A stretch of DNA of 43,615 bases from Chloroflexota bacterium (GTDB lineage: Bacteria > Chloroflexota > Chloroflexia > JAMCWQ01), in contig JAMCWQ010000098.1 in the NCBI GenBank assembly GCA_023480825.1, positions 1 to 43,615 on the forward strand. Direction: 5' to 3'. Numbering within the stretch: the first letter of the stretch is position 1; each line of letters opens with the position of its first letter. Made by a program: the position numbers and the translations under genes. This document shows, one piece after another, positions 1-43,615 of the stretch. Below the pieces are notes generated by a model that saw only the letters and a program-made list of their open reading frames with translations, ran no database searches and had not been told where the DNA came from.

Positions 1-244
1 TGTGGCGGCGGCGGAGCTGGTGGTGGCGCTCGCAGCATCTTATCTCTTCCTTGGCGAAAGGCTGGCCCTACTGCAGTTGTTTGGGGCCGTCCTGATAATG
101 AGCGCGGGCGTGTTGTTGCAGCGCCAGCCGCCGGAGCAACGGGTGGCTCAAAGTCGTTCCCGAGTGGATAGAGAAGTTGCGGGCGTAACAGCTTGCCGGG
201 AGGAAATGCCGGTTCTTGAAGATGGGCAGATAAGGGATGAGTGA
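1..244 (+). CDS. EamA/DMT-family transporter, C-terminal part (partial)
   Basis: The 3' end of a gene that begins before the window. The frame is open from the first bases, so the GTG at 2 is probably an internal Val. The visible protein has the last hydrophobic helix pair of an EamA permease, with the motif LGERLALLQLFGA. The full-length neighbour has the near-identical LGERMALLQILGM at its own C-terminus, so the two are tandem paralogues. A hydrophilic tail of about 35 residues follows. The stop overlaps the next start (ATG at 237, TGA at 242-244), which points to translational coupling. EamA proteins export small metabolites across the inner membrane; the substrate cannot be told from sequence. 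Confidence 0.85.
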   Translation, partial: VAAAELVVALAASYLFLGERLALLQLFGAVLIMSAGVLLQRQPPEQRVAQSRSRVDREVAGVTACREEMPVLEDGQIRDE

Positions 245-1184
245 ACCACGAATTCCGGATATGGCGACGAAAGGCTGGCGCCGGCTGGGCTATCTGGTAG
301 CGCTGCTCGCCGCCCTGGGATACGGCACCGGCTGGGTATTCGTAAAATGGGTGTACTCGCTCGGCGTCGGGCCAATGCAACAACTATCCGTTCGTTATCT
401 TCTCGCTATTCCTCTCGCTTGGGCGCTTCTCTTTGCACTGCAACGGGGGAAGCTTCAAGTCTCGCGCCGCAGCTTACCGGCTCTCGCAGGAGTCGGGCTG
501 TTCATCGCCGCCACCGAGACGTTCCTCTCCCTGGCGCTGGCGAGGTTGGATGCCTCCCTGGTGTCCGTACTCTTCTACACCTACCCGGTTTTCGTCAGCG
601 TGGCGGCAGTAATAGTATTCTCGGAATCACTCAACCGCTTCCGGGCCGCTTCGCTGATGCTCATCGTGTTCGGCTCTGTTCTAGTCGCCCAGCTAAACCC
701 CTTTGGCGCGCTGCGGGTAGATGGGTTGGGGCTCGTGCTCACCTTTCTCGGTGCTCTTTCCGCCGGGTCCTTCGCCTTGCTGGCGCAGTCCATTGGAGAC
801 AAGAACGGGCCGTTCACAATGGGCGCCTTCTCGCTGACGGTCGCGGCGGTGCCGCTGATGGCAAGCTCTCCGCCGACGTTTCTTTTCGATGGCAGCTTGA
901 GTGGGGAGGCGCTGCTGGCGCTGGCCTTGCTGTCCGTATTCTGCACGGTAATGCCTGTGTTCTCGTTCGTTGCGGCGGTGAGAATGGTGGGAGCCTCCAA
1001 CGCGGCAATTGCGGTGAGCCTCGAGCCGGTGGTGGCGGTAGTGAGCGCCTTCTTCATCCTTGGCGAGCGAATGGCGTTACTCCAGATATTGGGTATGTCA
1101 GGCATAATCGCCGCGGTGGTTTTGCTCCAGTTTCAACCACGGAAATCGCCGCAATTGGCTGGTAGTAATGCTCCAGTCGAGTAA
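237..1184 (+). CDS. EamA/DMT-family transporter
   Basis: A 315-residue polytopic membrane protein with about ten hydrophobic helices in two EamA repeats, the usual size for a drug/metabolite transporter family permease. The second repeat ends with VSLEPVVAVVSAFFILGERMALLQ, the typical 'EP...lgE' signature. The first repeat has the matching SVLFYTYPVFVSVAAVIVFSE. The ATG at 237 overlaps the upstream gene by 8 bp. A second in-frame ATG at 261 (MATKGWRR, just before the first helix) is also possible, because no strong ribosome site precedes either. Probably co-transcribed with the upstream paralogue. Substrate unknown. Confidence 0.9.
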   Translation: MSEPRIPDMATKGWRRLGYLVALLAALGYGTGWVFVKWVYSLGVGPMQQLSVRYLLAIPLAWALLFALQRGKLQVSRRSLPALAGVGLFIAATETFLSLALARLDASLVSVLFYTYPVFVSVAAVIVFSESLNRFRAASLMLIVFGSVLVAQLNPFGALRVDGLGLVLTFLGALSAGSFALLAQSIGDKNGPFTMGAFSLTVAAVPLMASSPPTFLFDGSLSGEALLALALLSVFCTVMPVFSFVAAVRMVGASNAAIAVSLEPVVAVVSAFFILGERMALLQILGMSGIIAAVVLLQFQPRKSPQLAGSNAPVE

Positions 1185-1255
1185 CTGCCGGACGCTTCTC
1201 ACGTTCGAATAGATTAGAGCGATGCAGTAACGAGGAAAGATCGAGGAGATTAACC

Positions 1256-1696
1256 ATGGGCAAGATAATCGGTGATAGTTTACCCGCCAATGTTGTGCGG
1301 TTGCTAAATGCCGGAAAGACGGTGGTTGCGGCAACGGTTGACGCCGACGGCTGGCCGAACACGGCTCCGATGACGTGGGTAGTCGCCAAGGATGAGAAGA
1401 CCATCCGCCTGGCGATCAATAAGGAGATTGCTACTTACAGCAATATTGCTGGCAACGGCCGCCTCACGCTCTCACTCAAGGGGCAGGGGATGAGCCTCGG
1501 CGTGCGCGGCACTGCCAAGATCGTGAAAGACCAGATGAAATCGGTGCCGTTCCCCTGCGCCATGATCGAGATGAAGGTCGAACAGGTGAAGGACGACAAC
1601 ATCATCGGCAAAGTAGGGGAAGAGGGCATCGAGCGCTGGGAGGACCGCCGCCGCCTCGTCTCCGATGTCTCCGTCGCCAATGAACTGAGGGAGTGA
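1256..1696 (+). CDS. Pyridoxamine 5'-phosphate oxidase-like split-barrel protein
   Basis: A 146-residue protein with the pattern of the PNPOx-like FMN-binding split barrel: VRLLNAGKTVVAATVDADGWPNTAPM near the N-terminus (strand-turn-strand with the conserved WP.t.pm), then NKEIATYSNIAGNGRLTLSL and GVRGTAKIV. Members bind flavin or F420-like cofactors and the exact reaction is usually unknown. The ATG is preceded by a good ribosome site, GAGGAG, at about 1243-1248. It stands alone on the plus strand, 71 bp after the transporter. The C-terminus (IERWEDRRRLVSDVSVANEL) is hydrophilic. Confidence 0.8.
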   Translation: MGKIIGDSLPANVVRLLNAGKTVVAATVDADGWPNTAPMTWVVAKDEKTIRLAINKEIATYSNIAGNGRLTLSLKGQGMSLGVRGTAKIVKDQMKSVPFPCAMIEMKVEQVKDDNIIGKVGEEGIERWEDRRRLVSDVSVANELRE

Positions 1697-1787
1697 GGGG
1701 GGCGCGCCGGTAAGTATCTATCCCGGCTGCGTCCTTCAGAAGTAGATCTGCTCTCCGAATGATGAACTCTAACCAATAAATCAGATG

Positions 1788-1921
1788 TTAGGGTAGGGCG
1801 GGTCCCTTCGCTGCGCTCAGGGCAAGCTATGAGCGCAGCGAATGGGGCAAGCGCCTGGCCCGCTGTGGTGCTACAAGCTGTTATTGCGGCGGGGGACAAG
1901 CCACCCGCCCTACATTAGACA
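1788..1921. repeat. Compound hairpin element ending in a REP-like palindrome
   Basis: Between two convergent genes. TAGGGCGGGT at 1794-1803 is mirrored by ACCCGCCCTA at 1903-1912. Inside is a perfect 12-bp inverted repeat (TTCGCTGCGCTC at 1807-1818, GAGCGCAGCGAA at 1831-1842). The right end is a REP-like unit: GGCGGG (1888-1893), a loop containing ACAAG, CCCGCC (1904-1909), then CTAC (1910-1913). The same unit recurs at 9422 and 22894-23001. It could also act as a bidirectional terminator. Confidence 0.7.
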
Positions 1922-1959
1922 CTCGACTATTTAGTGAAACCTCATAATTCGACTCTGGC

Positions 1960-4900
1960 CTATCCCATGGGTCCCGCGCCATCGCCCTCTCCCTCCCACG
2001 CGCAGAGGTGCCCGAAGTCGCAATAGGTGCACCATGAGCCGCTCTGCCGGGGGAACAGGCCGGCGTCAATCCGCCCCGTTGTCTCTAGTACCTCGGCCTT
2101 GGTCTGCTCCAGCGCCTCGGGCCCGAAGCGCACGGTCACCGGCCGGCCATGCTGCAGATAGAACAATGTGCAGGACAGCTTGTCCTCCGGCACGCCCCAA
2201 ATTTCCCGGGCGGCAAGGGCGTAAATGCGAAGCTGCAGGTCATTTGCCGCCTGCTCTGGGGATGGGACGTACCGGCCGGTCTTGAAATCCACGATCTCCC
2301 ACGAACCGTCCGGCAAATGGTCCAGGCGGTCGATCCGCCCCCGGACTACCACCCCCCCGATCCTCAAGTTGAAGGGCTGCTCGACGTATTGAGGTCTTCG
2401 CCGGGCGTAGACGCTCTCGAGATAGCGATCGAACAGGGTTCGGCCGGCCGCGCCGAAGGCGCCTTCCAGCCACTCACCGCTCCCGGCCAGTTCATCGAAA
2501 TCCGCCTGTGTGGCCACTTGCTGCCCGAGGGCATGCCGGCGGATAAGCTCGTGGACATCTGTGCCTACGCTGGCCGCCGGCGAGGGCCGGGATGGTAGCC
2601 TGTCGATGTAGGCATAGCGGTACTTCGCCGGGCACTGCCGGTAGCAGGCGAGGGCCGAATAGCTGGCCACCCTCACCGGAGGTGGCTTCAGAGTCTCGAT
2701 AGTCCCAACCTCCGCTGTCACCGTGGCGATTATGCGGTCCGCCCCGGCCTTCAGCTCCTCCCAGTGGCCGTCCATGCCGGCACGGTCGACTGTGTCGTTC
2801 AGCCAGCGCCTGGCCGCCTCCTTGTCCAGCAGCAACTTCGACATCGACTCCTCACGAGTCTCCTCTCTACGCTCCTGTGACCGGGCGAGTATCTCGGGTT
2901 CGGGCCCTTCCACGCCCAGATCGTCTGCCAATCCGGTTTGGACCATTTCCTCCCAAAAGACCGAGGGCTCTTTCTCCTTCTTGGCCGTCCCATACCATCT
3001 AGCCCGTGAGAAGAACAGCTTGAATTGGGCGCGCGTGACTGCGACGTAGCACAGTCTCCGCTCTTCTTCCAGCTTTAGCGCTTTCAGGGCGTCTTTCACC
3101 CGCTTTTCTTCCCGCTTGAAGTCCTTCTCGGTCCGGCATCCGGCCAGATTCATAGAGGGGTAGGTAGCAGAGTCCGCTCGCAATCCCGGTGGCAGGTTGC
3201 AGTACTTATCGAGTGGGTTGGTGGACCTTGTGGGGAAATAACCTTTCACTAAGCCGGGGATGAATACGCAGGGAAACTCCAGACCCTTCGCCTGGTGGAC
3301 ACTCATCACCTTTACTGTGTTAGAGTCCTCATCCACCGGCCTAACTTCCCCTTCGATATCCTCAGATTCCACTGTGAACTTGACGTATTGGACAAAGGCG
3401 GAAAGGGAAGAGCGGGAATCGGCAAGCTGAAACTCCGCCGCCAGGTCCACCATCTTTTGTAAGTTCAGAAGGGCGATCTTGGAGGATGAGCTGGAGTCTG
3501 CTTCCAGCTCCCAGCGGTAGCCGGTCCTGTCCAAAATGTGAAGCGCCAGGCCGGGGATGCTCAACCGGTTCGCCTGCCGGGTGAAGTCGTCCAAGTCGTC
3601 GCGCAGGACCTGTAGGCGCTCCAACGCTTGCGGCGATAACTCGGGTATCTCCGAGACATGGGACAGGGCGTCGATCAAGGCCACCGGAGCGCTGATATCC
3701 TCTGCTTCCTCGGCCTCTTTCAGGGCCTTCTTCTTCCATTGTCCTAGGAAGAAGATGTCCCGGTCGGAAAGCCGGAAGCGAGGCGATATGAGGATACGGG
3801 CGAGGGCGATATTGTCTCCCGGATCCGTTATCACCATGAGATAGGAAAGGATGTCCTTTATCTCCGGCCGGTCGTAGAAGCCGGTGCCGCCGATTAGCTC
3901 ATATGGTATCCCGGCGGCATCCAAGGCTGCGGCTACGGCGGGGAACATCGCCCGCTTGCGGCAGAGCACAGCGAAGGCGCCCCAACCATGTTTGCGGTCG
4001 TCGAGACCCTCCGCCCAGGGCAGGAGGCTCTCGATTCTGCCGGCAATCCACTGGGCCTCGCTGGCACCCGTGGCAGCGACGTAGTGGCCCACTTCCGCCT
4101 GCCCGGTCGCATGGTGATACCCCAGCCGCTTCTCGTGCCTATTCTTGATGGGGTTGATCACCGCTTGCGCGAGATCGAGGATTGGCGGGTAGGATCGCCT
4201 GTTGGTGACGATCGTCGATTTGGCTACCTTGTGATCCCCGAAGACGCCCAATTTGTCGAAGTTGAGGATGTTGTCCACCATGGCGCCGCGCCACTGGTAG
4301 ATGGCCTGGTCGTCATCGCCGATCACTACGACATTTGGGCTCTCCTGGTTGATGAGAAGGCTCAGCAACGCGGCCTGAGCGGCATTGGTGTCCTGGTACT
4401 CATCGACGAAGATATACTTGAACCGCTCGAGGTAGCGCTGCCGGATGGCCGGACTCGAGAGGAATAGCTTCACCGGCAGCCGGAGCAGGTCCCCGAAGTC
4501 AAGGAACTCTCGCTCGCGTAGCCCCTCCTCATAGCGTACGTAGGCCGCCTGCACGTCGCGCCACTGGGCCAGGCAGCCCTCCCAATATCCCCTGGCATAC
4601 TCCGGAAGGCCGGAAGGGGTCTGGCTGTCGAGGTATTTCAGCAAATCCTCCGGCGCGACCATGTGGTCCTTGGCCTGGCCGAAGAAGTCGAGAAGATTGG
4701 AGAACACCGTGCTTACACTCAGGGAAATGTCGACGGCGTCGAATGTAAGGTCGTTGAACAGGCCGGTTAGCAGGTCCCACTGGACGCCGCGGGTGGCCAG
4801 GCGGTAGCCCGGATTGATGCCCAAGCGCACCAGATTCTCCCGCACGATCTGCTCGCCAAAGGAGTGAAAGGTGCTGATGTTTAGGGAGGATGCCGGCACA

Positions 4901-5190
4901 TCGATGCCGTCGCGGGTTAGAGCGGCCCGGACCCTTTCCGCCATCTCCCCGGCGGCCTTGTCGGTGAAGGTGAGGCCGAGGACACTGCCGGCGTCCGCTC
5001 TCTTCTCCCGGATGACGGCGATGAGCTTCTCGGTGAGCACGGTCGTCTTGCCGGTCCCGGCGCCCGCAATTATAAGTTGGGGCGGTAGGCACTCCACCGC
5101 CGCCGCCTGCTCAGGAGTGAAGATGATGGGGTTTGGCTTGTCGCCTTTCAATGATTCAGTCACATTGACCCTTCGCGCCTGGGTAGGCAC
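1960..5190 (-). CDS. UvrD/Rep-type SF1 helicase fused to a Fe-S PD-(D/E)XK (RecB-like) nuclease
   Basis: A 1076-residue motor-nuclease. Helicase motifs: Walker A AGAGTGKTT (about 42-50), motif II FVDEYQDTN, motif III VIGDDDQAIYQWRG, motif V-like SVHQAKGLEF, motif VI ERRLCYVAVTRAQ. The C-terminal nuclease has GRIDRLD, then VDFKTG (D968, K970) and QLRIYA. A four-cysteine cluster (about C853, then C1054-x2-C1057-x5-C1063) matches the Fe-S clasp of AddB/AdnB-type nucleases. Together with the next helicase-nuclease (5594-8857) this recalls the AdnAB double-strand-break resection complex, in which both subunits carry a motor and a nuclease domain. All motifs look intact. Expected role: DNA end unwinding and resection in recombination repair. 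Orthology to AdnA or AdnB specifically is not assigned. Confidence 0.9.
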   Translation of the reverse strand: MPTQARRVNVTESLKGDKPNPIIFTPEQAAAVECLPPQLIIAGAGTGKTTVLTEKLIAVIREKRADAGSVLGLTFTDKAAGEMAERVRAALTRDGIDVPASSLNISTFHSFGEQIVRENLVRLGINPGYRLATRGVQWDLLTGLFNDLTFDAVDISLSVSTVFSNLLDFFGQAKDHMVAPEDLLKYLDSQTPSGLPEYARGYWEGCLAQWRDVQAAYVRYEEGLREREFLDFGDLLRLPVKLFLSSPAIRQRYLERFKYIFVDEYQDTNAAQAALLSLLINQESPNVVVIGDDDQAIYQWRGAMVDNILNFDKLGVFGDHKVAKSTIVTNRRSYPPILDLAQAVINPIKNRHEKRLGYHHATGQAEVGHYVAATGASEAQWIAGRIESLLPWAEGLDDRKHGWGAFAVLCRKRAMFPAVAAALDAAGIPYELIGGTGFYDRPEIKDILSYLMVITDPGDNIALARILISPRFRLSDRDIFFLGQWKKKALKEAEEAEDISAPVALIDALSHVSEIPELSPQALERLQVLRDDLDDFTRQANRLSIPGLALHILDRTGYRWELEADSSSSSKIALLNLQKMVDLAAEFQLADSRSSLSAFVQYVKFTVESEDIEGEVRPVDEDSNTVKVMSVHQAKGLEFPCVFIPGLVKGYFPTRSTNPLDKYCNLPPGLRADSATYPSMNLAGCRTEKDFKREEKRVKDALKALKLEEERRLCYVAVTRAQFKLFFSRARWYGTAKKEKEPSVFWEEMVQTGLADDLGVEGPEPEILARSQERREETREESMSKLLLDKEAARRWLNDTVDRAGMDGHWEELKAGADRIIATVTAEVGTIETLKPPPVRVASYSALACYRQCPAKYRYAYIDRLPSRPSPAASVGTDVHELIRRHALGQQVATQADFDELAGSGEWLEGAFGAAGRTLFDRYLESVYARRRPQYVEQPFNLRIGGVVVRGRIDRLDHLPDGSWEIVDFKTGRYVPSPEQAANDLQLRIYALAAREIWGVPEDKLSCTLFYLQHGRPVTVRFGPEALEQTKAEVLETTGRIDAGLFPRQSGSWCTYCDFGHLCAWEGEGDGAGPMG

Positions 5191-5593
5191 ATATTACACC
5201 GCCTATTGTGAGCTTGCAGTGTCCGCTCCCGATGGTCGTCTCTTTGTCCTAGCTGACCCTCATCCCCCTGGCCCCCTTCTCCCTTTGCGAAGGGAGAAAG
5301 GGGGAAACAAACACTACTGACGGACACTAGTAATGCTTTCACCTCATCACCCCCAACCCCTCTTCCCCTTCGAAGGGGAAGAGGGGGGTGCCTTCGTCCT
5401 GGTTCCCTCTTCCCCTCAGTATTGGGGGGAAGAGGGTTAGGGAGTTAGGGGGCGTGACCGATAAAGGGCTGGGGTTTGGGGGTGAAAGGGCCACTCCATT
5501 CAATTATTAGTGTCATCCATATTGCCGGCCTGGCGGCCGGCGGTCAGAATAAATTCCGACCCACAGGGCGTGCCCCTTTGACCCCTTGTCCCC
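5191..5593. other. 403-bp gap between the two helicase genes, filled with C/G-rich hairpins
   Basis: No credible gene. There are two strong hairpins: 5272-5304 (CCCCCTTCTCCCTT, 4-base loop, near-complementary arm) and a perfect 30-bp palindrome at 5357-5386 (CCCCTCTTCCCCTTC and its complement). At 5521-5545 lies the GCCGGCCTGGCGGCCGGC piece also seen at 9458-9478. These may attenuate transcription between the helicase genes; their sequence is shared with hairpins at 36687-36812. Confidence 0.6.
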
Positions 5594-8500
5594 TCACTCC
5601 TCCTCCCCATCCGTGCACAGCCATGTCCACTCACACGTGCGGCAGGGGTTCTTCTTCAGCCACTCCATTTCCTTGAGGTCCAACTGGCCTCCCCATGTCT
5701 CGACGATGCGCGAGTGGGGAGGGAATAGCTCATCCAAAATCCCGTCGGACAGGCGCTGCAGCTTCCCGGAAAGCGCCTCGCGTATCCCCTCGCCAGGAGA
5801 ATAGCTGCGCTTCCAGTCCGCTCCCAAGCTCTCTACACCCAAGTAGAGGTAGCTGACCAGCGAAACCACTCCGAGCTGCGACAATTCGGGGCAGCTTTCG
5901 GCTGCCAGGGCATAGATCGCCAGTTGCAGATCCTCTTCTGCCTCCGCTCTACTCATTACGCTGCTGCTGGTCTTGTAGTCTATTATCTCCAGCTCGCCTT
6001 CCGGGAGCCGGTCGATGCGGTCGATACGGCCGGTCATCGTATGGCTCTGGAATGGGAAGGTGAATTGCGTCTCCACCCGGAGCGTGTCTTCATACGGGTA
6101 CTTCAGGAAATATCTCCTGAGCTGATCCTCTGATTTCTTGCGGGCCTGCTTGGCGATGGGCCGGAAGGGAAAGGCGTCGTCGCGCCAGCACTGGTCCAGC
6201 AGCTTCAGCAGTCGCTCTTCGGAGGCCTCTTGCGGCCCCTCGGGATTGTGGTAGGATTCCAGCACTGCGTGCATTACGCGTCCCCGCTCGGCTTGCGGCG
6301 AGGTGGTGGCGGCCAGCCGCCAGAAATACTGGAACTTGTAGCGCAGCGGGCACAGCCTGTAGAGCGCCAGCTGGCTGGCCGAAAGATAAAGCCGGCCGGA
6401 TGGGCAAGGGGAGTTCGGACAATCCGTGGTCTCGGTGTTCTCCCACCAGCACTTTGGCTGAGAGGCCATCGCACCGTCCAAAGCCAGGATTCCGTACACT
6501 CCCTGCGCACGAACCAAGGAATCATCCGCGGCCAGCCCCCTCCTGAAGAACACCTCGGCCTCACGGGCATTGAGCGGGCGGACAAATTCCGCAGGCTCCT
6601 CGGAGATTTTCTCCGCGTCTGGCGATGCGGCTGCTTCCTCAAAGAAGCGCGAGGGAGCGCTGTTGTCCTTGCTGGGTGCGGCGGTGGAGCTATAGCTAAG
6701 GTAGCAGCGGCTCTTGGCCCTCGTCAGCCCTACATAGAACAGGCGTCTCTCCTCTTCGTAGTAGCGTTGCTCCCGGGTCTGTCCGGCATCTTCCATTCTC
6801 TGCAGCAGAACGGGGTCGGCAATCTCTTTCGGGGAGTAACGGCCGGGGAAGGCGCCCTCGCTGAGGCCGGGCAGGAAGACACAGTCCCATTCCAGCCCCT
6901 TGGCCTGGTGGAGCGTCATGATGTTGACCAAGTTGGTGAGCTGGTCGACCGGGTCCGCCAGGGGGACGTCGGCAAACCGGCCCTCCTCCACCATGACCAA
7001 ATAGGCGCTAACGCCGGTTTCCGGTTGCCTCCCGGAAAAGCGCTCCACGTCCTCGATGAACCGGCTGATATTAGCCAGAGCTTCACGCCTGGCTATTTCT
7101 TCAGCCGTGTTCTTGTACCTGGCCAAGCAGAGACCGGCGAAATAGGGGATGGTTGTCCAAATGGCGAAAGCCACTTCCGCCGGGCTATCGAGCTTCCTCT
7201 CACGAAGGAATGCCAGATGGCCGGTGAACGTCTTCGCTTTCTCGATGTCGGCGGCGCCGGCCGCGCTGTCCTCTAATTCGCCCTGAAGGTACTCGTAGAG
7301 GCTCTTCCTGGCCCGCGCCGCTTCGCGCTGCAGCAGGCGAATCGCAAATGGACCGGCTCCGCATAGATCGGACTGGAGCAGGCGCACCAAGCCCGCGGAG
7401 TCGACTTCCTCTGCGGCAAGGAACGCCATGAGGTCGAGTACCGTCCTGACCAGTGGGTGGTTGTAAAGCTCTCCGGTGCCGCCGCTCAAACGGACCGGCA
7501 CGCCCGCCGCCTGCAGTTCATCTCTTATGAGCCCGGCCAGCGGTCCCTTCACCGAGCGGAAGAGAACGGCTACCTGGTTGTATCTCTGCTCCGGACCGGC
7601 AAGCTCGATTATTTTGCCGGCTATCCAGTTCGCCTCGTCTGCATAGTGGGGAAAGAAGCGGCATTCCACCGGCTTTTCGATAGGATCATTCCCCTCCCCG
7701 GCACTGATGAGGTTCTTGGCGAGCCGGTAGGCGTTGCGCTCGATTACGGAGCGCGCCGTCTCCACGATGCCCCGGCAAGAGCGGTAGTTGGTTCGCAACT
7801 CGATAGTCTCCGCACCATACCGTTGATCAAAGCTCAAGATGTTCTCCACCGTTGCGCCCCGGAACCCGTGGATAGACTGGTCATCGTCGCCGACCACGCA
7901 GATATTGCCGCGGCCCTGCTGGAGCCGGAAGACGATCTGGTCCTGAGCGTAGTTTGTGTCCTGATACTCGTCGACCAGGATGTAGCGGAAGCGCTCCCGG
8001 AGTTCGGCGAGCGCGGCCGAGCCTTCCTCTAGTAGATCAACCGTCCGGGCGATCACACCGCCATAGTCGATAAAGCCGTGGCTGCGCACATGATCGAGGT
8101 AATAAGCATAGAAGTCGATTATCTCCGGCCAGTCTTCGCGATTCGTCTCTTGGCGTAAGGTGGATGGAGTGTGCAGATTCTCCTGCGCCCGGAGGATGAA
8201 ATCGAAGACCTCCTGCACGAATCCATCCTTACCCAGGACATCCCGGTAATGCGGCCAGAGTTCGGGCAGTTGGGACTTCAGCAAGTCCTTGACTAGGACC
8301 CACTGCTCAGTGGCTACGAGAAGCTCGGGTGGGTTCTTGTAGCCGAGGTCCTGAAAGTGGTCCCTCACAACCCCGAAGCAGAAGCCATGGAAGGTGCTCA
8401 CTGCGAGGCTGGAATAGCTGATTTGGAGGCGCAGCGCCACGCGGTTGCGCGTTTCCTCCGCGGCCTTGCGGGAGAAGGTGAGGGCGAGGATGTTCTCCGG

Positions 8501-8857
8501 TTTGGCCCTCCCGGTCTCGATCAGGTGGGCTATCCGCTCCACGATGACCATGGTCTTGCCCGTCCCTGGCCCCGCCACGATGCGTAGAGCCCCCCCGGTG
8601 TGCCGCACCGCCGCCAGTTGGTCGGGGTTGAGGAGGGTGGACGTGCTGAATCCATTGCGGGGACAACCGGCCCGCTCGGCCATGCCATCGCAGTCGGTGT
8701 TTACCGGTGAGCGTAGGGGAGGTGCCTTGTGCCCTCCCGTTTGGCCCGGCTCACGGTTGTCTGTTGCTTCCCTGCTGGTAGCGTGAGGGGCCGTCTTCGT
8801 AGGGGAAGGGCTTGTCCCTTCCCGTTCGCTAGTCGTCGCCTCGTCTTCAGGATTCAT
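5594..8857 (-). CDS. UvrD/Rep-type SF1 helicase fused to a Fe-S PD-(D/E)XK nuclease (second of pair)
   Basis: A 1087-residue motor-nuclease. Motifs: Walker A AGPGTGKT (K101), motif II LVDEYQDTN, motif III VVGDDDQSIHGFRG, TLHQAKGLEWDCVFLPGL, motif VI ERRLFYVGLTRAK. The C-terminal RecB-like nuclease has GRIDRID, IDYKT (D960, K962) and QLAIYA. Fe-S cysteines lie near C836 and at C1072, C1075 and C1081. It is paralogous to the gene at 1960-5190. The ATG at 8857 is 3 bp after the transposase stop. About the first 58 residues (low-complexity, Thr/Pro/Ser-rich) are encoded by two REP-like hairpins (8713-8738, 8799-8823), so the original start may be the ATG at codon 59 (8683, MAERAGCPRNG). Homology to the helicase family begins at about LLNPDQLAAV. 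Confidence 0.9.
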   Translation of the reverse strand: MNPEDEATTSEREGTSPSPTKTAPHATSREATDNREPGQTGGHKAPPLRSPVNTDCDGMAERAGCPRNGFSTSTLLNPDQLAAVRHTGGALRIVAGPGTGKTMVIVERIAHLIETGRAKPENILALTFSRKAAEETRNRVALRLQISYSSLAVSTFHGFCFGVVRDHFQDLGYKNPPELLVATEQWVLVKDLLKSQLPELWPHYRDVLGKDGFVQEVFDFILRAQENLHTPSTLRQETNREDWPEIIDFYAYYLDHVRSHGFIDYGGVIARTVDLLEEGSAALAELRERFRYILVDEYQDTNYAQDQIVFRLQQGRGNICVVGDDDQSIHGFRGATVENILSFDQRYGAETIELRTNYRSCRGIVETARSVIERNAYRLAKNLISAGEGNDPIEKPVECRFFPHYADEANWIAGKIIELAGPEQRYNQVAVLFRSVKGPLAGLIRDELQAAGVPVRLSGGTGELYNHPLVRTVLDLMAFLAAEEVDSAGLVRLLQSDLCGAGPFAIRLLQREAARARKSLYEYLQGELEDSAAGAADIEKAKTFTGHLAFLRERKLDSPAEVAFAIWTTIPYFAGLCLARYKNTAEEIARREALANISRFIEDVERFSGRQPETGVSAYLVMVEEGRFADVPLADPVDQLTNLVNIMTLHQAKGLEWDCVFLPGLSEGAFPGRYSPKEIADPVLLQRMEDAGQTREQRYYEEERRLFYVGLTRAKSRCYLSYSSTAAPSKDNSAPSRFFEEAAASPDAEKISEEPAEFVRPLNAREAEVFFRRGLAADDSLVRAQGVYGILALDGAMASQPKCWWENTETTDCPNSPCPSGRLYLSASQLALYRLCPLRYKFQYFWRLAATTSPQAERGRVMHAVLESYHNPEGPQEASEERLLKLLDQCWRDDAFPFRPIAKQARKKSEDQLRRYFLKYPYEDTLRVETQFTFPFQSHTMTGRIDRIDRLPEGELEIIDYKTSSSVMSRAEAEEDLQLAIYALAAESCPELSQLGVVSLVSYLYLGVESLGADWKRSYSPGEGIREALSGKLQRLSDGILDELFPPHSRIVETWGGQLDLKEMEWLKKNPCRTCEWTWLCTDGEEE
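8713..8738 (+). repeat. REP-like palindrome with GTAG head, inside the helicase N-terminal codons
   Basis: Plus strand: GTAG (8713-8716), stem GGGAGG (8717-8722), loop containing CCTTGTG, stem CCTCCC (8733-8738). Same plan as the copy at 8799-8823, with a different, compensated stem. Confidence 0.6.
8799..8823 (+). repeat. REP-like palindrome with GTAG head and perfect 8-bp stem
   Basis: Plus strand: GTAG (8799-8802), GGGAAGGG (8803-8810), loop CTTGT (8811-8815), CCCTTCCC (8816-8823). It lies within the first codons of the helicase ORF, next to the RAYT gene. The GTAG head followed by a hairpin is the established architecture of bacterial REPs acted on by RAYT transposases. Confidence 0.7.
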
Positions 8858-8860
8858 AGT

Positions 8861-9346
8861 TCAGAGCTCATAGACCAGAGATCCAGCATAGCGGTAGCCT
8901 CTCCAATCCTCGGCCAGCCCACGGCGGACCGGGTTGTTTAGGACATAGGCTATCGCTTCCCCGAGGTCCTCGTCGTCGCGGAGAAAGTGATCCCAAAAGC
9001 TTCTTTGCCAAAATGCGCCGGTTACTCCGCATTGCCAAGATGCTCTCTGGGCAAGATTTTTGTACTGCCCGACAAAGGTTATGATGTCACATGTGGGTGA
9101 TGCCTCAGTAACGAGATGCACATGATCGGGCATGACACAGTAAGCATAGACTGGGACGGCCGTTCGCTCGGCATGGGCCGACAGCGTGTCGACAGCAGCT
9201 TGCGCCACTATTGGTGATCGAAAGACAGGAAGCTGGTCTTTGACGGCTATCGTTATGGAGCAGATAGCGCCGGCAATCCGATATGTATCCTCATCGAGTC
9301 TGATTCTCCTACGGTTGGGAAGGGATACATTATGTTCGTGTTGCAC
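8861..9346 (-). CDS. REP-associated tyrosine transposase (RAYT, Y1/IS200-like)
   Basis: A 161-residue single-domain HUH transposase. The metal-binding HUH motif is HVH (75-77) in YCVMPDHVHLV. The C-terminal half has FWQRSFWDHFLRDDEDLGEAIAYVLNNPVRRGL, the RAYT signature. Tyr134 in AYVLNNP aligns with the catalytic tyrosine of TnpA-REP proteins, so the active site looks complete. It is a single gene without flanking IS ends, surrounded by GTAG-headed hairpins that are its likely substrates. It is co-directional with the ATPase upstream and the helicase 3 bp downstream, so it has become part of a repair gene run. Confidence 0.9.
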   Translation of the reverse strand: MQHEHNVSLPNRRRIRLDEDTYRIAGAICSITIAVKDQLPVFRSPIVAQAAVDTLSAHAERTAVPVYAYCVMPDHVHLVTEASPTCDIITFVGQYKNLAQRASWQCGVTGAFWQRSFWDHFLRDDEDLGEAIAYVLNNPVRRGLAEDWRGYRYAGSLVYEL

Positions 9347-9391
9347 TATCGAGACGCTCCCTCTGCGCGCTGCAGCAATAATTCTGAAGTA

Positions 9392-9419
9392 GCCCGCGCT
9401 TTTCTATCCCCCATGTCCA
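9392..9419. repeat. 28-bp inverted copy of part of the adjacent ATPase gene
   Basis: The reverse complement of 9392-9419 is identical over 28 bp to 9835-9862, which lies inside the ATPase reading frame and encodes the ARAFLSPMS region. The copy lies 46 bp upstream of the RAYT start and immediately before a REP-like hairpin. Confidence 0.85.
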
Positions 9420-9421
9420 GC

Positions 9422-9447
9422 GGGCGGGGACAAGCCGCCGCCCCTAC
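9422..9447 (-). repeat. REP-like palindrome
   Basis: Plus-strand view: GGGCGG (9422-9427), loop with ACAAG, CCGCCC (9438-9443), CTAC (9444-9447); on the minus strand this reads GTAG followed by the hairpin. It is followed at 9458-9500 by GGCCTGGCGGCC and CCCGATAAATCGGGACCTACAG, segments also found around 22625 and 39548-39590. Confidence 0.7.
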
Positions 9448-9514
9448 GTTTCAAGGTTGCCGGCCTGGCGGCCGGCGCCCCGATAAATCGGGACCTACAG
9501 GGTCACCTTCCTCG

Positions 9515-11677
9515 TCACCCTCCTGCCGCGGGTAGGGTGATCACCTGGTCGGCGAAGTGATCGTATTGGTCTGAGCAGGTGAAGAGCAGAACCTGGTACC
9601 CTTGCGAAATCTCCTTCAGCAGCTCCATGGCCCTCTGCCTCCGACCGGCGTCAAAGGTAACAAATGGATCGTCGAGCAGAATAGGCGGCTTGCGGCCGTT
9701 CAGGACCAAGCGCATCAGTCCCAACCGGGCAGCCAGGTAGAACTGGTCGATGGTCGCCCGGCTGAGAGCGGTGATAGGCACCGGCCCGCCACTGTCCGGA
9801 GAGACGACGCTGATAGACAAGGTGTTCCGGTCGATGGACATGGGGGATAGAAAAGCGCGGGCCATCCTCTCTACATGTTGCCCGACTTCCGCCTCCAAGG
9901 CCACGGTGGCGGATACCATTGTCTCCGAGTGCGCCTGCCGGATTCCTTCGATGGCCAGCTCCACAACGCGCTTGCGCCGCATGAGGATGTCGAGCCGGTG
10001 TTGTAGCTCTCCCGCTTTCTCCTCCAGCGTGGTCAGCTCCTCGGGGTCCAACTTCGCGGTGTCGATGGCCCCTTTCAGACCCGAGATCTCGTCGCGCAGG
10101 GAGCTTTGCTGCCTTTGGAGTCCACTCAAGTCCATTTTCAGCCGGCCCAGAACACCGGCCGGGTCGGAGTCCTGTCCGGCGGCTCCACTGCTCTCGTCGA
10201 AAACGTAGCGCCGTATTGGCTGGAGGAGCGTCGACCGCAACTGCAGCAGGGCGTCCCGCCGCTGCTGGATCTCCAGAGCTAATAAGGAATGCTTTTCCTC
10301 GAAGCGCTTCCAAGGCGACGCCCAGGCAGCCGGCGGGGTATCTGGAGGTATTCCAAGGGTAGCGGCAAGCTCGGTGCGCGCCGCCGCCAGAGTGGCAGTA
10401 GCGCCCAAATAGCGATTCCGGCCCTCGGCCAATTCATTTGCAGACGAGAACCCGTACTTCTGTAGCACTTGGTCCAGCGCCGTCCTCGTGCCAGCCACGG
10501 CGCGCCGGTGCTCGTCGAGCTCGCTTTCCAGGGCCCGGGCCACCAGGTATTCTCGCATCTGCAGCGCCGAATAGACGACGCCGCAGAGCCCGGCGATGGC
10601 TAGTATTGCCAGGTAAGGGGCGGCGAAGAACCCGGCCATCCCGGCGACTAGCAGGGCGATGCTGACGGCCAGTAGAGCCGGGGCGATCCGCCCCCGCCCG
10701 CCACCCAGTTTCCGGTATCGCTGCTCCTGCTTTTCCAGCAATTGCTCCTCGGCCTTGAGGCGGGCGGCCAAATCACCTGCTTGGGAGAGATCGGGCTCTG
10801 CTTTGGCGAAGGCTGCCAGCTCCTCGAGCTCCCGGGTCGCGCTTCGTATGCGGTCGCACTGCTCGGTGGCGAGCCGGAACCGGGCATATTTCTCCATCAA
10901 TTGCCCAATTTCGTCCTTCAGGTCGACGGCTCGCCGGTTGGCTTGCAGCATCTCTTCTTGGTGAGCTGTCTCCTCTTCGATGCGGCTCATTTCCTGGAGC
11001 TTGTCCGCCAGCCGGGCTTTCTGGCCGTCAAGGGCGGCGAGTTGGGCGGAAAGCTCCTGGCGACGGTTTTCCACCTGGTCCAGCTCATCCCGGAGCTGTC
11101 TTACCGGACCGGGGTTCTTCGCGGGAGAAGACAAACCCACGGAGAGAGAGCGCAAATACTCCTCCAGCTTCTGGACCGCCGAAGACGAGCTTACGTCGTT
11201 CCCTCCGGTGACGGTCGCTTGCAGCCGGTCACTCAGCTCTCGCCGCCCTTCGGCAACATCCGGCAGCTCGTCGTGAGCCACGCAGGCGGTGCTGGAAAAT
11301 AAGGCTTTCGTGGAGCATCCAAGCCAGTCTGCCAGCCGGGAGGCTATAGCCTTGGCATCGGTCAAGGGGGTGGGCAAAGCCTGCCCCGATAGCGACTGGA
11401 CGTGATTTTCGAAATCACGCTGCAGCAGGTAAGTCTCGCCATCCACCTCAAAATCCAGCGCCAGCTCATACATGTGCTCCGACTGCCATTTCATCAGCTC
11501 GCGCAGCGTCCGGTTGCTCGATTTCGCGTTCTCGAAGAGGCAGGTCTGGATCGCGGCGTGGACAGTGGATTTCCCGGCCTCGTTGGGACCTTTGATGATG
11601 TTGATGCCCGGCCCGGCGGAGGTTTCCAACTCTCCGAAGCGCTTGAAGCGTTTTGCAGTTAGGCGGCGGATTATCAC
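9515..11677 (-). CDS. SMC/SbcC-like AAA ATPase (YhaN-type), partner of the SbcD-like nuclease
   Basis: A 720-residue protein. Its N-terminal ABC half has Walker A GPNEAGKST (about 31-39). Long Arg/Glu/Gln-rich coiled-coil segments occupy about 170-310 and 380-560. Between them are two hydrophobic stretches (ALLAVSIALLVAGMAGFF and YLAILAIAGLCGVVYSAL), as in YhaN. The C-terminal half has an ABC-signature-like LSRATIDQFYLAARLGL and Walker B PILLDDPFVTFD. At 720 aa it is shorter than SbcC/Rad50. It overlaps the SbcD-like gene by 4 bp (ATGA), so the two are coupled and probably form an SbcCD/Rad50-Mre11-like or YhaO/YhaN complex. The membrane segments suggest membrane association (inference). Confidence 0.88.
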   Translation of the reverse strand: MIIRRLTAKRFKRFGELETSAGPGINIIKGPNEAGKSTVHAAIQTCLFENAKSSNRTLRELMKWQSEHMYELALDFEVDGETYLLQRDFENHVQSLSGQALPTPLTDAKAIASRLADWLGCSTKALFSSTACVAHDELPDVAEGRRELSDRLQATVTGGNDVSSSSAVQKLEEYLRSLSVGLSSPAKNPGPVRQLRDELDQVENRRQELSAQLAALDGQKARLADKLQEMSRIEEETAHQEEMLQANRRAVDLKDEIGQLMEKYARFRLATEQCDRIRSATRELEELAAFAKAEPDLSQAGDLAARLKAEEQLLEKQEQRYRKLGGGRGRIAPALLAVSIALLVAGMAGFFAAPYLAILAIAGLCGVVYSALQMREYLVARALESELDEHRRAVAGTRTALDQVLQKYGFSSANELAEGRNRYLGATATLAAARTELAATLGIPPDTPPAAWASPWKRFEEKHSLLALEIQQRRDALLQLRSTLLQPIRRYVFDESSGAAGQDSDPAGVLGRLKMDLSGLQRQQSSLRDEISGLKGAIDTAKLDPEELTTLEEKAGELQHRLDILMRRKRVVELAIEGIRQAHSETMVSATVALEAEVGQHVERMARAFLSPMSIDRNTLSISVVSPDSGGPVPITALSRATIDQFYLAARLGLMRLVLNGRKPPILLDDPFVTFDAGRRQRAMELLKEISQGYQVLLFTCSDQYDHFADQVITLPAAGG

Positions 11678-12792
11678 CGGAGCACCTCCCGGCCTTGGAG
11701 AAGGGCGACCCCCAGCCGCAGCGCTTCTTCATATTCAGAGGCCTCTCCGGCGCTCGCCGAGGCAATGCGTTGTTGCATGAGCCGCACATAGCGGCCCACC
11801 ACTGTCTCTGGAGCGAAAGAGTTGATATCGACCTCGCTCAGGGCGGCATGGGAATGGTCCACTATTCTCAGAGCGAAGAACTCATCCTCCAGCGCTCTCT
11901 CCATTTCCTCAACATCCAACTGAAAGTCGAGAGCCTGCAATCCCTCGAGGCTGACCTCCAGTATGAGGCTTCTATCGGCCAGAGCGGCGATGGACTCGCG
12001 AACCGCGGCGGGCGATATTGCCGTATCCAGGGGTATTCGCAGGCGCTCGAAACGGCGCGACCCAACTTGAACTGGCTGGATAGAGACATCGCCGCTACGC
12101 TCGATATTCACAAGGACCACCTTCCCCGCTCCTGCTTGATCGAGATCGATCACTTCCGGCGCGCCGGAGTAGCAGGCTTTGGTGGAGCCACAGGTGAATT
12201 CGGAGAAGGAGTGCCAATGGCCAAGGGCCAGGTAATTCAGGCCGCTGGCTGCCACCTCCTCCCGGGTGACCATTAGGCTGTCACCTTCGACCCGGTCCGG
12301 AATATGGAACGAGCAATGCGCGATCCCGATTTGCAGCGCCGCCTCTTCCAGACGAAGGGACCGCAGGGGGCTGACCCCGGCTCCATCGGGCGGAAGCAAG
12401 CCGTATACGACGGCATCCAGCTCGGGAAGACGTAGGGTACTGGATTCGCCAGCGAGGATCCTGAGCGCCGGGCAGTGCCCGGCGAAATCGTAGGCATTGT
12501 AGACGGAACGCGGTTCGATGGGGTCGTGAGTGCCGGGAATAAGGCAGGTAGTGATGCCGGCATCTCCAACCTTCCTAAGAATTCTTATTGCTTCTTGCAC
12601 ATAGAAGGGAGGCGGGTTGTTGGAATCGAAGAGGTCGCCGGCAATAATGAATAGGTCGGAATGCTGGGCGATGGCCAGGCTGGCGACCTGCTCGAAGGTG
12701 CGCAACAGCTGGCGGCGATGCTCCTGTCCCTTGTCCCCAAGGCTGAGAAATTTGGCGCCGAGATGAACGTCGGCGGTATGGAGAATCCTCAT
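11674..12792 (-). CDS. SbcD/YhaO-like metallophosphoesterase (DNA repair exonuclease)
   Basis: A 372-residue calcineurin-like phosphoesterase of the Mre11/SbcD/YhaO group. Metal-binding motifs in order: HTADVHLG (6-13), AGDLFDS, PGTHDP (in place of the usual GNHD), an AHCSFH segment, and ALGHWHS. The C-terminal half is the capping region. It is the first gene of a minus-strand run, and its stop overlaps the ATPase start by 4 bp. The predicted Mn-dependent exo/endonuclease activity acts on blocked or hairpin DNA ends with the ATPase. This could bear on the many hairpins in this genome (inference). Divergent from polX, with 252 bp between them. Confidence 0.9.
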   Translation of the reverse strand: MRILHTADVHLGAKFLSLGDKGQEHRRQLLRTFEQVASLAIAQHSDLFIIAGDLFDSNNPPPFYVQEAIRILRKVGDAGITTCLIPGTHDPIEPRSVYNAYDFAGHCPALRILAGESSTLRLPELDAVVYGLLPPDGAGVSPLRSLRLEEAALQIGIAHCSFHIPDRVEGDSLMVTREEVAASGLNYLALGHWHSFSEFTCGSTKACYSGAPEVIDLDQAGAGKVVLVNIERSGDVSIQPVQVGSRRFERLRIPLDTAISPAAVRESIAALADRSLILEVSLEGLQALDFQLDVEEMERALEDEFFALRIVDHSHAALSEVDINSFAPETVVGRYVRLMQQRIASASAGEASEYEEALRLGVALLQGREVLR

Positions 12793-13044
12793 CGGTTGAT
12801 CTCCGCGACGAAAGATGGAAGTTTGCCCTTATGAGGGTACGGCCACGCTGCCCGAGACGAGCATCCTCACCGTCGGGGCCGCTCCGCGAGTATAGCACCG
12901 GAGGGGGGAAAGTCAATAGAAGGCCGGTTCCCCTCTTACCCAATGCTGTCTTCCGCCCCGTAACCCGGCGGCCCCCCTCTGGACGGGCCAGCATGACACA
13001 AGCCGCACATCCGTTGTATATTTGATGGGGAGGAGTTCCGAATC

Positions 13045-14769
13045 ATGTCCAACGCGGAGATCTCCGAGATCCTGAACCGCATCGCCGAGTTGCTGGAGAT
13101 CAAGGGGGAATCGCGCTATCGCATCTACGCCTACCAGCGCGCCGCCGAAGCAATAGCCAGCGAGCCGGTCGATGCCCGAACCTTGATGGAACAGGGCAGA
13201 CTTGAGAATGTGCCGGGCATCGGGAAAAGCATCGCCGCCAAAATCACCGAACTGCTGAAGACCGGCCACTTAAAGTATTATGAGGACCTGCAGGCCGGTT
13301 TGCCCAGCGCCATAGTGCACTTGATGGAGGTCCCCGGCATCGGCCCCAAGACGGCCATGAGGCTCTACAATGAGCTGGGTATAACCTCCGTTGCAGAGCT
13401 GGAGGCGGCGGCTAGAGCCGGTCGAATAAGCGGCCTGCCGGGCTACGGTCCCAAAACGGAAGAGAACATCCTTCGCGATGTCCACAACCTGCGGCTGCAT
13501 GAGGAGCGCAGGCTGTTGGGAGAAGTGCTTCCGGTGGTCGCGGATATGATCGCCGCGCTCCGGTCCGTTCCCGGCATACGCAATATCGTGCCGGCGGGGA
13601 GCATCCGGCGAATGGAGGAAACCGTCGGGGACATCGACCTCGTAGCCACTGCCGGCGACCCGGCCAAAGCCGTCCAGGCTTTTGTGAAGTTGCCGCAGGT
13701 GCGCGAGGTGCTGGGGCAGGGCCCAACCAAGGCAACGGTTGTCCTTCGCAATGGCATACAGGCGGACATACGGGTTGTTCCCGATGAGGCCTTCGGCTCG
13801 CTGCTGCAGCACTTCACCGGCAACAAAGCGCACAACATCATCCTCCGGGAATACGCTAAGTCCAAGGGCTATAGCATTAGCGAGTACGGGATCACCGACC
13901 TCAGGACCGGCACGATCAAGCCCTATGCTGACGAAAATGAGGTTTATGAGTCTCTGGGGCTGCAGCCCATGCCGCCGGAGATCCGGCTGGGCACCAATGA
14001 AATAGAGCGAGCGGCCAGGCACGATATTCCCCGGCTGGTGACACTCGCCGACATCAAGGGCGACCTGCACGTCCATTCCGACTGGAGCGATGGAGTCGCC
14101 TCGATTGAAGACCTGGCTCGAGGCGCCAAGGCCATGGGCTACGAATACATAGCCATCTGCGATCATTCGGCGAGCCTGGCCATCGCCAACGGACTCAGCG
14201 CGGAGCGGCTGCGAAAGCAAATAGACACCGTTCGCCGGCTGAACGAAGCGGATCCCTCGTTCCGTATCCTCACCGGCATCGAGGCCAATATTCGCGGCGA
14301 CGGTACAGTGGAGGTGCCCGAGGAACTGCTGGGCGAAATCGATGTTGTGGTGGCCAGCATTCATTCAGGGCTCAGCCAGTCTTCTGAGAAGATAACGACC
14401 CGGCTGACCAAGGCTATCCATCAACCCTTTGTGGCCGTAATCGGCCACCCCACGGGCAGAATTCTCGGACACCGCGAGCCCTCAATGGTCGATCTGGGTG
14501 CGATCTTCGCCCAAGCCGCCGGGCAGAGAACTGCCATGGAGATCAATGGGATTCCGGACCGGCTGGACCTGCGGGACGTGCAGGCTCGCCAGGCGATGGA
14601 GGCGGGGGCCATTCTCTCCACGAATTCCGACGCCCATTCAGTTGACCAATTATCGCAGATGCTGTACGCTGTGGCAGTAGCGCGGCGTGGATGGCTCGAA
14701 GCTCGCCACATTTTGAACACCAAGCCGCTGGGCGAGCTGCTGGAATGGCTGCGAGCCCGCCGCAAGTGA
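13045..14769 (+). CDS. polX: Family X DNA polymerase / 3'-5' exonuclease with PHP domain
   Basis: 574 residues in the standard bacterial PolX layout. An N-terminal HhH 8-kDa-like domain has VPGIGKSIAAKI and VPGIGPKTAMRL. The Pol-beta palm has GSIRR...GDIDLV (D196, D198) and a third acidic residue, D241, in QADIRVV. The C-terminal PHP domain starts GDLHVHSDWSDG (HVH 342-344) and contains ICDHS, TGIEANI, ASIHSG, IGHPTGR and NSDAHS, so the metal ligands are present. Role: base-excision gap filling and 3' end processing. The ribosome site GGGGAGGAG lies just before the ATG. The next gene, another repair nuclease, starts 37 bp downstream, so they are probably one operon. Confidence 0.95.
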   Translation: MSNAEISEILNRIAELLEIKGESRYRIYAYQRAAEAIASEPVDARTLMEQGRLENVPGIGKSIAAKITELLKTGHLKYYEDLQAGLPSAIVHLMEVPGIGPKTAMRLYNELGITSVAELEAAARAGRISGLPGYGPKTEENILRDVHNLRLHEERRLLGEVLPVVADMIAALRSVPGIRNIVPAGSIRRMEETVGDIDLVATAGDPAKAVQAFVKLPQVREVLGQGPTKATVVLRNGIQADIRVVPDEAFGSLLQHFTGNKAHNIILREYAKSKGYSISEYGITDLRTGTIKPYADENEVYESLGLQPMPPEIRLGTNEIERAARHDIPRLVTLADIKGDLHVHSDWSDGVASIEDLARGAKAMGYEYIAICDHSASLAIANGLSAERLRKQIDTVRRLNEADPSFRILTGIEANIRGDGTVEVPEELLGEIDVVVASIHSGLSQSSEKITTRLTKAIHQPFVAVIGHPTGRILGHREPSMVDLGAIFAQAAGQRTAMEINGIPDRLDLRDVQARQAMEAGAILSTNSDAHSVDQLSQMLYAVAVARRGWLEARHILNTKPLGELLEWLRARRK

Positions 14770-14806
14770 TGTAAGATACTCGTCCTCAGAAGAAGGGACC
14801 CCCATC

Positions 14807-16570
14807 TTGGGCGACGATTTTGCCCGGAGTCTGACAGGCCATACGCTCTGGTCTCCCGCCGCCGGGACCGCGGAGACCGGACCGGAACTGATGGTGCCCA
14901 AGGGGCTGCGAGGCCAACCTTTCGTGGTGGTGGATCTAGAGACCACAGGACCGAGTGCGCTGCTGGACCACGTCATCGAGGTAGCGGCCCTACGCGTCGA
15001 GGGAGGCCGGGTGGTCGACCGTTTTGAGAGCCTCGTGGACCCCGGCGTCTCCATCCCGCCATTCATCACCTCACTTACCGGCATAGATGACGACATGGTG
15101 CAGGGCAAGCCCAGGTGGCACGAAATCGCGCCCTCGTTATTCGCCTTCCTCGCCGGGGCGATCTTCGTGGCTCATAACGCGGGATTCGATCACGGCTTCC
15201 TGAAACAGGAGTTTCGCCGGCTGAAAATGACCTACGACAGCCAGCGGCTGTGCACCGTCCGCTTGTCCCGGCGCGTCTTTCCGGGGCTGGGCAGCTACTC
15301 GCTGGACTCGATTATCTCCCACCTCGGCATCAACTGCTCCAGCCGCCACCGGGCGGGCGGCGACGCCGATGCGACCTGTGAGCTGCTGCTAAGGATACTG
15401 TCGGAGATGTCCGGATTTGGCATCGAGGAGGCGGAGGATTTGCTCCGCTTCCAGGAGACGCCCAGCCGGAAATGCGCCGATATGCGCGATGGCGAGCGTC
15501 TGGTGGCCCATCTGCCTTCCGCCTGTGGCGTGTACATGATGAAGGACGAGCAGGGCCATGTCATCTACGTCGGCAAGTCCACGAACATTCGCCGGCGGGT
15601 GCGTGAGCATTTCCGGGCAGAGACCAACGGGCAGCGGCGGCTGCGCAAGCGCCTGCGCTTTGTCAAGCAGGTGGACTACATCGAGACCGCTTCGGAGCTC
15701 GAGGCGCTGCTTGTGGAATCCCGCCTTATCAAGCACTGCCTGCCGGAGGGCAACAAACTCCAGCGAGATTACGAATCCTACCCCTTCATCAAGATCAATA
15801 TCAATGAGAAATTCCCGCGGGTGGAGTTCACCCGCGAGCCGCAGGACGATGGCGTCCGCTACTTCGGGCCCTTCACGCAATCCTCTCTTGTCGACGCCGC
15901 GGTAGACGCCGTGCGGGATGAATTCCGCCTGCGCACCTGCGCCCGGCGCTTTGGCCAGAAGGAAGGTAGCTGCGCCCGGCGGGATATGGGCCGCTGCCTG
16001 GCGCCGTGCTCCGGCGAAATCAGCCGGGAAGAGTACATGGAACGGATCGAAGAGGCCATGCGTCTTCTCTCGGGCCACGGGAGCACCTATCTACAGACCA
16101 TGGAAGAGCGGATGAATACCTTTGCCGAGGAATGGCGCTTCGAAGAGGCGGCCGCGCTTAGGGACCGCATAGCCGCTTTGCGGGCCCTGGTGCAGGTGCA
16201 AGAGAAGCTCAACTCCGTCGGCTGTTACGACCTCGTGGCGCTGATGCCCTCGGCGCGGTCCGGTTGGATCCAACTATTCCTGATCCGCCAGGGCCGGCTG
16301 GCGATGCAGGTGGCCTGCCCGCAGGACATCGAGCCGGAAGACGTGCGAAGGCTTTTGCACCAAGTGTATTCGCCGGAGCACCGGACCATGGCCATCTCCA
16401 AGGACGAGGTGGACGAGATGCATATCATCGCCGACTGGCTGCGCCGCGGCGGCGAGGCCCTCCGCAAAATCCCCATTCGCCCCGAACCCGAAAGTCTGGA
16501 AGAGGTGGTGGAAGAAGTGATCCGCGAGCTCAAGAAGGGTGATGCCGCGCTGGCGGAGACTGGCGACTGA
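14807..16570 (+). CDS. DEDDh exonuclease fused to the N-terminal (GIY-YIG) half of UvrC
   Basis: 587 residues starting at TTG, with AGAAGGGA just upstream. ATG at 14891 (codon 29) is an alternative start. Residues 30-200 form a DnaQ-like exonuclease: DLETTG (D43, E45), HNAGFDHGFL, HRAGGDADAT. Residues about 240-330 form a GIY-YIG nuclease (GVY 241-243, YVG 254-256, then KSTNIRRRVREH). Next come the UvrC-type Cys region (CARRF...SCARRDMGRCLAPCSGEI) and a UVR motif (FAEEWRFEEAAALRDRIAAL). The UvrC C-terminal RNase-H-like nuclease and HhH domains are absent, as in Cho-like proteins. This fusion is a known family. Predicted role: incision and trimming in nucleotide excision repair. An mCpol gene follows 33 bp after its stop. 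Confidence 0.92.
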   Translation: MGDDFARSLTGHTLWSPAAGTAETGPELMVPKGLRGQPFVVVDLETTGPSALLDHVIEVAALRVEGGRVVDRFESLVDPGVSIPPFITSLTGIDDDMVQGKPRWHEIAPSLFAFLAGAIFVAHNAGFDHGFLKQEFRRLKMTYDSQRLCTVRLSRRVFPGLGSYSLDSIISHLGINCSSRHRAGGDADATCELLLRILSEMSGFGIEEAEDLLRFQETPSRKCADMRDGERLVAHLPSACGVYMMKDEQGHVIYVGKSTNIRRRVREHFRAETNGQRRLRKRLRFVKQVDYIETASELEALLVESRLIKHCLPEGNKLQRDYESYPFIKININEKFPRVEFTREPQDDGVRYFGPFTQSSLVDAAVDAVRDEFRLRTCARRFGQKEGSCARRDMGRCLAPCSGEISREEYMERIEEAMRLLSGHGSTYLQTMEERMNTFAEEWRFEEAAALRDRIAALRALVQVQEKLNSVGCYDLVALMPSARSGWIQLFLIRQGRLAMQVACPQDIEPEDVRRLLHQVYSPEHRTMAISKDEVDEMHIIADWLRRGGEALRKIPIRPEPESLEEVVEEVIRELKKGDAALAETGD

Positions 16571-16573
16571 TTC

Positions 16574-16590
16574 TTGGCACATCTCTTGCG
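16574..16590 (+). promoter_or_regulatory. Sigma-54-like -24/-12 element upstream of mCpol
   Basis: TTGGCAC with TGGCAC at 16575-16580, five bases, then TTGC at 16586-16589, the canonical -24/-12 spacing. A start site about 12 bases downstream would fall at about 16601, making the mCpol transcript nearly leaderless; no Shine-Dalgarno precedes the ATG at 16604. Elements of the same form lie at 22180 and 32394. Confidence 0.45.
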
Positions 16591-16603
16591 TCCACTACTC
16601 GCC

Positions 16604-17023
16604 ATGAAAGCGTATGTGTACATCGACGGCGACGGTGTGGGAGACAAGCTCGAAGGATACATCATCAACAACGACCTCCAGAGAGCGGCGGAGCTCAGCA
16701 CCCGAATAAACGAGAACCTAAAGGAGATGATCGCCACTCTCCTGGCAAGAGATGTGGAGATCTTCTTTGCAGGCGGAGACAACGTCTTCGCTTGCCTGGA
16801 CCTGGACCGCGAGCTACTGCACCGGCTCTTGAACTCATTCCTCAATTGGACGGGCATCACGGCTTCCGCCGGGGTGGGGACGACACCCGCCGAAGCCTTC
16901 CTGGCCTTGCGGGCCGCCAAGGCCTTGGGTGGTGGCCGGCTCATTGTCCGTGGACTGGACGGCAGCGAAGAAAGAGACCGCACCGGCCAGGCCATCCATG
17001 CGGGGGCGGACGAGGCGCCGTAG
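16604..17023 (+). CDS. mCpol (minimal CRISPR polymerase) domain protein, solitary
   Basis: A 139-residue single-domain protein from the ATG at 16604. A TTG at 16574 would add ten residues, but family members begin as here, MKxYxYIDGD. Palm-domain nucleotidyltransferase features: YIDGDGVGDKLE (D8, D10), then VEIFFAGGDNVFA (57-60, GGDN where Cas10/GGDEF-like enzymes have GGDD or GGDEF), then GITASAGVGTTPAEAFLALRAAKALGGGRLIV. This fits the mCpol family (Burroughs and Aravind), minimal relatives of the Cas10 polymerase predicted to make cyclic nucleotide signals and used in Panoptes-type defence. The first metal-binding Asp of the GGD motif is kept and the second is Asn. No TM effector gene is adjacent: upstream is the DEDDh-UvrC fusion, and downstream is a flavin reductase on the other strand. 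Confidence 0.8.
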   Translation: MKAYVYIDGDGVGDKLEGYIINNDLQRAAELSTRINENLKEMIATLLARDVEIFFAGGDNVFACLDLDRELLHRLLNSFLNWTGITASAGVGTTPAEAFLALRAAKALGGGRLIVRGLDGSEERDRTGQAIHAGADEAP

Positions 17024-17109
17024 ATCGCGTAACGAGAGAGGCCCTCAGACAGCCCCTTTGACAGGACAAAATTCCGATGATGACTGCCTGACAGGAGGAG
17101 ACAACCAGC

Positions 17110-17196
17110 AAGTCCCCCTGATAAGGGGGATTTAGGGGGTTTTATGCCTGTGCTAAGCCCTAACCCCCCTAGCCCCCTCTTGTCAGGGGGGACTTA
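17110..17196. repeat. Nested C5/G5 hairpin element, copy 1
   Basis: AAGTCCCCCTGATAAGGGGG at the left and CCCTCTTGTCAGGGGGGACTT at the right form the outer inverted repeat. An inner pair, TTTAGGGGGTTTT and TAACCCCCCTA, brackets about 20 bases. A related element lies at 23157-23236 with the same CCCTGATAAGGGG / CCCCTTATCAGGGG ends. It lies between the convergent mCpol and flavin reductase genes, where it could also terminate transcription. Confidence 0.7.
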
Positions 17197-17271
17197 GATC
17201 CGTGCGCCGCTGCATCTTGCCCGCGGCCACTGGCTTCTGGCTACTCGTCTTCGCCCCTTGACCCGTTTCCT

Positions 17272-17838
17272 TCACTTCCCCTTCAGCTTCTTCCCGATCT
17301 CAAATGCCTTGCCGAGGTGCTCGCCGATACGCCAGTAGTTGTCGTCATGGTAGGTGAAGATTATGGGCTGCATCTTCAGCGGGTCCGGTAGCTTGTTGGT
17401 GAGGTAGCGCTCTTCGCTATAGACTGCGACGATTTCTCCGATGAATGACTCGTGCCTCCCCAGTTGCAGCGTCTGGATCAACCGGCACTCGAGATTCAGG
17501 GCACATTCCTCGATCATCGGCGCCGTCTCCAACTTGCCATAGAAGACCTTGAACAACGACGACTTGTCCACCTTGTGGCCGGACACCAGGCCGCAGTAGT
17601 CGGTAATCTCCGCCATCTCCGCTGTGGGAATGTTGACACTGAACGTCCCGTTCTCGTGAATGCCCCGGTTTGTGTAATGGGGTTTGTTGCTGGAGACGGA
17701 GATCGCCGGCGGCTTGTCGTCCATAATGCCACAGTAGGCGACCGTTAGAAACGTCGGCTTGCCATCGACGTTGGCTCCCACCAGGACGGTGGGCATCGGG
17801 TAGAGAAAAGTATTCGCGCCGATCTCGATTTTGGCCAT
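17272..17838 (-). CDS. Flavin reductase-like (FMN-binding split barrel) protein
   Basis: 188 residues from the ATG at 17838, which follows a strong GGAGGAG; an in-frame extension to 17877 has no ribosome site. The sequence MAKIEIGANTFLYPMPTVLVGANVDGKPTFLTVAYCG...ISVSSNKPHYTN..I.ENGTFSVNIP is typical of the flavin reductase/FlaRed family (DIM6/NTAB type), which binds FMN and transfers electrons from NAD(P)H or forms an oxygen/NO-reactive flavoprotein. Full length. A TATAAT lies on the minus strand at 17891-17896, about 50 bases upstream, without a clear -35. It stands alone, convergent with mCpol. Confidence 0.88.
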   Translation of the reverse strand: MAKIEIGANTFLYPMPTVLVGANVDGKPTFLTVAYCGIMDDKPPAISVSSNKPHYTNRGIHENGTFSVNIPTAEMAEITDYCGLVSGHKVDKSSLFKVFYGKLETAPMIEECALNLECRLIQTLQLGRHESFIGEIVAVYSEERYLTNKLPDPLKMQPIIFTYHDDNYWRIGEHLGKAFEIGKKLKGK

Positions 17839-18453
17839 GAGAAGCTCCTCCGTAAAGTTGGCGGCCGCGCGCCTCAAGATTCTGCACCTTATTATAATGC
17901 CTTCTCGCCGGGAGTGATGACCCTGCCTGGGAACGAGATACCACTTCTGGCCAACTTTCTGGCTTCACGAAGGGAGAAAAGCCTCTTGTCATTCTGAGCT
18001 TCCGTAGGCGGTGGGGGGCCGCCGGGCATCAGGAATGACATCTCGATGTCATGGAAAGGGCCCGTTCTTCCTGACTAAAGAACAGTTACTGCCAATAAGA
18101 GGGCCCGAAGAATCTAGTGCCTGGTGGTCAAACAACCTGAACTAGATTCTTCACTTCGCTCCTGCTCTCAGCCTCCAGTCCTCCTGGTCGGCCCTATCGC
18201 TCATTCCAGTATGTGCCTACCTAGCCGGCCAAACGCTCGTTCAGAATGACAAATCCGTCTCGTCCCATCACTCCCAACCTCTTCCTTCGTCCTTCTGGGG
18301 AAGAACTCGAGAGCCTGTCTCGAGCGAAGCGAAGGAGGCGGGGTTTACGGGTGAGGCGTCAGGGCACGAGACCACGACCTACGGAGACTTGGCCGACAGG
18401 GCCGTTGGCCACCATATTTGACTTCTTGGCGCACGGGGCCGAGACGAGCCGCC
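17839..18453. other. 615-bp non-coding, hairpin-dense region
   Basis: No credible gene. It holds a likely promoter for the flavin reductase (17880-17900), an inverted pair TGTCATTC/GAATGACA (about 17986-18040), a GGGCCC-bounded segment with GTTCTT/AAGAAC (18058-18106), a 150-bp dispersed element (18101-18250), and CTAC (18454-18457) preceded by an ACGAG-loop hairpin that resembles a decayed REP. Confidence 0.6.
18101..18250 (-). repeat. 150-bp dispersed element, copy A (inverted relative to copy B)
   Basis: The two copies match over their whole length in opposite orientation, 18101-18250 against 41001-41150, from GGGCCCGAAGAA.CTAGT to GCTCGTTCAGAATGAC. Each contains an internal inverted repeat; here GAAGAATCTAGT (18107-18118) and ACTAGATTCTTC (18141-18152) are perfectly complementary. 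There is no coding capacity. The structure suggests a non-autonomous mobile or MITE-like unit. Confidence 0.75.
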
Positions 18454-19299
18454 CTACGGGCTTTGCCGCCGGTCCTGGTAGGGCACGGGGATGAACTCCA
18501 CGGAGGGTTGGCCGGATTGGGGTTGCGGGTAGAGACTCATTAGCCGGTACACGGTGCGCGGCACTTCTTCTCTGACGTTCAAACCCATCTCCTGCAGCGC
18601 CGGGAGAGTCAGGGGGTAATCGTGGGTCCAGCGCCCGGAAGTAAGCACCGTGGCGATCTCGGCGGCCCTGGCGTCATCCATTTTGCCCTTCAGGAGAAAG
18701 AGAGTGAAGTCACGGATTTGCCGGATGGCCTTAGTGGAGACATCCACCATGGCGATCGTTTCGTCGGAGAGCCGGTTCCGCTCTTTCAGTTCCATGACCG
18801 TGAGCAGCGAAGCGGCGGGAAGATAGGAGCCGCGAAGAGCGATTTGGGGGTCCAAAGGGCCGAGCACGGCGTTGGGATCCATTATGATCTCATCAGCGGC
18901 CAGCGCCACCAGCGTTCCGCCGGACATGGCGTAGTTTGGCACGATCACGGTGACCAGCGCCGGGTGCTTCTTCAGGGCGTAGGCGATCTGCTGCGCCGGC
19001 AAGACCATTCCGCCGGGCGAGTGAATGATCAGGTCGATGGGGGTGCTCTCCGGTGTGAGGCGAATGGCCCGCAGCAATTGCTCGGCGTCCTCCATGTCGA
19101 TAAACCTGATGAGAGGCACGCCGAGGATGGAGATGCGCTCTTGGCGGTGAATGAGCGTGATAACGCGGGAGCCCCGTTGCCGCTCCAACTGCTGGATCAA
19201 GCGCCGGCGGGAGTTGTGTCGCATCTGGTGCGAGATGCTGGGTATCAGGAAGGATAGTATCAAGAGAGCGATCAAGACGGTGATAGCGATTTCGATCAT
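18454..19299 (-). CDS. SDH/SppA-like Clp-fold membrane serine protease
   Basis: 281 residues from the ATG at 19299, preceded by GGGAG; an extension to 19383 looks spurious. An N-terminal membrane helix (IAITVLIALLILSFLIPSI) is followed by a Clp/crotonase-fold protease of the serine dehydrogenase proteinase (SDH) family: LIIHSPGGMVLPAQQIAYAL, then the nucleophile region NYAMSGGTLVALAADEIIMDPNAVLGPLDPQI, and late SGRWTHDYPLT. Predicted role: cytoplasmic-face degradation of membrane proteins or signal peptides. It is divergent from pspA, with HtpX encoded nearby, so it fits a membrane quality-control group. A one-mismatch -24/-12-like element lies on its strand at 19379-19394. Confidence 0.88.
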   Translation of the reverse strand: MIEIAITVLIALLILSFLIPSISHQMRHNSRRRLIQQLERQRGSRVITLIHRQERISILGVPLIRFIDMEDAEQLLRAIRLTPESTPIDLIIHSPGGMVLPAQQIAYALKKHPALVTVIVPNYAMSGGTLVALAADEIIMDPNAVLGPLDPQIALRGSYLPAASLLTVMELKERNRLSDETIAMVDVSTKAIRQIRDFTLFLLKGKMDDARAAEIATVLTSGRWTHDYPLTLPALQEMGLNVREEVPRTVYRLMSLYPQPQSGQPSVEFIPVPYQDRRQSP

Positions 19300-19378
19300 G
19301 GGGGGTCTCCCTTTGCTTGCGGCCTGGCAATCCGGCAGCCCGGATGGCCCCGGCCGCGCCATTCTGGATGCAGTGAAC

Positions 19379-19394
19379 TGCATGCACCGTGCCA
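19379..19394 (-). promoter_or_regulatory. Possible sigma-54-like element upstream of the SDH protease
   Basis: On the minus strand TGGCAC, five bases, ATGCA: one mismatch from TGGCAC-N5-TTGCW. It lies about 80 bases upstream of the protease ATG. Weak on its own. Confidence 0.25.
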
Positions 19395-19398
19395 GAGA

Positions 19399-19436
19399 TT
19401 GACTTTACCCTTCCCCTATACGATACTATGATAGTA
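19399..19436 (+). promoter_or_regulatory. Sigma-70-like promoter with overlapping palindrome, upstream of pspA
   Basis: TTGACT (19399-19404), a 17-base spacer, then GATACT (19422-19427). The palindrome TACTAT-G-ATAGTA (19424-19436) overlaps the -10 and start region and could be an operator. Confidence 0.45.
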
Positions 19437-19490
19437 AGAATAAATATGGCTGTTGATTCACGTTAGTGGCCCCATATGCGGAGGTGAATG

Positions 19491-20219
19491 ATGGGAATAA
19501 TGTCACGGATGTCAACTGTGTTCCAGGCCAAGATTAGCAAGCTGCTGGAACGGGCGGAAGACCCCATGGAGACCCTCGATTACTCTTACGAGAAGCAGCT
19601 CGAACTGCTTCAGCAGGTCAAGCGCGGCATCGTGGAGGTGGTTACCTCCAAGCGCCGGCTGCAGATGGAAGAGGCTCAACTGCAGCAGAACGTGGACAAG
19701 CTGACCTCTCAGGCTCAGCAAGCAGTCGCCGCCGGCCGCGATGATCTGGCCAAACTCGCCCTTCAGCGCAAGCAGGACACTGTGCAGCAGATTCAGGGTC
19801 TAGACCCGCAGATTGCCAGCCTCGAGGAGGAGCAGAATCGCCTCACCGCCGCCGAGCAGCGGCTTCAGGCCAAGGTGGAAGCTTTCCGCACCCACAAAGA
19901 GGTCGTGAAGGCTCAGTACTCCGCCGCTGATGCCCAGGTGAAAATCGGTGAATCGGTAACCGGCCTCTCTGAGGAAATGGCCGATATGGGTCTGACCATA
20001 CAGCGGGCGGAAGACAAGACTCAGCGCCTGCGCGCCAAGGCCGGAGCGATTGACGAGTTGGTGGCCGCCGGCACTCTGGAAGATATCACCGGTAGCCAAG
20101 ACTCCATCGATCAGGAGTTGTCCAAGATCACCGTTTCTAAGAACGTCGACGACGAGCTGGCAGCTATGAAAAAGCAAATCGCGGCTCCCGACCAGAAGCA
20201 GCTCAAGGAGGGCAAATGA
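19491..20219 (+). CDS. pspA: PspA/IM30 family phage-shock protein
   Basis: 242 residues, nearly all alpha-helical coiled coil with the family N-terminus MGIMSRMSTVFQAKISKLLERAEDPMETLDYSYEKQ. ATG codons occur at 19488, 19491 and 19500. The second gives the conserved MGI(F/M)SR start; the ribosome site GGAGGTGA ends at 19487, so 19500 is also possible. PspA forms ESCRT-III-like oligomers on the inner membrane under envelope stress. Its stop overlaps the next ATG by 4 bp (ATGA), coupling it to PspAA. There is no PspF/PspB/PspC neighbour, so this is the PspA-PspAA-PspAB-HtpX arrangement seen in some Gram-positive-type and Chloroflexota genomes. Confidence 0.93.
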   Translation: MGIMSRMSTVFQAKISKLLERAEDPMETLDYSYEKQLELLQQVKRGIVEVVTSKRRLQMEEAQLQQNVDKLTSQAQQAVAAGRDDLAKLALQRKQDTVQQIQGLDPQIASLEEEQNRLTAAEQRLQAKVEAFRTHKEVVKAQYSAADAQVKIGESVTGLSEEMADMGLTIQRAEDKTQRLRAKAGAIDELVAAGTLEDITGSQDSIDQELSKITVSKNVDDELAAMKKQIAAPDQKQLKEGK

Positions 20220-20497
20220 TCGCACGCATCTCTTCGGAAGGGCAATACCGGCTGGACGACGGCGACGTAATTAAGAAGCTCGACGAGATCGACGACAAGC
20301 TTGTGGATGTATGTGCGAGGGATGATGAGGCGGAGTATCAGCGCCTCTTCGGCGAGATGCTCACGCTCGTTCGCAAAGAGGGACATCCCGTGCCGGTGAC
20401 CGAGTTGGTGAAGTCGGACGTGATACTGCCGGCTCCAGGCACAACCCTGGCCGAGGCCAAAGAGATATTCCGGGGCGAGGGAATGTTCGCCTGCTAG
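20216..20497 (+). CDS. pspAA: PspA-associated protein PspAA
   Basis: 93 residues: MIARISSEGQYRLDDGDVIKKLDEIDDKLVDVC, then an acidic central part and SDVILPAPGTTLAEAKEIFRGEG. This matches the small PspAA family that follows pspA in many genomes, including the conserved 'LP.p..tl.Ea...f.geG' tail. It is translationally coupled to pspA (ATGA at 20216-20219). Its TAG stop (20495-20497) overlaps the stop of the convergent pspAB on the other strand in a shared CTAG. The molecular role is not established; it probably works with PspA. Confidence 0.88.
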   Translation: MIARISSEGQYRLDDGDVIKKLDEIDDKLVDVCARDDEAEYQRLFGEMLTLVRKEGHPVPVTELVKSDVILPAPGTTLAEAKEIFRGEGMFAC

Positions 20498-21063
20498 AGC
20501 GGCATGTCCCAGAGGGGATACCAGCGCTCCAGCTCTTTCTCGATCGGCAACTCCCGCTCCATCACCGAGCGCATGCGTAGCTCGGTGGCGTTGTCACGCT
20601 GTTTCTTTCCCTCTATTGGGGCAAAGGGGTAGAAGCTGCCGCGCTTGTAGTTGTAGATCCAGTAGACCGGCTGTTCGTCCTGGAAGAACTTGAAGGCCGC
20701 GGCCAGCAACTGGTCGCGGAACCCGTGTTCCTGGAGCGTGAGGCTTACCACGTGGACTGTGGAGACCAGGTCCTCGAACTGTGGATCGGTCAGCACGATC
20801 CATTGGAAGCCAAAGCTGTCCTTTAGCTGCTCGACCTTGGTTTCCGTTTCCTTCCCGCTTATGGCGAGCAGGTTGGTGAGTTCCTGGTCAGTCTCCTGGA
20901 AATCAGTCGAGGTAATCGGGCGGAAGGTCACTCCCGCCCGTTCCGATGGCTTGAGTCCGAGGTTCTCGGTCAGGGTTAGATATGCCGTCGATATGGCGAA
21001 AAGCTGGTTGGGTTGCGACTTAACGGGCTTTGTCCGTCCGAGAAGCTCGTCGAATAAACTCAT
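20494..21063 (-). CDS. pspAB: PspA-associated protein PspAB
   Basis: 189 residues from the ATG at 21063, which overlaps the htpX stop by 4 bp; an in-frame extension to 21360 lies inside htpX and is spurious. The sequence MSLFDELLGRTKPVKSQPNQLFAISTAYLTLTENLGLKPSERAGVTF, with FGFQWIVLTDPQFEDLVSTVH and QPVYWIYNYKRGSFYPFAP, fits the PspAB family linked to HtpX. No membrane helix or known catalytic motif is visible. Its function is unknown beyond association with the Psp/HtpX membrane-stress genes. Confidence 0.85.
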   Translation of the reverse strand: MSLFDELLGRTKPVKSQPNQLFAISTAYLTLTENLGLKPSERAGVTFRPITSTDFQETDQELTNLLAISGKETETKVEQLKDSFGFQWIVLTDPQFEDLVSTVHVVSLTLQEHGFRDQLLAAAFKFFQDEQPVYWIYNYKRGSFYPFAPIEGKKQRDNATELRMRSVMERELPIEKELERWYPLWDMPL

Positions 21064-21971
21064 TGCCCCTCCATCTGCTGCTCCAGCTTCTTCAGCCGCT
21101 CGATCCTCTTTTCCACCGATGGATGAGTCGAGAAGATTTCCGTGAGGGATGAACCACTGACCGCCGGGACAATGAAGAAAGCGTTCATCGGCTCCGCCTG
21201 GCGCAGGTCCTGCGTCGGGATGCGGCTCATGACCCCGCTGATCTTCAGCAAGGCCGCCGCGAGCTGCGACGGCGCCCCGGTGATAATGGCTCCTCCCCGG
21301 TCCGCGGCGTATTCCCGATAACGGGATAGCGCCCGGATCAAGAAGTAGCTGATCACCCACACCAAGATCGAAGCTATGTACACCAGGATGATTATCTGCC
21401 CGCTGTTGTCCCGGCCGCCCCTCCGGCCGCCGACTCCTCCAGCCAAACCAGCGAACATGAACGACCGCATCATCAAGAAAGCGAGCGTCGAGAGGAAGCT
21501 GGCGATCGTCAGGACCGCCATGTCGCGGTTCTTGATATGAGTCATCTCGTGAGCCAGCACGGCCTCGAGTTCCGGCCCATCAAGGCGGTCCATGAGGCCA
21601 GTTGTAACGGCCACCACTGCGCTCTTCGGCCCGCGGCCGGTGGCGAAGGCGTTCGGCATCGAGGTGTTGACGATGGCGACCTTCGGCTTGGGCAGGTTGG
21701 TCATCTGGGCCAGCCTATCGATTATTCCGTGCAACTCCGGCGCTTCGGAAGGCTGAACGATCTTGGCGTGCATCGACCATAGAACCAGCCTGTCGGAATA
21801 GTAGTACTGGATGAACAGAAAGACCGCGGCGATCAAGACCAACGGCAAGAGTCCGACGCCGATGTACCATAGAACCGCCATGAACGCGGCGTAGACCGCG
21901 AACAGCAGGAACATGGTCAAAAACATTCTAATCGTTAACTGTGTATCTCTACCGTACCATTTGCGGCGCAT
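21060..21971 (-). CDS. htpX: HtpX-type M48 membrane zinc metalloprotease
   Basis: 303 residues. Two N-terminal membrane helices (RMFLTMFLLFAVYAAFMAVLWYIGVGLLPLVLIAAVFLFIQYYYSD) precede the catalytic domain with VLAHEMTHIKNRD (zinc HExxH) and the downstream Glu in YREYAADRGGA. Two further hydrophobic stretches (VLTIASFLSTLAFLMM and IIILVYIASILVWVISYFLI) lie between them. The end carries FSTHPSVEKRIERL, typical of HtpX. Role: degradation of misfolded inner-membrane proteins. The ribosome site TAGGAGGGC precedes the ATG. It is the first gene of a two-gene operon with pspAB. Confidence 0.95.
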   Translation of the reverse strand: MRRKWYGRDTQLTIRMFLTMFLLFAVYAAFMAVLWYIGVGLLPLVLIAAVFLFIQYYYSDRLVLWSMHAKIVQPSEAPELHGIIDRLAQMTNLPKPKVAIVNTSMPNAFATGRGPKSAVVAVTTGLMDRLDGPELEAVLAHEMTHIKNRDMAVLTIASFLSTLAFLMMRSFMFAGLAGGVGGRRGGRDNSGQIIILVYIASILVWVISYFLIRALSRYREYAADRGGAIITGAPSQLAAALLKISGVMSRIPTQDLRQAEPMNAFFIVPAVSGSSLTEIFSTHPSVEKRIERLKKLEQQMEGQ

Positions 21972-22178
21972 TGCGCCCTCCTACTAGTCAAAAAAAGATG
22001 AGCAAGACGCATTGAGATCGAACTTGTTCAGGACGCAGGCTCATGCGGCTCCTACTCACAACTTTGCATGGTAATTGTACCAAAATTGGGAGTGAGGCAC
22101 CAATGATGCCTGAAGGCCCTACTAGATTATACGGCAGAAACCATGCCGCGGTTTCATTCTCCCGGAAACCGGTGATGC

Positions 22179-22195
22179 GTGGCACCGAGTTTGCT
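22179..22195 (+). promoter_or_regulatory. Sigma-54-like -24/-12 promoter of the cupin gene
   Basis: GTGGCAC with TGGCAC at 22180-22185, five bases (CGAGT), TTGCT at 22191-22195: full match to TGGCAC-N5-TTGCW. A start near 22206 would leave a short leader carrying the ribosome site AAAGGAGGTG. Confidence 0.6.
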
Positions 22196-22226
22196 TAATG
22201 CAATTGGAACCAAAGGAGGTGGAAAT

Positions 22227-22610
22227 ATGGCAGGATGGGTAGGAAATATCGAGGAAAAGACATTGGCCAACGACTACTTCCGGGAGGTGCTGTTCACGGC
22301 GCCTCATAGCCAGCTGGTGGTGATGAGCCTGAAGCCCGGAGAGGACATCGGCACGGAGACCCACGCCGACGTCGATCAGTTCCTGAGAATAGAGTCCGGC
22401 GAGGGGAAAACCGTCTTAAACGGGCAGGAGCAGGCGATCAGAGATGGCTCGGCGATCGTCGTCCCGGCCGGGACGGAGCACAACATCATCAATACATCTT
22501 CCACCCGGCCGATGAAGATCTACACCATCTACAGCCCACCCGAGCACCGGCACGGAGTCATCCACAAGACCAAAGCCGAAGCCCAGGCCGACACGACCGA
22601 CCATCCGTAG
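22227..22610 (+). CDS. Cupin-domain protein
   Basis: 127 residues from the ATG at 22227, placed by the strong AAAGGAGGTG just before it; an in-frame ATG at 22179 would lie inside the promoter. A single small cupin barrel: SLKPGEDIGTETHADVDQFLRIESGEG (motif 1) and VVPAGTEHNIINTS (motif 2, with His). The ThH..vDQF version is a known subgroup of conserved cupins with probable metal binding and unknown substrate. It is monocistronic. Confidence 0.88.
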   Translation: MAGWVGNIEEKTLANDYFREVLFTAPHSQLVVMSLKPGEDIGTETHADVDQFLRIESGEGKTVLNGQEQAIRDGSAIVVPAGTEHNIINTSSTRPMKIYTIYSPPEHRHGVIHKTKAEAQADTTDHP

Positions 22611-23005
22611 CGCGCTGGCAGTCTGTAGGTCCCGATTTATCGGGACGGTGGCCGCCAGGCCGAGCACATGCAACAAACGTAGCGCCGGGGCGGTAGGTTC
22701 CCCGGCCACTGTGATGGGCAAGGGAGAAAGAATGTAGCGGCGCACGGCCCTGTGCGCCATGATCGGCCACGATGGTCCGTGGGTCGTCCTTCGGCGGAAG
22801 GATGCCTGCCTGGCGGCTGGCAAGTAGGGCGTCCTTCCTCAGAAGGATTGCGGCCCCCCCGTGGGGCCATAGGCTGATCCTTCTCTGAAGGACGGCGGGG
22901 GACAAGCCACCCGCCCTACATTAAACACGCGAGCGGCTGGGGACAAGCCACCCGCCCTACATTAAACACGCGAGCGGCGGGGGACAAGCCACCCGCCCTA
23001 CTGTG
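22611..23005. other. 395-bp repeat scar between the cupin gene and a gene remnant
   Basis: Non-coding. It contains GTAGGTCCCGATTTATCGGGAC (about 22625-22646, a hairpin with copies near 9480 and 39575), a GGCCGCCAGGCC piece, several CTTCCTC/GAAGG short inverted repeats (22790-22900), and 2.5 units of a 41-bp REP-like tandem repeat up to the edge of the remnant. Confidence 0.6.
22894..23001 (-). repeat. 41-bp tandem repeat made of three REP-like palindromes
   Basis: The unit beginning GACAAGCCACCCGCCCTACA starts at 22901, 22942 and 22983, an exact 41-bp period; the third unit is cut at about 23001. Each unit has a G-rich arm, an ACAAG loop, CCCGCC and CTAC (22916-22919, 22957-22960, 22998-23001). 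The middle copy has one stem change (GGCTGG). Confidence 0.85.
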
Positions 23006-23152
23006 ATGTTCGACCATGAGATCATCGACCGCAGGGGGCCGGACTTTTACCACGAAGTCTTCGCCCCCACCATCGCCCGTCGCTTCGAGGCCGGCGACCG
23101 CTACGAGACCATCCGCGACTCCGTCCGCAAGAACTGGAAAGCGGGTGCATGA
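23006..23152 (+). pseudogene. Truncated ORF remnant (48 aa) abutting the REP array
   Basis: An open frame from ATG 23006 to TGA 23150-23152 gives a 48-residue hydrophilic peptide that starts MFDHEIIDRRGPDFYHEVF and ends SVRKNWKAGA. Codon use looks like real coding sequence (third-position G/C), but no ribosome site precedes it, and the frame is cut exactly where the 41-bp repeat array ends. It is best read as the 3' end of a larger gene destroyed by the repeats. I do not recognise the family. Confidence 0.45.
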
Positions 23153-23156
23153 TAAT

Positions 23157-23236
23157 GCCCCCCTGATAAGGGGGGTAGGGGGGTTACGGCTTTGGGTAGG
23201 CACAAAACCCCCTCAGTCCCCCTTATCAGGGGGAAG
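23157..23236. repeat. Nested C5/G5 hairpin element, copy 2
   Basis: CCCCCCTGATAAGGGGGG at the left, CCCCCTTATCAGGGGG at the right, with inner GTAGGGGGGTT / AACCCCCTC arms. Related to 17110-17196. Confidence 0.7.
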
Positions 23237-23280
23237 TGACAGGAACCCCTAACCCCTAAAGGGGGATGTAGGCTGAAGGC

Positions 23281-23640
23281 CTACCCTACATGGTTGGTGC
23301 TGTACTGGCCCGGTGTTCGCCGCTCCAGAGCGAACTTGGTGGCGGCGCCGGCGAGGACGAATAGCAGCGGGATGATCCAGAGGGAGAGGAAGATAACGAT
23401 GGTGTCCACGGTCAGGGTGTGCTGGGTGTGTTTGACCTGAAACTGGCCGTAGGAGAATATCACCGCACTGTGCAGAGCGATAACCGAGAACACGGCCCCC
23501 GCCCGCAGCCAGTCGACGTCGTACCGCCTTTGGGTGCCGGCTGCCGTCGGCGCCAGGGCTTGAGGCATCTGCTCTTCCGTCCGGTTTTGCAGTCCTCCGT
23601 CTATTTCGCCGCTGTCCCGTACAGGTCGCTTTACGGCCAT
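23281..23640 (-). pseudogene. Acyltransferase-3-like membrane protein, N-terminal fragment
   Basis: 119 residues. After a hydrophilic leader comes RRYDVDWLRAGAVFSVIALHSAVIF, the start of the acyltransferase-3/OafA-like family (conserved R-Y-D-x-D-W-L-R and H-S). It is followed by LWIIPLLFVLAGAATKFAL and RRTPGQYSTNHVG, then a stop. Family members are usually 350-400 residues with about ten helices; only the first two or three helices remain. The break falls at a small GTAG/CTAC hairpin (23273-23295). Likely a decayed gene. Confidence 0.6.
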
Positions 23641-23961
23641 AGACTACTTCCTTTTTGCGCGTAGCCTGTACCTCAATAGTACTGTTGGCAGGTCGCGCGC
23701 GCAAATGCTGGAGGTGAGGCAGTGTAGGGTCAGATCGTGCGGCCACTCGGCAAAGCCTACCCTATCGATGGTCTCGGATGCCGCTGACCACCAGATCATG
23801 TGACGCTGATCCGCTAACTGCCGGGCTGGTCTCTGTCAAAATCGCCCTAAACCAGTCGAATTCGATGGGTTTAGAATGCCGGTGGCGGCACTCCATTTGG
23901 AGTGCGTGTGGCTTGCCACCGCTTTGAAGAGCGCAGGTCCTTCCAGAGGGCGTTCTCCAAA
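23641..23961. other. 321-bp gap with two hairpins at the end of the defence operon
   Basis: No gene. There is a 28-bp near-perfect palindrome at 23847-23874 (CTAAACC, TCGAATTCGA centre, GGTTTAG) and a nested hairpin at 23881-23920 (GGTGGC / GCCACC outside, GCACTCC-ATTT-GGAGTGC inside). Either may terminate the minus-strand operon, though no T-run is present. Confidence 0.5.
23847..23874. terminator. Palindrome downstream of the defence operon
   Basis: CTAAACC (23847-23853) pairs with GGTTTAG (23868-23874) around the self-complementary TCGAATTCGA (23856-23865), with one mismatch and one G.T pair. It lies about 90 bases past the helicase stop on the minus strand. Terminator or protein-binding site; no T-tract. 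Confidence 0.4.
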
Positions 23962-26900
23962 TCAGACCAGCCCTTCGCTACAGACGATCTTCGGTGTGGC
24001 CTTGCTCGATTCGCCGTTCTGGTGGCGGACCCAGTCCTTCATGTTGTGCTGCAGGTAAAGGTTCTTCAGGTGCTCGTATAGAGCTTCGCCGTTCACCCCG
24101 TTTCGCCGCAGGAGATTCAGCTCCTTCTTGACGGCTTCGGTTGGGGATGCCCGCAGCGCTTGGTCCAGCAGGTTGATCATCTCCTTGCGGGCCTCGTCGT
24201 CCTCATTGGCGTACATTATGTGGAGTTCGCGCAGGACGTATTTCTGGCCTGAGGTGTGGGAGACGCTGAAGGACTTGTCATTCTGCCGCTGCTGCACGTC
24301 CGCATCGAAGGCGTGCTTCACCTTCATCACCGCCGCGTTGTAGCCGCCGGGCCGCGGCTCGCTGGGCGTGTAAGGCCCGCACTTGATCGTCCCCAGCACC
24401 CTGGGTATATCCTCGGAAACGATCTCGCCGCTTTCCCCTACCAGGTACATCTTCAGGTACCTATCCGCCTGGCAGAAGACGAACATGCCCTTTTGGCTGG
24501 AGTACTTCGCCGAGCGGATGCCGTCCCGTAGGCCGGCGATGCGGGCGTATTCTTCGGGGTGGTCCCGCCTCAGCTCGCGCATTATCTCCTCGGCCTCGTT
24601 GAGGTCCAGGAAGTCCGCCTCATCCTCCCACATGCTGAGCTGGCCGCCGTTCTTCTTTTCGTAGATAGCGTACATCACCTCTTCATTCAGCCGCTCGCTG
24701 ACGTCGAGTATTTTCGCATCCTCCCCGATGGTGTCATGAATCTCTTGGATGCGGTTGTGCAGCTTCTCGTGCAGGTGCAGGTTCTGCTCGATGCCCAGCT
24801 CTGGCAGGAAGTTGAACCCGTACACCACTTCGTTCTCCGTTCCAATGCGGTCGATGCGGCCGAAGCGCTGGATCAGCCGGACGGGGTTCCAGTGCAAGTC
24901 GTAGTTCACAATCTTGTCGCAGTCCTGCATGTTGAGGCCCTCGGCCAGCACGTCGGTAGCGATTACCGTGTTCAGCTCCGGGCCGGGGTAGAACTCCCGA
25001 ATCTCGGCGTTGGCTTTGGGAGCGAAGCGGGCGACCACGCGGTCCTTGCTCTTCTCCCCACTGAAGATCACGTCGATGTCCTCTCTCTTGCCGTCCGGGT
25101 TCAGGTTATCGTAGAGGTAGCGGGCGGTGTCAGCGTACTCCGTGAAGATCAGCCGCTTGCCATCCTTCAGCGGCGATTGGGCCAGCCATTTCTTCAGGGT
25201 CTGAAGCTTGTCGTCCGCCTGCGGCGTTATGGGCTGGACCAGAGCGAACATTTCCTTGTAAAGCCGGATGTCCTGCTCGATATGGGCGCGGAGCCGCTCG
25301 ACGTCGAAATCTTCGATCCGGTACTTGCCGGACACTTCCGCCAGAGCATCCAAGAGGTCCGTTTGGTCATCGAAATCGGACTCGTACAGTATCATTTGCG
25401 CTTCTTCGCCGGCCGGGACGATGCCGGCATCGAGGGCCGCCACGAACTTCTCGTGAATGGCTTGCTGGCGGAGGACGGTTTCGCGGAAGGCGTAGACGCT
25501 GGATTCGAACCGCTTGAACAGGAGGATGCGGATCAGCCCCCGCAGGTTGAATCCGGCCCGCTGCAGACCGGCGTAGGGCTCCTTCTTGCGCTTGTCCGGC
25601 AGGACGTAGTTGTAGAGACCGTAGCGGGCGTAGGTCAGCTCATTCGGGGCGAAGTTGTTCGCAGCGTTTTGCCGCTCTTTGCCCATGTACGCCCGCAATT
25701 GCCGGTATATCCCCTGGTAGGTGCTTTCGATGCTGTATTCGATGGTCTCCAGCCGGCGGGCGGGGAAGAACTGGTGCTTGCCGCCGACCTCCACGTAGGC
25801 CTTCTTCTTGCCGGAGAGGTAATCATCGAAATCCGCTTCGGTCAGGTCCTTGTGAGTGCCGGCGTCTTTGCCGTACCAGCGCAGTATGTGGTTGCGGGTG
25901 CGGCGGATCAGGACGTTGGCCAGAAGGTCCGGCAGCTTGCGCTGTCCCTGCTCGATGAGCTTGAAGTACTCCTTTAGGTCTGCCGGCGAGATGGGCAGGT
26001 CCGTCTTGTCTTCGGGATGAAAGAGCTTCATCTGGTTGTAGACATCCAACGCCGACTTGTTCCGCGGCGTCGCGGTGAGGAAGCAGCATTTCTTGTCGCC
26101 GGCGCTCAGGAATTCCTGCAAAAGCTTGTAGCGCTGCGTGTCCTTATGGCGGAAGTTGTGGCTTTCGTCCACCAGCACGAAATCGCGGTCCCGGTACTTC
26201 TCAGTCCACAGGATGTTGGAGCCATCACCTTCCTGCAGATAGCCCATGGAGAGGACGCGGGCATGCAAATCGTAGCGCTCGTCATAGCGCTCCCACATGT
26301 TCACCAGCGGCGGGGGGCAGATGATGAGCGGGCGGGCCCGGCTGATCCGCTCGAAATGCTTCACGATGGCCGCGCCGATGTAGCTCTTGCCCAGACCGAC
26401 AACGTCGGCAATGAAGACGCCGCCGTAGTCCCGGATGATGCCCACCGCCTGCTTCACGGCCACCTTTTGGAACTCGGCCAGCTTGCGGGTGATCTCGTCG
26501 TCCCAGAGGATCTCCGGTTTGTCCGTGCCCTCGATCCGGTCATGGACGAGAGTGTAGAGCGTCTTCATGTAGATGTCGTACGGTGTCACCGGGGCCATCG
26601 CCCACGATTCCCGCATCTCGTACATCAGGGACTCGTCGAAATCCTGAGCATCGTTCCACAGCTCGTCGAACCAGCGGCAAAGCTCGTAGTAGTTGTCATT
26701 GCCGTGGACCACGACGTTCATCTCCGTGTTGTGGCTGAGGCCGGAAAGGGAAAGGTTCGAGGAGCCGACCACGGCGATGCCCTTTTCATCCCGCTGGAGC
26801 ACATTGCCGAAGAGGTCGTAGACGGGGCCGTAGCCGAAGATGTAGGCTTTGGCGTGCATGCGCCCCTTCGTATAGACGCGGACTTTGAGCCGCTTCTCGG

Positions 26901-27285
26901 CGATCAGGTCGGCTAGGGTCTTCACGAGCGACTCGTTGGCGTCCGTCTGGTCCATGAGGGCGATGGAGCCGGATACCTTGCCGGCCGCCTCTCCGGCCAG
27001 GCGCTTCTGGTCCGTGCGCTTCTGGTAGAGTTGCTCTTCCAGCTCTTTCCCGGCATCGTCCAGCCGCAGATGCCTGGCAGCCAGTTGGTCGATAGTCTCG
27101 TGGTCAGTGGTATTGCCGATGAGCAGCCGGACCTCTTTCAGCCGCTGAAGCTGGGCGGCGATGCCCTCGAAGCCGGAGAGGAAGAAATAACCGACCGCAA
27201 ACCGCGCCTGCTCGGAGGAGTCCAGATACAGGTTTATCCGGTCCAAGAGCTTCTCGTTGCGATTGTCGATGATGTCGTGGGCCAT
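23962..27285 (-). CDS. PLD-nuclease/SNF2-type helicase (defence system motor)
   Basis: A 1107-residue two-part protein. Residues 1-230 form a phospholipase-D-like domain with one HxK motif (H144, K146 in RMHAKAYIFGYG) followed by VVGSSNLSLSGL. Residues about 270-860 form an SF2/SNF2 helicase: GLGKS (K300), DESH (D373-H376), LTATPRN, FTEYADTARYLYDNL, ATDVLAEGLNMQ, QRFGRIDRIG (from Q806). A C-terminal region of about 250 residues has no motif I recognise. PLD-helicase fusions of this type sit beside Eco57I-like methylases in defence islands. The predicted role is ATP-driven tracking and single-HKD (dimeric) cleavage of unmodified DNA. The ribosome site AGGAGAA lies 8 bases before the ATG. Last gene of the operon. 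Confidence 0.88.
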   Translation of the reverse strand: MAHDIIDNRNEKLLDRINLYLDSSEQARFAVGYFFLSGFEGIAAQLQRLKEVRLLIGNTTDHETIDQLAARHLRLDDAGKELEEQLYQKRTDQKRLAGEAAGKVSGSIALMDQTDANESLVKTLADLIAEKRLKVRVYTKGRMHAKAYIFGYGPVYDLFGNVLQRDEKGIAVVGSSNLSLSGLSHNTEMNVVVHGNDNYYELCRWFDELWNDAQDFDESLMYEMRESWAMAPVTPYDIYMKTLYTLVHDRIEGTDKPEILWDDEITRKLAEFQKVAVKQAVGIIRDYGGVFIADVVGLGKSYIGAAIVKHFERISRARPLIICPPPLVNMWERYDERYDLHARVLSMGYLQEGDGSNILWTEKYRDRDFVLVDESHNFRHKDTQRYKLLQEFLSAGDKKCCFLTATPRNKSALDVYNQMKLFHPEDKTDLPISPADLKEYFKLIEQGQRKLPDLLANVLIRRTRNHILRWYGKDAGTHKDLTEADFDDYLSGKKKAYVEVGGKHQFFPARRLETIEYSIESTYQGIYRQLRAYMGKERQNAANNFAPNELTYARYGLYNYVLPDKRKKEPYAGLQRAGFNLRGLIRILLFKRFESSVYAFRETVLRQQAIHEKFVAALDAGIVPAGEEAQMILYESDFDDQTDLLDALAEVSGKYRIEDFDVERLRAHIEQDIRLYKEMFALVQPITPQADDKLQTLKKWLAQSPLKDGKRLIFTEYADTARYLYDNLNPDGKREDIDVIFSGEKSKDRVVARFAPKANAEIREFYPGPELNTVIATDVLAEGLNMQDCDKIVNYDLHWNPVRLIQRFGRIDRIGTENEVVYGFNFLPELGIEQNLHLHEKLHNRIQEIHDTIGEDAKILDVSERLNEEVMYAIYEKKNGGQLSMWEDEADFLDLNEAEEIMRELRRDHPEEYARIAGLRDGIRSAKYSSQKGMFVFCQADRYLKMYLVGESGEIVSEDIPRVLGTIKCGPYTPSEPRPGGYNAAVMKVKHAFDADVQQRQNDKSFSVSHTSGQKYVLRELHIMYANEDDEARKEMINLLDQALRASPTEAVKKELNLLRRNGVNGEALYEHLKNLYLQHNMKDWVRHQNGESSKATPKIVCSEGLV

Positions 27286-27352
27286 AAAAGTTCTCCTAGG
27301 AGTCGATTTGCGGATGAGCCTTCGGCCTTACAAAATAACCTTGATATCCATA

Positions 27353-28303
27353 TCAGAAACCTGGAAAGCGCTGCTGGCCCGATATTCTCTCATGGAACAG
27401 TAATGGTCTGTTCTTGTAACAGCCAGACAGCGCCCTAGCAAAGGGATCACCCAACTGTGTGAGCGTAAGCTCTTCTTTCGGGAAGAAGATCACTGAAAGT
27501 CTGTTGGCGTGATTGAACCGGCTATTAGGATTGTTGCACTGACGATAGTCAACAAGGTGCTGGAGTAAAGGCAATAATTTCTGCGCCACCTCACAGCATC
27601 CGAGTTTTGTGCTGCTGTCGTCCAAGCATTGACGGAATCCACCCAAGATCACATCGCATAATTGTATGAAGTGGCTGTCTAGTGGATAAGTGCACTCGAG
27701 TTGGTGATCGGAATCTATGAATTCAATCCTGTCTGTCGGAAATACCAGATCAGGTTGGCTAGAGTTAAGCCTCCAGATAGTGTGCCAATCGAAAAGGGGG
27801 TGCCTGCTCATGTCATCTTTGTCGTGAAACACGTGCGTTACGACAGCCCGCCCCCGGAAAGAAATTTTCATAGCACCGGTCGTAAGAGCCCGAAAGAACC
27901 GATTGTACGCATTCTTCTTTTTCATTTTTCCGGGCCCGAATGCTTCCCATTGGAGTTTATTGGTATTAAATCCGAACATGTGGAAATGAAACATATTGGT
28001 GAAGTCGGTCATGACTCTCTGGGCCCAAAGGGAAGCTAACTTGGTTTTCATACCGAACTGTCGATCATTGGAAGACACACCTAGTTCCTTATAGTGCACC
28101 TCATTTGAGTAAGAGGCAGCCTGTCTATCGCTGTTCAGTAGAGATATGGCGGATTGATACTTATCTTCTGGGATAGCCAGAAGGCCAATGTACGTCCAAT
28201 TCTCTCCGAGGCTGTTCTTGGAGTCGTAAGAACCATCAACGTAAAGACGGACTCTGGGTGGCTGATAATCAGAACGATACTGACCGTCTATACCAAGCTG
28301 CAT
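27353..28303 (-). CDS. DUF3800-like RNase-H-fold protein in a methylase-helicase operon
   Basis: 316 residues. The N-terminal VRLYVDGSYDS, followed by YIGLLAIPEDKY, resembles the DUF3800 opening 'iyiDESG...vgg'. The C-terminal RIEFIDSDHQLEC...LDSHFIQLCDVILGGFRQ matches the DUF3800 'DS....iQlaDlilG' end, so the acidic residues of an RNase-H-like active site appear kept. The gene is markedly AT-richer than its neighbours (lines 27901-28020 are about 40 % G+C against about 60 %), a sign of separate origin. The ATG follows the methylase stop by one base, so translation is coupled. DUF3800 proteins are frequent in defence islands; the substrate is unknown. Confidence 0.7.
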   Translation of the reverse strand: MQLGIDGQYRSDYQPPRVRLYVDGSYDSKNSLGENWTYIGLLAIPEDKYQSAISLLNSDRQAASYSNEVHYKELGVSSNDRQFGMKTKLASLWAQRVMTDFTNMFHFHMFGFNTNKLQWEAFGPGKMKKKNAYNRFFRALTTGAMKISFRGRAVVTHVFHDKDDMSRHPLFDWHTIWRLNSSQPDLVFPTDRIEFIDSDHQLECTYPLDSHFIQLCDVILGGFRQCLDDSSTKLGCCEVAQKLLPLLQHLVDYRQCNNPNSRFNHANRLSVIFFPKEELTLTQLGDPFARALSGCYKNRPLLFHERISGQQRFPGF

Positions 28304-28304
28304 A

Positions 28305-31300
28305 CTATTTGGACTCCATCTTGCCCGAGGCCAAGTCGCGTACCGAGATTCCGTAGAGACGAGCTACTCGCTCGTCAATTTCGAGTTCAAGTGCCTTACG
28401 GTCTGGGCAACTGGGCTGGGCGCACTTGATGGCAAGAGCAGAGATTCCCAGTCGATCGTGTTCGCCAGCGATCGGGATAGGCAGGCTGCGGAAATTCGCC
28501 CACTGGAGCATTACTCTTCCACCCTTACCTTCATCTCCTAGAACTGCACAAATAGACTTTGCGTACAGCCACGCGAGATCAGAATTTAGTACCCCCAACA
28601 AATACGGGTCGTCCAAATTTACTAGAAACACCTTGTTGTTCAAATAGAGTCCTTGATCATCCAAGGCAAATCGCGGCTCCTTGCAGATCTCGGGGTATAC
28701 GATCTTCGGCCCTTCAAATGCATCGTAGTATGCACACGCCCGCAACTCCCACCAATGCTCTCCCTGGTCTTGGCGGTTCTCCAATTCCTTTTGCCACTGC
28801 TTCAAGTGAGCAAAGATGGCCGGGTACCGCTTGATGTCGACGCCGATTTTGGTGACAATTAGCCAGCGGTCCCGGTCCTCTACTCGCCATTTCCGGATAT
28901 CGTCTCCCACGGCTAGTGGCTTAATGATCTCTGAGCTCTTGGGGTCTTGGGCAATCAATTCGCTACGCTTGGCACCATCGATCACAAAAGCGGTATTGAA
29001 GCCGGTGAGAATTCCTCGATAGATTTGCCCGTTGACGTACTCCCCAAGAGAAATGGTGCCCGCTTCCATCCGGCGGAGGATGTTCGCGGAATGTGCATCT
29101 GCCAAGGTCCATTTGTGGCCGGAGATGGCGTTGGGCGGAAGAGCTTGACCGTTCTCTTTAACCAGTGCCAGCACGTCCGGGTAAGGCTCGGCAAGCGATT
29201 TGACTTGCGTGAAAACTTGGCTCTCCTCGTGTTGTCCCTTTCGGGCCACGAAGATCATTGGAAAGGTCGCGGCATTCTGGAATACCGGGAGTTCGCCGAA
29301 GTCAGTTATGCTGCGCACGTCGCAATGCTCTGCCACGTACTTCCGCAGGTTCGCCCCGTAGCCCGCCCGGAACCACTTGTTGGACGAGATGAAGGCCAGC
29401 ATGCCGTCAGCCCGAAGCATCTCGATGGCCCTGGTATAGAAGTAGCAATAGAGGTCCGCGGTACCGCAGTAGACCTCAGGATAAAACCTCTTCAGATCGG
29501 GCTTGATGTCCTTGATCAGCTCTTGACGCACGTATGGGGGATTGGCAACCACGATATCGAAGCCCCCGCTACCGAATCCATCTTTCTCACTGTCCTTGAA
29601 GACCTCAGCGAATTCCACAGGCCAATCAAATCCGGGGAAGGACTGGCCCACATGCGTGAGATGAGCTATGTCGGCTCTAAGTTGTGCCGCCTCTTTGCGG
29701 AGCGCCCTCTTCTCCTCGCCGTGGGCCACCAAGAACGATTGCTTGAGTGTCGAGTATCTTTCGACAAGATGATCCCGCATGGAGAGGTACTCCCCGTCTT
29801 TCCTCTCAGGGCTTGGCGACAGAATGCTATCGCCCGGTTCGATCTTGAAGTCGAGGTTCGGGAGGGGCTCAGGTTTAGGCCCATCGAAATCAACGGCCAG
29901 AGAAAGCCACAGGCGTAGGCGGGCGATATTGACGGCGAAGGGGTCTATGTCCACCCCATAAAGGTTTTGCTGGATGATTTCCAGCTTGCGGTTATAGGTC
30001 GATATGGGGTCGAGGTTCTTGACGGCAAACAGTGAGGCGCGGAGGTCGAGAAGCTCATGCAGCATGCCCAGCAGGTAGGCGCCACTGCCGCAGGCCGGGT
30101 CACACACTTTCACGTCCCGGAGTACTTGCAACACCGCCTCCGGGTCCCGCAGGCCGGCGGGATCATGTTCGTCGACGAACCTCTCAATATTTTCCTCATT
30201 CTCACTGGGGAGGGCCGACTGCAAGTAGCCTTTCAGCACCTCACGGCACATAAAGGAGACTATCGGCTTTGGGGTGTAGTAACTGCCGGTGTCGTGCCTG
30301 CCGGTGACAAGCTCCTCGAAGACCTTGCCGAGCATCTCTGGATCGACGGCGACCTCGATGTCCAGTGGGGTGCTTTCTGTCACTGTGAAGTTGAACCGGT
30401 CGAACAGGTCGGTCAGAATATCGCGAATGGCCTCATCCGGTATCATCACATCCGGGTTCTCGTCGTCCACGTGCAACTCAAATAGGCCGCCGTTCAAGTA
30501 TGGTACTTCACCGACCAGGTTATTCAGCACCCCGTCCGAGCGAATGCCGATGACATCCACCTCGTGCTTTGTGTTCAGCGCGGCGAAGAAGAGCGGCTTC
30601 AGACGGTCGCGGTAGAAGTTGTCTTCGTCCGGCATGCTCCTGCGGTAATCTTTCCATAGAGAAGACAGGTAGCCGGTTTGCCCTTGATACCTCAACCATC
30701 CCTTCTTCTCAACAAAGGCCAGGAACATGAGGCGGTTGAACAGGCGCTGGGTGAACAGCCGCTTCCGATCGCTATCGCTGAACCCCGAAATGAGCTTTTC
30801 GGCTTTCGCGAAGACGCGAGCATATTCCTCGAAGAACTTCTTGGTGACCTTCTCGACATCAAATGCCGTGTCCACCGCCTTGCGAATCTCGGTGATGGGC
30901 ACGCCGAATAGTCCCGGCTGCATCTTGTCCAGATCGAGCAGTGAGATGCGCTCGGCGGCGGTGCGGAGGCGCTCTTCCCTGCCCACGGTGATCCGGCGGA
31001 TGACATGGCGCTTGGCCGTTTTGGTATCCGGCTTGACGTTGACGAAGTGCCAGCGCTCCTGCGCCTTGTCGGAGAAGACGAAGAGCGAATCCGGGTGGCT
31101 CTGGATGAGCTTGTTGATCAGCAGGCGCTCCGGGCTCAGCAAGAGCTTGTCGGATGCCAGATGCAGGTAGATGATCTGGAATCCTTCGTAGAAGGACTGC
31201 CCATCACCGGCCGCAGCGAATAGCAGGGGCGGCCCGGCCAGGCTGCCACGGAGGTCATGGCCCCAGCCGGCCATCGAGATAGGCTCATTCACCCGGTCGT

Positions 31301-31397
31301 AGTTCAGGTACTCCCAGAAGAGCTTCTTCAGCGGCTCGAGGCCGGTGAATTCGTGGAGGATTTGCCAGACTTCTTTCTTAGGCTCGATGTCCTGCAT
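28305..31397 (-). CDS. Eco57I-type N6-adenine DNA methylase with TaqI-like specificity domain
   Basis: 1030 residues. The N-terminal 400 form an Eco57I/PglX-like helical and accessory region. Then SAM-binding motif I, DPACGSGAYLLG (from D433), and catalytic NPPY (619-622), place it in the gamma-class adenine methyltransferases. VDIDPFAVNIARLRLWLS lies between. The C-terminal 350 residues resemble a TaqI-like target recognition domain (NLDDPYLLGVLNSDLAWLY...GDEGKGGRVMLQWANFRSLPIP) and are visibly lower in G+C than the catalytic half, as expected of exchangeable specificity regions. No nuclease motif is obvious in the N-terminus, so cleavage may come from the PLD-helicase. The ribosome site GGAGGGCGGG precedes the ATG. 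Confidence 0.9.
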   Translation of the reverse strand: MQDIEPKKEVWQILHEFTGLEPLKKLFWEYLNYDRVNEPISMAGWGHDLRGSLAGPPLLFAAAGDGQSFYEGFQIIYLHLASDKLLLSPERLLINKLIQSHPDSLFVFSDKAQERWHFVNVKPDTKTAKRHVIRRITVGREERLRTAAERISLLDLDKMQPGLFGVPITEIRKAVDTAFDVEKVTKKFFEEYARVFAKAEKLISGFSDSDRKRLFTQRLFNRLMFLAFVEKKGWLRYQGQTGYLSSLWKDYRRSMPDEDNFYRDRLKPLFFAALNTKHEVDVIGIRSDGVLNNLVGEVPYLNGGLFELHVDDENPDVMIPDEAIRDILTDLFDRFNFTVTESTPLDIEVAVDPEMLGKVFEELVTGRHDTGSYYTPKPIVSFMCREVLKGYLQSALPSENEENIERFVDEHDPAGLRDPEAVLQVLRDVKVCDPACGSGAYLLGMLHELLDLRASLFAVKNLDPISTYNRKLEIIQQNLYGVDIDPFAVNIARLRLWLSLAVDFDGPKPEPLPNLDFKIEPGDSILSPSPERKDGEYLSMRDHLVERYSTLKQSFLVAHGEEKRALRKEAAQLRADIAHLTHVGQSFPGFDWPVEFAEVFKDSEKDGFGSGGFDIVVANPPYVRQELIKDIKPDLKRFYPEVYCGTADLYCYFYTRAIEMLRADGMLAFISSNKWFRAGYGANLRKYVAEHCDVRSITDFGELPVFQNAATFPMIFVARKGQHEESQVFTQVKSLAEPYPDVLALVKENGQALPPNAISGHKWTLADAHSANILRRMEAGTISLGEYVNGQIYRGILTGFNTAFVIDGAKRSELIAQDPKSSEIIKPLAVGDDIRKWRVEDRDRWLIVTKIGVDIKRYPAIFAHLKQWQKELENRQDQGEHWWELRACAYYDAFEGPKIVYPEICKEPRFALDDQGLYLNNKVFLVNLDDPYLLGVLNSDLAWLYAKSICAVLGDEGKGGRVMLQWANFRSLPIPIAGEHDRLGISALAIKCAQPSCPDRKALELEIDERVARLYGISVRDLASGKMESK

Positions 31398-31422
31398 TCC
31401 CGCCCTCCTGCCGGTCTGTTGC

Positions 31423-31578
31423 TTAGTCTTCGGTGAAGCCGAGTTCTCTCAACAAATACTGCACCCGCTCATAGACGTCTCTCTGACGTAGTGCCCTGTC
31501 TTCAGGGGCGGTTAGCTCTTCGAAATCGGTTAAAACAACGGCGATCAAAGCCTCTTTCACTGAAATAGCGATTTTCAC
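31423..31578 (-). CDS. Small 51-aa leader ORF of the defence operon
   Basis: Too short for standard ORF lists. Frame from a GTG at 31578 (or GTG at 31560) to TAA at 31423-31425, 25 bases before the methylase ATG. The peptide starts VKIAISVKEALIAVVLTDFE and ends RVQYLLRELGFTED, acidic and helix-forming, with third-position bias. No Shine-Dalgarno precedes either start, and the start codons lie in the palindromic operator region (31555-31608). Possible roles: controller or antitoxin-like partner, or translated leader. Family not recognised. Confidence 0.5.
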   Translation of the reverse strand: MKIAISVKEALIAVVLTDFEELTAPEDRALRQRDVYERVQYLLRELGFTED

Positions 31579-31608
31579 CAATTGGTGAAAGTGCGATTAA
31601 TAGTGAAA
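31555..31608. promoter_or_regulatory. Operator-like cluster of TTTCAC/GTGAAA sites before the defence operon
   Basis: A perfect 18-bp palindrome, TTTCACCAATTGGTGAAA, spans 31573-31590. On one side is TTTCACTGAAA (31555-31565) and on the other GTGAAA (31603-31608). Repeated half-sites around the start of an operon are typical of an autoregulating repressor or a restriction-modification controller protein; no such regulator is recognised nearby. Confidence 0.5.
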
Positions 31609-31618
31609 ATATCGGCTG

Positions 31619-32326
31619 CTATGGATGGTGTCCGGGTATACATTGGGCCTCAGTGACTCTCACAACCTGGTACCGGAATCTGCCCCGCGACTCGCGGCCC
31701 ACCTGCGAATAGTCATGCCAATCCATTTTGTACGCGCCTCGAAGGACAATCGGCTTTTCTCGGTTCTTCTTTGTACCGGGACCACAATTCGGCCCCCAAT
31801 CGAGCTTGCCGCTTATGGTCCGGCTCGTGTGCAGACGGAAGTCGAGATCGATGGCTACCTCCCGCCCGGAGTCGGTCCAGTACATTGAGTCGTTGGTCAG
31901 CCATATTGCACAGCCGGTGATGTCGTTCCGCCCCTCTACGACACGCTCCAATCTCTCCACATCCTTAAGGAAGTCATACCGTCCGGGCGGGTTGGCGCCA
32001 TGGTTCAGCAACTCAAACGTCTCGCCGGCCACCACAAACCTTGCTCCCCTGGTCTTGTATTTGAGCTCGATAGCTAGGGACTCCTTGCCGTCTGAGGCCC
32101 ATATGTCCAGGTAGATACGATCGGAAAGGTGAGCCGGCTTGTATTCCAGACGCATGGCACAGTCCGGCCATGCTCGATGTATCTCCCAGGCAAGCGCGTG
32201 CTGGAAATCTGCTTCGGAGCAGAAGACAGGCCGCGTTGTAGCGAGTTGCGTCATGGCTTGGTCTGGATCAATCAAGTCCGCCCACCTCCAGAAAGATCGC
32301 ACCGCTGGCCGCCGGGGAATTGACAA
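31619..32326 (-). CDS. PD-(D/E)XK nuclease-like protein at the head of the defence island
   Basis: 235 residues from TTG 32326 (ATG at 32254, MTQLATTRP, is the main alternative; neither has a clear ribosome site). Visible order: VFCSEADFQHALAWEI (Glu helix), RIYLDIWASDGKESLAIELKYKT (D...ExK, the restriction-fold core), then GRYDFLKDVERLERVV and GCAIWLTND. This matches small restriction-endonuclease-like proteins of unknown target. It ends just upstream of the operator region of the methylase operon, in the same orientation, so it may be the cleavage subunit or an independent nuclease. Confidence 0.65.
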   Translation of the reverse strand: MSIPRRPAVRSFWRWADLIDPDQAMTQLATTRPVFCSEADFQHALAWEIHRAWPDCAMRLEYKPAHLSDRIYLDIWASDGKESLAIELKYKTRGARFVVAGETFELLNHGANPPGRYDFLKDVERLERVVEGRNDITGCAIWLTNDSMYWTDSGREVAIDLDFRLHTSRTISGKLDWGPNCGPGTKKNREKPIVLRGAYKMDWHDYSQVGRESRGRFRYQVVRVTEAQCIPGHHP

Positions 32327-32392
32327 TAGGGCATCGCAAAGGACAGTTCCATTTTAGACCGCTTGTCAAGTGGCGGACACCTTTACACATTC

Positions 32393-32409
32393 TTGGCACG
32401 CTGCTTGCA
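32393..32409 (+). promoter_or_regulatory. Sigma-54-like -24/-12 element upstream of the multicopper oxidase
   Basis: TTGGCACG with TGGCACG at 32394-32400, CTGC, TTGCA at 32405-32409: exact match to TGGCACG-N4-TTGCA. It lies 199 bases before the ATG, leaving a leader of roughly 185 bases. It shares ATTCTTGGCAC...CTTGC with the element before mCpol. Confidence 0.6.
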
Positions 32410-32607
32410 TAAGGGAACCGTCAACCACGGGAAATTCCACGAAGGAATCCACCGGGACTGTTCGGTTCTTCACATTGTAGGCCGGTCTGGGTTGTCAGCA
32501 TGACAGGAAGGAGGGTGTCCTTAGCAGAGCCATCTCAATTTTCTCCAGTCGTCTGAAAGCAATCTGTTTCGTACGTTCAACCGTCTTAGCCCGAGGAGGA
32601 AAGCGCT

Positions 32608-35600
32608 ATGTTGTCCAGACGTGAGTTCTTGAAATTGATGGCCCTGGTTCCCGTGGGAGTCAGTCTTCACTGGTGGTCCGGCTCAACGCTCGCCGCACAA
32701 GCGCCGGCGGTGCCCATCAAGAAACACAAAGGCCGGATAAAGCCTGGAGAGCGAAAGGCCGCCGCCAAGAATGCCGCCCAGCAAGGCCTCAAGCCCGGTG
32801 TTGCCGCGGTTCAGACGGCCACGATGAACCCCGGTGGAATACCACACTATTTCGGCCCATTTGCCAACTACGCCAATAGCCCCGTGCCGACCGGCGCAAT
32901 CGCCGCCATTGCCCTTGCAAGTGGAGGCAGCAGGTATACCAGCCCCACCGTCACCATATCCGACGCCTACGGCACCGGCTCGGGAGCTACTGCTTCTGCG
33001 ACTGTTTCCGGAGGCGTCATTACGGGCATCTCCATCGGTAATGCCGGCGCGAATTACAGCGGCCCGGTTGTCAGCATCCAAGACGCCACCGGCACCGGCG
33101 CATCGGCTTCAGCCACGATCGGTGGGGCCTTGACCGGTGGGATAAGGAAATTCGTGGACGCGTTGCCAGGCGTCGGCTATGCCAATAGAAACCTTCTCGG
33201 ACAGTACATACCCCAAGCGATTCCAGATACGACTACCTATGCTGATGCCGACTATTACGAAATCGAACTCGGGGAATACAGCGAGCAGATGCACTCTGAC
33301 CTGCCGCTCAAGACTAGGCTGCGCGGTTACCGGCAGACCAATACCACTGACCCAACTGTCAGCCAGTTCCACTACTTGGGCCCCCTGATCGTGGTGGACC
33401 GCGACCGGCCGGTGCGGATCAAGTTCACGAACAATCTCCCGACGGGTTCGGGAGGCGATCTCTTCATCCCGGTGGACAAGACCGTCATGGGTGCCGGCAT
33501 GGGCCCGCTGGATATGATCGGAATGCCGGGAATGAAGGAAGAATACAAGCAGAACCGGGCTACCCTACACCTCCACGGCGGCTTCACCCCGTGGATCAGC
33601 GACGGCACTCCTCACCAGTGGACCACTCCCGCGACCGAGACCACCCAGTACCCAAAGGGCGTCAGCGTGGTGAACGTGCCCGATATGCCGGACCCGGGGC
33701 CTGGTTCTCTGACCTTTTACTACACCAACGCCCAGAGCGCCCGGCTCATGTTCTACCACGATCACGCCTATGGCATCACCCGCCTCAATGTGTACTCGGG
33801 TGAGGCTGCTCCCTACCTGATCACAGACCAAGTAGAGAAAGACTTGATCAATGGCTCCAACGTGTCCGGCGTTAATCCTACCAATGCGCAGCTCTTGCCT
33901 GATGTTGGCACACCGCTGGTCATTCAGGACAAGACCTTTGTGGACGCGGCCAAAATAGCTGGCCAGGACCCCACCTGGAGCTGGGGCGGAACGGGCAGCG
34001 GCGCAGGTTGGCTGCCCCAAACAGGAGATCTTTGGTTCCCCTCCGTCTACATGCCGGCCCAGAATCCCTGGGACCCGACAGGCGCGAACGCTTTCGGCCG
34101 CTGGCAGTATGGACCATGGTTCTGGCCGCCGACGACCACCATCACCCACCCGCCGGTCCCAAATGAGTACTATGATCCAGTGAACGCTCCGTGGGAGCCG
34201 CCGATGCGGCCGGACATGCCCAGGCCGTCAATGGGAATGGAAGCGTTCATGGATACCCCGGTGGTAAACGGCACTGCCTACCCGTATATGGATGTGGACC
34301 CGAAGACCTATCGTTTCCGCATTCTCAATGCCGCCGATGACCGCTTCTTCAACCTGCACATGTACGTTGCGGATTCCACCGTTACGACTTCGGACGGCCG
34401 GAGCAACACCGAAGTGAAGATGGTCCCAGCGGCTCCGACCGCCGGCTTCCCGGCCAAGTGGCCGACCGATGGACGAGCTGGAGGGGTGCCCGATCCGACT
34501 ACCCAGGGCCCTTCGTGGATACAGATTGGCAACGAGTGCGGATTCCTGCCGGCGCCGGTAGTGATCGACCCGCAGCCCATCAACTATAATACCAACCCCC
34601 TGGCATTCAACTTCGGCAATGTGACCGACCATTCGCTGCTTCTGGGTTGCGCCGAGAGGGCGGACGTGCTGGTGGACTTCTCGGCATTTGCGGGCAAGAC
34701 CATCATCCTCTACAACGACGCTCCGGCCGGTTTCCCGGCGATAGACACGCGCTACGACTACTACACCGGCGACCCGTCGCAGGTGGACACAGGCGGCGCA
34801 CCGGCCACTCAGCCGGGTTTTGGCCCGAACACCCGCACAATCATGCAGTTCCGGGTGAGCAATGCGACGCCAGCCGCGACCTACGATGTGAGCGCTCTGA
34901 AGACGGCGTTCGCCAAGACGGCGTCTAAGCGCGGCGTCTTCGAGGTCTCCCATGACCCGATCATCGTCCCGCAAGCGGCCTACAACTCGGCCTACAATGC
35001 CAACTTCCCGAACACAATGGGGGCGCAGTATGTACAAATCGCCGACACCTCCAAGACTTTCACTCCCATCGGCGCGACATCGCCCGTCACGATCAGTCTC
35101 CAGCCAAAGGCATTGCATGACGAGATGGGTGCCAGCTACGACACCGCTTACGGCCGCCAGAGTGGAATCCTTGGCCTGGAGCTTCCCAGCACCACGAGCA
35201 CAACCCAGAACTTCCTTCTCTACCCCTTTGCCAGCCCGCCGGTGGACCTGACGAATGACTCGACGATGACCCAAATCGGCCAAGCAGGGGATGGTACGCA
35301 GATCTGGAGGATCACACATAATGGCGTTGACGACCACGCTATACACTGGCACCTGGTCAACGTGCAACTGATCAACCGTGTTGCCTGGGATGGGGCTCTC
35401 CTGCCTCCGGACCCGAACGAGCTGGGCTGGAAGGAGACTGTGAGGGTCAATCCCCTAGAGCATGCCATCATAGCTTTCCGGCCGGTGGTTCCCCCGGTGC
35501 CGTTTGACCTTCCGAACAGTATCCGACTGCTCGACCCGACGATGCCGGACGGCACCCCACTGAACGCCCCACCCGCCGGGTTCACCGATCCAGCCGCGGT

Positions 35601-36636
35601 AGGCGTGACGGTGACGAACCACAAAGTCAACTTCGGCCATGAGTACGTGTGGCATTGCCATCTCCTCAGCCATGAGGAGATGGACATGATGCACCCGCTC
35701 TTGTTCGCCGTGGCGCCTAAGACCCCCACCGCTCTGACCGCTGTCGTGGTCGGCAGCGGCACCACCAAGAAGGTGGTCCTGAACTGGACTCACAACACGG
35801 CCACGGCGACGGGTTATACAGTCCAAAGGGCAACAGACTCGGCCTTCACCACCAACCTGAAAACCTTCCAGGTCACAACCAACGTGACGACCTACCAGGA
35901 CGTGATCGGCAATGTCACGCCGAGCTTCTACTACCGCGTGAGGGCCACGAACGTGGTCGGCGATACTGCCACCTACACGGGGTCAAGCGGTTTCCCGACC
36001 GAGACCATGGTATCGGGATGGTCCGATCCGGCGGCGCCTGGTAAATCGCCAATCCCACAGGCGCCGAGCAACCTGGTGGCCACGATTTCTTCAGCAACCC
36101 AGATTCACTTGACCTGGAAGGACAACTCGGACAATGAGACCGCCTTTGTCATCCAGCGCTCGGTGAACGGTGCCGCCTTCTCTGTGCTGAAGCAAGTCGC
36201 GGCCGCGGCCGGCGTTGGAACCACGGTTGCCGCCAATGACGGAACCGTACAGGCCTGGAACACCTATGCGTATCAAGTGATGGCGGTGAACGGGACAAAC
36301 CAGTCGCCTTTCTCCAATGTGGCTACCGTCAGCTTCACCGTCCCGGCCACTCCTTCCGGCCTCACGGCAACCGCCGCCCGCATAACGGGCACTCCGCAGG
36401 ACACCGTGACGCTGAACTGGACGGACAACTCTAATAACGAGACCGGCTTCCGCATCCTGAGGGCCACAAACGCAGCCTTCACGGCAAATGTGACCATCAT
36501 CAACGTCACGCAGGCCAACAAGACGACGAAGATAGATACCGTATCCCGCTTCACGACCTACTACTACAAGGTCAGAGCCGTCAACTTGGTCGGCATGTCG
36601 ACGTGGTCCAATACGGTGAGCGTGAAAACACCGTAA
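32608..36636 (+). CDS. Tat-exported multicopper oxidase with GSGYTS-like insert and three Fn3 domains
   Basis: 1342 residues, more than twice the usual size. The N-terminus SRREFLKLMALVPVGVSLHWW is a Tat signal (RR followed by a hydrophobic core). Residues about 90-175 carry two copies of a Gly-rich motif (GSRYTSPTVTISD and GANYSGPVVSIQD). The cupredoxin core of CotA/bilirubin-oxidase type has all four copper motifs: TLHLHGG, FYHDHAYG, DDHAIHWHLVN, and WHCHLLSHEEMDMMHP (type 1 Cys-His-Met plus trinuclear His). From about residue 1030 there are three fibronectin type III repeats (TALTAVVVGS.., SNLVATISSA.., SGLTATAARI..), each with LNW or LTW. Predicted role: extracytoplasmic oxidation of metals or phenolics. 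The ribosome site GAGGAGGAAAG precedes the ATG. It has no membrane anchor. Confidence 0.93.
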   Translation: MLSRREFLKLMALVPVGVSLHWWSGSTLAAQAPAVPIKKHKGRIKPGERKAAAKNAAQQGLKPGVAAVQTATMNPGGIPHYFGPFANYANSPVPTGAIAAIALASGGSRYTSPTVTISDAYGTGSGATASATVSGGVITGISIGNAGANYSGPVVSIQDATGTGASASATIGGALTGGIRKFVDALPGVGYANRNLLGQYIPQAIPDTTTYADADYYEIELGEYSEQMHSDLPLKTRLRGYRQTNTTDPTVSQFHYLGPLIVVDRDRPVRIKFTNNLPTGSGGDLFIPVDKTVMGAGMGPLDMIGMPGMKEEYKQNRATLHLHGGFTPWISDGTPHQWTTPATETTQYPKGVSVVNVPDMPDPGPGSLTFYYTNAQSARLMFYHDHAYGITRLNVYSGEAAPYLITDQVEKDLINGSNVSGVNPTNAQLLPDVGTPLVIQDKTFVDAAKIAGQDPTWSWGGTGSGAGWLPQTGDLWFPSVYMPAQNPWDPTGANAFGRWQYGPWFWPPTTTITHPPVPNEYYDPVNAPWEPPMRPDMPRPSMGMEAFMDTPVVNGTAYPYMDVDPKTYRFRILNAADDRFFNLHMYVADSTVTTSDGRSNTEVKMVPAAPTAGFPAKWPTDGRAGGVPDPTTQGPSWIQIGNECGFLPAPVVIDPQPINYNTNPLAFNFGNVTDHSLLLGCAERADVLVDFSAFAGKTIILYNDAPAGFPAIDTRYDYYTGDPSQVDTGGAPATQPGFGPNTRTIMQFRVSNATPAATYDVSALKTAFAKTASKRGVFEVSHDPIIVPQAAYNSAYNANFPNTMGAQYVQIADTSKTFTPIGATSPVTISLQPKALHDEMGASYDTAYGRQSGILGLELPSTTSTTQNFLLYPFASPPVDLTNDSTMTQIGQAGDGTQIWRITHNGVDDHAIHWHLVNVQLINRVAWDGALLPPDPNELGWKETVRVNPLEHAIIAFRPVVPPVPFDLPNSIRLLDPTMPDGTPLNAPPAGFTDPAAVGVTVTNHKVNFGHEYVWHCHLLSHEEMDMMHPLLFAVAPKTPTALTAVVVGSGTTKKVVLNWTHNTATATGYTVQRATDSAFTTNLKTFQVTTNVTTYQDVIGNVTPSFYYRVRATNVVGDTATYTGSSGFPTETMVSGWSDPAAPGKSPIPQAPSNLVATISSATQIHLTWKDNSDNETAFVIQRSVNGAAFSVLKQVAAAAGVGTTVAANDGTVQAWNTYAYQVMAVNGTNQSPFSNVATVSFTVPATPSGLTATAARITGTPQDTVTLNWTDNSNNETGFRILRATNAAFTANVTIINVTQANKTTKIDTVSRFTTYYYKVRAVNLVGMSTWSNTVSVKTP

Positions 36637-36686
36637 TCGGGCCTTGGGGACCCCTTTCCCCACTGCCCAACGCCCCCTATACCCAA

Positions 36687-36714
36687 CCCTTCCCCCCAGA
36701 ATTGGGGGGAAGGG
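36687..36714. repeat. C/G hairpin with 11-bp perfect stem
   Basis: CCCTTCCCCCC (36687-36697), loop AGAATT, GGGGGGAAGGG (36704-36714). Same family as 5357-5386 and 36788-36812. Confidence 0.65.
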
Positions 36715-36732
36715 AGTGACTTCACTAAAGGA

Positions 36733-36771
36733 GTTTGGTTGGCAAATCGCCGGACGATTTGCCAACCAAAC
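36733..36771. terminator. 17-bp perfect hairpin between convergent genes
   Basis: GTTTGGTTGGCAAATCG (36733-36749), loop CCGGA, exact complement 36755-36771. It lies between the 3' ends of the multicopper oxidase (+) and the BsuPI protein (-), where it would act in both directions. No clear T-run follows, so a factor- or structure-based stop is assumed. Confidence 0.55.
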
Positions 36772-36787
36772 AAAGAACTGTTCTGTT

Positions 36788-36812
36788 CCCCTCTTCCCGC
36801 ATGGAAGAGGGG
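36788..36812. repeat. C/G hairpin with 10-bp perfect stem
   Basis: CCCCTCTTCC (36788-36797), loop CGCAT, GGAAGAGGGG (36803-36812). Confidence 0.65.
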
Positions 36813-36893
36813 CCAGGGGTGATGGGGCATTGGGGTACGACATATGTCTGACTCCCAAACGAGATACACGAGTTGGCGTATATTGTGAGGAAT

Positions 36894-37517
36894 CTAGGCC
36901 TTCCGGCGCACCAAGTAGCCGGCTCCCAGTAGGGCGGCAATGGCGCCGGCAACCACCAAGAGCAGGGTGCCACCGAATTGCGCGCCGCCGCTAGCCGGCA
37001 ATGTCGGGTTGGGAGTGGCAGTCGCCGTCGGCGCGGGAGTGGCGGTGCCGGTCGTCTGGCCCGCCTGCTCCGAGGTGGTAGTAATCGTGACCGGGGCGGA
37101 CTCGACATTCTGCTCGGCCGTCGAGATGCCGATTACCTGGTACTGTCCCGGCATGGCCGGCTGGCCTTCGTTGGTGATTTGCGTCCAGCTATCTTGGAAA
37201 GTCCGTGATTCGCCGGGCGCCAGGGTCACGCTGTGCAACTCTTGGGTGAAGAACTTGCCCGTCGACCACTTCCAGACCTCTTGGCCGTCCTTGTTGACGA
37301 TGATGTCGTACTCCTGCCCGCTCCGGTAATTCAGAGTCACCGAGGAGGAGCTGGCGTTGGTGACATCCACCGTGATATTGACAGGCTCACCTAAGGCGTA
37401 GGTGGTCTTATCGGTCTGTACTGTCACTTGTATGTCTCCACCCTGGGCAAAAGCGGGCACGGCAAACGCGCAGGCAAGCGCCGTTAGGCCGACTATGGCG
37501 GATACAAACCTCAACAT
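36894..37517 (-). CDS. Secreted BsuPI-domain protein with LPxSGG sorting-like C-terminus
   Basis: 207 residues from the ATG at 37517 (AAAGGA nine bases upstream; the GTG at 37535 would start before this site). Signal peptide MLRFVSAIVGLTALACAFAVPAFAQ. Residues about 30-140 form a BsuPI/immunoglobulin-like domain (YALGEPVNITVDVTNASSSSVTLNYRSGQEYDIIV, LAPGESRTFQDSW, MPGQYQVIGI). A Thr/Pro/Ala-rich linker precedes LPASGG, a membrane helix (TLLLVVAGAIAALLGAGYLV) and RRKA: a sortase-like or anchoring tail. Located at the cell surface. Convergent with the multicopper oxidase. Confidence 0.85.
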   Translation of the reverse strand: MLRFVSAIVGLTALACAFAVPAFAQGGDIQVTVQTDKTTYALGEPVNITVDVTNASSSSVTLNYRSGQEYDIIVNKDGQEVWKWSTGKFFTQELHSVTLAPGESRTFQDSWTQITNEGQPAMPGQYQVIGISTAEQNVESAPVTITTTSEQAGQTTGTATPAPTATATPNPTLPASGGAQFGGTLLLVVAGAIAALLGAGYLVRRKA

Positions 37518-37634
37518 GGCTGCACATCCTTTCACTCTGTTTTACCTTTGTCTATCGATTATACTGCCTTAAGGGCGATTGGGGTTACGAACTTTCCCAA
37601 GAGGGCCCTAGAGTGCTATTATTCCCTCCACATT

Positions 37635-39113
37635 ATGCAGGCGACAAGACCTTTGACTTCCAGCAGAGACGCTCTTCGCTATCCCCGGCTCATCGCCTGG
37701 GCCGGCATGACGCTGCTCTGCGTTGGGCTGGGATGGAAGGTGTGGTCTTTGCTGCCGCGGGCCTATGGCCTCCTCTCCTATCCCTACGAATTGGTTTACG
37801 GCGAGGGCACGGTCCTCCACGAGAGCCTGTTGATCAAAGCCGGAGCATCCATCTACTTGCCGCCCTCGCCCGATCAGTTCATCGCGGGCAACTACACCCC
37901 CATCTACTACTGGCTTAATACGCTATTCGTCTCCGCGTCTGCTCCCGATTTCTTTGCCGGGCGGCTGATCTCCTTTGCCGCCGGAATTCTCATCGCCGTC
38001 CTCATCGTTGCCATCGTCGCCCGTTCCTGGAAGGACCTTCCGGCGGGACTGATAGCGGGCTTGCTGTTCCTCTGCCTGACTCAAGTAAACCAGTGGTTCA
38101 CTTTCTACAAACCGGATCTCCTCGCCCTCCTTTTCACTGCCGCCGGCGTGTTCCTGATGACCCGGAGAAAGCCATTCGTATACTTCTCCGTTCCTCTATT
38201 CCTCCTCGCTTTCTATACCAAGCAATCGATGGTGGTTGCTCCGCTCCTTGCCGCCGCCTACTTGCTCGTGAGGGATAGAGACCGCCGGGCCGTCGCCTAC
38301 ACTGCTGCTATGGCCATAGGGGTGGCAGTGCCCTTCGCCATTCTCGACCTGCAGACCGCCAACGGCTTTGCCATCCACACCATCTTCTTCAACCGCCGCG
38401 AATGGTCCCTCGACCTTTTCACAGAGCTGGTAGTCCGGCCCGCCCTGAAGTACCAGTACGAGTTGATCGTGGCCGCCGGTTTGATTGCCGTGCAAGCCGC
38501 GACGAAGAGAATTTCTTATCCTCTGCTCTACCTGCTGGGAGCGTCCCTCACCCTGCTAGCCGCCGGCTCCGCCGGCTCGGCCAGGAACTACACGCTGGAA
38601 TTTGGCCTGGCCTCCTGCGTCGCGGTGGGCCTTTTCCTGAGAGGGATGTGGGAGCGCCGCACCTGGCCGGCGGCGGCCCTGCTGCTGGTGGCGGTCCTCT
38701 TGCTGGGGCTGCAGACGCAAGCGATCTATGGAATGCCCCAGCGGTTGCTGGGGCGGGAGGTAGACAACGATCAGACTAATGCGCGGATGAGTGGGATAGC
38801 GAAGCTCGTGCGGCAGGCCCCCGACCCCGTGCTGTCGGAAAACGTCGGGCTTCTTGTCACAAACGGGAGGCAGGCCCAGTTCAACGACCCCTTCCTAATG
38901 AAGCAAGTAGCCGGCAGCGGCTTGTGGGACCAAACCGGCCTCATTCAAGACATACAACAGAAGAAGTTCCCATTCTTGATTATGGAAGAGGACGTAATCT
39001 CGGACACGGGACCGCAGGAGCGGTGGTCGCCGGAGGTGCTGGCGGCCATCAGAGCCAACTATAAGATCTTGTACCGGGATGTAATGTTCGTGTATGTTCC
39101 GGCCGGAAACTAG
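37635..39113 (+). CDS. Polytopic membrane glycosyltransferase-like protein (GT39/ArnT-like)
   Basis: About 492 residues from the ATG at 37635; a TTG at 37548 would add 29 poorly conserved residues. Some ten to twelve hydrophobic helices are arranged as in the PMT/ArnT superfamily. An extracytoplasmic first loop has ELVYGEGTVLHESLLIKAGASIYLPPSPDQFIAGNYTPIYYWLN (acidic residues where the family has its catalytic Asp/Glu, then a YTP(I)YYW motif). Later segments include FTFYKPDLLALLFTAAGVFLM and FYTKQSMVVAPLLAAAYLL, and a soluble C-terminal part ends the protein. Predicted substrate: polyprenyl-linked sugar; acceptor unknown. Its stop shares a CTAG with the convergent next gene. Confidence 0.75.
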   Translation: MQATRPLTSSRDALRYPRLIAWAGMTLLCVGLGWKVWSLLPRAYGLLSYPYELVYGEGTVLHESLLIKAGASIYLPPSPDQFIAGNYTPIYYWLNTLFVSASAPDFFAGRLISFAAGILIAVLIVAIVARSWKDLPAGLIAGLLFLCLTQVNQWFTFYKPDLLALLFTAAGVFLMTRRKPFVYFSVPLFLLAFYTKQSMVVAPLLAAAYLLVRDRDRRAVAYTAAMAIGVAVPFAILDLQTANGFAIHTIFFNRREWSLDLFTELVVRPALKYQYELIVAAGLIAVQAATKRISYPLLYLLGASLTLLAAGSAGSARNYTLEFGLASCVAVGLFLRGMWERRTWPAAALLLVAVLLLGLQTQAIYGMPQRLLGREVDNDQTNARMSGIAKLVRQAPDPVLSENVGLLVTNGRQAQFNDPFLMKQVAGSGLWDQTGLIQDIQQKKFPFLIMEEDVISDTGPQERWSPEVLAAIRANYKILYRDVMFVYVPAGN

Positions 39114-39490
39114 CCCTTCAGCCGCTCGGTATCCAGGTAGTCCCTCAGCCGCTTGATCTTGTCGCCGGAGAATTCGATTATGGTTACGCCCCGATTCTCG
39201 TAGGGGGCGCCCTTGAGGGTAGTGCCGCGGTTGGTCCATTCCAGCGCCACCAGGCTTCCGGTGGCCAGGGTGTTTACCACTGTGAACTGCAAATCGGGGA
39301 CAGCGATGGTCATTCGCTTCAGAAAGCGGCGGATGCCTTTTTCCCCTTGATGGGCCCCGGCGAGCAGGGAAGTGCCGGGAAACTCGAAGGAGGCGTCTTC
39401 GTGCACCAGGTCCACAAAGGCGTCGAAATCGCGCCTGTTGATGGCCTCGAAAGCCGCCAGTGCTTTGGAAAGGCATTCCGTCTGTTCCAT
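39110..39490 (-). CDS. SnoaL/NTF2-fold protein
   Basis: 126 residues: ECLSKALAAFEAINRRDFDAFVDLVHEDASFEFPGTSLLAGAHQGEKGIRRFLKRM, then LQFTVVNTLATGSLVALEWTNRGTTLKGAPYENRGVTIIEFSGDKIKRLRDYLDTERL. This is the standard nuclear-transport-factor-2-like cone (SnoaL-like polyketide cyclase family), including the N-terminal helix, the D.D....hpD.. turn and the final 'i.e....D' strand. Members bind or isomerise small hydrophobic molecules; the substrate is unknown. Start ATG 39490, preceded by GGAAGGAGA. The stop TAG at 39110-39112 overlaps the glycosyltransferase stop. Confidence 0.88.
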   Translation of the reverse strand: MEQTECLSKALAAFEAINRRDFDAFVDLVHEDASFEFPGTSLLAGAHQGEKGIRRFLKRMTIAVPDLQFTVVNTLATGSLVALEWTNRGTTLKGAPYENRGVTIIEFSGDKIKRLRDYLDTERLKG

Positions 39491-39547
39491 CTAGGGTCTC
39501 CTTCCGTTTTATCCAGGACCTCGCACCCCATTATACTCTTTCCGGCG

Positions 39548-39590
39548 GCCGGTCCTTCTGCAGAAGGACGTTAAATCGGGACCTACAGAG
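39548..39590. repeat. Dispersed GGCCGG / GAAGGACG / ATCGGGACCTACAG element
   Basis: Contains CCTTCTGCAGAAGG (perfect 14-bp palindrome) and AAATCGGGACCTACAG. Matching pieces lie at 9480-9500, about 22625-22646 (inverted) and, for the CCTTC..GCAGAAGG part, 40798-40812. Confidence 0.55.
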
Positions 39591-39603
39591 TCTCCTCCAT
39601 ACC

Positions 39604-40338
39604 TTAGACTGCACCCGACAGAGCCGGTCTTCTTTCCGGTCGCGAATTCCTATCTGAGCGGCGCTCGAATATATAGCCCACACCCCGTTTGGTCAGTATC
39701 CGCTTGGGACGTCGGGGGTCCTTCTCCAACTTCTGGCGCAGATACCAAACATATAGCCGAACATATTCGAAGTCTTCGGCGCAATCCGGTCCCCACACCG
39801 CCGTCAGTAGCTCACTCATGGGCACCACTCGCCCGGCGTTTCTCACCAGGTAGGCGAGGACATTGAATTCCGTGGCCGATAGCTGCACTTTCCGCTCGCC
39901 TACCCAGACCTCGCGCTGCAGGAAGTCTATGCGCCACTCCCCGTCTGTATACCGTGGCGATGGTCCGGGAGATTGCGAGCCACGGCGGGCAATTGCGCGC
40001 ATGCGAGCCAAAAGCTCATCGTTATCGACCGGCTTTACTATATAGTCGTCCGCCCCGCTGGTGAGAGCCGCTATCACATCGACGCGGCGGCGGTGAGCGG
40101 CCACCATTATTACCGGCACATTGGAGAGTTGCCTTACGCGTTTGCATAGCTCCAAGCCATCGACCGACCGCAACTCTTGCTCCAGGATCACAAAGGCCGG
40201 AGAGTTGGTGACTACCGCGGCAGGCGCTTCCAGTGGGGCATCGAAGAGCGTGGGGAAATACCCTTCCTTCTCGAGGAATGCCACGACTTCGCTCATTTCC
40301 ACAGGGTTTTCAGTTATGATCAGGACTAGCTTAGCCAA
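39604..40338 (-). CDS. OmpR/PhoB-family response regulator with degenerate receiver
   Basis: 244 residues starting at TTG 40338, preceded by AAGGAAG, inside the end of the upstream HTH gene (8-bp overlap). Receiver domain 1-120: the phospho-Asp position is Glu53 (FVILEQELRSVDG), the acidic pair is replaced by T9-E10, and the switch Thr/Ser is Ala (VIMVAAH), while K102 (YIVKP) is kept. The C-terminal winged helix is normal (LSATEFNVLAYLVRNAGRVVPMSELL, DFEYVRLYVWYLRQKLEKDP, ILTKRGVGYIF). Phosphorylation by a kinase is therefore unlikely; it may be constitutive or ligand- or partner-controlled. No histidine kinase is adjacent. Confidence 0.9.
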   Translation of the reverse strand: MAKLVLIITENPVEMSEVVAFLEKEGYFPTLFDAPLEAPAAVVTNSPAFVILEQELRSVDGLELCKRVRQLSNVPVIMVAAHRRRVDVIAALTSGADDYIVKPVDNDELLARMRAIARRGSQSPGPSPRYTDGEWRIDFLQREVWVGERKVQLSATEFNVLAYLVRNAGRVVPMSELLTAVWGPDCAEDFEYVRLYVWYLRQKLEKDPRRPKRILTKRGVGYIFERRSDRNSRPERRPALSGAV

Positions 40339-40555
40339 GGCTGTCTTCCTTATTCTCTCTGACGTGATCGTTCAGGAAGGCCATCACGTCTTGGAGCATG
40401 AACCGGCGCCGTCCCTTAGAGCTGAACTGGTAGTACTTGAGCTCTCCGGCATCAGCCCATCTCCGGACAGTCTGCGGGTGCACCCTCAGAATCTCGGCCA
40501 CCTCTCTAATGGTCAATAGTCGTAAGTCAGAGTCAAACTGGCTCAACATTTGCAC
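40331..40555 (-). CDS. MerR/BldC-like helix-turn-helix DNA-binding protein
   Basis: 74 residues: LLTIREVAEILRVHPQTVRRWADAGELKYYQFSSKGRRRFMLQDVMAFLNDH, the excisionase/BldC-type winged helix (helix-turn-helix plus the arginine-rich wing). It has no effector domain, as in BldC, which binds DNA cooperatively as a small protein. The ribosome site AAGGAG lies before the ATG at 40555. It overlaps the response regulator by 8 bp, so the two regulators are made together. Likely binds direct repeats at target promoters (family knowledge). Confidence 0.88.
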   Translation of the reverse strand: MQMLSQFDSDLRLLTIREVAEILRVHPQTVRRWADAGELKYYQFSSKGRRRFMLQDVMAFLNDHVRENKEDSLG

Positions 40556-41318
40556 TCCTTGTATTTGTTTTCGTCAAATCTCTCTAAAAACTTAGGGGAA
40601 GTAGTAATTTGTAACAATAGGAAAGTGGTAGTGCGGCCTATGGGAGATTAGGCTAGGGGAAGATAGGACAAAAGTAAGCTGGGCTGGAGCTAGGGGAAAA
40701 GGGTCAAAGTGGAAGGGGACAAGGAATTGGAAATGTCATGTAGCGGAGCGGTGGGATTGAGAGAATATCCGAAGCAAGTATGTGATAGTGACTGATCCTT
40801 CCGCAGAAGGACGTAACCTGGCGAGGGGCCAAAGCCCCCTTGTTGGAGTAACGAGGTGCTAGATTCCTCAGCCCCGCGTCGATCCCATGTAGATGATCCC
40901 GGCAGAAGCAGGGCGGGGCTCTCGGAATGACAGAACGGGGTTCCTCATTTCCCCTCCGAAGAGAAGAGGGGTCGGGGGTAATGGTGTGGGAAGGTTATGT
41001 GTCATTCTGAACGAGCGTCGCACTGGCTAGGTAGACGCAAACCGGAAACCGTGAGAGTACCGGCCAGGCGAACTCGAGGCTAGGAATAGGAGCGAAGTGA
41101 AGAATCTAGTCCAGGTGGTATAAGCACCAGGTACTAGCTTCTTCGGGCCCGCCTTGAAGCCAACGACGTTTGTAAGGCAGACGCATCGGGGCGCGACATG
41201 ACAAGGGAATGTCCCCTCTCCCGGCGGTGCGAGAGGTTAGGGGTTAGGGCCGGTCAGGATCCATCTCCCCACTGGTGGCGGACACGGCCGTCGCCGCTAC
41301 ATTCGAGGCTTCCGACCG
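40556..41318. other. 763-bp non-coding region with dispersed repeats
   Basis: No credible gene. Left part (40560-40800): AT-richer promoter region of the HTH gene. Then a CCTTCCGCAGAAGG palindrome (about 40798), a CCCCTCCGAAGAGAAGAGGGG hairpin (about 40949-40970) and the 150-bp element copy B (41001-41150). GC content rises sharply at about 41270, where dmsC begins. Confidence 0.6.
41001..41150 (+). repeat. 150-bp dispersed element, copy B
   Basis: Reverse-complement relative of 18101-18250. It begins GTCATTCTGAACGAGCG and ends with the inverted pair GAAGAATCTAGT (41099-41110) / ACTAGCTTCTTC (41133-41144, one mismatch) and GGGCCC. Confidence 0.75.
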
Positions 41319-42191
41319 TCACACGCCCCGCCGCACGCGGCTCTGGTAGAACAGAGCGCGGCCTAGCACTTCGGCGGCGATCATCAGCGCACAGGCCACG
41401 AGCATCGTGAGGCCCGGCGCTGGGAGCCACTGAGTTCCGCCGGGAAGCGCCAGAGGCGCGAGTGCGAAGGCGCCGGCCAGTGAGAGGGCCAACCGCAGCC
41501 GGAGCGCGCTGAAGTTTGCGCGCCGCTGGAAGGGGTTCAAACCAGGCCCCTCGACATCGGACATTCGCGTCACCCACAAGACCGCGACGAGGAATTGCGC
41601 CGACACCAGGACCATCCCCCACACGGCAAGCGAGTGGATGACGCCGCCGGCCATTGGTTCTGCTCCCCCTTCCTGGGCCAACAGCAATGCAGCCGTCACC
41701 ATGGAGCCGAGCAGCAGCGTCGTCAGAAGGAACGAAGCCGGCGTCGCCCACGTGTCCCAGGCGGGAATGGTGCGCAGACGGTATGTCTGAGCCATACAGT
41801 AGACCAGCACGAAGCCCAGCAGGCCAATCGCCAGAGCGGCACCGTCGAACACGGCTGGGGCGGCTGGGACGAAGCGCTGCAGCAGCGAGACCAGGATGCT
41901 GCAGCCGGCGAACGCGGCGGCGCACAGAATTTCGCGGCTGAGCCAGGAGCGCCGAAAGCCGCTGAGGGCCCGCCAGGCGTTGCCGGGCGTTCCCAGGTGC
42001 AAGAAGGAGGCGATGACGCCCAAGGTAATCAGCGTGGCCACCAGCGGCCAGGCGATAGCCGGGGACGCCGCGTTCACTCCTCTGTTGGAAACGGCCCAAA
42101 CGTGCACCGCGCCCTCAGTCCACAACGTACCGACGGCAAGCTGCGCCAGGATTGTGAAGGCGATCAGGGAGCGTTCCTTCATCCTACTCAT
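41319..42191 (-). CDS. dmsC: DmsC-type membrane anchor subunit
   Basis: 290 residues from the ATG at 42191 (an ATG at 42182 is also possible); an extension to 42272 lies inside dmsB. Eight or so hydrophobic helices (AFTILAQLAVGTLWTEGAVHVW, WPLVATLITLGVIASFLHLGTPGNAWRAL, SWLSREILCAAAFAGCSILVSLL, ASFLLTTLLLGSMVTAALLLA) with the DmsC hallmark FLHLG.P..a.ra...SWLSRE. It anchors the molybdoenzyme and oxidises quinol. It overlaps the dmsB stop by 8 bp. Last gene of the cluster. Confidence 0.9.
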   Translation of the reverse strand: MSRMKERSLIAFTILAQLAVGTLWTEGAVHVWAVSNRGVNAASPAIAWPLVATLITLGVIASFLHLGTPGNAWRALSGFRRSWLSREILCAAAFAGCSILVSLLQRFVPAAPAVFDGAALAIGLLGFVLVYCMAQTYRLRTIPAWDTWATPASFLLTTLLLGSMVTAALLLAQEGGAEPMAGGVIHSLAVWGMVLVSAQFLVAVLWVTRMSDVEGPGLNPFQRRANFSALRLRLALSLAGAFALAPLALPGGTQWLPAPGLTMLVACALMIAAEVLGRALFYQSRVRRGV

Positions 42192-42819
42192 CTGGCCGGT
42201 TCCCCACCTCCTCCCAGTTGGCCACCGAGGCCTCTTCACGTCTCGCTCGCTCCGCCTCCTGGTGGGGAGCAACGACCAGAGAGGGACCGGTCAGAGCGGA
42301 GTCTGGCAGCGGGGGCACCGTGTCGTGGTCCCCGTAGCGGGCTTCCAGGTCTGCCTTGTCGCCAAAATCCAGCGCGCGCATCGGGCAAGCGGCCACACAG
42401 GACGGCGGCAATCCTGCGTCGATGCAGTCCGCACAGAAGCTGCACTTGGTGGTGAGACCGTGCTCTGCATCATACTGCGGCGCGCCATAGGGACAAGCCC
42501 AGACGCAGAGCCGACAGCCGAGGCACTTGCTGCCGTCGAGAATGACTATGCCATCGGGCCGTTTCTGGTAAGCACCGGCGGGGCAGACTTCGACACAGAT
42601 GGGGCGCTCGCAGTGGTTGCACGCCAGCGACATGTTATAGGCGAACACGGTCGAGACCCAGGCCTCGCCTTGCCGCGTCCAGTCGCCGCCGGTCACTTCG
42701 TATACCCGCCGCCAGCGAACGCCCAGTGGCAGCTTGTGCTTGTCCTTGCAGGCGATCTGGCATGCCTTGCAGCCGGTGCAGGACGACGAATCGAAGTGAA
42801 ATGCCCACTGCTTCGTCAC
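42184..42819 (-). CDS. dmsB: DmsB-type 4x[4Fe-4S] electron-transfer subunit
   Basis: 211 residues from GTG 42819, which has GGAGG eight bases upstream; GTG 42849 is an alternative giving ten extra residues. Four ferredoxin-like cysteine groups: CTGCKACQIACKDKH, CNHCERPICVEVCPAGAY, CLGCRLCVWACPYGAP, CSFCADCIDAGLPPSCVAACPMRAL. This order and the GVRWRRVYE segment are typical of DmsB. It passes electrons from the membrane anchor to the molybdopterin subunit. It lies 40 bp after dmsA and overlaps dmsC. Confidence 0.93.
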   Translation of the reverse strand: MTKQWAFHFDSSSCTGCKACQIACKDKHKLPLGVRWRRVYEVTGGDWTRQGEAWVSTVFAYNMSLACNHCERPICVEVCPAGAYQKRPDGIVILDGSKCLGCRLCVWACPYGAPQYDAEHGLTTKCSFCADCIDAGLPPSCVAACPMRALDFGDKADLEARYGDHDTVPPLPDSALTGPSLVVAPHQEAERARREEASVANWEEVGNRPDE

Positions 42820-42859
42820 GCCGCCGCCTCCACGCGCCCGGCGCGGCACGTCACCCAGC

Positions 42860-43615
42860 TCATCGTTCCTTCTCCACCTCGACCATGATCGTGTGCTGGG
42901 TCGATCCGAACGCCAGTGGCGTGGGCCGCTGCGAAGTCAGCACGTTGATCGAGCCGCGGCGGTCAACGCCGTCCTCGTCGGGCATCCACCACGCGCCCTG
43001 GGGAATGTCGACCACCCCGGGCATGATGCGGTTGGTCACCCGGCACGGCAGCACCGTCACGCCCCGGTCGTTGTAAACCCTGACGCGGTCGCCATCCGCG
43101 ATGCTGCGAGGTCGGGCGTCGATGGGGTTGATGAACACACGCTGCGGGAAGGCTTCCTCCAGCCAATCGTTGTTGTCGTGGGTCGAATGAACGCGGTGAA
43201 GCGTGTGATGGCCGATGGCTTGCAGCGGATACCGTTTCGCCTCCGGCCCGAAGGGGCTCTCCCACTCCTGAATGTACTTTGGTACGGGCGGGATTTCCGG
43301 ATTCTGCATGTCGTACAGACGCTTCGAAAAGATCTCGATCTTGCCTGAGGGAGTAGGCAGCGGATGAGCTACAGGATCGGTGCGAAAGTCGGCGAAGGCC
43401 ACTGCCGGCTGAGTCACGGGCATCGAAAAGACGCCGGCATTTGCCTGCACCATCTGTTCGAACGGTGGCGCGTCATGATACCTCAAGGAGCGAAAGCGCT
43501 CCCAGCACCATTCCGCCCATTCGCGCTCGTCGCGTCCTTCGGCGAACTGCTCGCCAATGCCCATCCGCTCCGCCAGCCCGGCGCAGAATCCGGAAATCCC
43601 GCCCGTACCAAAGTA
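42860..43615 (-). CDS. dmsA: DmsA-type molybdopterin oxidoreductase, C-terminal part (partial)
   Basis: The reading frame runs off the right edge of the window (codons continue through 43615), so only the last 251 residues are seen. They include the end of the catalytic domains (GKIEIFSKRLYDM, PVPKYIQEWESPFG) and the molybdopterin-dinucleotide-binding domain (YPLQAIGHHTLHRVHSTHDNNDWLEEAFPQRVFINPIDARPRSIADGDRVRVYNDRG, VVDIPQGAWW). Related enzymes reduce DMSO, TMAO, selenate or other substrates; the specificity lies in the missing part. First gene of dmsABC. Confidence 0.92.
   Translation of the reverse strand, partial: YFGTGGISGFCAGLAERMGIGEQFAEGRDEREWAEWCWERFRSLRYHDAPPFEQMVQANAGVFSMPVTQPAVAFADFRTDPVAHPLPTPSGKIEIFSKRLYDMQNPEIPPVPKYIQEWESPFGPEAKRYPLQAIGHHTLHRVHSTHDNNDWLEEAFPQRVFINPIDARPRSIADGDRVRVYNDRGVTVLPCRVTNRIMPGVVDIPQGAWWMPDEDGVDRRGSINVLTSQRPTPLAFGSTQHTIMVEVEKER

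Follow-up and report, generated by a model that had tools for sequence, protein, structure and literature searches.

Must a minimal CRISPR polymerase (mCpol) be constitutive, and must it stand next to its effector, in order to work? The enzyme was characterised in 2025 as a source of decoy cyclic dinucleotides, which hold a toxic effector off. The question is raised by a contig of a Chloroflexota bacterium (GenBank assembly GCA_023480825.1, contig JAMCWQ010000098.1), analysed here over its full 43,615 nucleotides (the window), in which an mCpol gene follows two DNA-repair genes and has no effector gene as a neighbour. Solitary, apparently intact and probably under an inducible promoter, this mCpol offers a small test case for signalling in trans or for a free antitoxin.

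Identity of the mCpol protein

The open reading frame lies on the forward strand between an ATG at 16604 and a stop at 17023, and encodes 139 amino acids. A preliminary reading made from the letters alone (the sequence-only reading) had placed the gene at 16574–17023; the frame and stop of that span hold, but its start does not. Position 16574 is an in-frame TTG that would add 10 residues without counterpart in the relatives. Since the alignments show that related proteins begin just ahead of the first strand (M-x-Y-I-x-I-DGDD), the ATG at 16604 is the likely start, and the gene proper is 16604–17023. The motifs YIDGDGVG, FAGGDN and SAGVG..PAEA..ALRAAK are all present.

By profile matches, PDB sequence matches, predicted fold and phylogeny, which all agree, 16604–17023 encodes a bona fide mCpol, as the sequence-only reading had proposed. 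The protein matches the mCpol model of Pfam, the search that had been suggested as a check, over residues 4–113 (PF18182; 87.3 bits, E = 1.2e-24, cut-off 26.4 bits), as well as NCBIfam NF033576 (mCpol; 55.9 bits, cut-off 40) and the PADLOC profile CARF_HEPN_mCpol (1.4e-11). Its best PDB sequence matches are the Panoptes synthase OptS (9mnr and 9nwn) at about 2e-11 (best E = 2.4e-11). Structure prediction, likewise suggested, gave an AlphaFold2 model from six sequences with a pLDDT of 84, for which Foldseek ranks 1–6 in the PDB are all OptS chains (top match 9pd0_C; E = 5.9e-10, target TM 0.84). Cas10 comes next (E = 1.1e-05), ahead of GTP cyclohydrolase III and GGDEF proteins, which lie near 1e-4. 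The OptS structures (9mnr, 9pd0, 9nwn) and the window protein share a single-domain palm fold and a similar length, with about 30% identity in structural alignment. A tree built from five Cas10 palms together with nine mCpols splits the two groups with support of 100/99. Within the mCpols, the window protein has no firm place, including among the effector classes, and its nearest relative is L037 at 36%.

The second palm of Cas10/Csm1/Cmr2 is a homologous domain that also has a GGD core, whereas the window protein is one free-standing palm domain of 139 amino acids, and the tree and scores place it with mCpol. That it is some other palm-fold enzyme, either a one-domain protein like GTP cyclohydrolase III or a piece of Cas10, and no cyclic-dinucleotide synthase, is highly improbable. 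Such an enzyme could explain the match to the Pfam GCH_III model (27.3 bits, cut-off 21.3), the 40.2 bits obtained with Cas10 palm2 and the presence of 2qv6 among the Foldseek matches. However, the mCpol score is far higher, OptS leads the Foldseek matches by several orders of magnitude, Cas10 palms fall outside mCpol in the tree, and a paired mCpol, L085, has a weak GCH_III match as well. As assignments for the window protein, the Cas10-fragment and GTP cyclohydrolase III readings were discarded in light of the scores, the fold and the tree.

The GC content of the mCpol gene (0.61) and its GC3 (0.76) are the same as those of the neighbouring genes, so the gene is not a fresh arrival. Long residence, together with retained catalytic residues, argues for selection, as far as sequence can indicate. 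Relatives were not found by a single-protein scan of genome contigs and viral contigs, by a two-sequence alignment scan of viral contigs, or by tblastn of phages and plasmids. An alignment of five sequences was too diverged to serve for pattern scans, and the searches yielded no close homologue of the gene.

Catalytic residues and the GGDN motif

In KpOptS, metals are held by D6 and D57, and adenine is contacted by S30 and N34 (PMC12657218, PMC12657230). The window protein aligns D8 and D59 with the former pair, and S32 and N36 with the latter, so that the catalytic aspartates and the base contacts are common to both. Homologues with random neighbours and with D8, D10 and D59 lost had been named beforehand as a sign against the sequence-only reading; in the window protein all three residues are retained.

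The sequence-only reading had also remarked that GGDN keeps the first catalytic aspartate only, and had raised the possibility of a degenerate member. The motif is as described, but the remark misleads, as a single aspartate is normal for mCpol. The OptS structures carry AADG where the window protein has GGDN, and GGDN also occurs in L085 (genome G822), an mCpol located just before a CARF-TM gene. GGDN is therefore compatible with an active enzyme, and the suggestion of degeneracy falls away. Judged from these comparisons, GGDN mCpols are probably active.

Effector partners of related mCpols

Coupling of mCpol to an effector is reported to be the rule, with CARF-2TM accounting for 40% (PMC12657218). 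An adjacent effector was found in all eight assessable relatives (three CARF-2TM, two CARF-HEPN and three S-2TMbeta); a ninth relative, in G027, runs into the end of its contig and was left out of the count. CARF-HEPN-like genes are located upstream of mCpol in L002 (genome G051) and in Oscillatoria (L074). CARF-TM genes are located downstream in Laspinema (L075) and in L085, where the gene is open as far as the end of the contig, which truncates it (PADLOC CARF_m9--CARF_TM, E = 1.8e-40). In L037 (genome G211), the nearest relative at 36–39% identity, a CARF-2TM-like gene lies downstream and has a frameshift at a poly-T run; the split gene spans 9976–10742 of that locus, and the break is either an assembly error or real. 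In Pseudomonas, Acinetobacter and Rahnella (L076–L078), mCpol is followed by two-TM proteins of 200 amino acids, of which those of L076 and L077 scored as Cap15 receptor domains.

None of these partners accompanies the window mCpol. Its locus has no adjacent OptE (S-2TMbeta), no CARF-2TM gene and no adjacent or fused CARF-HEPN, and the 248 bp between mCpol and the convergent flavin reductase-like gene (17272–17877, reverse strand; PF01613, E = 8.1e-27), which bounds the locus downstream, hold no likely gene. A tblastn search of the window for effector remnants (CARF-2TM, CARF-HEPN and OptE) with eight effector queries gave matches at chance level only, the best having E = 0.056 over 16 residues. 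We also searched the genome's own assembly, which is 51% complete, for the three effector types. In this available half, no Cap15 domain (PF18153) was found with a model that picks up the OptE of L076 at 4.6e-19, and neither the CARF-2TM profile nor CARF-HEPN gave a match. The earlier statement that no effector is encoded near mCpol thus holds for the window, and none was detected in the 51% of the genome available.

The absence of a neighbouring effector is unusual for mCpol. As it stands, the locus differs from Panoptes in having no adjacent OptE, and does not belong to that system. It differs likewise from the mCpol/CARF-2TM pairs (PADLOC CARF_m9--CARF_TM; L037, L075 and L085), which include its nearest relatives by identity, and from the mCpol/CARF-HEPN pairs (L002 and L074; PADLOC CARF_HEPN_mCpol), with which it has the mCpol domain in common.

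One possible explanation is that the gene is a relic: with its effector gone, the mCpol left behind would no longer serve any function, although its frame is still open. The absence of an effector or remnant from the window and from the available genome points this way, as do the pairing of every assessable relative and the frameshift-split effector of L037. We regard the relic explanation as doubtful, as the ORF is intact, the catalytic and base-contact residues are retained, the composition resembles that of surrounding host genes, the predicted fold is confident and the gene has a sigma-54-like promoter of its own.

Neighbouring DNA-repair genes

Two genes for DNA-repair proteins precede mCpol on the same strand: a PolX-family DNA polymerase with a PHP domain (13045–14769; NF006375, 544 bits, cut-off 426) and a DEDDh exonuclease fused to a UvrC N-terminal (GIY-YIG) domain, of the PRK07883 type (14807–16570). 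They are separated from one another by 38 bp, and the stop at 16570 lies 33 bp from mCpol, the distance that had been given before. The sequence-only reading took this arrangement as attachment of mCpol to a repair operon and proposed a neighbourhood survey for a conserved link to UvrC.

The survey did not bear this out. With the query used, mCpol was found in 3 of 158 genomes of the class, this one included, and only here does it lie beside UvrC. Of 101 class genomes, 42 (this genome counted) have a DEDDh-UvrC homologue, at 31–36% identity. In the 29 neighbourhoods read, no homologue had an adjacent mCpol, and PolX was absent from the surrounding 1.5 kb or so in each. Among the class genomes compared, which include no other member of this family, the linkage seems confined to this genome, and the repair neighbours are therefore best read as incidental.

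The spacing and common strand of the three genes could also suggest that mCpol supplies a sigma-54-induced signal in a response to DNA damage, as a partner of PolX and DEDDh-UvrC, and a probable sigma-54 element directly upstream would fit such induction, in contrast to the constitutive synthesis reported for OptS (PMC12657218). This proposal is very unlikely in view of the survey; moreover, a promoter of its own speaks against co-regulation, and no CARF, SAVED or Cap15 domain is reported by Pfam in PolX or DEDDh-UvrC.

Sigma-54-type promoter element

A further probable difference from OptS lies in the promoter. Directly upstream of the window mCpol, at 16575–16589 (forward strand), is a −24/−12 element of the sigma-54 type (TGGCACATCTCTTGC) that matches TGGCAC-N5-TTGC exactly. 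The window has three exact matches, all on the forward strand; taking every other gap length between TGGCAC and TTGC from 0 to 15, it has one match altogether. Promoter statistics were also drawn from 183 kb of the genome's other contigs, a sample that served this purpose only: N5 gave five matches there, and the 20 alternative spacings averaged 0.85. RpoN is present in 80 of 150 relatives from the class and was not found in the 51% of this genome available. The enrichment at this spacing and the presence of RpoN in relatives indicate that the genome probably uses sigma-54, and the element noted earlier upstream of mCpol is probably real, judging from sequence statistics.

The two other exact elements are found at 22180–22194, before a cupin gene with a good Shine-Dalgarno sequence, and at 32394–32408, roughly 200 bp upstream of a 1342-aa ORF that has a weak multicopper oxidase match and fn3. 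The three may form a regulon.

The predicted transcription start of mCpol is near 16601, 3 nt ahead of the ATG, and the mRNA would thus be near-leaderless. No Shine-Dalgarno sequence precedes the ATG at 16604, whereas polX, pspA and the cupin gene each have one; its absence fits a near-leaderless message. A near-leaderless, regulated transcript would be a consistent reading of these features; so short a leader is also the chief ground for doubting the sigma-54 reading at mCpol. An exact 12-nt inverted repeat (CACATCTCTTGC) links the promoter element (16578–16589) with a second site, within the mCpol reading frame (16745–16756), and may be due to chance.

A further reading, which we think unlikely, is a stand-alone mCpol that sigma-54 switches on and that is not made constitutively. 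It would either pass its signal in trans to a receptor encoded elsewhere or serve as a free antitoxin, neutralising the effectors that mCpol-toxin elements bring in.

A probable synthase separated from its effector

We favour the explanation that the gene encodes an intact cyclic-dinucleotide synthase that has become unlinked from its effector or been deprived of it, and judge its probability to be roughly 0.55 on the sequence and model comparisons. The conserved residues suggest that the enzyme would join two ATP to make 2',3'-c-di-AMP or a similar cyclic dinucleotide, with D8 and D59 holding metals in a site that would span a dimer, as in KpOptS. Its nearest relatives suggest descent from an mCpol–effector pair, most like the type paired with CARF-2TM. 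The effector would either have been lost or lie in the half of the genome that the assembly does not cover. OptS alone leaves growth unharmed (PMC12657218). In Panoptes the mCpol side holds the toxic effector back and does no harm by itself, which is why an mCpol could persist with no such neighbour. A sigma-54 promoter of its own would probably drive the gene and yield a near-leaderless message, so that read-through from polX and uvrC would not be the only source of transcript, and the DNA-repair genes beside it would be incidental.

Other features of the window

On the reverse strand, about 7 kb from mCpol, a probable defence cassette (23962–31397) comprises a PLD/HKD-SNF2 helicase (PADLOC C3a139, 4.9e-80), a type IIG restriction enzyme-methyltransferase (2e-113) and a 316-aa protein (27353–28303) without a Pfam or PADLOC match, whose GC content of 0.47 is much below that of its surroundings. 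At 18454–21971 lies a likely membrane-stress cluster. Along with PspA/IM30 and a PspAB-like protein, it encodes a ClpP-like protease of the SDH type, an M48/HtpX peptidase and a small protein. The stretch 1960–8857 encodes a pair of neighbouring helicases of the UvrD type, both of which carry a PD-(D/E)XK nuclease domain. They are adjoined by an IS200-like (Y1) transposase gene (8861–9346), after which SbcCD-like genes follow at 9515–12792. Just downstream of mCpol lies an imperfect palindromic repeat of the AAGGGGGATTTAGGGGG type (17110–17195), with related units at 23208–23224 and 23259–23275; the repeat unit occurs in three copies in the window, against 0.15 expected.
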